From: Laccaria trichodermophora
Lineage: Eukaryota > Basidiomycota > Agaricomycetes > Agaricales > Hydnangiaceae
DNA: 64,000 nucleotides
NCBI GenBank assembly: GCA_018417955.1
Contig: JACTVC010000014.1
Span: 558,001 to 622,000 of the forward strand
Direction of reading: 5' to 3'
Shown: piece by piece, positions 1-64,000 of the stretch
Position numbering within the stretch: the first letter of the stretch is position 1
Layout: each line of letters begins with the position of its first letter
Made by a program: the position numbers and the translations under genes
The notes under the pieces: model-generated
Told to the model about the DNA's origin: nothing
Databases searched by the model: none
What the model saw: the letters and a program-made list of their open reading frames with translations, nothing else

Positions 1-138
1 TCACGGTAACGTTTTTCAGCTGTTTTTCGGCTGTTTTTCATTTCGTTTTTCAGCTGTTTTTACTGCCAGCTCAAATATTTTCGCGGTAAAAACAGACGAA
101 AAACAAAATGAAAAACAGACGAAAAACAGCTACCGTGA
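1..138. repeat. Hairpin (MITE-like) inverted repeat
   Basis: The two ends are inverted complements: it opens with TCACGGTA and closes with TACCGTGA at 131-138. Arms of about 60 nt are built from repeated GAAAAAC/GTTTTTC words around a roughly 20-nt loop, so the stretch is almost one imperfect palindrome. No ORF lies inside. The left end coincides with the window edge, so it may extend further. A miniature inverted-repeat transposable element is the simplest reading; no target-site duplication could be tested. Confidence 0.6.
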
Positions 139-1393
139 ACCTCCGCCCCCGGAATTTTGGAAAAACAGCTCGAAAACAGCTGAAAAACAAGAGCTCGGCA
201 TGACGGCTTCTGTTGAACTCCGCCAGATCCTGCGCTAGACGCGCGCTAAGTTGACAACACTTTTTTTTTTTTGTAAGTCCTTCTGTACTGTTGTAAATGG
301 CAGTGTAACTTGTATTCCTTATCTAACTACATAGAGGTGGAAAGGCAGGAGCGAGGACACCTTCCCTTCAATAACCCCTTACTAGTCAAAAGTTTGTGAT
401 CCACCCCAAACTGAATGCCCCCCTCTGCCCGATACTCAGTCCTCGACACCTCCGCACTGCGAGCGAGGCGTTAGTGCATGCATCATGGCTCCCTTCATGG
501 ACGAGGACTTGGTGGGGGCACTCGTGTTCACACTGGTGTTTGCGTTTGGTTCACAGCGTGCGGGAATCACATTCGGGTTGGCGTCCGCGTTTGGCGTTTG
601 TGCTTGTGTTTGCGCTCGGGTTCGGGTGGTGATCGTGGTCGCATTGGTGGCCGTCGTGGCTACGGGGTTCATGGTTGTGGTCGTAGCATAGGGGGGTTGC
701 GGGGGTGAGATGGTGGAGGATAGTGGCAGGATGGTGGCAGGATGGTGGTGGTGATGGAAGAGGGCTAAGCCTAGGTGTTGGACGTGTGACATCGCAGATG
801 TCCGAATCGGAGACTGAATTCCCCAACGAAAAACAAGATGTAAAAACAAACGAAAAACGGAAAGTTTCCGAAAAACACCTCGGGCAGGTGTTTTTTGGTT
901 TCATGTTGTTTTTGAGCTCTTTTTGTGTTGTTTTTGATGTCGTTTTTTGATTGAAAAACAAGACGAAAAACAAGCCGAAAAACGCTACTGTGAACTACCC
1001 TAATTGTTATCAAACATCTACTTTACTTTCGTATTTAGGCGCTACAGTTGAGTGTCGGAAGCCGGTTGTTCCTCATTGGGACCGCTCCGGAATACATCTA
1101 AGTACTCTACTCTACTATTCTACAGTAATTAAGTATGCTTAAGTCCTTGAATGTGGTTTATTTTGACCTTGCCAACAACACAGTGGGGTCCCCCTAAGTA
1201 CCTCCCCATGAGATCATTGACGGCCAGGATCGGCGGATCTGACACCTCTTGGTCCTGTCTGTCGTGCAAAGTGCGCCCTGACGCCGAGCACGTAACGCGC
1301 TGAATTCGGCTTCAAAAGTGTCAAGGCTCAACTTTTGAGGATTGTTCAGCAGATACAAACACTCGCAGTGTCGTCAGGCTCAACGAATTTATT
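139..1393. other. Intergenic, no supported gene
   Basis: Apart from the second inverted repeat, this holds a GT/GG-rich low-complexity stretch (about 550-760) in which several frames are open on both strands. None has splice-compatible extensions or recognisable protein character, so no gene is called. Confidence 0.5.
816..1000. repeat. Second GAAAAAC-rich inverted repeat, related to the first
   Basis: The same GAAAAAC word recurs on one strand at 828-875 and 953-984, with GTTTTT runs between (about 890-945). The right end, GCTACTGTGAAC, matches the end of the 1-138 element (GCTACCGTGAAC) with one change. It looks like a diverged copy of the same family. Low-complexity sequence at 550-770 lies between the two copies, and the apparent ORFs there look spurious. 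Confidence 0.45.
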
Positions 1394-2113
1394 TCACACT
1401 GAATAGGGCGGAGGAAGTGAATCATCCCCTGTTTGTGACTTCATGTACTGGGAGAAATCGGGTTCATATCCGTAGCTCATCGTACCGAGTTGGAGTGGAC
1501 CCTTGGCCCTCGTGACGAATCGATGGAGGCGGAGCCGTACCACCCACAAGGAGAATTTGACCCAAGGCAATATCGAACTACGCCGGTGGTGAGAGAGCAG
1601 GGGAAGTAAGTCGAATGAACCTGACTTTGCTGAGTTGCATGAGACGTCCGCATTCGAGGACGACTTACGGATGACTAAGAGGGAAGGATTCCGTCCAACT
1701 TTCCAGGTTATCAACCTTTGTTGCAAGATTTCCTTCATGGAGAGAAAGCGATCCGTTGTATGATAGAAATTGAGACCGGGGGCAGCATAAAATATGTCAG
1801 AGTGGCCAACACCTTCGAGTCTCCTGGTGTTGCGCCAGCTACGCTGCCAGTCGCCCTTGGTTACTATCTATAAGGGATGAGGGTTAACCAGCATAAAGTA
1901 TTAGGTAGATATACCCAGATATCCCTCAGATCGTCGAAATCAAGAGGAAGTTGATTCATATCGATCCCATCCCGAAATTCGAAGGTGTATAACTTGGATG
2001 ATACCCGAATCAACATTCCGCATTCACTGTTGAAATGGCGGATCTCCACCCTATGATGAAGTCAAACTTGAATCTCTTGTATCAAATGCTGGGACTAACG
2101 TGAGAGGTGCCAT
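1394..2113 (-). CDS. Hypothetical protein, three exons
   Basis: I do not recognise this protein. The model starts at ATG 2113 (MAPLT), splices a roughly 49-nt intron (GTTAGT...CATAG), reads VEIRHFNSECGMLIRVSSKL and onward to DLRDIW, and splices a second intron (GTATAT...CAAG). It then continues GDWQRSWRNTRRLEG to a stop at 1394. Both junctions keep frame, and the joined frame reads as ordinary protein where the unspliced frames stop. The C-terminus ends in a PPPYSV tail. It is divergently arranged with Utp14, whose ATG lies 187 bp away, so they may share a promoter. The start is the least certain part. Confidence 0.5.
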
Positions 2114-2300
2114 GGTTGGATTGGAAGATAGACAAGTTGAGACCTTGCCCTACATAAGCTGCGATGTGAAGTCTAGAAATCAAAAGGGGTAACTTTAAGA
2201 CCTGGTACCCATGATGGGTTTCGAATTTCAATGGTTATGTAATAAGCAGATTTTTCCGACCATCTCTTCTCCCTTTCTGTGAACCAAGCTAAGTTCACGT

Positions 2301-5300
2301 ATGGCTAATCTGAAACATGGCTCAAAGATAGTCAAATCGAAATCTTTCACAAGCAAGGCCGCAGCGAACATTGCAGGGTACGAAAAACGCCTGGCGAAAA
2401 AGGGGAAACAGCCCTCCTCTCACGATGTATACGAATACGTCCAAGGAAAAGCTCGCAGGTCTAAAGTAGGGTTGGATTTGGATCGCGAGGAGGCTTTGGA
2501 ATATGGTGTTGGACTTGATGGGGCGAACGACGAGGATGATGAGCGGGAAAACATACGGGCGAGGTTGATTGGGGAAAATGAAGACGATGAACAGGTGGCC
2601 AGTGACGACGATGAGGAGATCGACAGTGATGCTGCGTTTGAAGAAAGCGACGAGGAGAGGTTTGCGGGTTTTTTTTCGAAGAAGGTATACCGTTACTTAC
2701 AAGTCAATTGCTCTCAAAATGCTAATCTAATTGTAGGCAAAGAAGAAAGTACCGCCTTCTAAGAGGAAGGGGTCCGTTCGTTTCGCAGACGTGGACCTCG
2801 ATGAGGATGAAGATATGGACCAGGGATCCATATCAGATGATGAAGACGAGGAGGAAGAGGGCGACGATGACGAATTTATCGACCTTTTGGACGTTCTTGA
2901 TGGAAAGGGTGAAGTAGACATGGGAAGCGACACTGAGAATACGCCTAAACTTCCCTCTCAGCCACCCCGAGAAGCGGATGAGGACTCCAGCGCGGATGAG
3001 GACCACGGGACCAGAAAATTAGACGGAGAGGACGACTCGGAAGGAGGCTCAGGATCCGACGTTGCTTCTGAGGACGAGAAAATGGAAGTTGAATTTTCCG
3101 GAGACGAAGACGACGTCTCTCCAGAAGCTCTAGAGGAACTACAGAATTTCGTATCCAAACTAGACCCAACCTCGTCCAAAAAGCGCAAGGCTCCTGGAGA
3201 CGGAGACTCTTCAGTTGGTGCTGACACCAGAGCTCGTAAACGCAGACTGGTGAAGGAACGCACTGAAGCAGGTGCTGAGGATGAATTCCACGCACGCGCA
3301 GCAGGCTTGTGGTTTTCTTGTTTCTCTTCCGCTTACCATGCTTATGCTCTATATTTTCACTTTAGGTTTTAAACTGAATCTAGACGACCTTCTCGCCCCT
3401 CTGGCATCCCAATCATCGACCCTTCTCTCTCTCAAAAAGTCGACCAAGATCTTGGCGTCGGCGTCCTCGTCCAAGGCTAAAACGTTATCGGCCCCTCTTC
3501 CTCATCGTATACAAGAACGGCTAGATCGTGAAGCTGCATACGAACAAACCAAGGAGGAGGTGGACAAGTGGTCCGGGACTATGAAACGAATCCGAGAGGT
3601 AGGTTGACTAATCCATATTTGTTTGAAGACTCTTCTGAGCTCTTTCTTTTGTAGGCTGAGCATCTCAGTTTCCCTTTACAAGCCCAGCCGACAGGACGCG
3701 TCTCCAACCTTGAACTAGCTGCTAAATTTAAGGTGTGTTCATTGACTTAATCTATTTTGTGCACTCAACGAACACACGCTTTTCCTTCCAGCCTTCAACG
3801 GCTTTGGAAAGCTCTATTGATACCCTCCTGAAGTCCGCCAAACTCCGCGAAGAAGACCTCCCTGAAACGGAGGAGACGATGCTCAAAGCCAACAAACTCT
3901 CCGTGGAGGAAGTTGCCGAGCGCCGGGGTGAACTTCGTAAAATGCGTGAATTGATGTTTCGTGCGGAAATTAAGGCGCGTAGGGTGAACAAAATCAAGAG
4001 TAAGACGTACCGGAAGATACGGAGAAAAGAGAAGGAAAGACTCGGGGAGAAGATTGACGAGGAGGAGGAGGAAGGTGAGGAGGGGCAGATGAAGCGGGAG
4101 TTGGAGAGGGCCAGAGAGAGGGCCACGCTGCGGCACAAACATACAGGGAAATGGGCCAAGCAGATGAGGGCCAAGGAGGGACTAGACGTTGAAGGACGGA
4201 AGGAGATTGAAGATATGTTGGCTAGGGGGGAAAAGTTAAGACGGAGGATACAGGGTGTGGGAAGTGACGAGAGTGAGGGTGACGATGATGATGATGATGA
4301 CGACGACGAAGAACATATCGAGGGCATGGTGGAAAAGATCAAGGCTGGGGCTTTCGACGAGCTGCGGAAGATGGAGTCGGATCATAACGAAGTACAACTC
4401 GATGAGGGGCAGAAGGGGAAGAGTGTGTTTGAGATGAAGTTCATGAAGGACGCCATGGCGCGGGGACAACAAGCTGCGAATAGAGTGGTGGATGATTTCA
4501 TCAAGGAGATGGGGGGTACCGTTGTCGCGGATGAGGACAGCGACGAAGAACAGCAAGAAGAACAGGAAGACATCGATCCTACAAGTGGTGTCGTCTCCCA
4601 ACGCCTAGGTGGTCGAGTTGTTTACCGTCCTGGAGCAACAGTCTGTATTGACTTCCGCAACTTCAATTACGATTTTTCTGATAACATTTCATAGAATAAC
4701 CGACCACATCCCAGTCGTCCTCTCGGTTCACTTTCTTCTGATACATCCAGCGTGACACTCAAATCCACCGACCTGATTTCTCCCCCAGCGTCGCCTAGGC
4801 AGAACAAGCGTTCACCTCTCACAGAACAACTCGCGGAATCCGAGGAGGTAAATCCGTGGCTGGTGCCTCGTGAGTCTTCAAGGATCAAAGCACCCCGGAA
4901 AGCCAATGAAATCGTGGTGGGCAAGGATAGCAAAGCTCTGGATAAGAGCAAAAACAAGTTGAAGAAGAAGGCTCAGAGGAGAGAGGAGGAGCGTGAAAAA
5001 GCCAAGGAGGACGCCGTATTGGAGATTTCTATGGACAATGTCCTGACGTTGTCCTCCATTCCTGTTTTTTCATCGTCGTCCAAGCCCACTCCGATACCGA
5101 AGAAGGAGAAAAAGCAGAAGAAAGAAGCCCTCAACAACAAGGACGTTGCAGTTGATGGCGACGATGACGATTCAGACGCGAACAGTGAGATTGAGGCGCA
5201 AGAGATGACGCTTGAGTTGAAAGGGAAGGGAAAAGCTAATGGTGTAAAAGCGTTCCAGCAGCGCGATCTGGTCGCCCTTGCTTTTGCGGGCGATAACGTA

Positions 5301-5866
5301 GTTCAGGTAAGCCTGATTCGAACTTTTTGGGTGCAGATGACTCACATCGTTTCCCAGGAGTTTGAAGAAGTCAAACGACGTGAAGTCGCTTCAGATGCAC
5401 CTCGCGAAGTGGACACTACGATTCCTGGTTGGGTGAGTGGAACATTAATCTCAATCGGCCCATCTTTTCATCATTTCCAAACTACAGGGCTCATGGGGCG
5501 GAACCGGCCTCCGCAAGGCCCCGCCCAAACCTCAACGAATAAAGCAGATCGCAGGCATCGATCCCACCACTCGTGTTGACTACAACAAGAAACACATCAT
5601 CGTCTCCGAAAAGCGGGACAAGAAGGGTGGAAAATACCTCGTTAAAGACCTGCCGTTCCCTTTCACCTCCAAAGCGCAATTTGAGCGTAGCATGGAACGC
5701 CCATTAGGAGCGGAATGGAATACACGTGTTGGATTCCAGAAGGGCACCCTACCAAGAGTCATGAAAAAGGTACGTTGGTTGGTTAATAGTGCCCGCTGCA
5801 AGACCAATTCTCACTTCTTAATCATAGCCTGGTGTTATCATCAACCCGCTGGAAAAACTCACTTGA
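2301..5866 (+). CDS. UTP14: Utp14, U3 snoRNP / SSU processome protein
   Basis: Utp14 is an SSU-processome component needed for 18S rRNA maturation in the nucleolus; in yeast it activates the helicase Dhr1. Nine exons joined in frame give about 1039 aa: 2301-2684, 2737-3304, 3366-3598, 3655-3732, 3792-4640, 4695-5306, 5358-5432, 5488-5769 and 5828-5866. Family marks are NLDDLLAPL after the acidic N-terminal third, a basic coiled KIKSKTYRKIRRKEKERLGE block, an EMKFMKDAM segment, a long acidic/basic low-complexity middle, and a C-terminal domain beginning GSWGGTG and ending PRVMKK...GVIINPLEKLT. The second intron uses a GC donor (CAG|GCTTGT). The length is somewhat above the yeast protein because of acidic insertions. 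Confidence 0.92.
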
Positions 5867-6210
5867 GTTGTTTCATTTTCTGTTGATGTTGTCAGTATCA
5901 TATCCAAGGACTTGGCATAAACTTCGTCTCTCCTTGCTGCCCATGAGGCACAGGTGGTTCACACCAGATCAAGATCAATTATTTCATGAATAATACGGTT
6001 CTTTTAAGCGACCCGTGTTGGATATAACGGTGTCGTTTATCACTTGTCGTCTAAAGATAAGGCGACGTACATAAACGAGAGGATTACTTGTGGTACAATA
6101 ACTTGAATAGAAGTTTAAGTTTGACAGTGCGAATGGTATGGTTCATGAGCGCGTGCGCCGAAACAGTCGGAATCAGATGTGGACCTCTTGGTCCTCTATG
6201 CCGTCGTCTT
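5867..6210. other. Convergent intergenic region
   Basis: This separates the 3' ends of Utp14 (+) and the Nramp transporter (-). It contains 3'-UTR-like AT-rich sequence and no supported ORF. Confidence 0.5.
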
Positions 6211-8488
6211 TCATGTCCCATGGCCTAGTCCTAGCTCAACGATCACGTAAACATTCGCCGCCACCACAGCTAGCCAAATCGTAGCGCCAAGACAGTTGCT
6301 AAATTTTCCATTGCTGAAATCAACGGTTTCGTCCCCACCAGTCCCGCGTTCTAGATGCCCAGGGGGCCCTGAGGACGATTGTTGTAAGGAAATGGGAGTG
6401 ACAGCCCCAGATGGTGTCGATCTGTGCACGTTCATTATTGCCTTGCTGGCCGTGCAGTAGAGGAGGGGGAAAGTAATGAAAGGCAGAACAATAGACAGCA
6501 CGACCTGAGAGGCAACAAGAAGAGTGTCGATGCCTGATCGCCCGACTGCAATGGCCACAATCATGGAGGGAATCATGGCCAAGAGGCGGGTGAGTACCCT
6601 GCGTATAATGGGCTGGATGTCGAGGAGTTTAAGCTCCAAAGGTGAAAGATGGAATATGGATACGCACCGAGACACGCCATTGGAGAAATCCTTCAGCAAC
6701 TGCTTGACCAGCAACCGTCGCGATTATGGATGAACTCTATTCTCAAGTATTAGTTTCGGAAGTAGGAAATATATATGGCATGCTCGCCTGTCCAGACGCC
6801 AGCAAAGCAATCGCGAACAAGGTTGCGGCCGCTGTTGTGATTGGTTAAGACGATGGAAAATAACGAATGTCAAGGTCACAAACGTTTTCCGACTATTTCT
6901 CGAATAAGGTCGTAAGCATCGAATAGACTCGCAGGTCCCCGATAACTTGAATTTCCTCGATAGAAGACAGCAGCTGCCAATATGAGGATCCTACGCTGGG
7001 TCAGTTGACGAGAATCCACTACGATAGGCTTCACGTACAGAGAGTTTATGATAACCGCAAACCCGAGTAAGCTGACAACCATATCAACGACGCCGTGCCA
7101 CAAATGAGCGTGGATAAACTCAAAAGAGTTATTTTGATGATCCGAATGACGCAACGCCTTCGTCGTGTAGCTGCTGGGTCCTGGCTTGCGGAACGCGTTC
7201 GCCACGGACTCCTTAACTGCGTTGAACAACGAAGATACACGGGAGCGGGCTGTGACCGGGTGGACGACCGCTTTATCTTGTGATTCTTTACTCTGGTTCG
7301 GAGTGAGTGTCAATTCGTCAGGATCCTTGGGTTTGAATTCGATCCTGTCCTGCGTTGCGAGGGCAGAACCTAGGAACAGGCTGTGTGGCATAACAGTGGC
7401 ACCAAGAATACCAACAGCTGAGCGCGTCAATGAGCTCGTTGAAAATCAATCCAAGAAAAAGAGACGTACAGGTGTAGAGGCCACCTGACTTGAAGATGTA
7501 TTTTGAAGGGAGATAGCCTTGGAAGGCATCTTCCCAGTTTACATTGATTTTCGAGATGATCACAACCATGCATATTAGGACCGCAAGTACCTACATTATT
7601 GGGCAGTCAGCATAGTGTTTTGTCAGAGTAAACGAAGCTGACTTACCATAACCGCTATAAAGATTTCGAACACTTTCACGGGACGACCGCGTAAAGGATC
7701 ACGCATGCCAAGAATCAAGATGACATCAAACCCCGTAATCAACACACCATGCCATAGCTCCAGCTTGGGGAACAGCAAAGACAGAGCTATGGCTGACCCC
7801 AAGACCTCAGCAAGGTCCGTAGCGATGATGGCGATCTCTGCTAACACGTAGAGAGGGTATAACCCTAACCATCGGTACAGCAGCGTATGCTTCGGCCGAT
7901 TGTATAACAACAAACGGGTGTGAGAAGCAAGGTCTAGATGAAGTACGTTAGCCTCTAGAAATTGGTGGAGCAGAGTAACATTTATAGCGCTCGTCACGAT
8001 ATCATGATAATCGCGGCAAGTGTGGGAAGAAAAGGGAAGCAACTCACCGAGACCAGTTACACAGCCAAGCCTGGTGGCAAGAACCTACAGAAGGGAAAAA
8101 AAGGGGGGCATCAGAATCAATGACCTTTTAAGACATTAGCCTGTTTACCTGGAGGTACACCGCGAAAAGACCAGAAAGGAGTACTATGAAAAGTAATCGA
8201 TATCCAAACTGTGATCCAGCTTGCAAGTCGACGCCCCAATTTCCCCTACAAGTTGAAAATCAACCTCGGATCCTTGCCCGCTAAGTTTATTGTGACTCAC
8301 GGGTCAAAGTATGCCACGGCGCAAATCATGCCGACGCCGGTATGCTTCTTTGCATGGTGTAAGACCTGCGAAGCTACCGACTTGTAGCGCGAGGAAAAGG
8401 ACGGCCGCGGTGGCAGCGAGGTGCTGGCGGAAGTGTTAGCTCCTGACATGGTGGGGGGGTTGAGGTCAGCAAGAGAAATTGTACGCAT
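6211..8488 (-). CDS. Nramp/SMF-family divalent metal transporter
   Basis: This is a proton-coupled Mn2+/Fe2+ transporter of the Nramp family (yeast Smf1-3), a multi-pass membrane protein. Nine exons give about 592 aa: 8301-8488, 8149-8245, 8048-8084, 7647-7933, 7470-7590, 6884-7417, 6788-6831, 6668-6736 and 6211-6612. Family motifs are [20 protein letters not shown] (TM1, with the metal-binding DPGN), [31 protein letters not shown] (TM6, metal-binding region), [21 protein letters not shown] and [21 protein letters not shown]. An intracellular loop between TM6 and TM7 is unusually Ser/Lys rich. The exon joining LASGQ to SSSI uses a GC donor (CAG|GCGAGC, intron 6737-6787), because no GT fits. 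The start is the first in-frame ATG. Confidence 0.92.
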
Positions 8489-8963
8489 GAAATAGGAAAC
8501 CAGAGGAAAGGATGAACGAACCAGGATAACGGACGCGCCTCAGACGAAACTACGGTACCATCTTCACGGTTTTGTGCATTCCTCCTTCTACTTCCGATCA
8601 CTCAGCCAATTCGGTAATACTCCGGCCGTCTCCCGGTCTCCGTTTACCATTAAGCCTACCCAACATGCTTGACTCGATGCATTCTATGTAATTTGACTCA
8701 AAGGGAGACTATGGTTTGTGTGTGTCCAAAAGGTTCTGCGCGAGGAACTAGTAAGACACGAAAATTTACGTGACCCTGAGGTACCACTACTCTGTTCCCT
8801 CTTGTTTTACCCAAGAAAACCCAAGGCCAAAACAGAGAAGTCGGAAAAGAAAAGGAGAAAACAAGTTGAGAAACGGATTTCATGAGCGATGTAGGGGAAC
8901 AAGTCGGAATGTCGTCGAAAAGGGTCATAAAGTTGCCAGAACAAAGAATCAAATCATCGAGGC
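8489..8963. other. Intergenic, Nramp 5' flank
   Basis: This lies between two genes of the same (-) orientation. It should hold the Nramp promoter. I see no supported coding sequence and no clear regulatory motif. Confidence 0.4.
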
Positions 8964-10453
8964 TCAGCCGCGCAATCTTTCGATCCAAGCCTTCAAAGGA
9001 CTTCCCATCGACATAGCCAGGCGAGAAAGACCAGGTTTTAATAAGCGGTTTTTCTGCGCAGAATCGAATCCTGCATGTCTTTCATCCCAATCGATGGCAT
9101 GACGAGAAGCACGTGTTGACTTTGATGACCCAGAAGAGCGTTTCTCGTCGTCCACTTTCACAGAAGAGAAGGAAGCGTCCGGATCACGGCTCGAGACATC
9201 CATTCCGTTTCGTTGCGGGCGTCCTATGCTTGCACTGTGACCAGTCTCGGCGAAATTGGGTTGAGCGGAGCAGCGCTTGTAGAATAACTTTGATTTCGTT
9301 CCATAGAGTCGCCGCGACAGCCTAGCCAAGACACCAGTACCAGAGCGGGATGTCCTTCTCTTCGACAATCGCGCAGGCCAGTTTCGAAGGCGAAATTTCA
9401 AACGTATTGCTACATCATCGTTACCTGTGGAAACGCCGATCACGCGCACATTATCGGAAACAATGACACCATGTTCGTCGACGTGAGCCTCAAATCCACC
9501 CGGAAAGGGATCAGAGACGGAAGGTTCCACTGTGTGGGGTTGTATCATCGGAGTTGCCGCGCCGCCACAATGACCTAGCTGACTATCATGCTGTACATCG
9601 ATAAAGGCACCTGATTTAGACAGTTCTGGGGTTGGAAATGTCAAGACCAAAGCTGGAATTGAAGGCGCCTTCGCTTGAACACCTGTTGAATACTGCTGCT
9701 TCATCTGTAGTAACACTGGAGGCAAGTAAGATCGTACCACCAACGTTGATTCCTGCGCAAACAACATCAGGGCTTTGATTGACGTTTCGAAATCCTAAGA
9801 GACCTTGAGAGTCTGTTGGGGCCATTCCGTAGTCGTACGACTATAATAAGGTCAGTTGAGTGATTGTATGCACATCCATCTCCTCTGAAACAAGGGTCGA
9901 AGTTCATGATTCATGCAGGCATATGACGAAAAAGGGTAACATGGCACCATTTGATGAACGACAACGCACCTTTTGCTCAAGGATGACTCCGTAACTTGAA
10001 TCGGAGCTGTCTAATATGGACGTGGATGATTGGACATCTATAGGCCCTTCTTGGGACGGGTAATCTCGAGACAGCGCCTGCGAATACCTTGAAGGAATTG
10101 GGGCGGAGACAGAGATCGGAAGAACAGGGATCGAATTTTCAAAGACGTGTGCATCTTCAAAGATTGGTGACAAATCCAACTCAAAGATTCTGGCGTTATG
10201 TGACTGGGATTGTGGATAAAAAGTCTTTGGTCTTTGGTCCTGTGATGCGTCAAATTCAGGGATCGAGGGTGGGACGCAGATCGAGACCGGACTGACTTTG
10301 CAGTTACCTCGAGGTGAGGATTGTGGGGGCGACTGAAGGCCTCTTGCAAAGTCCGAGAAGTTCACTGCCGGGAAGGTCTATATGATGTGGATGATGAGTT
10401 CTACCGCAACTGGGTCATCAAGCTTTAACTCCTACAGCGCGGTTCCCGTTCAT
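8964..10453 (-). CDS. Hypothetical Ser/Pro-rich protein
   Basis: The product is not recognised. A four-exon model of about 413 aa keeps frame throughout: 10436-10453 (MNGNRA), 9970-10377 (starting TFPAVNFSDFARGL), 9766-9840 (SYDYGMAPTDSQGLLGF) and 8964-9704. The donor of the third intron is ambiguous by three bases. The N-terminal half is Ser/Pro/Gln rich and probably disordered. The C-terminal half has a short hydrophobic-basic segment (GVIVSDNVRVIGVST, then KFRLRNWPARLSKRR) and a basic tail ending IERLRG. No signal peptide or membrane segment is seen. It could be a nuclear regulatory or scaffold protein, but nothing establishes this. Confidence 0.55.
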
Positions 10454-11851
10454 TGCTTGATCAAAGGTAGGCGGCGCAGAATGTCGTTTCTAGAAGCAAT
10501 TGCCAAATATTGAATATGCGAGTATACACCAAAAAGATCACAAACATACATCCAGCTTTTCGTCCCGCTGCTGGGCTAAAATATGACTCCTTGCTTTGCT
10601 GTGCTTCTTGATAAAAAATCATGAGCCTGCCAGACAGAGGTGAAAACCAAACACGTACGGATGACGGCCTTTGAAGTGGCTATGAAGACGTAGAATTAGC
10701 CTCAAATCTTACCATGAGTTGGTTCTGCGCATACTGCTGAATCAAATGGAATAATTGGCCTCTAATCACAAAAGAAATCAGTTTCTGACATGAAGAATAG
10801 CCTAGCTGTGACCTACAAAGCAGTCACATTGTCCGCCGGAAGACCCGTGGTATGAAGATGGGGAGTTTTGAATCTAAAACATCTTTCAATCAACTCGCCC
10901 AAAGAATGGGTAATTTTAAACATACAATTCTATTGATGCTCGCACCACTAGCGCGACTTGACGGAAGAGGGCTATCATCGATAACGCTGGAATTATCCTG
11001 TCGAAGAAAAGCGAAAGAACGCCTTGATTCACTCTGAGCAACCTAAAATTTCCGACGCAAAACTTGTGAGCTGCTTTGAAACGGCAGAAAATCTGAGCAG
11101 CTTACAGATATCAATCGTTGAGGTGATTCTGGGCAGTGGCATGAACAACAACAGACTGTGTTTCTTCTCCGCTCAGCCGTCGCCTCCCTTTCAGAAACTG
11201 TTGTTCTTCTCGGGCTGCTATGCGCTCTCTGGCGGGTTGGAGTCGCAGGTAACGCTGTGTCGAATAGATAGCTGGTGTCTAAAATGATAGCAATGAAATG
11301 AAGACACCGCATACTACGAGAAAGAGCATAGAATAGACGAACCATGGTCTACGGATGCCCTGCGTATGCGATAAATCGGGTCTGTAATTGAAGGGGGGAT
11401 AGTGAACTTCTAAATGACCTAAAAAGTGAAAATGTTCATATGAATGCACAATTGGAGTGGACGTACGGGATTTGGGAGAATGAACATGGAGAGCAAGCGG
11501 ATGCTGGAACGTATCATATCGCCGGCGCGTATGGATGAGGAAGGGGTCGCCCAAGCAAACAAGCACGATGTGGGTGATATAGGGATGATTCAAAATTCAC
11601 AAGACGCGTCGGAGTTGAAACTCTTCTCTCAATTTCTGCCACTCTACTGATACATGCAAGAACAAAATGACCCTAAAAACTTCCTGGAAACTACTTCGTC
11701 TGTCTACAACGAAAGCAGAAGCGCTCTAAAGGCACAGTGAAAGGGCATCTAGAGTAGCAAATTAATGACAACATCGAGATAGCCGAGGTCTTCAGCATAG
11801 TAGCGCAGCAGTCTGTAATAGACGCCCCGTGATAAAAAGCCACATTGCCAA
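10454..11851. other. Unresolved stretch, possible small membrane-protein gene on the - strand
   Basis: All three minus-strand frames at 11043-11640 contain plausible protein segments. One carries a clear hydrophobic stretch at about 11283-11340 (FVYSMLFLVVCGVFISLL). Another gives QPARERIAAREEQQFLKG downstream. Splice-like GTACGT and GTATGC donors are present, but I could not build one convincing model. The rest, 10454-11040, shows nothing supported. Confidence 0.25.
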
Positions 11852-14785
11852 TTACTCAAAAGTGGTGTCGAGGGATAGCTTGGAAGGAATGGTCGGGGCG
11901 AATGGGTTCTCGTTTTCTGCTGCAGCCTTCTTTTGTAGTCCATCTTTCTTTCTTTTGGGATCTGGAGAGTCATCGGGTGGACCCGTTGAAAGTCGCTTGC
12001 TACGCCTAGGAGCTTTGGAAGGACCTGGCCTACGATTGGTCTTCTCTCCTGGGAGGACCTCTATCGCGGCGATGGCGGTATCGATGTGGCTCAAAATTTC
12101 GGCGTAATGCTTCTCTGACTGTGGCATCAGGTCTTCCAAAGGTTTTCGCGGTTCCTTTTTCCTCAAATGGATCTTCCTTCTGACTTGCCCCTCAAAGAAT
12201 TGATGAAGGCTTTCAAGAAGGGTGAAGAATATTTCACCAAAGAACGGGGGCAACCTGCAGTCCGCATTGTCATCGATCGGGCAAAAGTAGAAATGGGTCT
12301 TCGCCTTTGCTGCGGATTGAGCATCCTGAGATTCCCAGTCATTCAGGAATGCAGGCTTCGCCTGAAAAGTGAAGCAGATCCAAAAAAGGACGTAGAAGAA
12401 AGATTCTAGATCATCCAAATAATCGTGAGGAACAGCCGAATCGACGTAGCCTCCGCTGCTCAAAACCATAACAGATTGAAAAACTCGAGTTCCCTAAGCC
12501 ACTCCGTCAGATAATGCGAAAGTTATGAGGTCTGAAGAAACTAACGGTGCGGAAACCAGCCCCGGCGAGGCTGGTGGCACGATTGATCCATATTGCCATG
12601 TCCAGATCTATCACAAGACCGCGATAGCCAGGTTCCGCATCCTCCTTGCCAAGAAGTATATTGTTGATGCTAATGTCGCGGTGCAGAATACCGTTCCTCC
12701 ACAAGTTCTGATGACCTAGACAAGAAAGAGAAAATGTTAGCGCCAAGGAAGCTGTAAAAACACTCCAAGCTAACCAGCAATGGCATCACGGAAGGCATGT
12801 AGCAGCTGAAGTCGTGTCTCGAACTTGTCTATAGGCTCCCCGTAGGCTTGAAGTGTGGTGCGAGAGAATATCCTTTCATTGAAGGTAGGGTTCGGTGCAT
12901 CGATAAAGCTCGATACGTCTATTCCTCTGTGCTGAGCCGTGGTAAAAGTTGTGTCCTCATAGGCAATCATTTGCCCGACTCCAGCCAAACCCTTGACTTG
13001 TTTCAAGAACTCCCACTCAGGCGTCCGATCTTTCGACCGCCAGGCTTCTTTGACAAGACGCTTCTCGCCCAATGGGCCGGTAACCACATGGCATTGAGTT
13101 CCTCGACCGCGAATCGCACGCCGCCAGAAAAGAGGTTTTGCAAACGTCAGGTTGTACCCAATTCTTATTCCGTTTTCATCCAGTGTATAGAGAACTCGGC
13201 GTTTTCCTTCCCATATGACATTGGGATCGAACCCGACTTTCTCTGCATCGGGGGAAGCGACACCGAGCATGATACGAACAAAATGAGACGGATTGTCGTG
13301 TATATTGATCAGAGCGGAGTATTGGACGCCGCTTCGATCGAATTGATGGAGTCGAACGCGTTTTTCGGTCAGAATGACGGCGTAAACAAAAAATCTGTTT
13401 TGTTGCTGGATAAAACATTGACTAAGAATAAGGAAATGAGCACCACAGCGATGATCTCACAAAATTAGAAAACTGACCGAGCGTAAACGGCGAGCTGGAC
13501 GAGATGGTTCATAAATCTTTCCAACCCATCCTTCTCTGTTTTGATATCCACAAGTGCAGCGCACGACTTATAAATAAATTTTTTCTTCTTACCGCCACCG
13601 GGAACGTAGTCTGTATCAGTTGATTCCGTTGGTGGGAACGCTGGCGAATGGCGGCCTTGAACCATGAAGTCTGGCGACGACTTCAACTTGGTATTATCTA
13701 TACCCTCTTCATGAAATACTTGGATGGCATAGCTAGGAAGAACGTGACGGGTGCGTTCCACCTTCTCGTGCTTGAGCAGGCCCGTGAATATTTTGTAGTA
13801 CGGCGCGTACAACTCGCACTCTTTGTCGACCGCTTCAGGAATTCCCACCCATCGATTTTCACAGTCACAGTAAAGGTTGGTGTCGCTGAGAACCTTTGTG
13901 ATAGAATCTTGAGAGACGTCGCCGCGAAACACGCTATCCGCAAAGTGTTGACCACCATCATAGAAATGAGGCTTCAACTCGGCCTCAATCAAGGCCCTTT
14001 GTTTGTCGACTTGCTCATAAGCAAGTTCGTAGGCTGTTCCAAGTGAACTAAGACTCATAGATGTGTCGTCGACTGAGGGTCTATGATTATGTTCTCTCTG
14101 CGGAGTAGCGGGTGTGGCTTCAGGGGCTTGGAAAGCCTGCCTGGCAGCTGTGAAAGATGTGGGGGATAACGGGCTTGAAAGATCAGGTTGTACGTCTTGA
14201 TGTTTCGTCTGGAGGGTAACGGGTACAGGAGCAGACGCTAGGACAGCCTGACTAGCGGGTGGCGACGAGAGGGGTAATGACAGACAATCTGGTTGTGCGT
14301 CCTGAGGTCGCGAGGGTTTGGTCGGAGTCGCAGGAGGTGAAGATAACGGCGACGAAGGTGCAACTGTGTTTTGCGAAAAAGTGCTGGTGAGCGAGGATTG
14401 GAATAGAAAATAAACTGAACTCACATTACTTGAACACCCCCCGAGGCCATCGGCCACTGGCCACATTTGCAGAACAATGGAGATTCGATACATGATGGAC
14501 GAAAATCTTTAGAGGAGCTGTGACTCGGGCTCACACTGATCAGGAAAAAAAGTTTTAGCCCGTAGATCGCCGGTTAGATCAGTAGCCGACGTACCAGTCG
14601 TAGTCATCAATACTTAGCTTGGCAGATCTCATCATCGTGCTGATTGGTGTCTGTAGACTAGGCTCGTGACCAACCGTTTCTTTCAAACTCCGCAGGCTAC
14701 GTTCAGAAACGGCTGGGCTGAACGAATCCAGTTTTGTCGAGGTCACACTTTGTGACACAGGACTTAGTGAAATTTCAACGTGCAT
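11852..14785 (-). CDS. FunK1-type fungal protein kinase
   Basis: FunK1 is a kinase-like family expanded in Agaricomycetes, distantly related to eukaryotic protein kinases. Six exons give about 879 aa: 14595-14785, 14425-14535, 13478-14383, 12775-13394, 12546-12715 and 11852-12493. The order is a Ser/Thr/Pro-rich N-terminus, a helical segment beginning LGTAYELAYEQVDKQRALIE, the FunK1 N-lobe (WRRAIRGRGTQCHVV, where the VTGPL-EKRLVKEAW lysine is the likely ATP-site residue), catalytic loop HRDISINNILL, metal-binding LVIDLDMAIW in place of DFG, and the family signature HDYLDDLESFFYVLFWIC. The tail is basic (PRRSKRL, KRKK) and may be nuclear-targeting. A shorter in-frame start at 14493 is open only by chance; the spliced start at 14785 uses two good introns (GTACGT, GTGAGT). 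Confidence 0.88.
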
Positions 14786-15598
14786 CGACCGTCATCTGCC
14801 TTTGACCTCATCTCCCCCATTCCTCGTCGTCCATCCAGCCTACATCGCCACGTCCTCAGATATTTTGTCAATTTCGCTTTTTTCATCTGTAGCTAGCCCT
14901 TCCTCAAATTCTTCATCGTCGCCTTCAGCTGTTGAATTGAAGAAATTGGAGATGTAAGCAGGGGTGTGGGTGGAGGTTGTGTTGGTATACATGCTGTGGC
15001 CTGATCAGGGTGCCACCAATACCCCATCATCATCGTCTTCTTCTCGTCGACCACAAAATTCATTATCGTGCACTTATCTACATTCTACAAATCATTCACC
15101 ACCCTCTCCACTGTCATTTGTGTGATTATGAGTATCTTCTTAATTCTTTTATTTTCAAAATCTATGTCATTTGCATTACTTTTACAAGTGTATTCCATGA
15201 AAATCTGTGCCTCGAGCACTTTTTGTGGAAAGTGTGGCCACCTTATCTTGAAGTTCTGGTGCAAAACGTGAAATTTCACTAAGTCCCGTGTCACACATCA
15301 GGACCTCGACAAATCTGGCTCCGTTCCGCCCAGTCCTTCGGTGGTGATCTTGCCTTTCACTCTCCGCCTGATGTTTGAAGCCACAACAAAGTCACAACAT
15401 GGGACAAACACAGCGTGATCACCACCGAACGAACTGGTAGCGAGTCTATCTGTAGACCATCGGTCCGCCGCATTTTGCAATAGGGCTGACAGAGGTGCCG
15501 CCACATCTATCATCGGGTCTGTAGCTGCTGCCATGCACTACAGTGGCTATCAGTGCTACAAGGCTCTCATAGACAGTTTACTTAATTATCATGTTTTC
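14786..15598. other. Intergenic, FunK1 5' flank plus possible small ORF
   Basis: A minus-strand ORF with a true ATG at 15534 runs to 15298 (78 aa: MAAATDPMIDVAAPLSALLQ and onward, with a cysteine pair in VFVPCCDFVV). It matches nothing I recognise and may be a remnant. The A/T-rich 15060-15290 stretch has no supported gene. Confidence 0.3.
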
Positions 15599-16371
15599 CT
15601 AGTCAATCAATTGCTGTCTTGAGAAGCAGTAAGCAGAAAATGTATCTACGAGTGATTCGAGCGTTCGATGACGTGCACGCCAGGGGGTCTCCTCATATAC
15701 CCACTCACCCCACTCATATCCCTCACATACAACAAGGGAGGAAACACCTCGCTCCTCAACAAACTCCCAAATTGCTGCAAGAGCATAAACAGCAGGTCTT
15801 CCTCCCTTGGTGGTGCTGATGGTGGTGCTGGTTAACCCCACACTCAACTCGGTAAGCATATGTGAGATGGGGCCCGGTCCGGTGGATAGGGTGAGTTCAA
15901 GGAACTCCAAGCCCACTGTGGCGTGCTCCGGTTGTGGGCCAACGACGGCTGTGTCAAATCGGATTCCATGTTCGTAGTCCCGTTCGTCGTGTTCATAGTT
16001 CGTCCAGCTCAGTCGACGGAGGGTTGATGGGAGGAGGGAGAGCAGTGCAACCTTCCTCCCTAACTTGGCGCGAAAGATCCATATGAAGTGGTACAGCACC
16101 TCGAGAGCGCTCGGGGTCCACGCACGACACACGAGTGCGAGCGACGCTTTGTATGATAGGGCAGTTTGGTAAGATGTGAGGTGGTGTAGATGATCTGGGA
16201 AGGTAAGGAACGACACGGGGGTGCGGGAGGAGGCCGATGAGGAGAGGTAGGAGAAGACAGGGGAGAGGGGTTGAACGTAGTTTGTGACTTGTACAAAAAT
16301 TCACGCGCACGACCATCGGATAATCGGAGTTGTAATGACCCGATGTCACATGATGGTTGAAAAAAAAACAT
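15599..16371 (-). pseudogene. F-box-like gene, apparently frameshifted
   Basis: The main open frame ends at 15599 and contains LALVCRAWTPSALEVLYHFI, the typical F-box helix segment of Agaricomycete F-box/LRR-like proteins, followed by LPSTLRRLSWTNYEHD. The expected beginning (ATG at 16371, then LSDGRARE) is in a different frame from the continuation IFVQVTNYVQPL. A one-base shift near 16300 or an unrecognised intron would be needed to join them. Such proteins act as SCF ubiquitin-ligase substrate adaptors. I favour a decayed copy, but a spliced gene is possible. Confidence 0.5.
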
Positions 16372-16540
16372 CTCTGCTCTCGCTCTTTCCCTCCAACCAC
16401 GATCTTCCCCCTTGATTTTCCCTCAAGTCATTCACCTTCATTCACCCGCTATCCACACGCGGCACCTCCCATGTCCGAAAGCAAATAGGTAATTTCAAAC
16501 TTCTTCCTCCGTCTCACATTGCAAGCTAAACGCTTCGCAG

Positions 16541-17032
16541 AACTCAACTAACATCCTCGGAGTCTCTCGCAACGGGCATCCTCGTGTATGTATCCCCCTT
16601 CCTCACCCATCCTACCCATACCCTAACCTCCCTCGTTCTAGTTTCTCATGGGCTGAAACAGCCGTGTCCACATTCAGCCACCTCTACGGCTCCAGCACAT
16701 GCAAGCTCCCAGCGCGCCTTCCCATCCTCCACCTTCCCCTCGCTCCGCGCAAGTCTCTCGCAGAGTTCACGCCTGCCTCCATCACAGGCGCCCTGGTTGC
16801 CGTCGGGTTCTGGAGCCTCGTCGCACCGTTCCAGAATGGAGGGCGGGATGTGACCTGGGTGCTCGAAGGTGGTGTCCGCGCTGCGGGACAACACCTCGGT
16901 GGTGGCGGGTGGGCAGGGTTGGCTCTATTGGGTTGGTGGCGGGAGCACGAGGAGAGCTTGGAGACAGGCGCTGGTGGTGACATGCTTATTGACCAGCATC
17001 ATCTAGTTATCTTTCGTAGATGCTGTTTGTAA
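16541..17032 (+). pseudogene. CTP-dependent diacylglycerol kinase (Dgk1-like) fragment
   Basis: Two exons (16541-16585, 16642-17032) joined by a GTATGT...CTAG intron read GILV-FSWAETAVSTFSHLYG, then LPLAPRKSLAEFTPASITGA and VAVGFW. This is the central part of the Dgk1/Hsd1 membrane enzyme that makes phosphatidate from diacylglycerol with CTP. The N-terminal membrane helices are absent upstream. The usual C-terminal helices with the acidic DDN signature are missing; the frame instead ends in low-complexity sequence and FRRCCL. It is truncated at both ends, so most likely a gene relic. Confidence 0.5.
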
Positions 17033-17791
17033 TTTGAAATATATACCTATTCTGCATTTACCATAAGCTGGTTTCTATCTGTGCTACATCATACAATACT
17101 GTCTATATCTGCCTATGTATAACTACAGGACTTCCATAATATGATACCATGGGGAGCTATGTCGTGAGCAGCTAAAGCTATATATGTAATTATAGTGCTA
17201 TATAAACTGATGGTGACGCTATGGGGTGCTATATAAAGGGGGGGTTGCAAAAGTGCTACTGTAGCTATCAAAACTATATTGCGCGATGTCGCAACTACTT
17301 TTTTTCCTGATGCATGGCCGCCAAGATGGCCGCGTCGCGTTATTTGATCCTCAACACCTTGCCAAGCATCGCCCAAATTTAGCTCACCTTCAAACCCGGT
17401 CCATTAGGCCAAACGCTCCTGAGTACGAGCTCGAGTTTAAAAGGAGAGAAATCGAACCAAGATCAGCTGTATAATCCAAAGAGTACACAACTGGAAACTC
17501 GATACTATATGATTATCACTGTATTGGAAATTCATCTGACATGTGCATTCAAAGTATGTTCTAGGAGATGCCACGAAAAAGAAAGAAAAAGCGAACAACG
17601 ATGAGCGGTTGGTTACGACCAAAATCCAAAAGCCGACAGGATGCGACACCCGTCATCTATGCCTGTACGATATTGCAATACCTGCACCACAAGACGTAGA
17701 ATTATAATGATAACCGGAACCAAGAAGCATAAGCATGGATGATATGTTCGTACTTAAAGCTACACAACCAAAGCACCCTCCAACCCCTCAA
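17033..17791. other. Intergenic, short repeated words only
   Basis: AT-rich sequence at 17150-17250 repeats GCTATATA-type words several times. Nothing else is supported; ORFs here are short and lack protein character. Confidence 0.4.
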
Positions 17792-20406
17792 TCAAACGTC
17801 CAGCTCAGGCAAATGAACAGCCCCCAACCAGGCCAAAATAATCTCTACCCGTGGTCCATGAAGGGGAATATTAATCGGTACAGGCTTCTTCTTGCCACCC
17901 ACATTCTTCTCCATGACAGCCTTCTCCGCGCGCTCCCGCTGGCGTTTGTACACTGGAGCCAAAAGAATCCGAGCACAGTCCAACGCCTCAGCTGCATCGG
18001 GGCGTAGTGCTTCCGCAGCTTGATCCTCTTCATGATGCTCCGTATGCCCATTAGTTGTTGGTTCATCAGAATGAAGATGGCCATTGAGCATTGAGCTGCT
18101 ACTCGAACCATTGACACCCTGGAGCACAAATGAAGACGAGGAGGACGAGGCGGACAACGTGCCCGAACCGTTTACCAGCCGAGAAGGTAACACAGGCGGC
18201 GCATCAATCGCTAACCGGCCCTTCCCTCGCTGATTGGACAACGAATGGGGCTGGACACCATTCCGCCATCCCCCAGCAAGACGCTCCAGAACCTCGATGA
18301 ACTCGGCTTGGCCCATTGACCTTGGTGGGAGAAATACCGGATACCCTTCTAGCCCGTCGACGAGGGCTGCAGTCCGTATGAAAGTGGGTAACATATTCGT
18401 AAGGTCAGCCAACATCAGCATGCAGATCAACACGCTAAAGTGAGATTCCACGAGAAGCGGATGGTAAGTCGTAAACATGGCAGGAACCTCTGGATTGATT
18501 GGCGGGGGTATGTTGGCGTGGTTCCCTGGTCGGATAGATTCTGACAGAAGGAAGGCGTATTCGGTTTGAAAAGCGATATCCCCCGGGGGTATAACGTTCG
18601 GAGAATCAAGGGAATCAAAATGAGTTTGGAACTTCTCGTGATCGCGTAGACTCCTCTTGAGCAGCTGGGTTACTTGCTCCCTGAACTCCTTCTCTCCTAA
18701 CCAGGCCCTATACGCAGTCAGCTTCGGCGCGGCCTTTGATCCCAATGGGCCGTCTGGGTTGCCGATTTCCACCCCACCATATTTTCCATTCTCGATGTAG
18801 CAGAGTCTCAGTTCCGCGCCGTCGACGGAAGGAGCTTTATGGATATTCTCTAGCTTGAGAATGGCACCTTCGATCATATGGATGGCTTGTTGAAGATACG
18901 CGGCACCTCGGAGAAAGAGAAGTTGTGGCTCGATAGGATCAGGCGCATCAGCCAGAACGGAAGGATGCAGCAAAAGCTCGGATCCTTCCTGACAGTCATC
19001 CACTGAACTGGTACCATCAGGAGGGGCTTGCCCATTTGTGTGGCCAGCTCTGCTGCCCTTCCGCCGCTTGCCATTCTTGGAAATCCCATGACCTTCACTA
19101 TTGCTTCTGTGCATCATCTTGGCTTTGCGTACGGCTCTGGCTTCTTTCAAGGCATAGGTAAAGTCCTTGGTTGCTTGTGGATACTCGTCCCGGAAACAAT
19201 GAACGATCCCGCGAGTGCGATAATATTCGAGATGCTGGGGGTGAGCCGCTATCAACTCGTCAAGAACTTTGGGCGTGGTTGACTCGGCAAGTTGTCGAGA
19301 GGGAATCTTCTCATGGAAGAAATGGACATATTTAGCGTCAGCGTTGTTAGGATCTGTTGACCGCGTATGTGACAATCAAGCGGCAAAGGCAAAGCATGTG
19401 TATTCACCAGTTTTCAATATCCGTTCTGCGAGATCATCGAATACACTCCCTCCTTGCATAACCATTACGCTCGAAGCAACCTCGTCAGTCTTGTATGCTT
19501 GAGCTAATTTTTGAACGGCAAGGGCTCGCAGCCTATGGATGCGCATCGCTGACATAGCGACGTTCCTCCCGTTACTGTTGTTGTTTCCAAGCGGATTGAA
19601 GCCAAGTGACTGAGCTGCAGCCCAGGGGCTATTATTGAGGCCTGATGCTCCTCTCATAGATCCCAGTTCTGCAGCTGATAATCCAGACGAAGCACGTACA
19701 GAAAGCTCTGCTGCTTCATCAATAAGGGAGCGGATGGAAGTCACGGAACGAAAAACCCCAGGATCTATGGGTGGGGGTGTAGCTTTTCCGGGATTAGGTG
19801 GGGGGAATGGAGGGGGTTGGTACTGCTGTTGGTATGGGCTCCTAGGGGAATCTGGCGGAGAGAAGTTACCGAGCCCGTACATGCTTCGAGACTTAGCGGA
19901 CATCGGCGGCGGTAGGAGAGGAGGAGGACGCGTAACCATGGCTTCGGAAGATGAAGCCGTTAGCGTCGTTGGATCCATATTCAGGACTAGCAAAGATTCT
20001 AGGAGTTCGAGAGGGAGTTGGAGCCACGGACCCTGAAAGAGATTTCAGTATTCAATAGAGATAATACTGCAACAATAGCACCGACGTGGTAAGAGCTGAT
20101 ATACCGCCAATGCTTATTTCTGCTGATGCAGAGGACAGGCGGTCGACTTTCCGCGTCCTCGGCATCCTGAGCCTCTTGCGCCTTCGCTTTGAGCGCCGCT
20201 GCCTCCTTCGCTTTCGCAGACTTCTTGGGTTTCTTCTTCTTCTTCTTTTTCTGCATCGTCACCACCGGGTCTTCGACGACTTCCGAATCAGGTGAAGTCT
20301 CTCTGGAGCGAAACAGAGGCGTCCAGGGTTCCGAAATGGGTGTAGTATTTTCGTCAGTGTCTGGAGAAGACGGAATCTCGTCGACTGGGGCCATTGCAGT
20401 GTTCAT
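17792..20406 (-). CDS. Conserved TPR-like helical protein
   Basis: Three exons (20086-20406, 19408-20032, 17792-19353) give about 835 aa. Order: acidic/Ser N-terminus; a Lys run then KKSAKAKEAAALKAKAQEAQ coiled helix; SRNKHWRYISSYH spliced to GPWLQLPLELLESLLVLN; a Pro-rich linker; DEAAELSVRASSGLSAAE; MRIHRLRALAVQKLAQAYKT; then a repeat region with TPR-like spacing (LEYYRTRGIVHCFRDEYPQATKDFTYALKEAR, then FLRGAAYLQQAIHMIE). The C-terminus has a Ser-rich low-complexity stretch and ends HGPRVEIILAWLGAVHLPEL. I know this architecture from other basidiomycete genomes but not its function. Its first exon and the start of its second were duplicated at 24060-24448. Confidence 0.7.
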
Positions 20407-21656
20407 GGCTTTCAGCAGTAGGGTTCGTCTGCACTCTCGATGGAGAACTCCAAGAAATTGTAAGGAAGTAAATCGAGGTGAGAGAAAGCAAGAGGAAATT
20501 TAAAAATACCGTTTCCCACGATCAAAACTTGAACTCAACAATTCACTTCTCCAAAACGGCGATCTCAACTCTGAGGTCTCCTCAAATAAAGCCTTTTTGC
20601 TCGTTTATATGGTGGTATACAACGGCAATACTATATCGACAAAACCCTTTATTTGGGAAAAATAACCAGATTACAAGACCCTTATTCCTGGATTGACGTC
20701 AACTAACCGACAACTGATCAAGGCTTTTGCTGGCTTTTGTGATTGTCGAGAACGAAAACCTCCTGAATCTGTCTACCCCCTTGTCCACGAATATTTCTTT
20801 TTTCGAAAGAAAATTCTAAAGAGCCTCTTTCGACAGGGACGAAATGCATCGCCCCATAACTCCTTTTGCTGTGAGCTCTGCGTTCAAGACACGCTCAGAT
20901 ATGGCTGTATAGCGCCACTCGCAGCGAATAAAATGTGCGTTTACAACAGTTTCTCTCTTTCCTGCTGCGCTGGAAGCGCTAACCCATGTACATGCAATCC
21001 TAATCTAACCCAATCTTGGGTTTCACTCAAACACCCACAACATTGTGCAATGTTACAAACGGAAAATCTGTAAGTAAATGATTCGCTACAACTTAACTTC
21101 AAGCTCTAATCGAACCGCACTCCGACAATTTTTGTACAACGTAACAAGGCGTAAATAAACGCATTTCTACAACTTACCTTCAAACTCACCGCCTTCCAGC
21201 TACGTGCCGACTTATATAGGTCGCGAAAAACCTCAACTGCGCTAGACCTTCCTTTGGTCTTGCGGCGCTTATTTTCGGTTACGCATCAATGTGGTGTGAA
21301 CATGGCCGACATCCGTCCGTTAAATCTAAGAAATCTCCATTGCAATGGTTGCACTGATTTTTACAGGAGCTGCCGCAGCAGCGAAGGGTTCTTCGCGACT
21401 CCCTCAACCCTTCCCGATTATCCACCCCAATATAACCGAGGGGTTGTTTACACTGTTCCATCCCCTGGTTAGGATCGAATTTCCAGAAACCTCGCAATGT
21501 CGTGACGCTATAGTGCTCTGCAAGAGGCTGTATACGTGCACTCCTTCAGAACTACATAAGATTCGCATCGAGAATTATTGACCCCTCAAGTACCTCGCCT
21601 CGAGAATCATTAAGACCCTCCACCATCCCCACGCATTTCAACAATAAAAAACACAT
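20407..21656. other. Shared 5' region of the TPR gene and dsRBD gene A
   Basis: There is no supported coding sequence. It must contain promoters for the TPR gene (-) and for dsRBD gene A (+), and is duplicated upstream of dsRBD gene B. TTATATGG near 20605 is a candidate TATA-like element. Confidence 0.4.
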
Positions 21657-22244
21657 ATGGACGGTAAATATAGCTTACACTCGTGGTTACTGGCGTTTCC
21701 TAACTCTCTTCTCAGCTCATGTTCATCTTTTCAATAACATGTACCAGCGCCATTTTCGAGGCGCTGTCCCTCGATACGAGTACCAGGAGAGTGGACCCCA
21801 ACACGAGCCCTACTGGCAATGTCGCATATACGATTGTAAGCAAAAGACATACTTTACTCTTTCCGTTTGTAATTCTGTTCCCTTGCAGCACAAGATGTTT
21901 CAATTGGCATCGGTGGGGGCAAGAATAAGAAATTTGCCAAGAACGCCGCAGCGGATAGCGCTATTCGTTTTCTATATAAAACTTATCATAAAGGTGAGTC
22001 CTACGCCTCTCGAGGGTTGTCAGGAGATGGGGAGGCTCATCAACGCTCCGAAGATGTGGTCCACGGTTCCGACTCAACACATGAAGATAATGGCGGTGGA
22101 ATGGCAACGGCTGTATACGACACGTCAGTCCCCGCTGAGGATGCCGATACAAATAAACCGTTACTCGACACAGCTGAAGCTTCTAGCGATCCTCGAGCAG
22201 AAGACGAGCAGCCTGAGGAAGACTTGCTCAAATTGCCGATATAA
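21657..22244 (+). CDS. Small dsRBD protein, copy A (canonical, acidic tail)
   Basis: Exons 21657-21663 (MDA), 21716-21835 and 21889-22244 give 160 aa. Residues 4-76 fit a double-stranded-RNA-binding domain: helix 1 NNMYQRHF, beta strands around YEYQESGPQHEPYWQCRIY with the loop GPQH at 29-32, and IGGGKNKKFAKNAAADSAIRFLY with the dsRNA-contacting KKFAK at 56-60. All three dsRNA-contact regions are present. A roughly 80-residue acidic Asp/Glu/Ser-rich tail follows and ends LLKLPI. A 30-nt stretch with GT...AG ends at 21994-22023 is in frame and too short to be an intron, so I read through it. It is the only copy with full dsRNA-contact lysines. A likely role is RNA binding in silencing or dsRNA sensing; this is inferred. 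Confidence 0.78.
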
Positions 22245-22629
22245 ACACACCGCCTGTTTTCGAGTGCCATCGCTCAGCTCAATCTTGCCCAGTACACCGG
22301 AAGCGGCAGCGGGCCCTTGTGATATAGGGAGGGGCGGCTGGTTTCTTTTTGATAGACCCACCCCTTCACGACCTCCTTGGGGACTTCGGAACGTTAGGCG
22401 ATGGATATCCGCAGTCTGGTGTGTCGCACACAAAAATTGTCTATGTGCCCTGTTACTTTCTCCCCCCTCCCTGTATGGACACCCGGTGTAGAGTTTGAGA
22501 TGTTGGACAGTTGACTCAATGACGTTTGACATTGGCTTGTTATCATTATACCTCAATTACTTATACCCGTTCTGTTTCGCCCAGACGAGCCTCAATTTGA
22601 AGTTTCGAGCCCGATGTGCGTACGTCATC

Positions 22630-22840
22630 TAATCCCAGCACTTTATGACATCTATGGGCGATGGGCTTGATCCAGACGCGGCCATCATTCCGAGTCGTCG
22701 TCGACTCTCCCGACATCCTGCAGCTTTTTATGTAAAACAGTCGGGCATCCGCCGCGGAGTCTGCAGCCCCCATCGTGCTATCGCTTACCATCTACATCCC
22801 CTATACAGTCAACAGTACCCCCGGGCCTTTGGCAGGTGAA
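22630..22840 (+). pseudogene. dsRBD gene remnant (C-terminal part only)
   Basis: The sequence around 22737-22840 encodes IAYHLHPLYSQQYPRAFGR, matching the C-terminus of copy C (VAYHLHPRY...WAFRR). The upstream part is frameshifted relative to copy C. The 3' flank (ACTAAGAACGTTTGACTGTG at 22908) matches the other copies, showing this was once a full unit. Confidence 0.6.
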
Positions 22841-23529
22841 TGTAAAGGAAGGGAGCGTCGGGCGGGTCGTACGCTAAACCCATCCCGCCCCCGGCTTTGG
22901 GAGCCTACTAAGAACGTTTGACTGTGGGTGTTTTGCTGCTGCTCTCGCGGCGATTATCCATGGTCCTCGTTCCTTTTTCTCTCTACATCGTGTATGGACA
23001 CCGGGGGTATATTTCGGACAAGTGACGGCTTGAAACCTATGTAGATAGCGCTATAGGAAGGGGTGGGGTCTATAAACTTCCTATCTCCCTGTACCGATAT
23101 CTACGAGATTCAGGAAGTTATCGTCGTTATACAGCATTATACCCAAGCTACATGTTCAATCTGTTTTCCTTAAGTTTTGCTTGTCCGTCCGTGTGAGCAA
23201 TTGCATGGATTGAAGTTGTTTATGACCCTACTAAGCAAGGGAATCCTAATCAAACCTTGGGAGGCCTAGCCTGCACGTCACCAAGTCAAAACTGGAGGGT
23301 CAATTATAAAGCTTCTACCATCGAATAAATTCAGGAAATGTTACAGTGTGGTAAATCTATGCCGGGACTATGAGGGGGATAAATCAGGGCCAGTGCACAA
23401 ATAGAAGATTTAGTTGAGCTCATCCTTGGAAACAGCGACTCGGAGCAGCAAATTCTTCTTCACAACTTCACGACCACGAACCACAAGTTTACTGGCCTCA
23501 AACTGATTCTACTATTGTCAATCGCACCT

Positions 23530-24030
23530 CGCTAAAAACACAACGACGCCTTCGATTCCCTGCTACCGTGTTTGTCTCTAGAACAACATCACATCGTCAA
23601 TGACGGGCTCGACGGGCAAGACACGTCAAAAAAGTATTACGAACACGCCAACTTAAATCAAAACGTGCAAGGAGGCAATGAAGGAGGGTTCGTCTGAAAC
23701 TTCTGTTTGTATGCGAGACGCCCGACGCTCACACTGAATTCCATCCAGAACTTCGAAGCAAACTTTGGTCTGTCGAAGGACAGAAGAGGACATCGGCTTT
23801 GACTTAGACGGGGGAACCGGGTAGGTGATATGCGGTTCTGATGACGCTGCTTGAAGTTTGAACTGAACAATACAGGAATTCTCCAAGCGCGCAAAATGTC
23901 AATGAAGACTCATGACCACGCCTGTCTTTCCATTACATGGAGATACATCACGAAGGATAATCAATGTTCTGACAAAGACACCCTTTTGTCGCGCAATAGT
24001 CTCCGGTTTGTATGATGCACGCATCCTTTC
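23530..24030 (+). pseudogene. SURF6 5' fragment 1 (degraded)
   Basis: The nucleotide sequence resembles the first exons of SURF6 (39042 onward): ACAACGACGCCTTCGA at about 23540, a CATCGT...AATGACG segment, and a tail similar to 31640-32230. It has stops and frameshifts in every frame. The trailing part (AGACTCAT...GAGATACATCACGAAGGAT) also appears at 32110. Confidence 0.55.
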
Positions 24031-24059
24031 TGCATGAAGTTGAGGTATAAGAGGGAGTT

Positions 24060-24448
24060 GGAGCCAAGGACCTCAAAAGTATTTCAGTATCCAATAGGGA
24101 GATAATGCTGCAACGATAGCACAAACGTGGTACGCTGATATATCGCCAGTGCTTATTTCTGCTAATGCAATGGATGGCAGGCGGTCGAATTTCCGTGTCC
24201 TCGGCGTCCTCAGGAGCCTCCTGCGCCTTCGCTTTGGGTGCTGCTGCCTCCTTTGCTTTCGCGGACTTCTTGGGTTTCTTCTTCTTTTTCTGCGTCGTCA
24301 CCACCGGGTCCTCGACGACTTTCTGAATCTGGTGAAGTCTCCCCGGAGCGAATCAGAGGCGTCCAGGATCCCAAAATGTAGGTGGTAGTATTTCGTCGGT
24401 GTCTGGAGAGGGCGGAATCTCGTCGACTGGGGCCTTTGCGTCATCCAT
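24060..24448 (-). pseudogene. TPR-gene 5' pseudogene
   Basis: This is a partial copy of the first exon and exon 2 start of the TPR gene at 20406. It keeps KKKPKKSAKAKEAA and CISRNKHWRYIS, but frameshifts occur just after the start (near 24400) and after RYIS. No downstream exons exist, so it cannot make the TPR protein. Confidence 0.75.
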
Positions 24449-25674
24449 GGTTTCCAGCAGTAGTATCCGCCGTCGCTCTCAACGGAGAACATCGAGAAAT
24501 CGTAAGGAAGTAAGGTCGAGGTGACAGAACCTGGCAAGAAACTTGGAAAACTTCCCACGATAAGAACTCAACTCCCTTCAACACGGCGATCTCGATGAGG
24601 TCTTTTCAGAATGAAGCCTTCCTGCCCCATATATATGGTGGTATACAACGGCAAAACTATGACGATGACACCCTTTCTTGGAAACTAATCATCTTTGCAA
24701 GACGGGTAATGCATTGGTAATGCACTCTTTCCTACGCTTTCTGATTGACGTCAACTGACAGACAATTGATCAAGGCTTCTGTGATTATGAACAGCGGAAA
24801 CCTTCTGAATCTGCCCCCTACCCCCCTGTCCATGAATCTTGCACTTTTCGCAAGACAATTCTGCAGAGCCTCTTCGACAGGGACGAAATAGCATCGCCTT
24901 TTGTTTCCGTAATCCTTTTGCTGTGAGCATGCAAGATACGTCCAGACATGGTCGTATAGCGCTAGTCGCAGCGGATAAGAGCTGCATTTACGACAGTTTC
25001 TCTCTTTCTTGCTGTGTCGGAAGCGGCAACCCATGTACACCCTTCTAATATACTAGCTTGATCTTAGGATTTAACCGGATCGCACTTTGCACAGCGTAAA
25101 AAGGCGGAAAACTGCGGAAAATCTGTAAGTAGCGCATCTCGGCAGCTTATTTTCAAGCTCTGACCGGACCGCACTCCCACAACTTTTGTACAGCGTAACA
25201 AGGCGTAAGTGGGCGCATCTATACACTACCTTCAAGCTCACCGCGTTCCAACCATGTGCCGACTTTTGCCGGCCGCGAAAAGCGTCAACTGCGCGAATAG
25301 ATTTCCTTTTCCTCTTGTGGTATCACGGCTGAAATCCGTCCAGTAATCCCAAGAAACCTCCATTCCAATGGTTGGATTGATTTACAGGAGCTGCAGGGTA
25401 CCGAAGGTTTTTCTCAGGTTCACCGTGACTCCCTTTACGCTTCCCGGTCAATCATCTCAATACAACCGGTTTCAAAAATGATTGTGTTCCACCTCCAGCC
25501 TCGGGTTAGGAACGAAAACTCATAATGTTGTGATGGTGTTAGTGCTCTAAAAGCTCGGTGACGTGCACTCCTTCATGACTAAAGATTCGCCTCAGGACTT
25601 ATCGACCCCTTGAGTACTATATAAACACCTTCAGAATCGTGTAGACTCACCATCCCTCCGACATCTTGGCATAC
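24449..25674. other. Duplicated 5' flank of dsRBD gene B
   Basis: This is a diverged copy of 20407-21656 and contains the same TATATGGTGGTATACAACGG element at 24635. No supported ORF. Confidence 0.45.
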
Positions 25675-26056
25675 ATGAGCGGTAAATTCAGCTTAAACGC
25701 GTTATTACTGGCGTTTTCTGACTGCCTTCTCAGATTCTGTTCATCGTCTGAACACTCTATATCAACGCCTTTTTGGAGGCTCTTTCCCTCGATATGATTA
25801 CCACTGCAGTGGACATCAACACGAGACCAACTGGCAATGTAACATATTCAGCTGTAAGCAAAAAAAAAAAAACACACTCTGTTCTGTCCACTGACGATTT
25901 TATTCCCTTACAGCGAACAATGCGGACGATCGTCCCATCGGCGTAGGTGGGGGGCTGACTAAAAGATATTCCGCGAGCGCTGCAGCGGATAGCGCTTTTC
26001 GGCTTCTATATCGAAATTATTATGACAGTGACTCCTGGGCCTTTGAAGGGTTGTGA
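25675..26056 (+). CDS. Small dsRBD-like protein, copy B
   Basis: Exons 25675-25681, 25734-25853 and 25914-26056 join in frame to 89 aa, with the same phase-1 introns as copy A and an identical 120-nt middle exon. The domain reads MSDSVHRLNTLYQRLF, YDYHCSGHQHETNWQCNIF, then PIGVGGGLTKRYSASAAADS. The GPxH loop is changed to GHQH. The KKxAK motif is reduced to TKRYS, so dsRNA contact is probably weakened. The acidic tail of copy A is absent; translation stops at FEGL. Confidence 0.68.
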
Positions 26057-27635
26057 TACAGCGAGGGGGGGCTGGGTGGGTTTTATGGAAGACCCACCCG
26101 GCCTCCTTTGGGACTTGAGAACATAGATATCCGCCCACAGCGATTGTCTATGTACCCTGTTGCCTTCTCTCCCTTTCCTGTATGGACGCTTGAAGTAGAG
26201 TCTGGGATGCTGGACAGTTGACGTTTGATACCCACGGATGAGAGAATAGAAATCTGTGCTGATACCCACGAGACATAGGCTTGTTGTTATTATACCTCAA
26301 TTACTTATACCCGTTCTGTTTCGCCCAAACGAACCTCGATCTGAAGTTTGAACCCTATGCGCCCAGCTAGAAAAAAACGACACTAAGTACTTCGTCTAAT
26401 CCCAGGACCAGGGTGCCAGGGTGCCAGGGTGCCAATCCCGACATCATCACTGGCACAGCTTTACCAAAGCTTTACTTCTTATTTATGCAACACGGTGACT
26501 CGGAGATGATGTCCACGACTACCAGCACACGTGGCAATTGCACTCTCATGGAGGAACAGCATCCTTCGGAAAGTCACATCATCTCTCGGAGGCAAAGATT
26601 CATGTGTGCACTGGCAAGTTGGCAACTTCTGTTTGACAGCCACTGTACCAACCGTGTCCTTCTGTTGAAACAGTGGCAAATCGAATAGATCAATGCTGGT
26701 AATTGGTACAACAACCAGAAGCCTCTCGGGTCCCCCCTGTTTCTGCAGGGTAGGAAAGACAACTTTGCAGAGCCTTCAACTTCGAATGAACGGTATTGCG
26801 TTTATCTTGGCTGTGAGCACTGCAGTCAAATACGCACGCAAAGACACAATCTAAGCACCATTACCAACGGTAAAGGTCGCTGCTATGCAGTTAGTAGTTT
26901 CTTTCCTTTTTGCCGCACCGAACCAGGCGCTACTACACCCACTTTCGGGTTCATAATAGGCATTTCAAAACATATGACTCAATTCTACTACGTCCAAGCA
27001 GTGCGAGCCACTTAGACCACGCTTGGGACGTATTGGGGCTATAAACCGCAAGCCATCAGCAACGCCGGCCGGAAAATTGTACTCGCATCAAGTACAACTT
27101 GTCTTCAACTTCTCTAAGCCACCGCCCAAGTTGTATCAAACTCCACAGTAATTACAAGCTGCTGTAACAACCCCGAAAAGCGTCACTACGCGCAGCTGGA
27201 TCTTTTTAACCGTCCTCATGCGTCTTATATTGCGGGCGGGATTATGGCCAGATTTCGTTTGTTGCTTCGAAACTTGAAACCCGGCACTTGCTACTTATAC
27301 TTATTATTCTGTACTCGGTTTACAAGATCTATGGCAGCATCAAAAGTTTCCTCTTGGTTTCCTCCCAGGTTCGCCGTGACTCCTTTACTGCATTTGAGGG
27401 ATTTATCTCCCTTCCGGTACGGCCGCGTTGAAAATGTCTGGTTATTCCCGCTGTTCCATTCCAAGCTCCGAGTAAGGATGGGATTCCGGATGCTCATGAT
27501 GTCGCAGTTGTTGCACTGCTCCAAAGGCTCGATATATCTTCTAATCTGGACAGTCACTACTCAGCAAAATCTTGCACGTCCCACCGTCAACCACATCGCC
27601 ACCATCGCCTCGTCATCCTCAACAATCCAGCGTTC
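26057..27635. other. Spacer between dsRBD genes B and C
   Basis: The 3' flank of gene B is followed by a diverged dsRBD-unit upstream region; the stretch at 26700-26900 resembles 24790-24970 and 32290-32460. A short tandem of GGTGCCAG units lies at 26408-26432. No supported gene. Confidence 0.4.
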
Positions 27636-28011
27636 ATGGACCGTAAGTAAATATTGCACCCGCTGTTGTCAGTGACTTAAATCTTCTCACCTTCCCGCAG
27701 GCTCGAACAGAAATTACTTGGCTACTGTCATTCAACGCCTTTTTCCAGGCTACGAAGCTGAATATGCTTACAGTCGCTTTGGAAGCCAGCATGTTACAAC
27801 CTGGGAGTGTTCCATATATTGTGGGCAATTTGTTCGTAAAGTTGACAATCATTAAACTCACTCACTCCCTTGTAAAGTGTACCATAGGATGATTGGCATC
27901 GGGCAGGGGTCTAGTCGGGCATCCGCCGCGGAGTGTGCAGCCCATCGTGCTGTCGCTTACCATTTGCATCCTCGATACATTCGGCAGTGCCCCTGGGCCT
28001 TTCGCAGGTGA
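27636..28011 (+). CDS. Small dsRBD-like protein, copy C
   Basis: Exons 27636-27642 (MDR), 27701-27820 (again 120 nt) and 27878-28011 would give 86 aa: NRNYLATVIQRLFPG, YSRFGSQHVTTWECSIY, then MIGIGQGSSRASAAECAAH and ending WAFRR. The second intron needs a GTAAAG acceptor, where the related genes have GCACAG or TTGCAG. Either a weak AAG acceptor is used or the gene is newly broken. GPxH is GSQH, and KKxAK is replaced by SRASA. Confidence 0.5.
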
Positions 28012-28769
28012 ATGTAAAGGAAAGGGGCGTCGGGGGGATGTACTACATAAGTAGGCAAAGGTTAAAACCCATCCTGTCCACTTTGGGAGCTTACTAAGAA
28101 CGTTTGACTGTGGATTATCTGCCTTTCAGCGATTGTCCATGTTCGTAGATGTTCGTCCGTTTGTGTGAGCAATTGCCAATTGCTCGAGTCGTTTATGGCC
28201 CTAGTAGGTAAGTAAGGCAACTAATTATTTCTAACCAAATCTTGGTTCGATACTCCGGAATTCTCCAGACTTCTGCGCATCCACGTACATCGCCAAAACA
28301 CTTTCGGCGTCGTTTGGCGTCGTCGGCCCCAAGCATCTTGACCTCAATTACAAACCTTAGGCTACTGAATAAACATTACATATGAGTTCTAGCTTTGAGT
28401 CATTGAAGAGTGCACAAAATTTGGGCCACAAATAAAAGACTTGGAGCTCATCGTTGGAAACAGTGAGCAGGAACCAACGATGACCAATGTCGATCGACAA
28501 AATAAACATTTGCATCTACATAGTCTAAAATTTGTGCTAACCTTGGGTGTTGATACCATCTGGAGTCGATTATAATGACACCAACATGTAGATTGAATCG
28601 TTTTTCCCCAGATCCTGGACCGCTATATCAGGCTGTTCGCACAATGTGGAGGATCGTGACACCACCACGCTCCTCCCCTTTTGTCGTTCCGTGATTCCTC
28701 CATCAAACATTGAAATACGCGGCATAGCATGATGGGCTGACCCAGAATTTGCAAGCGTAGTAACGGATA
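28012..28769. other. 3' flank of dsRBD gene C
   Basis: The CTAAGAACGTTTGACTGTGG element (28093-28112) and a following segment match the flank of the remnant at 22908-23480. Homology stops near 28490, where the F-box gene region begins. Confidence 0.45.
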
Positions 28770-31529
28770 TCAAATTTGTGCAACAATCTCAACTTTTTCC
28801 CAATGATCGTGTTGAAGGGGTTCAGCTATGTGGTGCCTGACGGTATAGATCAACCAGTGTTTCTAAAATTACAATAATTCGGTACTCACTTTCGGCATAG
28901 ATGTGGTATCAAGCGGTCCATCGACCATAGCTGGTAAATAGGTCGCTTCGGGCACATTTTGCACATGAACTGGCAAGGGGGTTCCAGCGAATAGTGAAAG
29001 GGTTTGCGAGAACTATATCCCCGTGGAAAGTTGAACCGGTGCTTGTACGCGATGACATCTTTGCCAACGACTGGCTTCTCAATGCCATGACTACCGTGAA
29101 TGAAGCGTAAATTGAGAGGAACGAGAAAGTGGTCAGACGATGACTCACCTTTCATTGACATGAACCTTTGCAAACGGAAGTGAAACACTCTGTTCAAAAT
29201 GTTCCGAGCAATGGTTGCATCCCCAGGCCGGCGACACAGGGGAAGGGTGAAGGGGTTCTTGCTCTTTCACGAATCGCGTCGCTTCCTGTGTGAGAAGCTG
29301 CCAAGAACACACGGCATGTTGCCGTGCATGCGTAATCTATGCAACTTTCAATAAACTAGAAAGACGACAACGATTGCCAAGAAACCTACACATTCTGTCC
29401 ATGTATATGCCTTTCGTCCTCGGACACCTCGTATAGACAAGATGGGGCAGGATCCACAAAAAAAGCGGGCGTCAATCAGGTCAAGCTGTTCTGTCGTCGT
29501 TGTCCCAGGGTCGAGCCCCAAAGAGCGTATGAGCGAAGTTGAAGCAGCACGACCGACCGAGTTGAACTCGAGTTTCAGATGGGGAAAAGGAAGACGGGGA
29601 AAGAGAGGTTCTCGAGATTTCTGGTTCATGTGCGAGCAAATATTCGTCCATCCACAAAGTGCCACGCCGGAGATATGGCCAAACTGACATATCCTGCATC
29701 CAAAAACAGATGTTGCCAAATTTAGGCGGGCGTAACAGTCCATGGAAGCGACGGAGTGATCGGTACCTTCTGGCAGCAAGGAAGCCAGACGGTTTACTTG
29801 GGAGTCCATGAATTGTAGAGTAAGCCGAGGAAAACGAACCAGTGCATCGTTCTTTGAAATCTCTCCAATAACATCATCTTTCGAAGAGATGAAATCATCA
29901 AAGAGTTTGTAAACTTCAGGCAGAGGCATGGTGGATGTCCACTGTTCTGGCTTCAACGTCTTGGTATACTCCGTATAACGTAACTTGACCACTTTTTTAC
30001 GTTCCAGAACCAGTCTCTTCCTTCTTTTCATATTCACTGCTCTTTCAAGGTTGGGCTTTATCTTCCGGTACACTTGAGGAATAAATCATTAGAAACCAAA
30101 GAGTTCTGCTGCATAAGACGCTTACCCTTCCGTGTGAGCCGTGTGATGCTATATTTGTACAACGTTGTAAGAGCAATGTATTGAGCAGCAGTTGTATCAC
30201 GTGGGTCATGTCCTATGTTCGAAAGTCGAGTCATGCATCTGTGATTAGATATCTCAGCATACCAGGAAAGTTGCAACGAAGTAGATGCTTACCTTTTGGC
30301 CATCTCCCCTTTCAAACGTTCCCTTTCAAAAGATAAATCACTATAAATGGTTTGTGCCCATCTGTTGGCTCCTGAAGCATTCTACAACACATTGAGAGAA
30401 AGCCGCAAAGGCCATGAGAAACACGCACAGCCTCATTCTCGTCAAGTTTGGCTGTAACCTCGGATAAGAAGACTCGATATTTTTCGCCAGCACCTGGTAC
30501 CTCCGCAGCAATGTCGCCCAGGAATTCCTTTACCCTGTCGACCATTGCCTCGACGTCCTTTTTCAGATACCGTACATAGCCGGTTCCACCCAGGCCGCTA
30601 AGGAGATAGCTCGCGCTGCCTATACAGAGTCAGCTTTCTCATGCCACGAATACTTGCTCACTTACCTCGCCGAAATGTCCTCGGAACCAGTTCCCAGACA
30701 ACAGCAAGATCGTTTTGGGAGTTTTCTGATATGATGTGGACCATATCGCGTTGGTGCACCACATGGGTTCCCTGGAGGTTGAAAGAGAGGTTAACAAACT
30801 GAAAGTTAGGAGTCAGTCATTACCAACCCAACAGACTTCACACAGTCGTTTCTGGAAGGAAAAGTCGGGGAGAGCCCCATGACTCCCACAGATCTGTTCA
30901 GGGGTATTGATTGAGATTATTGAATTCAGCTAGCAAATCGACTCACATCACAAGTGTCGGGACCGAATAACAGAGATGACCATTGGGGTTCAGACATACC
31001 CTTCGGGCAGGATGGCAACTCCTTGTGTATGCGAAAGGCATTTATCCACACGCCTCTGTACCTTGGATTCAGAATTATACTTCTGAAGGTTTTAGAGGAT
31101 TGTATAAGGTGATAGAGGTCCACAGGGTGTAAAGACTCAAATATCTGGACAAAAGGTAAGGAGGATTCGAGAAGCAGAAGAAGTGGGCTGACCCCGAAGA
31201 GAACATCAGTCGGCAGTGCAAGGAAATTACTCAGATCCAAACGTTTGTATTTGAAGCATGTTCTGGTCGCCTTTCTTGCCTCTTTCATAATCCGACCAGT
31301 CATATAGTTCGCTTGGACATACGTTTAGACAACGCGAGGGTGTAAAAATAGTTGACATGGACGAACCACGGACATATGGGTCATACAGAGCCCTCCTGCA
31401 TACATTCGGTTGGCCTTCTAGCAACTCGTCAACTCCCACTGCGTCGAAGGGAAGAACCTGGTAGGGTTCCATCAACAAATGTCTGCAAAAATTGGCTAGA
31501 TTCAAGGCAGCAAAATCTTCTTCTTCCAT
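28770..31529 (-). CDS. F-box protein (Agaricomycete type), many exons
   Basis: This is a probable SCF ubiquitin-ligase adaptor. From ATG 31529, exon 1 (31367-31529) reads MEEEDFAALNLANFC and ends DPYVR. It splices to NYMTGRIMKEARKATRTCF, then the F-box: LPTDVLF-GIFESLHPVDLY, QSSKTFRSIILNPRYRGVW. Later exons give SEPQWSSLLFG, a cysteine segment (ICGSHGAL, RLCEVCW), VKEFLGDIAAEVPG, ERERLKGEMAKR, then 29348-30073 with LERAVNMKRRKRL and FFCGSCPILS, and finally HARQHAVCSWQLL and PAWGCNHCSEHF. At least ten introns are needed. The final exon is ambiguous: stop at 28822 or 28770. It interrupts the dsRBD array. Confidence 0.75.
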
Positions 31530-31639
31530 AAGAGTGCTGAGTGAGCGGTGGCCAGAAAAACTTCGAAAGAGAAAAACGGTTCATGTAAGTCATAACGCAC
31601 CTGGATAACTTGGTCAGGTTCGATGTGAAGTCAAGCTCA

Positions 31640-32170
31640 CGTGAGCCGTTTGGCTCTCCGCGACCCAGCTGGCAACCGCAGCTCTACAGGCCTTGCTAGA
31701 GAAACACAACGATCCCCTCGATTCTCTGCTGCCGTGTCTATTTTCAAAACAATATCAAATTGGATGACGGGTTCGAGGGGCAAGACGCGTCAAAAAAGTA
31801 TCACGAACAGCACAACTCAAATCAAAACGTGCAAGGAGGCGACGAACGTCGAAGAGGGCAGAAAGAAGGTTCGTCTGCATGTTCTGTTTATCTGCGAGAA
31901 GCCCGACGCTCCCGAAATCTTGTCCCAGTGCACCCGATTCAGAATTAAGCGGCGTCCACGAGAAAACAACAAACACGGAGTATGTCCCCTTGACAAAAAC
32001 CCTATCCGACCCCGACATCGGCTATGGGGGACTCGGGTAGATGACACGTGGTCCTCTTGACATTAATTGCACTGAACAACGCAGCAATCCTCCAAGTGCG
32101 CAAGCGCCAATGTCGATGAAGACTCATAGACGCCCTTCTTTTCATTATACGGAGATACATCACGAAGGAT
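31640..32170 (+). pseudogene. SURF6 5' fragment 2 (degraded)
   Basis: ACACAACGATCCCCTCGATT and the following 300 nt correspond to SURF6 exon 1, its first intron and the start of exon 2, with scattered changes and stops. It is nearest to the fragments at 23530 and 36725. It sits directly before dsRBD unit D. Confidence 0.55.
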
Positions 32171-33032
32171 AATCAATATCTTGACGAAGACACCCTTTTG
32201 TCGCGAAATAGTTTCCAGTTTATGTTTCACGCATCCATTCTGCATGAAGTTGAAGGACTGACAGGGTTTAGGGACAAAATCAAGACTGTTATTATCATTG
32301 GAAGAACGGAAACCTTCTGATCCCCCTCGCTCTTGCACGGCTCGAAAGGCAGCTTTGCAGAGCCTACAACAGGGGATGATTGATATTGCTGCCTGCACAC
32401 CGGTGCTGTAAAACACCGCCGTCAATATGCACACAAAGGCATCCCAGTGGGTCGACTGAGCGCCTCCTCCGACAATGAAGGGCTGCTGCGCGACAGATCC
32501 CTTTTTTCCCGCCGCATCGGAGGTTTCAGCCCACCTGTCCTCTTGTGTGGGTTACTGTCATGTTTCTTTCCGAATATGTTGCGATCTTAATCTACTAACA
32601 CTCTTTGTAGGTCCGGTCCACCTGGATCTTGGACCGTTGTAGGGCCGTGCGCTGCACAACAATGTCGGCCGTCGGCTCACAGCGTACTGCCAAGGCCAAA
32701 AGAATTGTACGCGCATCGTACAACTTGTTTTAAGTTTCAACTTGATGGCGAATATCCTATGAAAAGTGCTCTTACAGAGCCAACAAACTCACATCATTAT
32801 GGAACTGCAGTGGGTTTACAGGAGCTGAGGCGGAAACGAAGGTTCGTTCAGGATCACCAACAATCTACGGCTTCTTGTGATACATCATATCTCCCGATGC
32901 CGTCACGTTTCAACCCATTTGTTGTCCCTACTGTTCCAGCCACGCGCCCGAATCGACTTGAACCAGAAAGCTGATGATGTCGCGACTGCTGTATTGATTG
33001 GAACTCAGAGCTCGGTACTCGCGCCACAAGCC
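32171..33032. other. Upstream region of dsRBD gene D
   Basis: This non-coding repeat-unit sequence is shared with 34700-35560 (gene E) and 37280-38260 (gene F). A TATAAG box at 33038 lies close to the start codon, as in the other D-F units. Confidence 0.4.
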
Positions 33033-33459
33033 ATGTTTATAAGAATCGAGAGTCACCATGGGACTCAGCAATACTTACCCACACAAAAAATCATGGAATC
33101 CGTGGAGCGTAAGTACAGCTCCAAGCATTAGTGTCAGCACCTTTCTAACTTTGTCGCAGACCACAAGAACCGGCTGAACGCCATCCTGCAATGCCTCTTT
33201 CCCGACGTTCTACTTGAATCCAATTACGAACAGTCTGGACCTTGCCATGATCCGACCTGGCAGTGTGACATATATCGTATGTTGCAGTAAACTTACTTCC
33301 TAATCCTTTGTGATTTACTTCCTTTGCACAGTTGACGGTGTGCACATTGGTTCCGGCAAGGGTATCACAAAGCCATACGCATCTGAAGGCGCAGCGGAGA
33401 GCGCTGTTGAATATCTACGTCGCCAATACTCTGAACAGTATCCCCGTGCCTTCCGCTAG
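33033..33459 (+). CDS. Small dsRBD-like protein, copy D
   Basis: Exon 1 ends at 33108; exons 33160-33276 and 33332-33459 follow. Starting at 33033 the protein is 106 aa; the more conservative ATG at 33093 (MESVE) gives 86 aa and matches the short first exons of E and F. The domain reads KNRLNAILQCLFPDV, YEQSGPCHDPTWQCDIY, DGVHIGSGKGITKPYASEGA and AVEYLRRQY. GPCH is intact. KKxAK is changed to TKPYAS, leaving one lysine. Both introns are phase 1, and intron 2 (GTATGTTGCAG) is nearly identical in D, E and F, indicating recent duplication. Confidence 0.75.
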
Positions 33460-33771
33460 TGATGCGGTGAAGGGGCGCTGGGTGGGTTCATTTCGATATC
33501 CACTCCTTTATGCCCTTTTGGGTGCTTAAGATCGTTTGACTGTGGACATTCTGCTGCTACGCCTACAGTGATTGTCCATATCGTTCGTTACTTTTGCTCT
33601 CTTTATCTGTGTGGACGACTCCCAAGGGGTACGCACGGATGAGAGAATAAAGGCCCTCTCTCCTCAAACTAGATGTAGCCTTGCTGCCAATATATATCTT
33701 TTCTTGTCCGCGAGTCCCAAACAACTTTGAACCCTTTGAACAAGCTTTGACTCTCGCCTCACTTACTACGA

Positions 33772-33783
33772 CCCTAACCCTAA
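33772..33783 (+). promoter_or_regulatory. Telomere-like (CCCTAA)2 box, duplicated copy
   Basis: Two CCCTAA units precede the SURF6 fragment in this unit, at the same relative place as the box in front of intact SURF6. It is now in front of a pseudogene. Confidence 0.45.
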
Positions 33784-33819
33784 CTTGACCCTAAAGCTCC
33801 TTTCTTTCCCTCCCGATAT

Positions 33820-34263
33820 CATAGCCGACTCCAGCAGCGGTCCTACGCGCCTCATTGCAAGGACACAACGACGCCTTCAAGTTTCTCCTTCGTTTGATCC
33901 CTGCACAATAGAATGACGAGACAGAGGGCCGAGTTGCGTCAAAGTACCAAAAACACTATAGGAAACAAAACGCGCCCAAGCAAGAGGCGACGAAGAAGGC
34001 AAAAAGAGGCAAGGTTTGTCTGGAGATTATCTAAATTGCGAAAAATCTGACACTTGCGAAGCTTGACCCAGCGAACTATAAATCCATAGTCGACATCCAG
34101 AGTAAAGCGGTCTCCGCGAGAAAACAACGAACTTAGGGGAAGCGGAAAGCTCTGATGAAGAATCTGCATCAGAAGGCGATGAGCAACATTCAGACGCTGC
34201 CTTGAACGCTGACCTCGAGGCCCATATGGCTTTAGAAGAGGACGAAACTATGGACGCAGACAC
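33820..34263 (+). pseudogene. SURF6 5' fragment 3
   Basis: This copies SURF6 from just before the ATG (which is lost: ATAGCCGACTCCAGCAGCGG) through exon 1, intron 1 and the acidic part of exon 2 (GAGCAACATTCAGACGCTGC at 34181). It ends abruptly at a TGA near 34277. Several deletions disrupt exon 1. Confidence 0.65.
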
Positions 34264-34329
34264 TCTGGAATCTGTTTGACGTCGACTGCACTGACTCCTG
34301 TTGAAGACAGTTACAGATTAAATCGGTCA

Positions 34330-34690
34330 AGGCTCAGGGCAGTGTTTACAAAAGCCAGAAACATCTGGCTTCCCCTTGTCCTTGCAGCAGGCGGAAAGAA
34401 GGTTCGTCCGAATGGTCTGTTTATCTGCGAGAAACCTGACACTCGCGAAAGCTCGTCCCAGTGAACCATACCTCTTTCGCTGCCATCCAGAACTAAGCGG
34501 TGTCCACGATCAATGACACACCAAAACCGGAACTGGAAATTTCTGTCTGTCCCTTTGGCAAAGAACCTGCAATTGAGGGCGATAAACAATATTCAAATGC
34601 GGTCATGATATTGATTCGACCCGACATCGGCTTTGACTTAAACGGGGACTCGGGAAGGTGGTTCCCACGACACTACTCAAACCGAACAAC
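34330..34690 (+). pseudogene. SURF6 5' fragment 4 (diverged)
   Basis: A second, older-looking SURF6-related fragment lies immediately downstream. AGGCGGAAAGAAGGTTCG and the following TCTGCGAGAAACCTGACACTCG correspond to the exon 1/intron 1 region. The remainder matches 36900-37160 and 31860-32060. Confidence 0.5.
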
Positions 34691-35564
34691 AAACCGATCC
34701 TTCAAGCGCCCGAAGCCAATGTTGATACAGAAACCTTCTCGTTCCCCCTCATCCTTGCGCTGTTCGCTCCGCAGAGCCGGCAACAGGGAATGGATGATAT
34801 CGCCTTTTATTGCTTGTGCACCTGTGCTGTAAGTCTGTGAGTCACCGCAGTCAATATGCACACCAATGCATGGACCACTGAACGCCGCCTCCGACAACAA
34901 AGGGCTGCTACCCGACAGATCCTCCTACCTGGGGGCGTCAGCCCATCCTTCTTCCCGTGTGACTCACCGGCATCTGCCACTTCCGGAATATGGGCGACGA
35001 AAGAAATCTACGCGTTGCCAGGAGCCTGGAGGAGGATCGGCGATTACGTGCTACTTGGAGGTAACCTAATTTTTTTCAAATAGGGTGCGATCTTGATCTA
35101 CCTATACTCAAGCAACACGGTTTCACCTGCACTTTGGACCGTGCGCTGCACAAATACTTATGTGGACGTAGACAAGATCCAGGAACGATGGCGTGCGCAT
35201 CAGTCTTCGTTTTCACTCCCACTTTTGACCTACTAAATTACAGGTGTTGTGTCAGCCGTCAGCTCACAGTGTAGTGCAAGAAAATCTATGCGCATCAGTA
35301 CAACTCGTCTCCAAGTTTCACCGCCCTGATGGCGAATATGAAAAGTGCTGTTACAGAGCTGAGTTCGCCGTCACTCTACACCTTCTGCTGATTCATTGTA
35401 TAGTCGCGTTGCAGTGCATTGATCAAGTCTCTACTGTTGTTCCTCCCCCAGTACCGTGCTCGATTTTTTTCCGAGTCGCTGATGGTGTGGTGATTGCTTT
35501 ATTGCTCTGAATTCAGGGCTTGGTTTGGCGCCACAAGTCGTGCTTATAAGCATCAAGAGTCGCC
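34691..35564. other. Upstream region of dsRBD gene E
   Basis: Repeat-unit sequence homologous to 32290-33030 and 37360-38260; no supported ORF. A TATAAG motif at 35546 lies about 20 nt before the start codon. Confidence 0.4.
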
Positions 35565-35932
35565 ATGAGCCTCACTCAAAAAATCATGGCAACGACGCAT
35601 CGTAAGTGCAGCTCCAGGCATTAGTGCTAGCACTTTCCTGACTTTGTCGCAGATAAGAATTACCTCAACACCATACTTCAGCGCCTCTTTCTTGACGTTC
35701 CACCACTTGAATACAAGTACGATCAGGATCCCACCTGCTGGCAGTGTGCTATATATTGTATGTTGCAGTCAACTTACTTCCTTCCTGATCGTTTGTGATT
35801 TACCTCCTTTGCACAGTGGACAGTGTACATATTGGCACCGGGGAAGGTATCAATAAGCAACATGCATCTGAAGGCGCAGCGAAGAGTGCTGCTGTCTATT
35901 TGCATGGCCAATACCCCGAGGCCTTCCGGTAG
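35565..35932 (+). CDS. Small dsRBD-like protein, copy E
   Basis: Exons 35565-35601, 35653-35757 and 35817-35932 give 85 aa (MSLTQKIMATTH, then KNYLNTILQRLFLDV, YKYDQDPTCWQCAIY, DSVHIGTGEGINKQHASEGA, ending YPEAFR). A 12-nt deletion relative to copy D removes the SGPCH loop entirely while keeping frame. KKxAK is NKQHA. The frame and splice sites are intact despite loss of canonical RNA-contact residues. Confidence 0.72.
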
Positions 35933-36246
35933 TGATGCAGTGAAGGGGCGCTGGGTGGGTTCACCTCTAAACCCACTCTTTTATGCCCCTTCGGATGCTT
36001 AAGAACGTTTGACTGTGGATATTCTGCTGCCGCACCTACAGCGCTAGCGATTGGTCCATATCCTTCGTTGCTTTTGCTCTCTTTAGTTCAGATTTACGGA
36101 TGAGAGAGAGAGAGAGTAGAGGCTCTCTCTCCTCAGACTCGATATAACCTTGTTTCCATCCTAAATATACCCTTTCTTGTCCGCTCGCAAGCAATTTCGA
36201 AGCTTGAGCAAAAAATCAAAGCAAACGTTTTTCAAGTAGTTTATGA

Positions 36247-36258
36247 CCCTAACCCTAA
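36247..36258 (+). promoter_or_regulatory. Telomere-like (CCCTAA)2 box, duplicated copy
   Basis: The same TATGACCCTAACCCTAAC context as in front of intact SURF6, here preceding SURF6 fragment 5. Confidence 0.45.
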
Positions 36259-36289
36259 CACCTTCCTTTCACTCTCTCCTCGATTAATG

Positions 36290-36570
36290 CCGACTCCAGC
36301 AGCGGTCACACGCGTTTCGTTGGAAACGATGACGCCTTCGAGTCTCTGCTTCGTTTAATTCCAGCACAATACTACATCGTGAACGACGAGACAGAGGAAG
36401 AAGCTGCGTCGAAGTACCAAAAAACAAAGTGAGAAACGGAGCGCGCCCAAGAAGGCTATCAAAAAGGCGACGAAGAACGCAAAAAGAAACAAGGTCTAGA
36501 GATTATCTAAATTGCGAAAATCCGACACTTGCGAAGCTTGGCCCAGCGAACCATAAATCCACATCCAGAT
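36290..36570 (+). pseudogene. SURF6 5' fragment 5
   Basis: This is very close to SURF6 39034-39320: GCCGACTCCAGCAGCGGTC, TCGAGTCTCTGCTTCG and CATCGTGAACGACGA all match. The ATG is altered, the exon is shortened, and homology stops just inside exon 2. It is the least diverged of the fragments. Confidence 0.7.
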
Positions 36571-36724
36571 TAAAGTGTATTCATCCATGATGACAATCGT
36601 GACCACACACTCATATCCCAGCACAAAGCTATAAACCGTACGGTACCCCATTGATAACCGCCAGTTCATCCTTCGAACTTGCAGAGTTACTGCTATCAAT
36701 TCCCCCTTCCCTATCAACCAATAG

Positions 36725-37160
36725 CCCTAATGTCGACCCAGCCGCGGTTTTACGCGCCTCGGTGGGAAAACACATCGACACCTTCGGTTCCCCGCTACCC
36801 TGTCTATTTCCAGAACAATATCGCATCTTGAATGACGGGCTCGAGGGGCAAGGCTCGTCACGAACACCACAACTTGGATCAATTGTGCAAGAAGGCAATA
36901 AAGAGAGCAGAAAGAAGGTTCGTCTGAATGGCCCGTTTGTCTGTGATGAGCCTGACGCTCGCGAAAGCTTGTCCCAGTGAACCATCCGGAACTTAGCGGC
37001 GTCCACGAAAAGAACTGGAAAGTTTCGTCTGTCCCTTTGACAAGGACTCCGCATCTGAGGGCGATGAACAAAATCCATGCGGTCATGCCAGTTGACTCTT
37101 CCCCGCCATCAGCTTTGACTTCGACGGGGAACTTGGAGAAATGATACGTGGTTCCCACGA
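36725..37160 (+). pseudogene. SURF6 5' fragment 6 (diverged)
   Basis: ACCCAGCCGCGGTTTTACGC is followed by a diverged exon 1-like sequence and GCAGAAAGAAGGTTCGTCTG, as in fragments 2 and 4. Stops are present in all frames. Confidence 0.5.
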
Positions 37161-38265
37161 CGCTCTTTGAACTGAACAACACACCATTCCTCCAAGCGCC
37201 GATGTCGATGAAGACTCATAAAGGCGCCTTTCTTATCAACACGAATAAACAATGTTTTAACAAAGACACGCCTTTGTTGCGAATTAGTCTCCAGTTTGTA
37301 TGATTCATGCAGCTTGAAGTACTGATGGTATACAGTGGCAAATCAAAACTAATTATCGGATACAGAAACCTCTTGGCTACCCCTCATCTTTGTGCTATTT
37401 GCAGCCTGCGACAGGGAGTAAGTGATATTGCCTCTTATCGCTTGTGCACCCGCGCTCTGAATATGCACAACAACGCCGACACAGGGCTCCTACCCGACAG
37501 ATCCCTTCTTACCTGAGGGAGTCGGCCCATCTTTCTTCACGTGTGGCCCACCGGCATCTGCCACCTCGGGATATGTGGCGTTTGGTGACGAGGTAAATTG
37601 ACGTGTTGCCAGGAGCCTGGAGAGGATCGGCGATTACGTGCTGCTTTATTTTTGAGGTGACCTGTTTTATTTCCCAATGTGGTGCGATCTCAATCTACTA
37701 CTACTGTTTGTAGGTCCAAGCAACGGTCCACCTGGACTTTGGACCGTCGTTGGCCCGTGCACTGCACAACTATGTCGGCCGTCGCCTCACAGCATAGTGC
37801 CAAAAAATCGTACGCGCACAGTACAACCTGCCATTGAGCTTCACGGCCCTGGTGGCGAATATACTGTGAAAAGTGCTGTTACAGAGGCGAACAATGGCTA
37901 ATACGCATCTTCTTACCTGCCTAACGCGTTTTATGCTCCGAAAAGAAGGGGTCATAGCCAGGTTCGATTTATTACTATTTCCAAACAAATTCTACACCCA
38001 TTATTGAATTGCAGGAGCTGAGGCGGAACCGAAAGTTTGTTCAGGATCACCGACACTCTACGGTGTCTGGTGATTCATCATATCTCCCGATGCCGTCGCG
38101 TTTCAGCGCATTTGTTTCCCTACTGTTCCGCCCAGTCCCGCAGTCGAATCGAGTCGTTCCAAAAAGCTGATGGTGTAGTGATTGCTGTAGTGCTCTGAAT
38201 TCAAGGCTCGGTATTCGCGCCACAGGCCCTATAAATATCGAAGTCGCCATGAGTGAGACTCAGAA
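37161..38265. other. Upstream region of dsRBD gene F
   Basis: Repeat-unit sequence shared with units D and E. A TATAAATA box lies at 38230, about 35 nt before the start codon at 38266. Confidence 0.45.
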
Positions 38266-38663
38266 ATGCCCGCACACGCAGACGTCGTAGCAAACATGGA
38301 TCCGGAACGTAAGTAAAGCTGGACGCATTGGATCAGCACTTTCTGACTTTATCGTAGACAACAAGAACCGCCTAAACAACATTCATCAGCGTCTCTTTCA
38401 TGACGTTCTACCTGAATACACTTACGAACAGTCTGGACCTTGCCATGATCCTACCTGGCAGTGTAAAATATATGGTATGTTGCAGTAAACTTACTTCCTA
38501 ATCCTTTGTGATTTACCTCCTTTGCACAGTGGACAAGAAGCCTAAGCCTATTGCCATAGGCGGGGGTACCTCTATGCAGAATGCCTCGGAAGCCGCAGCG
38601 CTGAGCGCTATTCAATATCTACACTCCGTGTTCCACGCAGAGGACCCCGATGCCTTCCGTTAG
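38266..38663 (+). CDS. Small dsRBD-like protein, copy F
   Basis: Exons 38266-38308, 38358-38474 and 38530-38663 give 97 aa (MPAHADVVANMDPEH, KNRLNNIHQRLFHDV, YEQSGPCHDPTWQCKIY, KPIAIGGGTSMQNASEAAAL, ending DPDAFR). GPCH is retained; KKxAK has become SMQNA with no lysine. Intron positions and phases match all other copies. Confidence 0.73.
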
Positions 38664-38993
38664 TGATACGGTGAGGGGGCGTTGGGTGGGTTCACCTCGA
38701 AACCCGTTCCTTTATGCCCCTTTGGGTGCTTAAGAACGTTTGACTGTGGATATTCTGTTGCGTTTACGACGCTAGCGATTGGTCCACATCCTTCGTTGCT
38801 TTTGCTTTCTCTATCAGAGTCCACATTTGATACGCACGGATGAGAGAATGGAGGCTCTCTCTCCTTAATAGATGTGTTGCCACTATATCCTGAATATACC
38901 TTTCTTTCTTGTCCGCTTGGGATCCTTGAAGCTTGAAGCTTAAACGTTCTTGAACGTTTGAACCCTTTGAAATTTGACATAGCTAGTTTATGA

Positions 38994-39005
38994 CCCTAAC
39001 CCTAA
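38994..39005 (+). promoter_or_regulatory. Telomere-like (CCCTAA)2 box in the SURF6 promoter
   Basis: Two head-to-tail CCCTAA units end 36 nt before the SURF6 ATG. In ascomycete yeasts, telobox-type motifs (bound by Tbf1-like factors) occur in promoters of ribosomal and snoRNA genes, so a ribosome-biogenesis regulatory site is plausible. Function here is inferred. Confidence 0.5.
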
Positions 39006-39041
39006 CTTCCCTCCTCCCTCTCCTCGATTATTCAATATTCA

Positions 39042-40490
39042 ATGCCAACTCCAGCAGCGGTCCTACGCGCCTCGTTGGAAAGACACAACGACGCCTTCGA
39101 GTCTCTGCTTCGTCTAATTCCAGCACAATACTACATCGTGAACGACGAAACAGAGGAACAAGCTGCGTCAAAGTACCAAAAACACAGTAAAAAACAGAAC
39201 GCGCCCAAGCAGGCTATCAAAGAGGCGACGAAGAAGGCAAAAAGAAACAAGGTTTATCTAGAGATTATCTGAATTGCGAAAAATCTGACACTCGCGAAGC
39301 TTGACCCAGCGAACCATAGATCCATAGTCGACATTCAGAATGAAGCAGCTTCCGCGAAAAAACAACAAAAGGGGAAGCGGAAAGCTCCTGCTACTACCTC
39401 TGATGATGATGAATCTGCATTTGAAGGCCACGAGCAACATTCAGACGCTGCCATGGATGTTGATTTTGAGGCCGACATGGCTTTAGACGAGGACGAGAAC
39501 ATGGAAGCAGACACTTTGGTCCCCATGCCCCCCTCAGAGGGTATTTCAACCCTAAGAGACAAATTACACGCACGCATGGCCCAACTCCGGCGCGGTGGCC
39601 CTCGGAATCCAGGCGAAGCAGGGGACCGGGATGAGTTACTCGAAGAAAGGCGGCGGCAAAGAGCCGCTATGCGTGAGAAGAGGCGGAAGGAGACGAAAGA
39701 GAAGATTCGAAGGGAGGAAGAGATGAAGGGAAAGAAAACTGGAGGCGGAGCAGGTGGGAAGGTCGATGGGAGGGATAAGGGGAACGTCACAAAGGTACTG
39801 AACTGTGTATGCTACGCGGGACTCTGGATGCTGATTATCGTCTTTATCTTCTATTAGACCCAACTCTTAGTCCCAGATCGACCCTCAGAAAATGCTTCTA
39901 GTGGCCCTCAAAGCAACCTTACGACCATTGCATTCTCATCCCTCTCGCATACCACGAAGTCTACAAAATTCAAAACCACTGCCGATCCAACTCAAGCTCT
40001 TGCCCAACTCTCAGCACGAAAATCTAAACTCGCTGCCTTGCCAGCAGAGAAGAGAAAAGAAATTGAGGAGAAAGAAAAGTGGAGTAAAGCCGAAGCTCGG
40101 ATGGAAGGAGTGAAGGTGCACGACGACGAATCGAGGCTGAAGAAGGCGGCGAAGAGGAAAGAGAAGGAGAAGGAGAAGGGGAGGAAAGTTTGGTGGGTGT
40201 TTTTCTTATATTCATCTTATTTTTTTCATCGCTTTTTTCTGTCTTTTCTTTTTGGATTACAAAAATGCTAATGATGATTTAGGGAGGAGAAGAAGGAACA
40301 AGTCGCCAACGCGATGGCTGCTCGACAGAAAAAACGCAACGACAACATTGCAATGCGGAACGAACGCAGGAAAGGTGGGGGTGCGGGCAGTAAGAAAGGC
40401 GGGAAAGCTCGGCCTGGATTTGAGGGCAAGGCGTTCGGGAAGGGGAAAGGGAAGGGAAATTCGAAAGGGGGTTCGGGTGCTAAGAAGTAG
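39042..40490 (+). CDS. SURF6 / Rrp14 rRNA-processing protein
   Basis: This is a nucleolar RNA-binding factor for ribosome assembly (yeast Rrp14, animal SURF6). Exons 39042-39251, 39300-39794, 39858-40192 and 40283-40490 give 415 aa. The N-terminal SURF6 domain reads ERHNDAFESLLRLIPAQYY; an acidic stretch follows (DFEADMALDEDENME); then EGISTLRDKLHARMAQL, highly basic coiled segments, and the C-terminal signature WEEKKEQVANAMAARQKKRN, followed by a Gly/Lys-rich tail. The last intron splits the W codon of WEEKK. The gene is intact, while its 5' end was copied at least six times upstream. Its 3' end converges on the RdRP. Confidence 0.9.
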
Positions 40491-41842
40491 TTGTTGCTCC
40501 TTGTGGTGTATGGTGGAATCCATCCAGTTCCAGTGGCGGTTTGATTGTTTGAGATGAAGATAGGCGAGGCTTGTTCCCATCAGTGTTTTCTGACCATTTC
40601 TCCTTCCCCTAGTTGTTCACATCATGAAACATTTGGGTGAGTTTTACCCAGTGATTTCCTTTGACGTCTTTTAAAAAAAAATTTAAGGGTGTTTCTGGTT
40701 GCTTCGCGCTACCGGAGCCTTGGACTCAGTTGACAAGTACGCCACAAGGCCGACTTCACGTCTCATCTCCGCCTTCCCTGCCCGTTTTTGGCTTTTCACA
40801 TACTTACTACCTACCTCATCTTTCTTTCTAAGTCAGGTTCCCTGTTCGTGCACTCTTCCACTCGAAATCGAGCCGAGTTCCAACAAACCGATCGTGCTTG
40901 TTACAAAGTACGATTCGCTTCATCGCCCATTCATACAAACATGCAATATTGATATTGGTGGCAAATTTCCATCACGATGGACACAGATCACGCCGGTCAA
41001 TCCTGGCGCTTCTGTTGTTCGTGACCTTGATTATACTGTACACATTCCCTTTCGATGTTGACCTGAAAGGATAGACGGCCTTCAAGAGCTTGCAAAACAG
41101 ACCTCACACGGACCATCAGCCAACCGACGCCACGAGCTAGTTCTGTCAACACGGTCACGCCAATTGTAGTGTGCGCCGTCAAATTTGATGTACGTCCTTG
41201 ATCTTTCTGGCTAGAATCCCTTTCAATGTCGACGTGTGGGGCAGACAGCCTTGAGAGCTTGTAAAATGGACTTCACGCCGACTGTCCACCTAAAGACGTT
41301 TCAATCAATCTTATTGATAAGTTCAAGCTTCCTAGGTAATCGCACGATGCACGCGTAAACGAGATTTGCGCACCAACCCATCGAGCGTTAGCCACAAGAC
41401 CAATTACAAGCAGTCTTGCGGATAGGTCCAAGCTTCTTGGGTGTGTCGCAAGATGGACTCGCAAGCAAAACTTTACACCAATCCATCGAGCACCAGCCAT
41501 AAATCTCAGATAAGCTCCTTTCGTTTTAATTTCGATATTGTGCTCCAGGACGAACAGCAGAGGTCAACGATCGGTTTCCGAGCCGGACTTGTCTTCAAGT
41601 ATCTTCCGTGGTGGATGGGGATTGTCGTAGGATGATTTTGTTAGCGTTCTTTGGGCGGTTTGGAAGGAGGATGGCTGAATATGTGCATAGTGGAAAATGG
41701 GAAACGCATGCGAGAGTCCAATGTGCCTATGTACGGTAAATGGGTATTGGCGGTAGAGATGGGCCAAGAGGCCAAAGAAACGAAGGGTATCCTAGAAAGT
41801 ATATGCGGAAGAACGAACGAAATCAAAATCATACCCTTCTGC
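40491..41842. other. Convergent intergenic region with imperfect direct repeats
   Basis: Between the 3' ends of SURF6 and the RdRP. An imperfect direct repeat of about 105 bp occurs at 41310-41420 and 41415-41516 (CAAGCTTC, ATCGAGCG/CATCGAGCAC landmarks). A second repeated pair lies at 41055-41110 and 41225-41285. The 120-codon plus-strand ORF at 40699 lacks protein-like character and is not called. Confidence 0.45.
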
Positions 41843-44800
41843 CTAGTGTGAACCATAGTAATTGTCATCAGTGCCACGATTGAGCGCCCTCAAGAAAGAA
41901 GCCGTAATCTTCCTAGCTTCATCAAACTCCCTGGTGGACGGAGCTATACCACCCTTGCATGACTTCGCCTTGATGGTGCAGATTTGCTGAAACGCCACTG
42001 TGAACGCGAAATGCGGGGACTTTGACGCAGTGTAGGCATATGAGGCCATGACAGACTCCAAATCCCGGGTAAGGATGATCCCTTCCAGTGGTTCCGCATA
42101 CTTTTGCGCAGCGGCTAACATTTTATCGTCCTGATCGGCTGTGGCTCGATAGCTTTTGGCCTTCTTGGCCTTCTTGCTAGGCGTACCTGGCGTAGGTGTA
42201 TCGGGAGTGTGATGCTTGGCACTTTTACCAAACTCAACATGCGCATCATCAACATGCTTCCTGATACGCTCGAGTTCGTCGAGGAACATCTGCCCAATAA
42301 CTTTGTCAGTGTCGAAGGTGACCAGTGCATACTCTGAGGCGATGTTGTAAGGTTCTAGTAGTGCCTTGTCTTTCACTAGGTTTTCCTTGCAAGCATCACG
42401 GAATGCTTGGATCAATTCGTCGCCTTTGTTTTTTCCAGCTTCTAACAATCGATGAAGGATGCCAGATGGCTCATCTTGACTGACGTATCGCCTCTGGTCC
42501 TTCTCGAAGACGCCGCCCTTGAGACGATGCCCAGTCTTGCTCGAATCCAGTAAAATGCAGAAACTATATAACGCTGTTTAGTCGCCGCAAAGGTTGCCAG
42601 AACGATGGGACACTTGCATGTACGCCAGACGAACAGTCTCAGGGTGAGAATAGCCATATTTCCAGATGGCGTTCTCGTGGAATGTAGAATACAAACCGAC
42701 CTGGGAAACATTGAGATTGAGGAGGAGGACCTCTTGAAATGCTTTCTGTGACGCCTTTTCCTCAAGGCTCAAAGCACGGCAACAGAAATCGGGCACAGAC
42801 TCCACTTCGCGTTCAAAATCTGACTCCATTAAGCCTGATGGTATGGCGGTGAGCGGCTGGTTCTTGAAAGAATCCACGATTAACTTGTCCTTGATGACTA
42901 GAAGCTCATCTGTGGTTGTCATGTCAGATGACAGGCATAGTTCTTTAGTCAAGCCGACACCTACCTCCGTCCTGATCTAATTTAACATTGATCAGTAAAT
43001 GAGGAAATATGTTGACAATGTCACTCACCTCCGCCACTCAGCAGACTGGCAAGGCTAAACTTTCCTTTGGTGGAAACGATGATCACGTCGGGCCAATTGA
43101 AAAGCTCCGGAATGTCGACAGCCGTCACCTATTTGTGTGGCATTGTTGGGTAAGGAGGTTCATTATTGAGGTGGGATTCTTACCTTTTGCATATCAGAAG
43201 GAAGCCGGATTGGATACCTGGATATAATCAGTTTCACAAGATAGTAATAGCTATATAGATCGTACCGCCCCAGCTGACAAACAAGATGAGTTTGGGTAGA
43301 AATCTAGACAACAAGGGACATACCACCACTTCTCCTTGCAAGACGAAGTAGTCCATTTCGGTCTCCGGGTCTGTCATGGGCAGTGAAGACCGATAGTAGA
43401 TTTGGCCTTCCTCGAGGAGACCAGTTGGGTCTGGGATACGGGGTTAACTTTTTGCAAAGGCAAGGAATAAGAAACTTGCCTGCGACAATGTACCCTCCTG
43501 TGGATTCTTTTATAGGTATCCTATATTTCTCCACCGAAGAATTGATCGTTTGTTGCACCATGCATTTGATCTTGTCCTGCAAGATCTTGCATTGCGAAGG
43601 GTGGAAACCAGCCTGAATGAGCTCCATCGCCATTTCGTGCAGTCCAAGTGGCGCTGTTGCCATAGGTCAACAAAGAATTGTCAAAGTCAGAATTGGCTCA
43701 CTCACCTTTGCTATACTCGTTTCGGCCTGTGTAAGTTGTTCCCGAGATATCCTGCATCTCCGCATCCTGATCAGCAGCCACGTCATCATGGCCCCAGTCT
43801 TGTCGCTGGAACCCCAGTGCACGACTAGCCCCAGCTGCGACCCTCTGCGTCCTAGAACCAGATACACCAGCTGACTTATTGATGGCGTCCCATAAAACTG
43901 TCATAGCATTAGGTCGCTTCCAATCAAGAAGGGGCATGACCTCGTCGACTATTCCTTGTTCCAGCAGCTTGACCAAAATGTCGTCGGGGATACCATTGAA
44001 AGAAAGGTTGAGGATACTTTGCTGAGACAAAGCAATTGAGGACGATGGCTTGGACACGGAGAGAAGATCAAAAATCCTGTGAGCCTTGTCCAGCTCTGGA
44101 AGCTTGATCTTATTTTGTGAATCGCGGATCCAGATCTTGGGGTCAGGACTGTCGTCGGTAGGGTGCCTAATCCACATCCCTTTTGCACCAGCAATGCGAC
44201 CTTGGATCCCGGTAGGAAGGGAATCATAGTTGAACTTCTTCTTGATGAGCTTCATAGCGGCGAGGTTAATAAAACCACAGCCATCAGTCATGATCTTTTC
44301 GGCTGGAGCCTTGTGGTCCTCTCCATGCCAATCTTCAGCGTCTAATGAGATGATAGGTTAGGCTGATACTAAACGCGGATGACTCATGTTCACGTACAGA
44401 TGTCTCTGATGAAGATTATATTTTCAGCGCTGAACTCGAGCGCCGGGATAGAGTTCGACAAGCCCAGCGCATACCGAGTAACAAACTTGCTCGCGGCCTT
44501 TTAATGGGGAAGGGTAAGCTGCTTGTCATCTCCTGAAAGCGTGTTCTACAACAAACCTGTTTGTAATTATACTCCAAGGGATTGTGCCACCGCATGAAGG
44601 CATCGAAGGAGAGGCGGTATTGATCCCCGCAAGAATCCTTTGGTATACGCCCAGAGTTCTGGTCAGTCTCAACCATGTACACGCCCCCATCCTTCGAATG
44701 AAATGGGACGAAAATGCGACCTAGAAGTATGAACTTCTGGCTAAGAAATTGCTTAACGGCCGCGTTATCCTTAGTCACCATGTCGTCCGGGATCCGGAGT

Positions 44801-46593
44801 TGAATAATGCGGCGAGAGCCGTAGAAACGGGCAAACCTATGCGAGCGACGTTTCTCCAGTGGTTCAAGCTGAACCTTTAGCGAGCCATTCACTTTGACTA
44901 GCTGCGCTAGTTGTTGGACCTGACCACCATGCCAGTCCGGATCGCCTTTCCAAGGTCCCATGAGGCCCAAGCCCCGGGATAGGTTTTCCTTGATAGCGTC
45001 TTGTTCACGGTCCAACTCCGCCCTTCGTGACAAGATATTAGAGAAGGGACGACAAAGGAGGAGGAGTACCTACCAGACAGCGAAGTTCTGTTTTTTGAGC
45101 GGAATGGCCTTCCCTCGCATCACAGCTCGAACCTTGTAAGCAGCTGCAGTGTTGGGCCCAGTGAGGTTCGGCACTTGCTCTCTGACTTGATCCCAAGTCC
45201 AGGTACCATGAGTGACACCCCTAGCCAACTCGTACTGCGTGCCCCATGCGATGTTAAGGTCCTCAAAAATCGACTGGGTTGTAGGACAGTGAGCAATAAT
45301 GTAACTGTCGAGTTTGGTACCAAGGGACTTTTTACAAAACTCAGATACCGATTCTGGTATCTGTGTTTTTGGCGTGACCGACTGCGTGACAGCAATTGGC
45401 AGAGGAGGCTTGGCTGAGGTGGGGGCGTCTGAAGTAGGTTGAGTGTTTGGCTTGCAAAAGAAATTGGACTTGAGTGTGACACTCTCTGTGAGTGGTGACC
45501 TAGCCTTCTGAGGAGAGCTGTTTGCGCCATGTCGGTCAAGTTTCCCTTCTTGTGAAGACGGGCCAGATGAGGATGATTGGGAAGAAACAAAGGAAAACGA
45601 CGAATTTGAGCCAGACAAAGGGTAAGCAAACGAAGAGTTGGAAGACGCGTTGATGGGGAAACAATCTGTATCAGTGGATACTATGGCCATAATTAGATTG
45701 TGTCTTAAGAATCGAGGAAACTCAGCATACGCTCTGAACATAAGTATGAGCTCATTCACAACGTGACAATATGAGCGTGCGTACCTTCCGTGTCTGAATC
45801 GGTATCTCCAACAACGATCATCTTCCGTTTACCGTCAGACTGAGGGTGATGTGTGTTACTTACGTGATGTACTGCCAGACCAAGACGAACAAACCTTGGA
45901 TGCCAGGGGCTGAACAAATAGCCTTTTTGCGGGAGGAGAAGCTAAATTTCGAATTGGAGTCAATCATGGGTGTTGGTGTCTGTCGTACTTACGTGACGAT
46001 GAGTCGCTGATGTCTATTTTTGCAAGCTCTTTGCGAATCGTGGAGGAAACATCGATGGGGGTTTTCTTCGCCAAATTCTTCGCCGGGGTTTTGGAAGGAG
46101 TTATCGGAATGGGATTCTGGCGCCGCGTCGCAGACGCAGACGAAGCAACTTTGGAGATTATCCATCAGACAGAAATGATAGAGTAGATGGGTGAGAAACC
46201 TGCCTTTTTTCACTGCGGTTGCAAAAAGCTCCTTCGCAAAAGGATTCGACTCTGGAGTCCTCGTCGCATTGAACGACGATGCAACATTTGGGGTACTACC
46301 AGATGGAGTACCACGCGTTTTGTCTGAATAGCGCTTCTTAGGCGCTCTCAATGGCGAGTTATCGAACGACTCGTCTGATGAGGTATTCAGCTTTAAGCAA
46401 GCTGGGGGATTGAACTGGCACTCACTCGACAAGCCGGCCACTGCACTGCAGAACAGAGCGTCTTCGTCATTAAAGTAATCAGAATCAACATCCTGCGCGT
46501 AGCTAATTGATATAAGTGAGTCATTAAGCAAAAGCTACCGACCAGGTCGCCTGATCCCGTTCGAGTCACCATCGGTGTGCTTGATTTAGACAT
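41843..46593 (-). CDS. RNA-dependent RNA polymerase (QDE-1/RDR type)
   Basis: Cellular RdRPs copy RNA into dsRNA for Dicer in RNA silencing. From ATG 46593 about 15 introns give roughly 1300 aa. The N-terminus is Ser-rich with STPSGS/PSKTPAKN low complexity. The conserved core follows in order: RRIIQLRIPDD, HNPLEYNY, MTDGCGFINLAAM (about 44255-44290), GRIAGAKGMWIRH, DPTGLLEEGQIYYRSS (about 43430), RYPIRLPSDMQKV, DVIIVSTKGKFSLASLLSGG then the catalytic DQDGD, LLDSSKTG, and a C-terminal helical domain to 41843. Two introns use GC donors (43431-43479, CAG|GCAAGT; 46149-46203, AAG|GCAGGT). The second residue of the D-x-D-G-D motif is Gln. It is divergent from centrin (275 bp) and lies about 3 kb from the dsRBD array. 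Confidence 0.9.
42965..42976 (-). other. 12-nt microexon encoding the RdRP catalytic loop
   Basis: GTGAGT...TTAG (42977-43028) and GTAGGT...CACAG (42910-42964) flank ATCAGGACGGAG. With one G from each side it spells D-Q-D-G-D, so the first and last catalytic Asp codons are each split by an intron. Confidence 0.8.
43266..43273 (-). other. 8-nt microexon in the RdRP
   Basis: Reading from GEVV into RYPIRLP requires CTGGGGCG between introns 43274-43323 (GTATGT...TCAG) and 43218-43265 (GTACGA...CCAG). It adds L-G-R and restores frame. No single-intron alternative that I tried keeps frame. Confidence 0.7.
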
Positions 46594-46867
46594 ACGTCGC
46601 GGGGTTGAAAATCAAGATGGGTATAGAGAGAAAGAAGGTATCTCCAGCGGGTATATGTAGGATTGTAATGGTTGCTGTGCATAGGGCGACAAGACGGCGA
46701 TCCGATTGAGCCGCAATGAGCCCGCGTCTAAGTTCGCCAGTGTGAATAAGTACACGCAAGGGTAATTTGGTTGAGAGAACATCCATGACACATCACGTGC
46801 CGACGCGAGAATCACCTATGTGACGGGTCACGTCAACACATTTTGCACCTCAACCCTCTTCAAAACG
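46594..46867. promoter_or_regulatory. Shared divergent promoter, RdRP / centrin
   Basis: There are 274 bp between the two start codons, with no ORF of its own. It must carry both 5' UTRs and promoters. Confidence 0.5.
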
Positions 46868-47523
46868 ATGTACTCATCTTCGGCAGCCCAAAAAGCCAAA
46901 CGACGGACGCACACGCGACCAGAGCTCTCTGACGAACAAAAGCAAGAGATAAAGGAGGCTTTTGAGCTGTTTGACACGGACAAGGATGGTTGTGTTGACT
47001 ACCACGAGCTGAAGGTTGCTATGCGGGCACTGGGCTTCGACATGAAGAAGGCGGAGGTTTTGAAAATTCTACGAGACCACGATAAGACGGGTCATGGTCT
47101 CATGGACTTTGAAGATTTTGCGAAAATTAGTGAGTTTGACGCGTCTATATTGCGCCTGTTCTGCGCGACCTTTTCACACTCAATCATCAATGTTTACGTG
47201 CGCGTGCTAATCGCAACTTTGATTCCAGTGAGCGAACGAATATTGGCACGCGATCCTATGGAGGAAATCAGACGCGCCTTCCAATTATTTGACGACGATA
47301 ACACGGGCAAGATTAGCCTTCGGAATTTAAGACGCGTCGCGAAAGAAGTTGGTGACCGGTTAGAAGACGACGAACTGTACGATTCTACATGCCACATGAC
47401 CGCGACCTATATCTTACTTTTCGCCCTTTCATTAGACAAGCCATGATAGATGAATTCGACCTGGACCAAGATGGGGAGATCAACGAGCAAGAATTCTTTG
47501 CCATAATGACAGATGACGCATAA
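46868..47523 (+). CDS. Centrin (Cdc31-like EF-hand protein)
   Basis: Centrin is a Ca2+-binding protein of the spindle pole body, also found with nuclear pores and DNA repair factors. Exons 46868-47129, 47229-47376 and 47436-47523 give 165 aa. Four EF-hands: [12 protein letters not shown] and [14 protein letters not shown] in the N-half, [12 protein letters not shown] and [12 protein letters not shown] in the C-half. All four loops keep the main acidic ligands at positions 1, 3 and 12 except the third, which ends in Asn and is probably weaker. The start [20 protein letters not shown] gives the usual basic centrin N-terminus; the upstream in-frame ATG at 46820 is not needed. Confidence 0.92.
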
Positions 47524-47944
47524 CGCTCGACTGCACCCCATCCCTCGGACATGTCCCTCACTTTCCATAATCTGTACGCATATCCCATCCTGCATATATC
47601 CTCCGTTCTCCCTGCATATCGCTCGGTCAGCTGTGTCATCATATATCTGTGAGTCACCTGCTTTCCGTCATGCACCGCACTCAACCTTTTTCAGATTCCC
47701 GCTGTTCATCTTGTATTAGCATTCATGCCTGTACAATACAGACGCCCTCATACCATACAATTTTCCAATCTCAATTCAATAGACTGGACCCCTTCCAACA
47801 TCAAGGTTTAAGATTTCATGTGAGGCCAGAAGACGCAATAACAAAACGGACAGTACAAGGAAGCCGATGATATTACTGAATTGAAAACAATAGGTGTCAT
47901 GCGACGCCAACGGAGTCCACAACCCCGGTCATTCATGGAGCACA

Positions 47945-48300
47945 TGAAAGACGGGTACAGTCGGTCCTGGAAAACATCTATTTGTGCACTCACTCTCCGA
48001 ACGGGGATGCATCTAGGTCCAAATTTGCCTGAAAGCGCAGTAAGCATTCACCTTCGGGGAATGTAATCTTGTCCGAAAAACATCCACGTTCACGTGTGAG
48101 TGGATCAGTGGAGCGTACTTCGGAAGGGCTTTCATTGAACGGGTACGGTCGGTCCTGGAAAACATCTATCTGTGCACTCATTCTCCGAACAGGGACGAAG
48201 TCAGGCCCAAATTTGCCGGAAACCGTAGGAAACATGCAGAATGTAGTTTTATCCGAAGAACATCCTCACGTGTGAGTGGATCAGTTGAACTTACACCGGA
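47945..48300. repeat. Two-copy tandem repeat, about 180 bp
   Basis: ACGGGTACAGTCGGTCCTGG (47951) recurs as ACGGGTACGGTCGGTCCTGG (48139). The following CTCCGAACRGGGAYG, CCAAATTTGCC and CACGTGTGAGTGGATCAGT are repeated in order with small indels. Function unknown. Confidence 0.7.
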
Positions 48301-50555
48301 AGGTGCCATGACCCTTCCACCCACAGATGTTTTCGACCTCCAGAAACCCACTACACAACCATCGGCAAGTTGCGTCTCGAAAACATGGGCGATCAGAAGG
48401 TTCTGTCTAACAATGGTACTTCCCGCAGGTGTTTTTATTGAGGCTGCAGAGGCTTTTGCTTTGTGGCGACTGATCTTCGGTTCCCAGATCTTTCTACCCT
48501 CGCGCTTAGCCGTGGACTAGCGCTTGTCCAAGTTTGTAAGGCTGCAGTCAAGGGGCCATATCAAGGGTGACCAGGCGACCAAGTAATTTCGACAATTATC
48601 TTCCTTCCTCCAGGTTCCTCAAGATGCAGCTGACCTACAACTCCCGTCAGTGATGCCCATTGCAAAGATCCCATGAACTTTTCGTTCCCCATCTACCCTC
48701 CCACGAAGATCGGCACGCACATACATATTTGCTGATGTTCAAGGACAGGAACGAGTGGTAAGTCACCGACTCACCGCATGATCCGCGTTCTTCCTAATTC
48801 ACCGTGACCTTGCTCTTGCAGGCAAGCCTCTTTCGTTTCCGACGGCCTCGTGATCATCTTCATCATCACCTACATCAAACCGACAAACATCACTGCTCGC
48901 CAACATCATGATCAACTGAGTATCAACTTGGCCCATCGGCTGACCTATTCGACAAGCCCAAATATACATGGGTGGGTTATCTTCGCTACGCGGGACGAGG
49001 GCGGGACGTTCGCCCCGTCCTCCGCACTTCTCACTTCTTCAAAAACCCTAAGTACTTGGATCTTCCAAATGCCAATGGCGCCATCCCACATGGTTCACCC
49101 AAACAAAAAGCCTATTTTTCTTTTGGGACCGCATGACAGCATGACGTGTCTTGTTTTGGTTTTGATGAAACCCAGGCACACACACACAAGAGTTGTTACG
49201 GACCTTTTCCTGATTGGGCGATTTGGATGGAAATTTAGAGCCAAGTTTCCGAGCTTGTGTAAATGCATTTTTTGATTCGACGATTCATTTCATCCGCTTG
49301 GGGGGAAGGTACCAAGGAGGAGGGTAACAGACTCCGAGTCGGAGCAGGCGGCGAGATGCGTGATGGCTCGCTCTGTGGCGCTTTCAAAGTTTTATGAGGT
49401 TGAAATCCATGGAGGTTGCGATTGATTGGATGGCATGGAGGTTCATCCGAATGATATGTATTGCAATGTGGACTGACAATTTCATTCATTTTCGCTTTAC
49501 ATTTCCAACTCGCCTCGCCAATCCTAAATTTACAACAAAACCGGCATATTCCTTCTCGAGAGTCTCTTTCAAAACCGATAGATACATAAGAGTACAACCG
49601 TAGCCCAACCTTTATAAAGAAGAAAAATACATATGATAGTAAGGTAAGAGAATATATCTTTTATAGTCTATTCATACCGTATCATAATAAGGAAATTTTA
49701 TGTTGTATGTTGTAAGTATAAGGTCAATCGAGTATCGTATAACGTATATATGCCCGGTGCCAAATCCTAGAAAAAAAAAATTGAGCGAGGGGGGTGGATG
49801 AATGGAGTGATAAGAGTACACATGAATTGAGAAACCACGATAGATAACGATAAACTATGGGACGGATGGACGGATGGGATGGGATGAACCCGCGAGGCTT
49901 TTGCGTGGCGAAGAACGAAGTCGAAGCGAGGTGTCTCGGGCGGTGGTAGATCGACTCCGAACCCTACTCTCCGACTGAAAGAAGATAAAGCGCCTCTTGG
50001 GGGGGGATTATTGAAAGTTGTCGAACGGGGGTAAGCTAGAATTCGAAAAACGAAGTGGGTAGATGGGGAATGGTGCAATTGATACATCAATGTAAGGGTA
50101 GAAGCGATCTTTGCAAGTGTTGCGGGATCTATGCGATGAGGAGGGACCATAGGAAAAACGAAATGAAAGGGAAGGCGGAGAGGAAGAGTGAGGGGGACTT
50201 GAAACAGACTTTGAAACCGAAACAACCCATGAAATGAAATTTTTGAAACTCGAAAAAAAAGAAACCCAAAGATACAACGAAAAAAAAAAAACAGCAAAAC
50301 GGTGAAATGAACGTGAACGAAGTTATGTGGTGGAGGGAGCGAGGTGGGAAGTGAATGGAAGGGAAGTGTATTGCTGTACCAAAGAAACGAAAAGAACGTC
50401 CACCAAGGCAAACCAAAGAAAGAAACACGAAACGACCAATGAAACGAGAGAAAAAGAAAAAATCCGCAAGTATAATCGCATTTTCAAGGCTGCACGAAGT
50501 GGAGGTAAGCCACTATCTCCACGAACAAAAAAAGTCAAAAGCCAACCCACCAAGA
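48301..50555. other. Intergenic, one doubtful small gene
   Basis: An ATG at 48624 (MQLTYNSR) could splice through GTCAGT and GTAAGT introns to the plus-strand frame at 48832-49275. The joined product has no recognisable domain, so I do not call it. 49600-49760 is very AT rich, and 49980-50700 is purine-rich 3' flank of the zinc-finger gene. Confidence 0.35.
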
Positions 50556-52519
50556 TCAAGCCCCACCCTTCGTCGGCACATAATCCTTATGAACCCTCAT
50601 ATGCTGGCCAAGATTATCATGCCTGCTAAAATCCTTACCACACCCCGGGTAAGGACACGTATGCGCTGCAAAGTCAAATCCCCCATCAATTCCTTATTTT
50701 CCCTTCAAAAAAAAAACGAAGGGGACTCACGTTTCTCATAAGTATGTATACTCCTCACATGTCTCTTCAAATGTTCCCCCCTAGCAAAACATTTCCCACA
50801 CCCTTCAACATCACATAAATACATCCTTGCACCCTTCCCTCCCCCCGCTCCCGCTTGTCCCTGGTGCTGCTGCCTTTTTCGTCCAGCACCACTAGCTGCA
50901 CTCCTTAAATCCTCAAGAGACGAAACAGTCGGCACGCGCCGTCCTCTTGATTTTTTTGTTAGGTTTGGCACGGGGACGGGGAGCGTGCTTGTGGTGGCGG
51001 AGGAGGAGGAACGGGTACGGGAGGAAGGTGTTTTGGTGTTGGTTGAGGAAAGGGTACGTGTGGGGAATGAGGATGAGGAAGAGGAGAGGGGTGGTGATGA
51101 TGTCGATGGACGTCTTCGCGCGGAGGTAGTGTTATCCTCAGAATAAGACGCAGCGCCATTATCGCTTGCTGAAGAACCAGCATAGCTCGGGTAGGGATTA
51201 TACCTCGACGAAGCGCGTGAGCGCAAGTTCCTCCCTTCCGTTACGTAGGGATACGAAGAAGGATAAACGGCGGACGAAGAAGAGGTGTTGGCGCGTCTTC
51301 GGCGTGTACGCAGGACAAACTCCCCATCGTTATCATCATCATCCACACTCTCCTCGTCGTCCTCGTAATAATCGTCTTCCTTCTCTTCTTCACTCTCTTC
51401 GTCCTCTGGGAGCTCTTCTTCTCCAGGGTCTTCCCGCTGTTGCTGTTGTGGCTGATCGTAAACGGGTAGTTGTTGTTGCTGGTGTTGGTGCTCCCAATCG
51501 TCCTCCCCATCCGCATCAGCATCACCCATCTCCCCCTCCGCATCCCTATCCCCCTCCTCAGCCTCGCTCTCCAAACTGGTAAGCGAACACCGCCGCTCGC
51601 CGTGCCACGGCTCGGACACGTCGTCCCCGCCAAGGAGCATCCCCTTTAACAGCATGTCCTCGTGTGAGCCGGAAACAAAGCGAGGGTCACATACCACCGC
51701 ATTGGTATGCGATAGGTCGGCGTACCGAGGACTTAGAGGCGAGGAAGAGGATACGGGTGAGGTGGGGGACAACTCAGCGGGGACGACGTAGTTTTGCTGC
51801 TGCTGCTGCGGATGGTGATGAATTTGCTGGTGGTGGTGGTGGTGTTGTTGAGTAGCAAACGACGGTGAATAATACGTCCCAGTCGTTGTCGTAGGTGAGA
51901 CTTGTTGTTGTTGCGGCTGTTGATGATGGACGTACGGATCATGGTTGTTTTGGATTGGAACGCCGGAGAGATCGTAGTGTGCCGATGAGGGGTGATGATA
52001 TCCGGTGAAGGCGGGTAATTCTTCGCGCTTGACTCTTGGAGGGGCGGGAGGATATTGTGGGAGGGCGAGAGAGATGGAGTGGGTGTGCGTGTGTGTGTGA
52101 GTTGGGGGGAATTGGGCGTGGAGGGAGTTGACGGGAGGAGAAGTCCAGTCTTCGAGGTCGACGTCGAATAGGGCGTCGTTTGGTGGGAGGGGTTGTTGAT
52201 GCATGGGTTGTTGGTGGTGATGCTGTTGTTGTTGGATGGGATGGGTTGGTACTGGAGAGTGGATGACGGGAGGGTGTCGTGGAGGAATGTACAGCATGCC
52301 CAGGTCATAAGTAGTAGCGTAAGGGTTGCGGAGAGTAGGCTGTAGACAATGATGCTTCTTGTTATCTGTTGACCAAGTCATGTCGTACAAAGGTGGATAG
52401 ACAGGGTAGTCCTGGTCTACGGGGCTTTCGTAATTTGGGTCTGATATAGGACTGGGCTCCGAGTAGGGCGAAGGTGCAGAAAAGTTTGTAAAGGTTGGAC
52501 TGACGGGGGACGGCATCAT
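50556..52519 (-). CDS. C2H2 zinc-finger transcription factor 1
   Basis: Exons 50731-52519 and 50556-50665 give 632 aa. The first 500 residues are low complexity: Pro, His and Gln runs, an acidic Glu/Asp block, and Ser-rich stretches typical of activation regions. A basic motif LTKKSRGRRVPT precedes two C2H2 fingers at the C-terminus: C-DVEG-C ... HLKRHVRSIH, linker TYEKP, then C-PYPG-C ... NLGQHMRVH. The intron falls in the linker (phase 1, EK|P). The finger pair resembles Msn2/4- and Com2-type stress regulators binding short GC/AG-rich sites. I chose the first true ATG (52519); a longer frame begins with a non-ATG codon. Confidence 0.85.
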
Positions 52520-55500
52520 TGTTTGGTGAAAAAAGGGAAAGAGAGGTAAGAGGGCGGGGCACTTTAAAAGATAAGCCAAGAACAGAACTTAAGCCAAGAT
52601 CAAGATGCGTGCGCTGGATAAAAATTTAAGTGAGCGGGGGGGGGATTGCAAATACTAATCACAGCGGAACGGAGAAGAACATCTAAGATCTCACAACAAT
52701 ACCCGCAAACAACATCTCTCACCACTGCCGATCCTTTGCACCTCCAACCCAAGATCCGTTCTGGACTCTGCCTGACTTGAGCTTTGACAAACGACTCATG
52801 TGTCAATGAAATTAATCCACTTAAATCCGTACATCGGCCGCAGATCTCAATAAACGCTTTGATCCCATCTCCCCCCGATCTCTCTGCATTTCCCCAACGG
52901 CATCTCCGGCGCCAGGTTCCTTTTGCACGGAAGCGGCTCAGAACAAGGTTATCCCCACCCTGCATCCTTACTCCCTTCGATAACGACCCTGCCTCGCATC
53001 ACTCACTATCGTCCAAAAAAAGAAAACGACGACGACGACCAGAACCTATCTATTCAACCTGCCTTTTTTCTCTTACCATCCACTCATCAATTTCAAAAGT
53101 GTGGGGTAAATGAAAAAAGCATACGTACCTCGATTAGATCCCGACATATATGTTATTCCGCGCCATCCAGTTCCAGATGGTTCGGTAAAACAGTTCCTCA
53201 GGAGCATGGCGTCCACTGCCACGCACGAATCCCTCTAGCCTGCTCTAGCCCATCCATGCGAACGTGCCATGCGCAGAGGAAAAATGGCGAACATCACATA
53301 TACCGGCAATATGGCAAACATCACTGGGATTGATGTAAATTGCACATACCGTCGCGATGTCAACATCAACACCAACCGAGGTACCTGAGGATGGTCCTAT
53401 CTATCTACTGGTAGCATCAGCCAAATCACTACCAATTGGTATTTACGGCTTATTCAAGACCCTTGGCCTTCTCTCTCTCTCTGTCGACCTTCCTGAGGCA
53501 CGTGGGTTACAGACAAAGGTCTATCACAACGCGGGAAATTCTTACACCCTTCCTCAAGTTCCATAGTCAACGCGTTATTCGGAATCTATCTCGAGGCTCG
53601 TGCTCGACGTTAGCATCCTGCAAGAAGCGCGCTAAAGTTTGAGTTTTCAATTATCAAGGATGACAGCCCTTCCAGGTCCCTTGGCCTTAGGCTTCTCACT
53701 CACTCGAGTCTCTCGAGCCCAAGTCGTGAGGCACGTGGGCGAACGTACTAATCTACCGACAAAGGTCTATCACAACGGGGGAAATTCTTACACCCTTCCA
53801 GCTCTTTCCAAGGTTCAATAATAGCAAAACACGTTGTTCGGAATCTACCTACCTACCATGAGGCTCGTGGCTCGACGTTATATCTAACATCCTACCAGAA
53901 GCACTTGAAGCTTGAGTTTTCAATTATCAAGAAGACGCACTTTATGATCGGGTTCAAGCAGGCCATAGCATCCCATCCTTCTCCGTGCGTTTTTTTACAT
54001 ACAGTACCACACGACGAATCTCGGAACCTGGATATCCCTTATTACACGTGGACTGCGTGGAGGAGATACGTAGTATCGTATCGACACGTAACTAAGCTTG
54101 CAGTTGGAAGCAAGTTGCGTGCATTGTCGATTATTATTACGCGCATTGCCTCAAGTAATTATAACTCGACGAGTCATAATCATCGGCTTATCGTCCAAAT
54201 CGCAATCGAAATGAAACACACAAAAAAAAATGTCTTGCCCTCCACCCAACTATGAAACGTTTCATAACGGCGTATACCGGGTCTCATGATGATTTACCAT
54301 GGAGTCGATAAGAAGAAAAAATGGCGCAAGCGAGTGCCGCGTTTGCACTTGCAGCGGAGATACGGCCCACCACGGCCCGGGCGCACCGTCTCTCTGTTGC
54401 AGGGTAGGTGCGACTCCGAACTCGGAGAGAGACAAGGCAATACCCGAACTCGAATTCCCATAACAGGACAAAATTGTCGTTCCTGCCCTTTCGGCACCGG
54501 TAGCAAGAGGCACCGGGGGAGCCTGGAGGGCGCCAAGCGCGAGTCGGTGATCTTTTTTTTTGTTTCAATTGCGGGGTTTTCCGTGTTTGTTTTCTTCTTC
54601 ATTCAGATCAAAGAAACGAAAAAACGGAGAGAGAAAACGGAGCCTAGAAGAGAACGAAACGAGGGGATGAAAAATATAGCAACACAAATGCAACCCAACT
54701 TGAAGTACTGGACCCATGTTCAACTGCCCATACTTACATACCCGAATTCGAACATAAATTAAGCTTTTTGAATTTGTTGCGACTTGTCACTCATCATCAT
54801 CGCCGGTACCATGGACCAACCCGCGCACTCGTCCCCATCAAATCGACCAAACAAATACGAATTTCCAAATTGATATGGTACATCCGAGTGTCCATAACGG
54901 TGTACCGTGTTGTGGATCATGGGACGACGAGTTGTGATTTGGGGCGCGTACTTCATGATCGATAAAATTATCCTGGCGAGGGTGCTTTAGGTACCGACTC
55001 GGAGGTGACTCTAATCGAGAAGTACGGTACCTACGAGTGAGTGAGTGAATTCTCTCTCGCAGCATCAGCACTGCAAATTCAAAAAACCTCAGTACGCTTC
55101 AAAACTAAATTTTTTTGTTGAAGCATCAGAAAGTAGGCTTGAGCTTTAGATAAGTAGCTTTTGGTCAGTGGACATATTTGAGTAAATCATGATCTTGCTG
55201 ATGGGCCCTTCCGAGTCGCTCGAGTGGTATCCAGGCTTATCCAGGGCATTGATTTTTCATAATTGAATGGGTTGGAGATGACGTCGACGCGAGTACAAAC
55301 TAACCCTCGAAAAGAGAAAAAAACGAAAAAAAACTCCGATATTCATGGAATCTACACTCGACGCTCTTGTACGTCGAGACTCAAAAAGCGGTCACGTTGA
55401 CGCGCAGCCCGTTCTCCCCAGCACTGGCAATTGATATATATCTACCTCTCCGTCCTTCGGTATTCAAACTTGGTGGGTTCCGGTTAGTACTCAATATCTT

Positions 55501-58500
55501 GCAGCGGAGGTTCGGTCCTAAATTCAAGGGTCTGGATTCCCAAGTGCAGCTTGGAATTGAAGGGCTCATAAATGATCACGAAAGAGGACGCGGCGTACGC
55601 CTATCACGCAGAGGCACCATATCCATCCGCTTGTCCATGTCAGTTACAAGTCGAATTCGGATCCGTCGGCCGTTTATGTAGATCGTAAGCGCTTGGCACT
55701 CGCGTCAAAGTTGACGCCTTCTCTACATCAACCTATCATTTTAGCGCCTAGCGTGATCATAAAATTAGACTCGATTGGCGTTCGTGGTGGTGCGTCATGT
55801 GGGCTGCAGAATGCCGAGTAGTGCTCTACATTATAATCATGAATAATTGATGCAAGGTAACGCGGACTGCAGCTGATCATGACTGGCGAGTGATCAATTG
55901 AATTCGAAAAGCCTGCGCATGCGCCGCGCAGCCTGCAGAACGATCAGTTAATTACCACCACGTCGGGTATACTTGGTGTCTATGAATGAAAAAATGACTG
56001 AATGAATTTCTTGCTGCGATGCGACTCGGAGGCCAATTCATTTAGATATGATGATTCGATGTACACCGGTTGTTGTTTGGCCCGAATTCGTTAAACAGGC
56101 GTCATCACCACGACCAGTCAGTGGAATACGTGCGCAGAGTTTATAATTTCACATTCATCAGTCCTTCTCCATAGGCGCTCTCAAATGAATTGTCGAGCGC
56201 CGCCAAGCCAGACAAGATTTCAGCTCGAGCTCTCTCCAGCCCAGGCAGGCGTTCTCGGCCTTCTTACGGCGTGCGCACTTGATCACTGGCAAATTATGCT
56301 TATACGATCAATTCTCTTGTGCGCTGCAAGAAGTTCAAACGAACGCCTGACGTGGGCTTAAATCTTGTCCAGCGCGGCGCTCTATAAGATTAACGTGCCT
56401 TGCACAGTTTGGCAGGTTCTGCCAGGGCTCACAAAGTGCGCGTGTCAGAAGGCCTTGGCTGGCTTTTGACTACGTAAGAATTAACACCTTACGTCAAGGA
56501 AAAGACATCCATACTTCGAAGAGTTGTATCGCATAGAAAACGTATGCCAGAAAACATGCCAAGCGCACTGCGAGTTGTTGTAAATCGGAACCTCTTCTTT
56601 GGTAGTTGTATACTTCCGTGTTTACTGGAAGTATGGCTATTTTGACAAGATTCAGTAGAGGTCCTTATCTGACAAGCATTAACTCCATTCTCACCGGTAC
56701 AACACAATGGCGCCAGGCGTCAGAACCTGCGAGAACCCATTTCAGTCCTAGCCGCGACAACGTAAAGTGATCTGAGCCTGCAGTTTTTGATGCTTCAACG
56801 TCGAAGGAACCAGCAGGGTTACAGGAAAACTCGAAAATTGAAGACTCACCTCAAGGATTAATTATAATAAATGAAGAGTGCGCGGAAGGAAGTCCATGAT
56901 CCCCCGAGGCCATATCAGATCTGAGCGCCACAGATACAGCTCTGTAGTCTCAGAGATACGGCAACGGGCATGCTATCCCAGTTTCATTAGATTCGAGAAT
57001 CGAGATGGCGCCATTATGCCATTGGGACGGAGCGTCTCAGGCAGGCCGTTGTGAACCCGATTCATTTAGGAAGAGATCATATCTGCCCAAAGTATACATA
57101 CCGATTGAATAAGATCGTAAACTAAACCGGTAACATCCGTACGGGCTGAACGCACCGGCGACGAGGTGACGAGATGACTGCTATAGGCCAGCGTTTGAAA
57201 AGGTTCTAAAGGATGGTTGATAAGTAGATAAACGCAATAGCACATGGATAACGTACCGTCGTGCTCTTGAGATCCGGTATGAGAGCGATTTAAGAATCCC
57301 TCGACAACTTTTCCTAATAGTCGCGAAGAGGACTACAAAAAAACATCCCGAACATAAGTTGCCACCCAATTTCCGTCGTGTTCGGTCAGCAGTGGGCAGG
57401 TCACGCCGCACTATTCTCGTTTGAAACCCGTTTGACAAAAATATGTCGCCAAGGGTCAGATTCCGAAGTCAGATAGCGTTGGCCTCTTCCCCGGATGTAT
57501 CTATAATAGTAGAACTCAGCCCTTGAGAGATCTCCCGAAGCGATGAAAGTGATTGAAAGGGTATGCTAGCCAAATAGGAAGACCACATGGACTTTTCCAG
57601 AATATGTTTTTACTCTCTGGAGCGGAACTCGCCCAGCGATGACCGCATACTTTCAATCCACGTTCAGTTGTAGTTCATTAATCAGCAAGAGCGATGAAAT
57701 ACAACCGTGGGTAAGAAGGGAGGCGGAGTGGCCGAGTCGTATCAAGAACCCTTCAAGTAACCCAAGTCCCCAAAAAAAGACTTGAACTGATTGGTCAGAA
57801 GACCAAGGAGTGTACAACCAGGTTTCCTTTGTACGCGCTTACGGGCGTTCTGTGTGAATGCCGCAATCGCAATGCAGTCAATACAGGCAAGGACGATAAG
57901 CAGTGAGTTATGATGATCATGATGCAAGGAACAAACACTGACAAGAATCCCGGGATGATAACCTCATCCATGTGCGATCAATGACTCTTGCATTGCGTCT
58001 TCAGGCTCTATTGGAGTAGAAGACGATATTTTATCTATGGATGCGCCTCTACGTGCCATCTCAAAATCAAGTCAGATGACTGTCGTACTTGATTGCGCGC
58101 CAACGTGTCAGTTATAAGCTCAGTGGTTACCTGTACATGTGTACGGCCGTGGATTCCTACGCGATTCGCGGGAGAAGAAAAGCTTGGACGAGACCCTCGC
58201 GCAAAGATACGGGAAAAACTTTCTCTCATAGGCCAGCTGAAGGCAGTGAAGAACCCAAATGATCGTTTTCAGCGGCCATCAAACGATGGATTGACCGCCG
58301 TGAACAGATTGGTACAAGACTGCTGCTGAGGAGCCACAGCTTTCGTCGGAAAAGTCGGGAGCCATAAATGCCAGACTGATCGTCGATGACGGCGGGAAAA
58401 CAAGAAATGGACTTATGCGTGGATCGACGAAGGAGCGATACCTCGTGGGGAACAAGGTTGCCGTCAAACCTACGTTTGGGTCAGAGCAAGGGCCAAGGCT

Positions 58501-60485
58501 ATCTTGATGCTCAAAATAGTTATCAATCCCGACGCGGGGACTAGAGAGGACTAGAGTGATTGGTGGATCACGTTGTGTTCTATGTTGAGAATGTCAAATG
58601 ATCCATAGGTGAAGAAACGCCGCCGACCGTGATCGGAGAAAATGGGGTATAAAGGATGGTATGCCCCGTTATCACTTTCCAGAAACAGAGAAGACAGTTC
58701 AAGGCTCCAAATTCCAGGTTAGAGGCGGAGGATCATGGGATAGCAAGGGCTTCATTACGAAAAAGCTGAGTTGGGCGTTAGCCTGCAGCTGGCATTGTTC
58801 CGTTTTCGTCACAAGGCAAGAGGCTGGAAATAGACAACCGGTGTCCGAAGAGGTCTTGATCAAGCATACATGACCCAGTATATCAGTGGGTGACTACTCG
58901 CGATCCTAGCATGTCATTTGTTCAGCATCTGTGACTGTAGGATATTAGTGGCTGGTCCCGATTTCGAACGTTTGTTCAGCAATTTCATTAAGGAATCGAA
59001 GTCGAATCGAGGGCTAGGGTGTACTCCTCGACAGATAGTGTCCTTGAGGGAGGCGAAGATCGAATGTCGTGCTCAAGGGTCGACGGGCAGCTGGTTTGCG
59101 ATATCGGGAGTAGCAAAAGAGGGAAGGGATACCAAAGGGTTTCAACCAGACCTATATCTGTCACCCAGACGGTATCCGCCAGAGTTTTCCTTCTCGGTTG
59201 TATCCTGGCTGGTTGATGGAAATGTTCGATCCACAGTGTCAGGCATGCCCATTGAGGTTAGTCGAAGCAGTTGAAGTACGAGGTCTTGCTGGGAAATGCT
59301 GGCTAGTGTGGGACTTGGAGTGGATCGCGTGGCTCATGAATTGACTGATTGCAGATGGAATGACTTCTATCGACCAGATAAAGCAAGAATGGTACCAGAG
59401 ATTGGATGACCTTGAATGATATGAGCGCCACATTTGGCAGCAGTCTGGCGTCCGTTTCTAAGCTCCTTCCTGCGCTGACAGCACCGGACTTCGGAACGCC
59501 AGAGTGTTCAAGATGGAGCACATTCTCCAAGCAAACTGAAAACGGGGCATTATTTGTGATAGAGAAACAATGGGGAGTGACCTTGCGTTAACTGGCATGA
59601 AGCGACGGTGACGGCATCTTTTGGGGCATTCATTTTACGTGTTTCGTCATATCCGTCAGGTTCGAGGAGTCAACGCTCTCGAAGTCATTAATGGTCGGTT
59701 ACTCTGAATCGACCACAGTGGTGATTCGGAAGTGAAGACCACGCTACCTTTTATTAGGTGCGACACTGTCGGTGAACGAAGTCTGAAAGCCGTAAGTGGG
59801 CGATTAGCCCTTGGAAAATAATATTGAAGAAAAGTTATTGTCGCAAAGGTCAAGAAAAGTTCACGGCCTATTCTTTTGGGTAATTTAAACCAAATCATAT
59901 CAATTTGTGTTGGCAGATGTGAGACACCCTACGTTCAATCAATGCGACGCGAAATTGACATGGAGAAATAAGAACTAACTTCAGTGTTTTCAACTTGACG
60001 CGTCTAGGCTATAGCTTTGTCAATGTTTTGGGACTCGCTTCAAGAAAAGCGCTGACGGCGGGGTTCCTCAAGGGTAGAGAGTTTGATTTCCAAAGACGCA
60101 TCCAGTTCTCGTGTAGCAGCGCGTAGCCGTAAAACAAAGGTCGAGAAGAAGATTCCATGACGACTCGCAAAAACCTCGTTGTTTTGCTTAGTCATGCATA
60201 CAACTGCTGAAGTAAGCCCCACGTGTTAAAAAAGAAAAGCGGATCCTTTTTCTTCTCTGAAGTCACGAACTTAGGGGCTCTCCTTCTCACTCACATTCAT
60301 AACCCCCCTATCCTCCGTCTACTCTGTCTTTCAAACAGCCATATATCTTGGTCGAGCATTTGAGTTCCAATATCGTTCTTTGGTAAGGTTGCATGCCTGG
60401 GAAGATTCTGTACGGCACTGACGCGGCCATTGAAGCCGTCAAATTGAAGCTTCTTTGACGCATTTCTTGTTTACAACTTTAGGAG
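52520..60485. other. Gene-poor region, about 8 kb
   Basis: 52520-53110 is the 5' flank of zinc-finger gene 1. From 53130 to 60480 ORFs on both strands are short, have no conserved character and do not join by plausible splicing. Apart from the tandem duplication at 53450-53935 I see no transposon termini, RT or transposase motifs. Small RNA genes or decayed transposons could be hidden. Confidence 0.5.
53450..53935. repeat. Imperfect tandem duplication, about 250 bp
   Basis: CCCTTGGCCTT (53459, 53678), GGCACGTGGG, AGACAAAGGTCTATCACAAC (53761 copy ACAAAGGTCTATCACAAC), AATTCTTACACCCTTCC and GAGTTTTCAATTATCAAG (53641, 53914) occur in the same order twice, with insertions in the second copy. Confidence 0.7.
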
Positions 60486-61681
60486 ATGGAAACGTCACTG
60501 GAGAGCAGAATCCCCATCGTTGAAAGCCCTGGCGAGTGTGGGTTGTCTCTTTCCAAAGCTGTGGTACGTCGAACGCCCGAGCTCAACGTTCTGTAGGCGC
60601 GTGGACTCCGTCTGACTCCTGTTTCGTCATCTTACAGGAGCAAGCTGCATCAGCCAATGAACAACCTACAGCCCAAACATCCCAACCCGCGTTGTCTCCT
60701 CCTCGCCGCCCTACCACGCGATCTCAGACGGGTCGTGTGCCTAAGCGTCGACCCCGCGATGATTCTCCAATAGAGATCAAAAGGATACCTGCACCTCGGA
60801 AGAAACAGAAAACTATTCCAAAGCCTTCTCCTGAGTCAGAGTCCGACAAGGAGGAGGTGCGCTCAACCCCGTCATCGTCAAGGCGCGGAGTATCTGATGA
60901 TTCCGATGAACACGCCAAAGGCGCCGACACCCCTGACAGCGTCAGAGTGACATCCGAAAATGAACCGTCCCCACGTTCCGCCCGACCACGAGCTATCCTT
61001 CCTACTCCTGTGCCATTCTTGACAAAGAAAAGTCGTGGTCGACGAGTACCCACTAAGGCGGCTGGCGGGACTGATACGGAGCAAAATGCGAGGGTGTACA
61101 TTTGTAAAGTGGAAGGATGTGGCAAATGTTTTCATCGAGGGGAGCACCTTAAGCGCCATATCCGGTCCATTCATACCCACGAAAAACGTAAGTCTCGTCC
61201 TTTCATTAGACCTCTTATTTTTGGTTGACCCGCGGCGCGCGCAGCCTTCAAATGCACATTCCCATTATGTGAAAAATATTTCAACCGGCACGACAATCTT
61301 CTCCAGCATTTCAAGGTCCACAAAGCCCCAGACTCACTTCCTGTCGTGCAGCTGGAGGCAAAAACTAAGCGTCGTCAATCACCTCCTTCCCTTTCGCCTC
61401 CGATCACACAACCCCATCAACCGTACTCCCCTGGAACGGAGCCACCCGATTCACCTGTTATGACTTACTCACGAACAATCTACAGCCACCGCTCGTCAAA
61501 CTCGTACTCGCACTCGCCGCCGCCAATTTCCTACAGAAGTACCTATCCGTCCAGTATGCCATACGGCGCCTCTGAGCCTATCAGGTTCGCGACAAATATG
61601 GCAGTCTCGTCTTTGCGCACCGAAATCCCGCAATCTCCTACGGAATCCTCTGGTGACTATCAACGCTCCGACGCCTTTTGA
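60486..61681 (+). CDS. C2H2 zinc-finger transcription factor 2
   Basis: Exons 60486-60563, 60638-61187 and 61245-61681 give 354 aa. A basic N-terminal half (RSQTGRVPKRRPRDD, KKQKT) is followed by VPFLTKKSRGRRVPT and two C2H2 fingers: C-KVEG-C ... HLKRHIRSIH, linker THEKP, C-TFPL-C ... NLLQHFKVH. A Ser/Pro/Tyr-rich tail ends the protein. The motif before the fingers and the phase-1 intron in the EK|P linker are the same as in factor 1 at 50556, so the two are paralogues. Here the fingers are central rather than terminal. Confidence 0.87.
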
Positions 61682-62875
61682 TCCTATCGATTATCCATTC
61701 TCTTATTTTATCAGCTATCCCGCTCCCCCTCCTATTGTTGTAATTACATACCACTTGCCTATCATCTTCTAGGGGCTCTATACTATTTATTTACGTATGT
61801 GCACTCCATGATCACTACCTTTATTATGTAACGTTGCATCCTCTAGCAACAATTATTGAGATATTGTCGTATCTCCAAACACGTATCTGCACAACATTCA
61901 CGATAAAGCGCTCACTCTCCAAAGCATCAATGTCCCTCTTCAAATGCAATTGCGGGTTACTACTCCAATAATTGTGCATACTCGAGGAGGAGGTGATGTA
62001 TTTGGAGTTGTTTTAATTTGGAGCTGGAGGATTTCTTTTCACAGCTTTTCCATATGCTCGACTTCTTCGATATCTCTATCAACAAAACGTCTATGACATA
62101 GAAAGCTTACTCACGACGGAACTGTCTGTGCTTTTGAAGGCGCTTAGTCGTTTCTTTTCGAGTAATTCAAAAACTTTGGAAGAGTGCCTTGAGAGTGCCG
62201 GGGATCTTTGCGGGCATCAGCACTATCGTCTCGGAGCATTTCGCTTGGACTTGGATCCTTGGAGACTACTATCTTTTGGACACGGCATCCATCAGGCATC
62301 CATCTGGGTCTCGCTACTTTGCAAATGCTAGCATCTCTTCTGGAACAAACTTTATTAGTACGCTGGACTGGTTTTGCACTTGCAGGAGCAATCATCGTAT
62401 CGTGATAAAAGACATGCACTTTGAAATTAGACGTGATTGGTGGCGGGCCCCATTCCTTCCTAGTCAACACAATCTGATTGCAAGTGACATAGACGTGGCT
62501 AGACTTGTTTTCTTGAAAGTGCGGATAGGGCTTCATCCCTTCAAGGAGCCTTCGTGCTATATATATCTAGAGCCATTGATTGGTAGGCGTGGATGCGTCT
62601 TGTACGCGATGCTGATGGGGGCTGACGGTATCAGAACCACGCCAGGTTGCCTAGGGAAATAAGCATCGTTAACCTTATCAAGGTTTTTTGCACCAGTTCG
62701 CTCTGTGTAGTCGCCACCTTGGCACTTAAGATCAATCTCAGGCTATCTGTTTCGTTTCCTTGTTCACTAGCAAGTAAGTAATGCGACATCGTCTCAAGAA
62801 TATCTCGTTTGGGATGGGTTACTGCTGTGATGGGTTAGTGCTGTGTTAGTTCGAGCAACGAAACGGTCAGACGCC
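61682..62875. other. Intergenic, no supported gene
   Basis: Overlapping ORFs of 130-157 codons on opposite strands at 62144-62662 conflict with each other, and neither starts convincingly. No domain is recognised. Confidence 0.4.
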
Positions 62876-63213
62876 ATGGCATTGCCGCCTCACGCTCCTT
62901 CGGGTGCTACAGAAGATCAAAACGCCTTGGCAAACCAGAACTCGCGTTCAGTGGACCCTCAGGTTTTTTTAAAAAGCGGGATGAATGAAGGTCCAATTCT
63001 TCACCAGCTGAGCAAGTCCAGGACTTACCCAGATTTTTCTTTTGACTTTACCGAGCAGGTACGAGCTTTATTGGTTCAAGTCAGGAACATTCACTAGGAT
63101 CGGCGACGGTGGATATTTGAACGTCTGTCCCAACTCAATCATTGACTATTTTCTAGTGGGCCTATGATGAGGCGGAGAATAATGGGGCAATCGTTCACTT
63201 TGCCTCACCCTAG
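62876..63213 (+). CDS. Small hypothetical protein, two exons
   Basis: From ATG 62876 (MALPPHAPSGATEDQ) exon 1 runs to 63058 and ends DFSFDFTEQ at a GTACGA donor. A 98-nt intron ends TTTTCTAG, and exon 2 (63157-63213) adds WAYDEAENNGAIVHFASP, making 79 aa. Phase and sites fit well, but there is no recognised domain. Confidence 0.4.
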
Positions 63214-63701
63214 TGATTGATTTTCACCTGAAGTCGGCCGACAATTATCTTGCTTGTTATAAAATATAAAACTCCCTGGTGCTACGTGACCTGTGGTTTT
63301 TTTTTTGTGGACCAGAGTCACTTTTCTTCAGCAAGGCCCGTCAAAGGCCCGTTGAGATCTGCTATGGTCTAAAATTAGACCACATGCCCCCGCCGGATTT
63401 TCCGGTGATAAGCTAAATTATGTAATTGACATGCAATAAACAATTGCTCTAACCTTCCCTCCAAGTCCACGCTCAGCTTTTCCTCTCCCCCTTTTTAGGT
63501 CATTGCCAATGAGTTACACGAACATTTAGGAGGGTGATGTTGATGATGATCATCAGATGATCGTGTTGTGGAGGTCGTGCCTTCAACAAGTACCTGGAAT
63601 CAAGGAGTTTCATAAATTTACTCTTGGTGTGAAGGTCTGCGATAAAAACTTCATTGGCACGTTCATCTTATTTAAGACGGGTGTTTGAACTGACAGTTTC
63701 T

Positions 63702-64000
63702 ATGAAGTACTCCCAACTGGCGAAAACCGCATCCTTCCAAATGGCGCAGTCGTCATCTTCAACAGGGCTCCTTCACCTACCCAACGAACTTCTTTGCCAA
63801 ATCTTTGACAACTCAGACACACCCACCTCCCTTCTCTACATCCTGGCGCAAGTATGCCGGCGCCTGCATCATCTCTTTATACCCATCTGCCTAAATCGAC
63901 ACAGCATCAACGACCCTACAGCGTATACAAAACTCACTATCAATGGGGTCCCTACCTATGGCGACGCCCTATCCATACTTGAAGTGGCCTCCATCGCTGG
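63702..64000 (+). CDS. F-box protein, N-terminal part (runs off window)
   Basis: From ATG 63702 (MKYSQLAKTASFQ) or the in-frame ATG 63741 (MAQSSSSTG), the frame is open to the window edge. It contains the F-box LLHLPNELLCQIFDNSDTPT, LYILAQVCRRLHHLFIPICL. This is the third F-box gene in the window, probably a substrate adaptor of SCF ubiquitin ligases. The C-terminal recognition part lies outside. Confidence 0.82.
   Translation, partial: MKYSQLAKTASFQMAQSSSSTGLLHLPNELLCQIFDNSDTPTSLLYILAQVCRRLHHLFIPICLNRHSINDPTAYTKLTINGVPTYGDALSILEVASIA

What the first reader, a model, noticed from the sequence alone, without database searches (positions are those of the whole stretch)
21657..38663. Tandem family of six tiny dsRBD-like genes, undescribed as a cluster to my knowledge
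Six genes (A-F) plus one remnant share one gene plan: a very short first exon, two phase-1 introns, a middle exon of 105-120 nt, and a single dsRNA-binding-like fold of 85-106 aa (160 in A). The order helix, W-x-C strand, (I/G)GxG turn, A-S-E/A-A helix is conserved although sequences diverge strongly. Stand-alone single-dsRBD proteins arrayed and duplicating in a fungus would be unusual. They could be RNA-silencing modulators, dsRNA sensors or virus-related defence factors.
Basis: partly seen in the sequence, partly recalled or inferred. Interest (0 to 1): 0.88.

Follow-up and report, generated by a model that had tools for sequence, protein, structure and literature searches.

The report
Mushroom array of mini dsRNA-binding genes
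A Laccaria-like mushroom genome carries six tandem tiny genes, each predicted to encode a lone double-stranded-RNA-binding fold, beside an RNA-silencing polymerase gene; they likely act as helpers or brakes of RNA silencing, and five of the six would bind RNA weakly or hold a partner protein instead.

Summary
Six gene models (A-F) share one plan: a short first exon, two phase-1 introns and a 105-120 nt middle exon. A degraded extra copy is also present. The dsRBD reading holds: A, D and F pass Pfam's dsrm cut-off, C and E score below it with E under 0.003, and B is marginal. AlphaFold models of two Laccaria-type relatives (A-type and C-type) give alpha-beta-beta-beta-alpha at pLDDT 91-92, and their listed PDB matches are dsRBD proteins.

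Three points go beyond the finding. (1) A silencing-type RdRP gene lies about 3 kb away, with a SURF6 gene between. (2) Only copy A keeps the full KKxAK RNA-contact motif; F keeps none of its lysines, so most copies may be protein-binding dsRBDs. (3) The array is not alone: at least seven more small dsRBD loci exist in this genome, and the five spliced here share the intron plan. Named database matches to the six-gene family are all Laccaria. I found no paper describing it in an open-licence library. The role in RNA silencing is inferred and untested. New variant of a known kind, of moderate interest.

The parts
21657..22244 (+). gene A (exons 21657-21663, 21716-21835, 21889-22244), 160 aa: dsRBD plus acidic tail; the only copy with a full KKxAK motif
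   Evidence: dsrm 3.4e-7; L. bicolor counterpart P0011 140/153 identical
22739..22927 (+). remnant of a C-like exon 3 region
   Evidence: 78% to 27913-28113
25675..26056 (+). gene B (exons 25675-25681, 25734-25853, 25914-26056), 89 aa
   Evidence: dsrm 0.079, under cut-off; 51% identical to A
27636..28011 (+). gene C (exons 27636-27642, 27701-27820, 27878-28011), 86 aa
   Evidence: dsrm 0.0028, under cut-off; L. bicolor P0002 83/86; fold of P0002
33093..33459 (+). gene D (exons 33093-33108, 33160-33276, 33332-33459), 86 aa
   Evidence: dsrm 1.6e-7
35565..35932 (+). gene E (exons 35565-35601, 35653-35757, 35817-35932), 85 aa; GPxH loop lost; may start at a later ATG
   Evidence: dsrm 0.0016, under cut-off; L. 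bicolor P0008 81/85
38266..38663 (+). gene F (exon 1 38266- or 38296-38308, then 38358-38474, 38530-38663), 97 or 87 aa
   Evidence: dsrm 2.9e-8
39042..40268 (+). SURF6-like gene flanking the array (approximate extent; start read by eye); pieces of its 5' part are repeated inside the array (for example 33819-34268)
   Evidence: SURF6 domain 1.5e-28 in 39858-40268; repeats
41843..46534 (-). silencing-type RNA-dependent RNA polymerase gene with the DxDGD motif as DQDGD; outer limits are approximate, from open frames, and the profile-supported part is 43175-44321
   Evidence: PF05183 4.1e-28 and 4.3e-6 in two of seven open-frame pieces, the other five without a Pfam match; genome search; motif across three exons 43029-42909
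24050..26054 (+). segmental copy of 20010-22020 (carries gene B and a copy of an open frame upstream of the left-hand, weakly TPR-like gene)
   Evidence: 71% over 2126 columns; TPR_9 under cut-off
32816..34268 (+). segmental copy of 38009-39519 (gene D, matching gene F with the SURF6 5' part)
   Evidence: 75% over 1552 columns

Best explanation
These six tandem genes are predicted to encode stand-alone single dsRBD proteins that likely act in trans as helpers or brakes of the mushroom's RNA-silencing machinery. Shown here: the gene plan, the dsrm matches of three copies, the segmental repeats that make up the array, and a silencing-type RdRP gene about 3 kb away. Predicted: the dsRBD fold, modelled on two relatives. 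Inferred: copy A would bind dsRNA, such as RdRP products, through its GPxH loop and KKxAK motif. Copies B-F have lost some or all of those residues and would mainly pair with other dsRBDs or with Dicer, tuning which dsRNA is processed, as DRB- and TRBP/Loqs-type proteins do elsewhere (recalled).
For: dsrm over cut-off for A, D, F; C and E under it at 0.0028 and 0.0016. PDB profile search: 23 distinct sequences at E up to 0.01, led by Loquacious (1.2e-8, the sum of three domains that are weak singly) and PKR (1.4e-8; its first dsRBD alone 0.00025). Folds H-E-E-E-H, pLDDT 91.1 and 92.4. The 50 listed PDB matches of each are, by title, dsRBD-containing proteins (TRBP, Loqs, Dicer, Drosha/DGCR8, RNase III, DRB7.2:DRB4 and others) or mitoribosome chains that I take to be mL44, also a dsRBD protein (recalled). 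RdRP neighbour with DQDGD motif. The searches found about 16 RNAi loci (6 RdRP, 7 Piwi, 3 Dicer; my grouping). The expected chance of one random locus lying within 3.2 kb of one of 16 is about 0.0017, or about 0.012 with about seven dsRBD loci as tries (my arithmetic). KKxAK complete in one of six, A. dN/dS of the D, E, F pairs is 0.31-0.51 (NG86), so these do not look like drifting pseudogenes. Proteins of relatives from assembled contigs (P0001, P0003, P0005) run through the junctions without introns, which suggests transcription of the family, not of these six copies themselves. Most fungal Dicers surveyed lack a detectable dsRBD (PMC12663654, passages), which leaves room for partners.
Against: No binding, interaction or expression experiment. 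Gene neighbourhood is weak evidence in fungi, the RdRP proximity was noticed and calculated after the fact, and the other small dsRBD loci do not lie beside RNAi genes found. The three Dicers found here each have a C-terminal stretch that looks by eye like a divergent dsRBD, so they may need no partner. B does not reach significance on its own (0.079), and A-B dN/dS is 0.86 (NG86) or 1.03 (YN00). Structural matches of both models also include mitoribosome chains, so the fold alone does not point to silencing.
Confidence: 0.45

Rival explanations
1. The proteins are general dsRNA binders that sequester dsRNA, or sense it in antiviral or anti-transposon defence, outside the Dicer pathway, and diversify in an arms race.
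For: Strong divergence between copies (33-51% identity to A), tandem duplication, named matches only in Laccaria for this family, A-B dN/dS near 1.
Against: Five of six copies lost RNA-contact residues; dN/dS of the D, E, F pairs is well under 1; dS exceeds both dN and intron divergence between D and F, so the exon divergence is not a clean sign of positive selection.
Confidence: 0.25
2. Only A, and perhaps D, is functional; the other copies are duplicates without a distinct role that arose because the locus is prone to unequal crossing-over.
For: A remnant copy and many broken pieces of neighbouring genes in the array; degenerate motifs in B, C, E, F.
Against: Six of six frames are open with usable splice sites; C and E have close counterparts in L. 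bicolor (83/86 and 81/85) and C also in L. amethystina (P0004, 70/83); D, E, F pairs have dN/dS 0.31-0.51.
Confidence: 0.2
3. They are ribosome- or rRNA-related dsRBD proteins (like mitochondrial mL44) with no link to silencing.
For: Mitoribosome chains are among the structural matches of both models; the neighbour SURF6 is a ribosome-biogenesis type gene (recalled).
Against: The products have no room for an RNase III-like part as in mL44 (recalled); several diverged copies; named matches only in Laccaria.
Confidence: 0.08

Closest known systems
dsrm (PF00035) double-stranded RNA-binding domain
   Same: Sequence profile in three of six over cut-off, order of elements, GxG turn and AA helix
   Different: Five of six copies lack the full KKxAK motif; E lacks GPxH
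DRB7.2 of Arabidopsis (single-dsRBD partner of DRB4; role recalled, structure title seen)
   Same: One dsRBD per protein; fold match to the DRB7.2:DRB4 complex (8igd)
   Different: Plant protein, not an array (recalled); no sequence family link shown
RbdA/RbdB of Dictyostelium (PMC4894637, passages read)
   Same: Proteins with a single dsRBD and no other defined domain; RbdB is needed for miRNA processing and co-localises with Dicer B
   Different: 297 and 733 aa, against 85-97 aa for B-F and 160 for A; not an array here as far as read
Third dsRBD of TRBP / Loquacious (type-B, protein-binding; the class is recalled)
   Same: The profile aligns to it weakly; lysines at the RNA face are lost
   Different: Part of multi-dsRBD proteins
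Other small dsRBD genes of the same genome (C14 two, C56 two, C12; also two on C2)
   Same: Short exon 1 (7-22 nt), two phase-1 introns flanking exon 2 (111-117 nt), 71-95 aa, in the five spliced
   Different: The C14 genes keep more of the RNA-contact residues; at most two adjacent copies

Membership tests
dsRBD (PF00035) | Profile score over the curated cut-off | tested here: inconclusive
   Met by three of six: A, D, F (31.2, 32.2, 34.6 bits); not met by B, C, E (14.0, 18.6, 19.4)
dsRBD (PF00035) | alpha-beta-beta-beta-alpha fold | tested here: met
   Models of relatives P0003 (A-type, 60/80 to A) and P0002 (C-type, 83/86 to C); the window's spliced proteins themselves were not folded, and no B-, D-, E- or F-type was
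Canonical RNA-binding (type-A) dsRBD | GPxH loop and KKxAK at the start of helix 2 (motif recalled) | tested here: not met
   Both present in A; GPxH also in D and F; KKxAK complete in one of six, A
RNA-silencing dsRBD cofactor | Binding to Dicer, Argonaute or RdRP | not testable with these tools
   Only neighbourhood of an RdRP gene
Dicer C-terminal dsRBD (PF20932) | Match to the Dicer_dsRBD profile | tested here: not met
   None of the six spliced proteins matches PF20932 at E up to 1 (F has a sub-threshold Dicer_dimer match, 0.035, 14.6 of 23.7 bits); no hit in the window in the six-frame search at E up to 10
Small dsRBD gene class of this genome | Short exon 1 and two phase-1 introns flanking exon 2 | tested here: met
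   Six of six in the array, five of five outside that were spliced; the C2 pair was not spliced and C19 only read by eye

The most novel reading that the evidence does not exclude
The array is an RNA-silencing module: an RdRP gene with a bank of interchangeable trans-acting single dsRBDs that stand in for the dsRBD missing or degenerate in fungal Dicers. Symmetric phase-1 exons and a homogenised intron 2 would let copies exchange domain halves and so vary dsRNA recognition quickly.
Probability: 0.2. Interest if true: 0.8.

Novelty: new variant of a known kind. Interest (0 to 1): 0.55.

Why it matters
Animals and plants use multi-dsRBD partners of Dicer (recalled). How fungi supply that function is little studied as far as my searches show, and most fungal Dicers surveyed lack a detectable dsRBD (PMC12663654, passages). 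A set of minimal dsRBD genes in a Laccaria-like mushroom, one array of it near an RdRP gene, gives concrete, short candidate proteins to test in silencing and dsRNA defence.

Tried and rejected
Positive selection: between D and F, intron 2 is 54/55 identical and exon 3 only 81/128 (Fisher 7.7e-8), which looked like diversifying selection. But dS (0.58-0.65) exceeds dN (0.30), and both exceed the divergence of the two introns together (10 of 104 sites), so gene conversion around intron 2, or constraint on it, fits as well. I do not claim positive selection.

Exon shuffling: D groups with F in exon 2 and with E in exon 3 (site patterns 15:6 against 11:26, Fisher 0.003). With three sequences a lineage-specific rate change would give the same result. 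The contig protein P0005 is closest to F in helix 1/strand 1 (22/28) and to P0013 in strand 2 to helix 2 (28/35), but it could be an assembly chimera. Kept as a lead only.

Dicers without any dsRBD: dsrm at E up to 10 gave no C-terminal hit in the three Dicer loci; the one hit, at C3:140219, lies in the Dicer_dimer domain. But the C-termini look dsRBD-like by eye, so 'missing' was softened to 'missing or degenerate'.

The array as a genome-wide spread family: searches with the single proteins D and A found the array itself plus one weak place on C12 (0.14). Rejected for close copies; the wider class was found with the dsrm profile.

Literature: nine of ten searches used listed no paper on this family. 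Only an open-licence library was searched. I saw listings, plus passages of PMC12663654 and PMC4894637.
Full report
WHAT IS THERE. The window lies on contig C6 of a 59.0 Mb, 77-contig genome. Laccaria is the nearest named source: the L. bicolor proteins P0011, P0002 and P0008 match A (140/153), C (83/86) and E (81/85). The three L. bicolor proteins share the scaffold size 3,566,367, and five L. amethystina relatives (P0004, P0006, P0007, P0009, P0012) share the contig size 132,504. This suggests that the array is also clustered there, but the tools gave no positions.

GENE PLAN. Six of six genes splice at GT-AG sites into open frames with two phase-1 introns; exon 2 is 105-120 nt. Intron 2 falls between strands 2 and 3 of the modelled relative. 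The contig-derived proteins P0001, P0003 and P0005 of relatives run through the junctions without a break, as expected of transcripts; the record type of those contigs is not known to me.

FOLD. dsrm scores are over the cut-off for A, D, F; C (0.0028) and E (0.0016) are under it; B is 0.079. The six-row profile matches 23 distinct PDB sequences at E up to 0.01, led by Loquacious (1.2e-8, a sum over three weak domains) and PKR (1.4e-8). AlphaFold gives helix, three strands, helix for the A-type relative P0003 (pLDDT 91.1) and the C-type relative P0002 (92.4). The 50 listed PDB matches of each are, by title, dsRBD-containing proteins or mitoribosome chains that I take to be mL44 (recalled). B, D, E and F types were not folded.

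RNA-CONTACT RESIDUES. A reads GPQH and KKFAK. The others read: B GHQH / KRYSA; C GSQH / RASAA; D GPCH / KPYAS; E no GPxH / KQHAS; F GPCH / MQNAS (read by eye; the motif's meaning is recalled). So one of six keeps the complete set.

ORIGIN OF THE ARRAY. 20010-22020 is repeated at 24050-26054 (71%), and 32816-34268 at 38009-39519 (75%); the D, E and F units match pairwise at 72-75% and carry 5' pieces of the flanking SURF6 gene. The array grew, I infer, by segmental duplication between a weakly TPR-like gene and SURF6. D, E and F pairs have dN/dS 0.31-0.51 (NG86); A-B 0.86 (NG86) or 1.03 (YN00).

NEIGHBOUR. A PF05183 search of the genome hit C6:601175-602321, window 43175-44321, minus strand. 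Two of the seven open-frame pieces scanned score 4.1e-28 and 4.3e-6; the other five have no Pfam match. The exons around the active site read LLSGGDQDGDELLVI. By open frames the gene ends about 3.2 kb from gene F, with SURF6 between; the profile-supported part is 4.5 kb away. By my grouping the searches found six RdRP, seven Piwi and three Dicer loci. One random locus would lie this near one of 16 with chance about 0.0017, about 0.012 over about seven dsRBD loci. The test was made after the fact.

NOT ALONE. Of the 14 dsrm places in the genome at E up to 10, two are in the window (A, D), seven belong to small genes elsewhere (C14 two, about 2 kb apart; C56 two; C12; C2 two), and the other five lie in a C19 exon that seems to belong to a longer protein, a helicase-type gene on C12, the Dicer_dimer region on C3, and two RNase III-like genes by eye (C3, C2). 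Five of the seven were spliced (C14 two, C56 two, C12) and five of five have exon 1 of 7-22 nt and two phase-1 introns. L. bicolor P0016 and the contig protein P0017 support two of these models. The gene plan is therefore that of a wider class in this genome.

RANGE. The family profile matched 13 proteins at E up to 10 among 4857 candidates; those with a name are Laccaria. The search needs shared 5-residue words, so distant relatives can be missed.

MECHANISM. I commit to trans-acting dsRBD helpers or brakes of RNA silencing: A on dsRNA, B-F mainly on proteins. The fold is predicted and the neighbourhood shown; the action is inferred. Three Dicers were found, each with a C-terminal stretch that looks like a divergent dsRBD by eye. 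A survey of 1592 fungal proteomes found most fungal Dicers without a detectable dsRBD, while noting that a divergent one may be present (PMC12663654, passages).

VERDICT. The finding is real and its dsRBD reading is right for the copies tested. It is one array of a wider small-dsRBD gene class, not described in the papers I could search. New variant of a known kind; interest 0.55.

Noticed in passing
41843-46534: Silencing-type RdRP gene on the minus strand with a 12-nt microexon inside the DxDGD motif (42965-42976).
   Followed up: partly
23535-23730, 31673-32233, 33819-34268, 36323-36575, 36729-36960: Several degraded pieces related to the 5' part of the SURF6 gene (and its flank), scattered through the array.
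   Followed up: partly
29348-31580: Minus-strand open frames between C and D; one (30926-31324) has a weak F-box match (0.00028 and 0.00076, both under cut-off). No repeat of it was seen.
   Followed up: no
12773-13456: Fungal-type protein kinase (PF17667, 5e-41).
   Followed up: no
50705-52588 and 60524-61681: Two genes with C2H2-like fingers that look alike by eye (the first 0.0015, under cut-off; the second not scanned), possible paralogues about 10 kb apart.
   Followed up: no
L032 (C2:695800-699300): Two adjacent dsRBD-like genes of a different type (GPKHAPVWT and GPSHEVIWT loops).
   Followed up: partly
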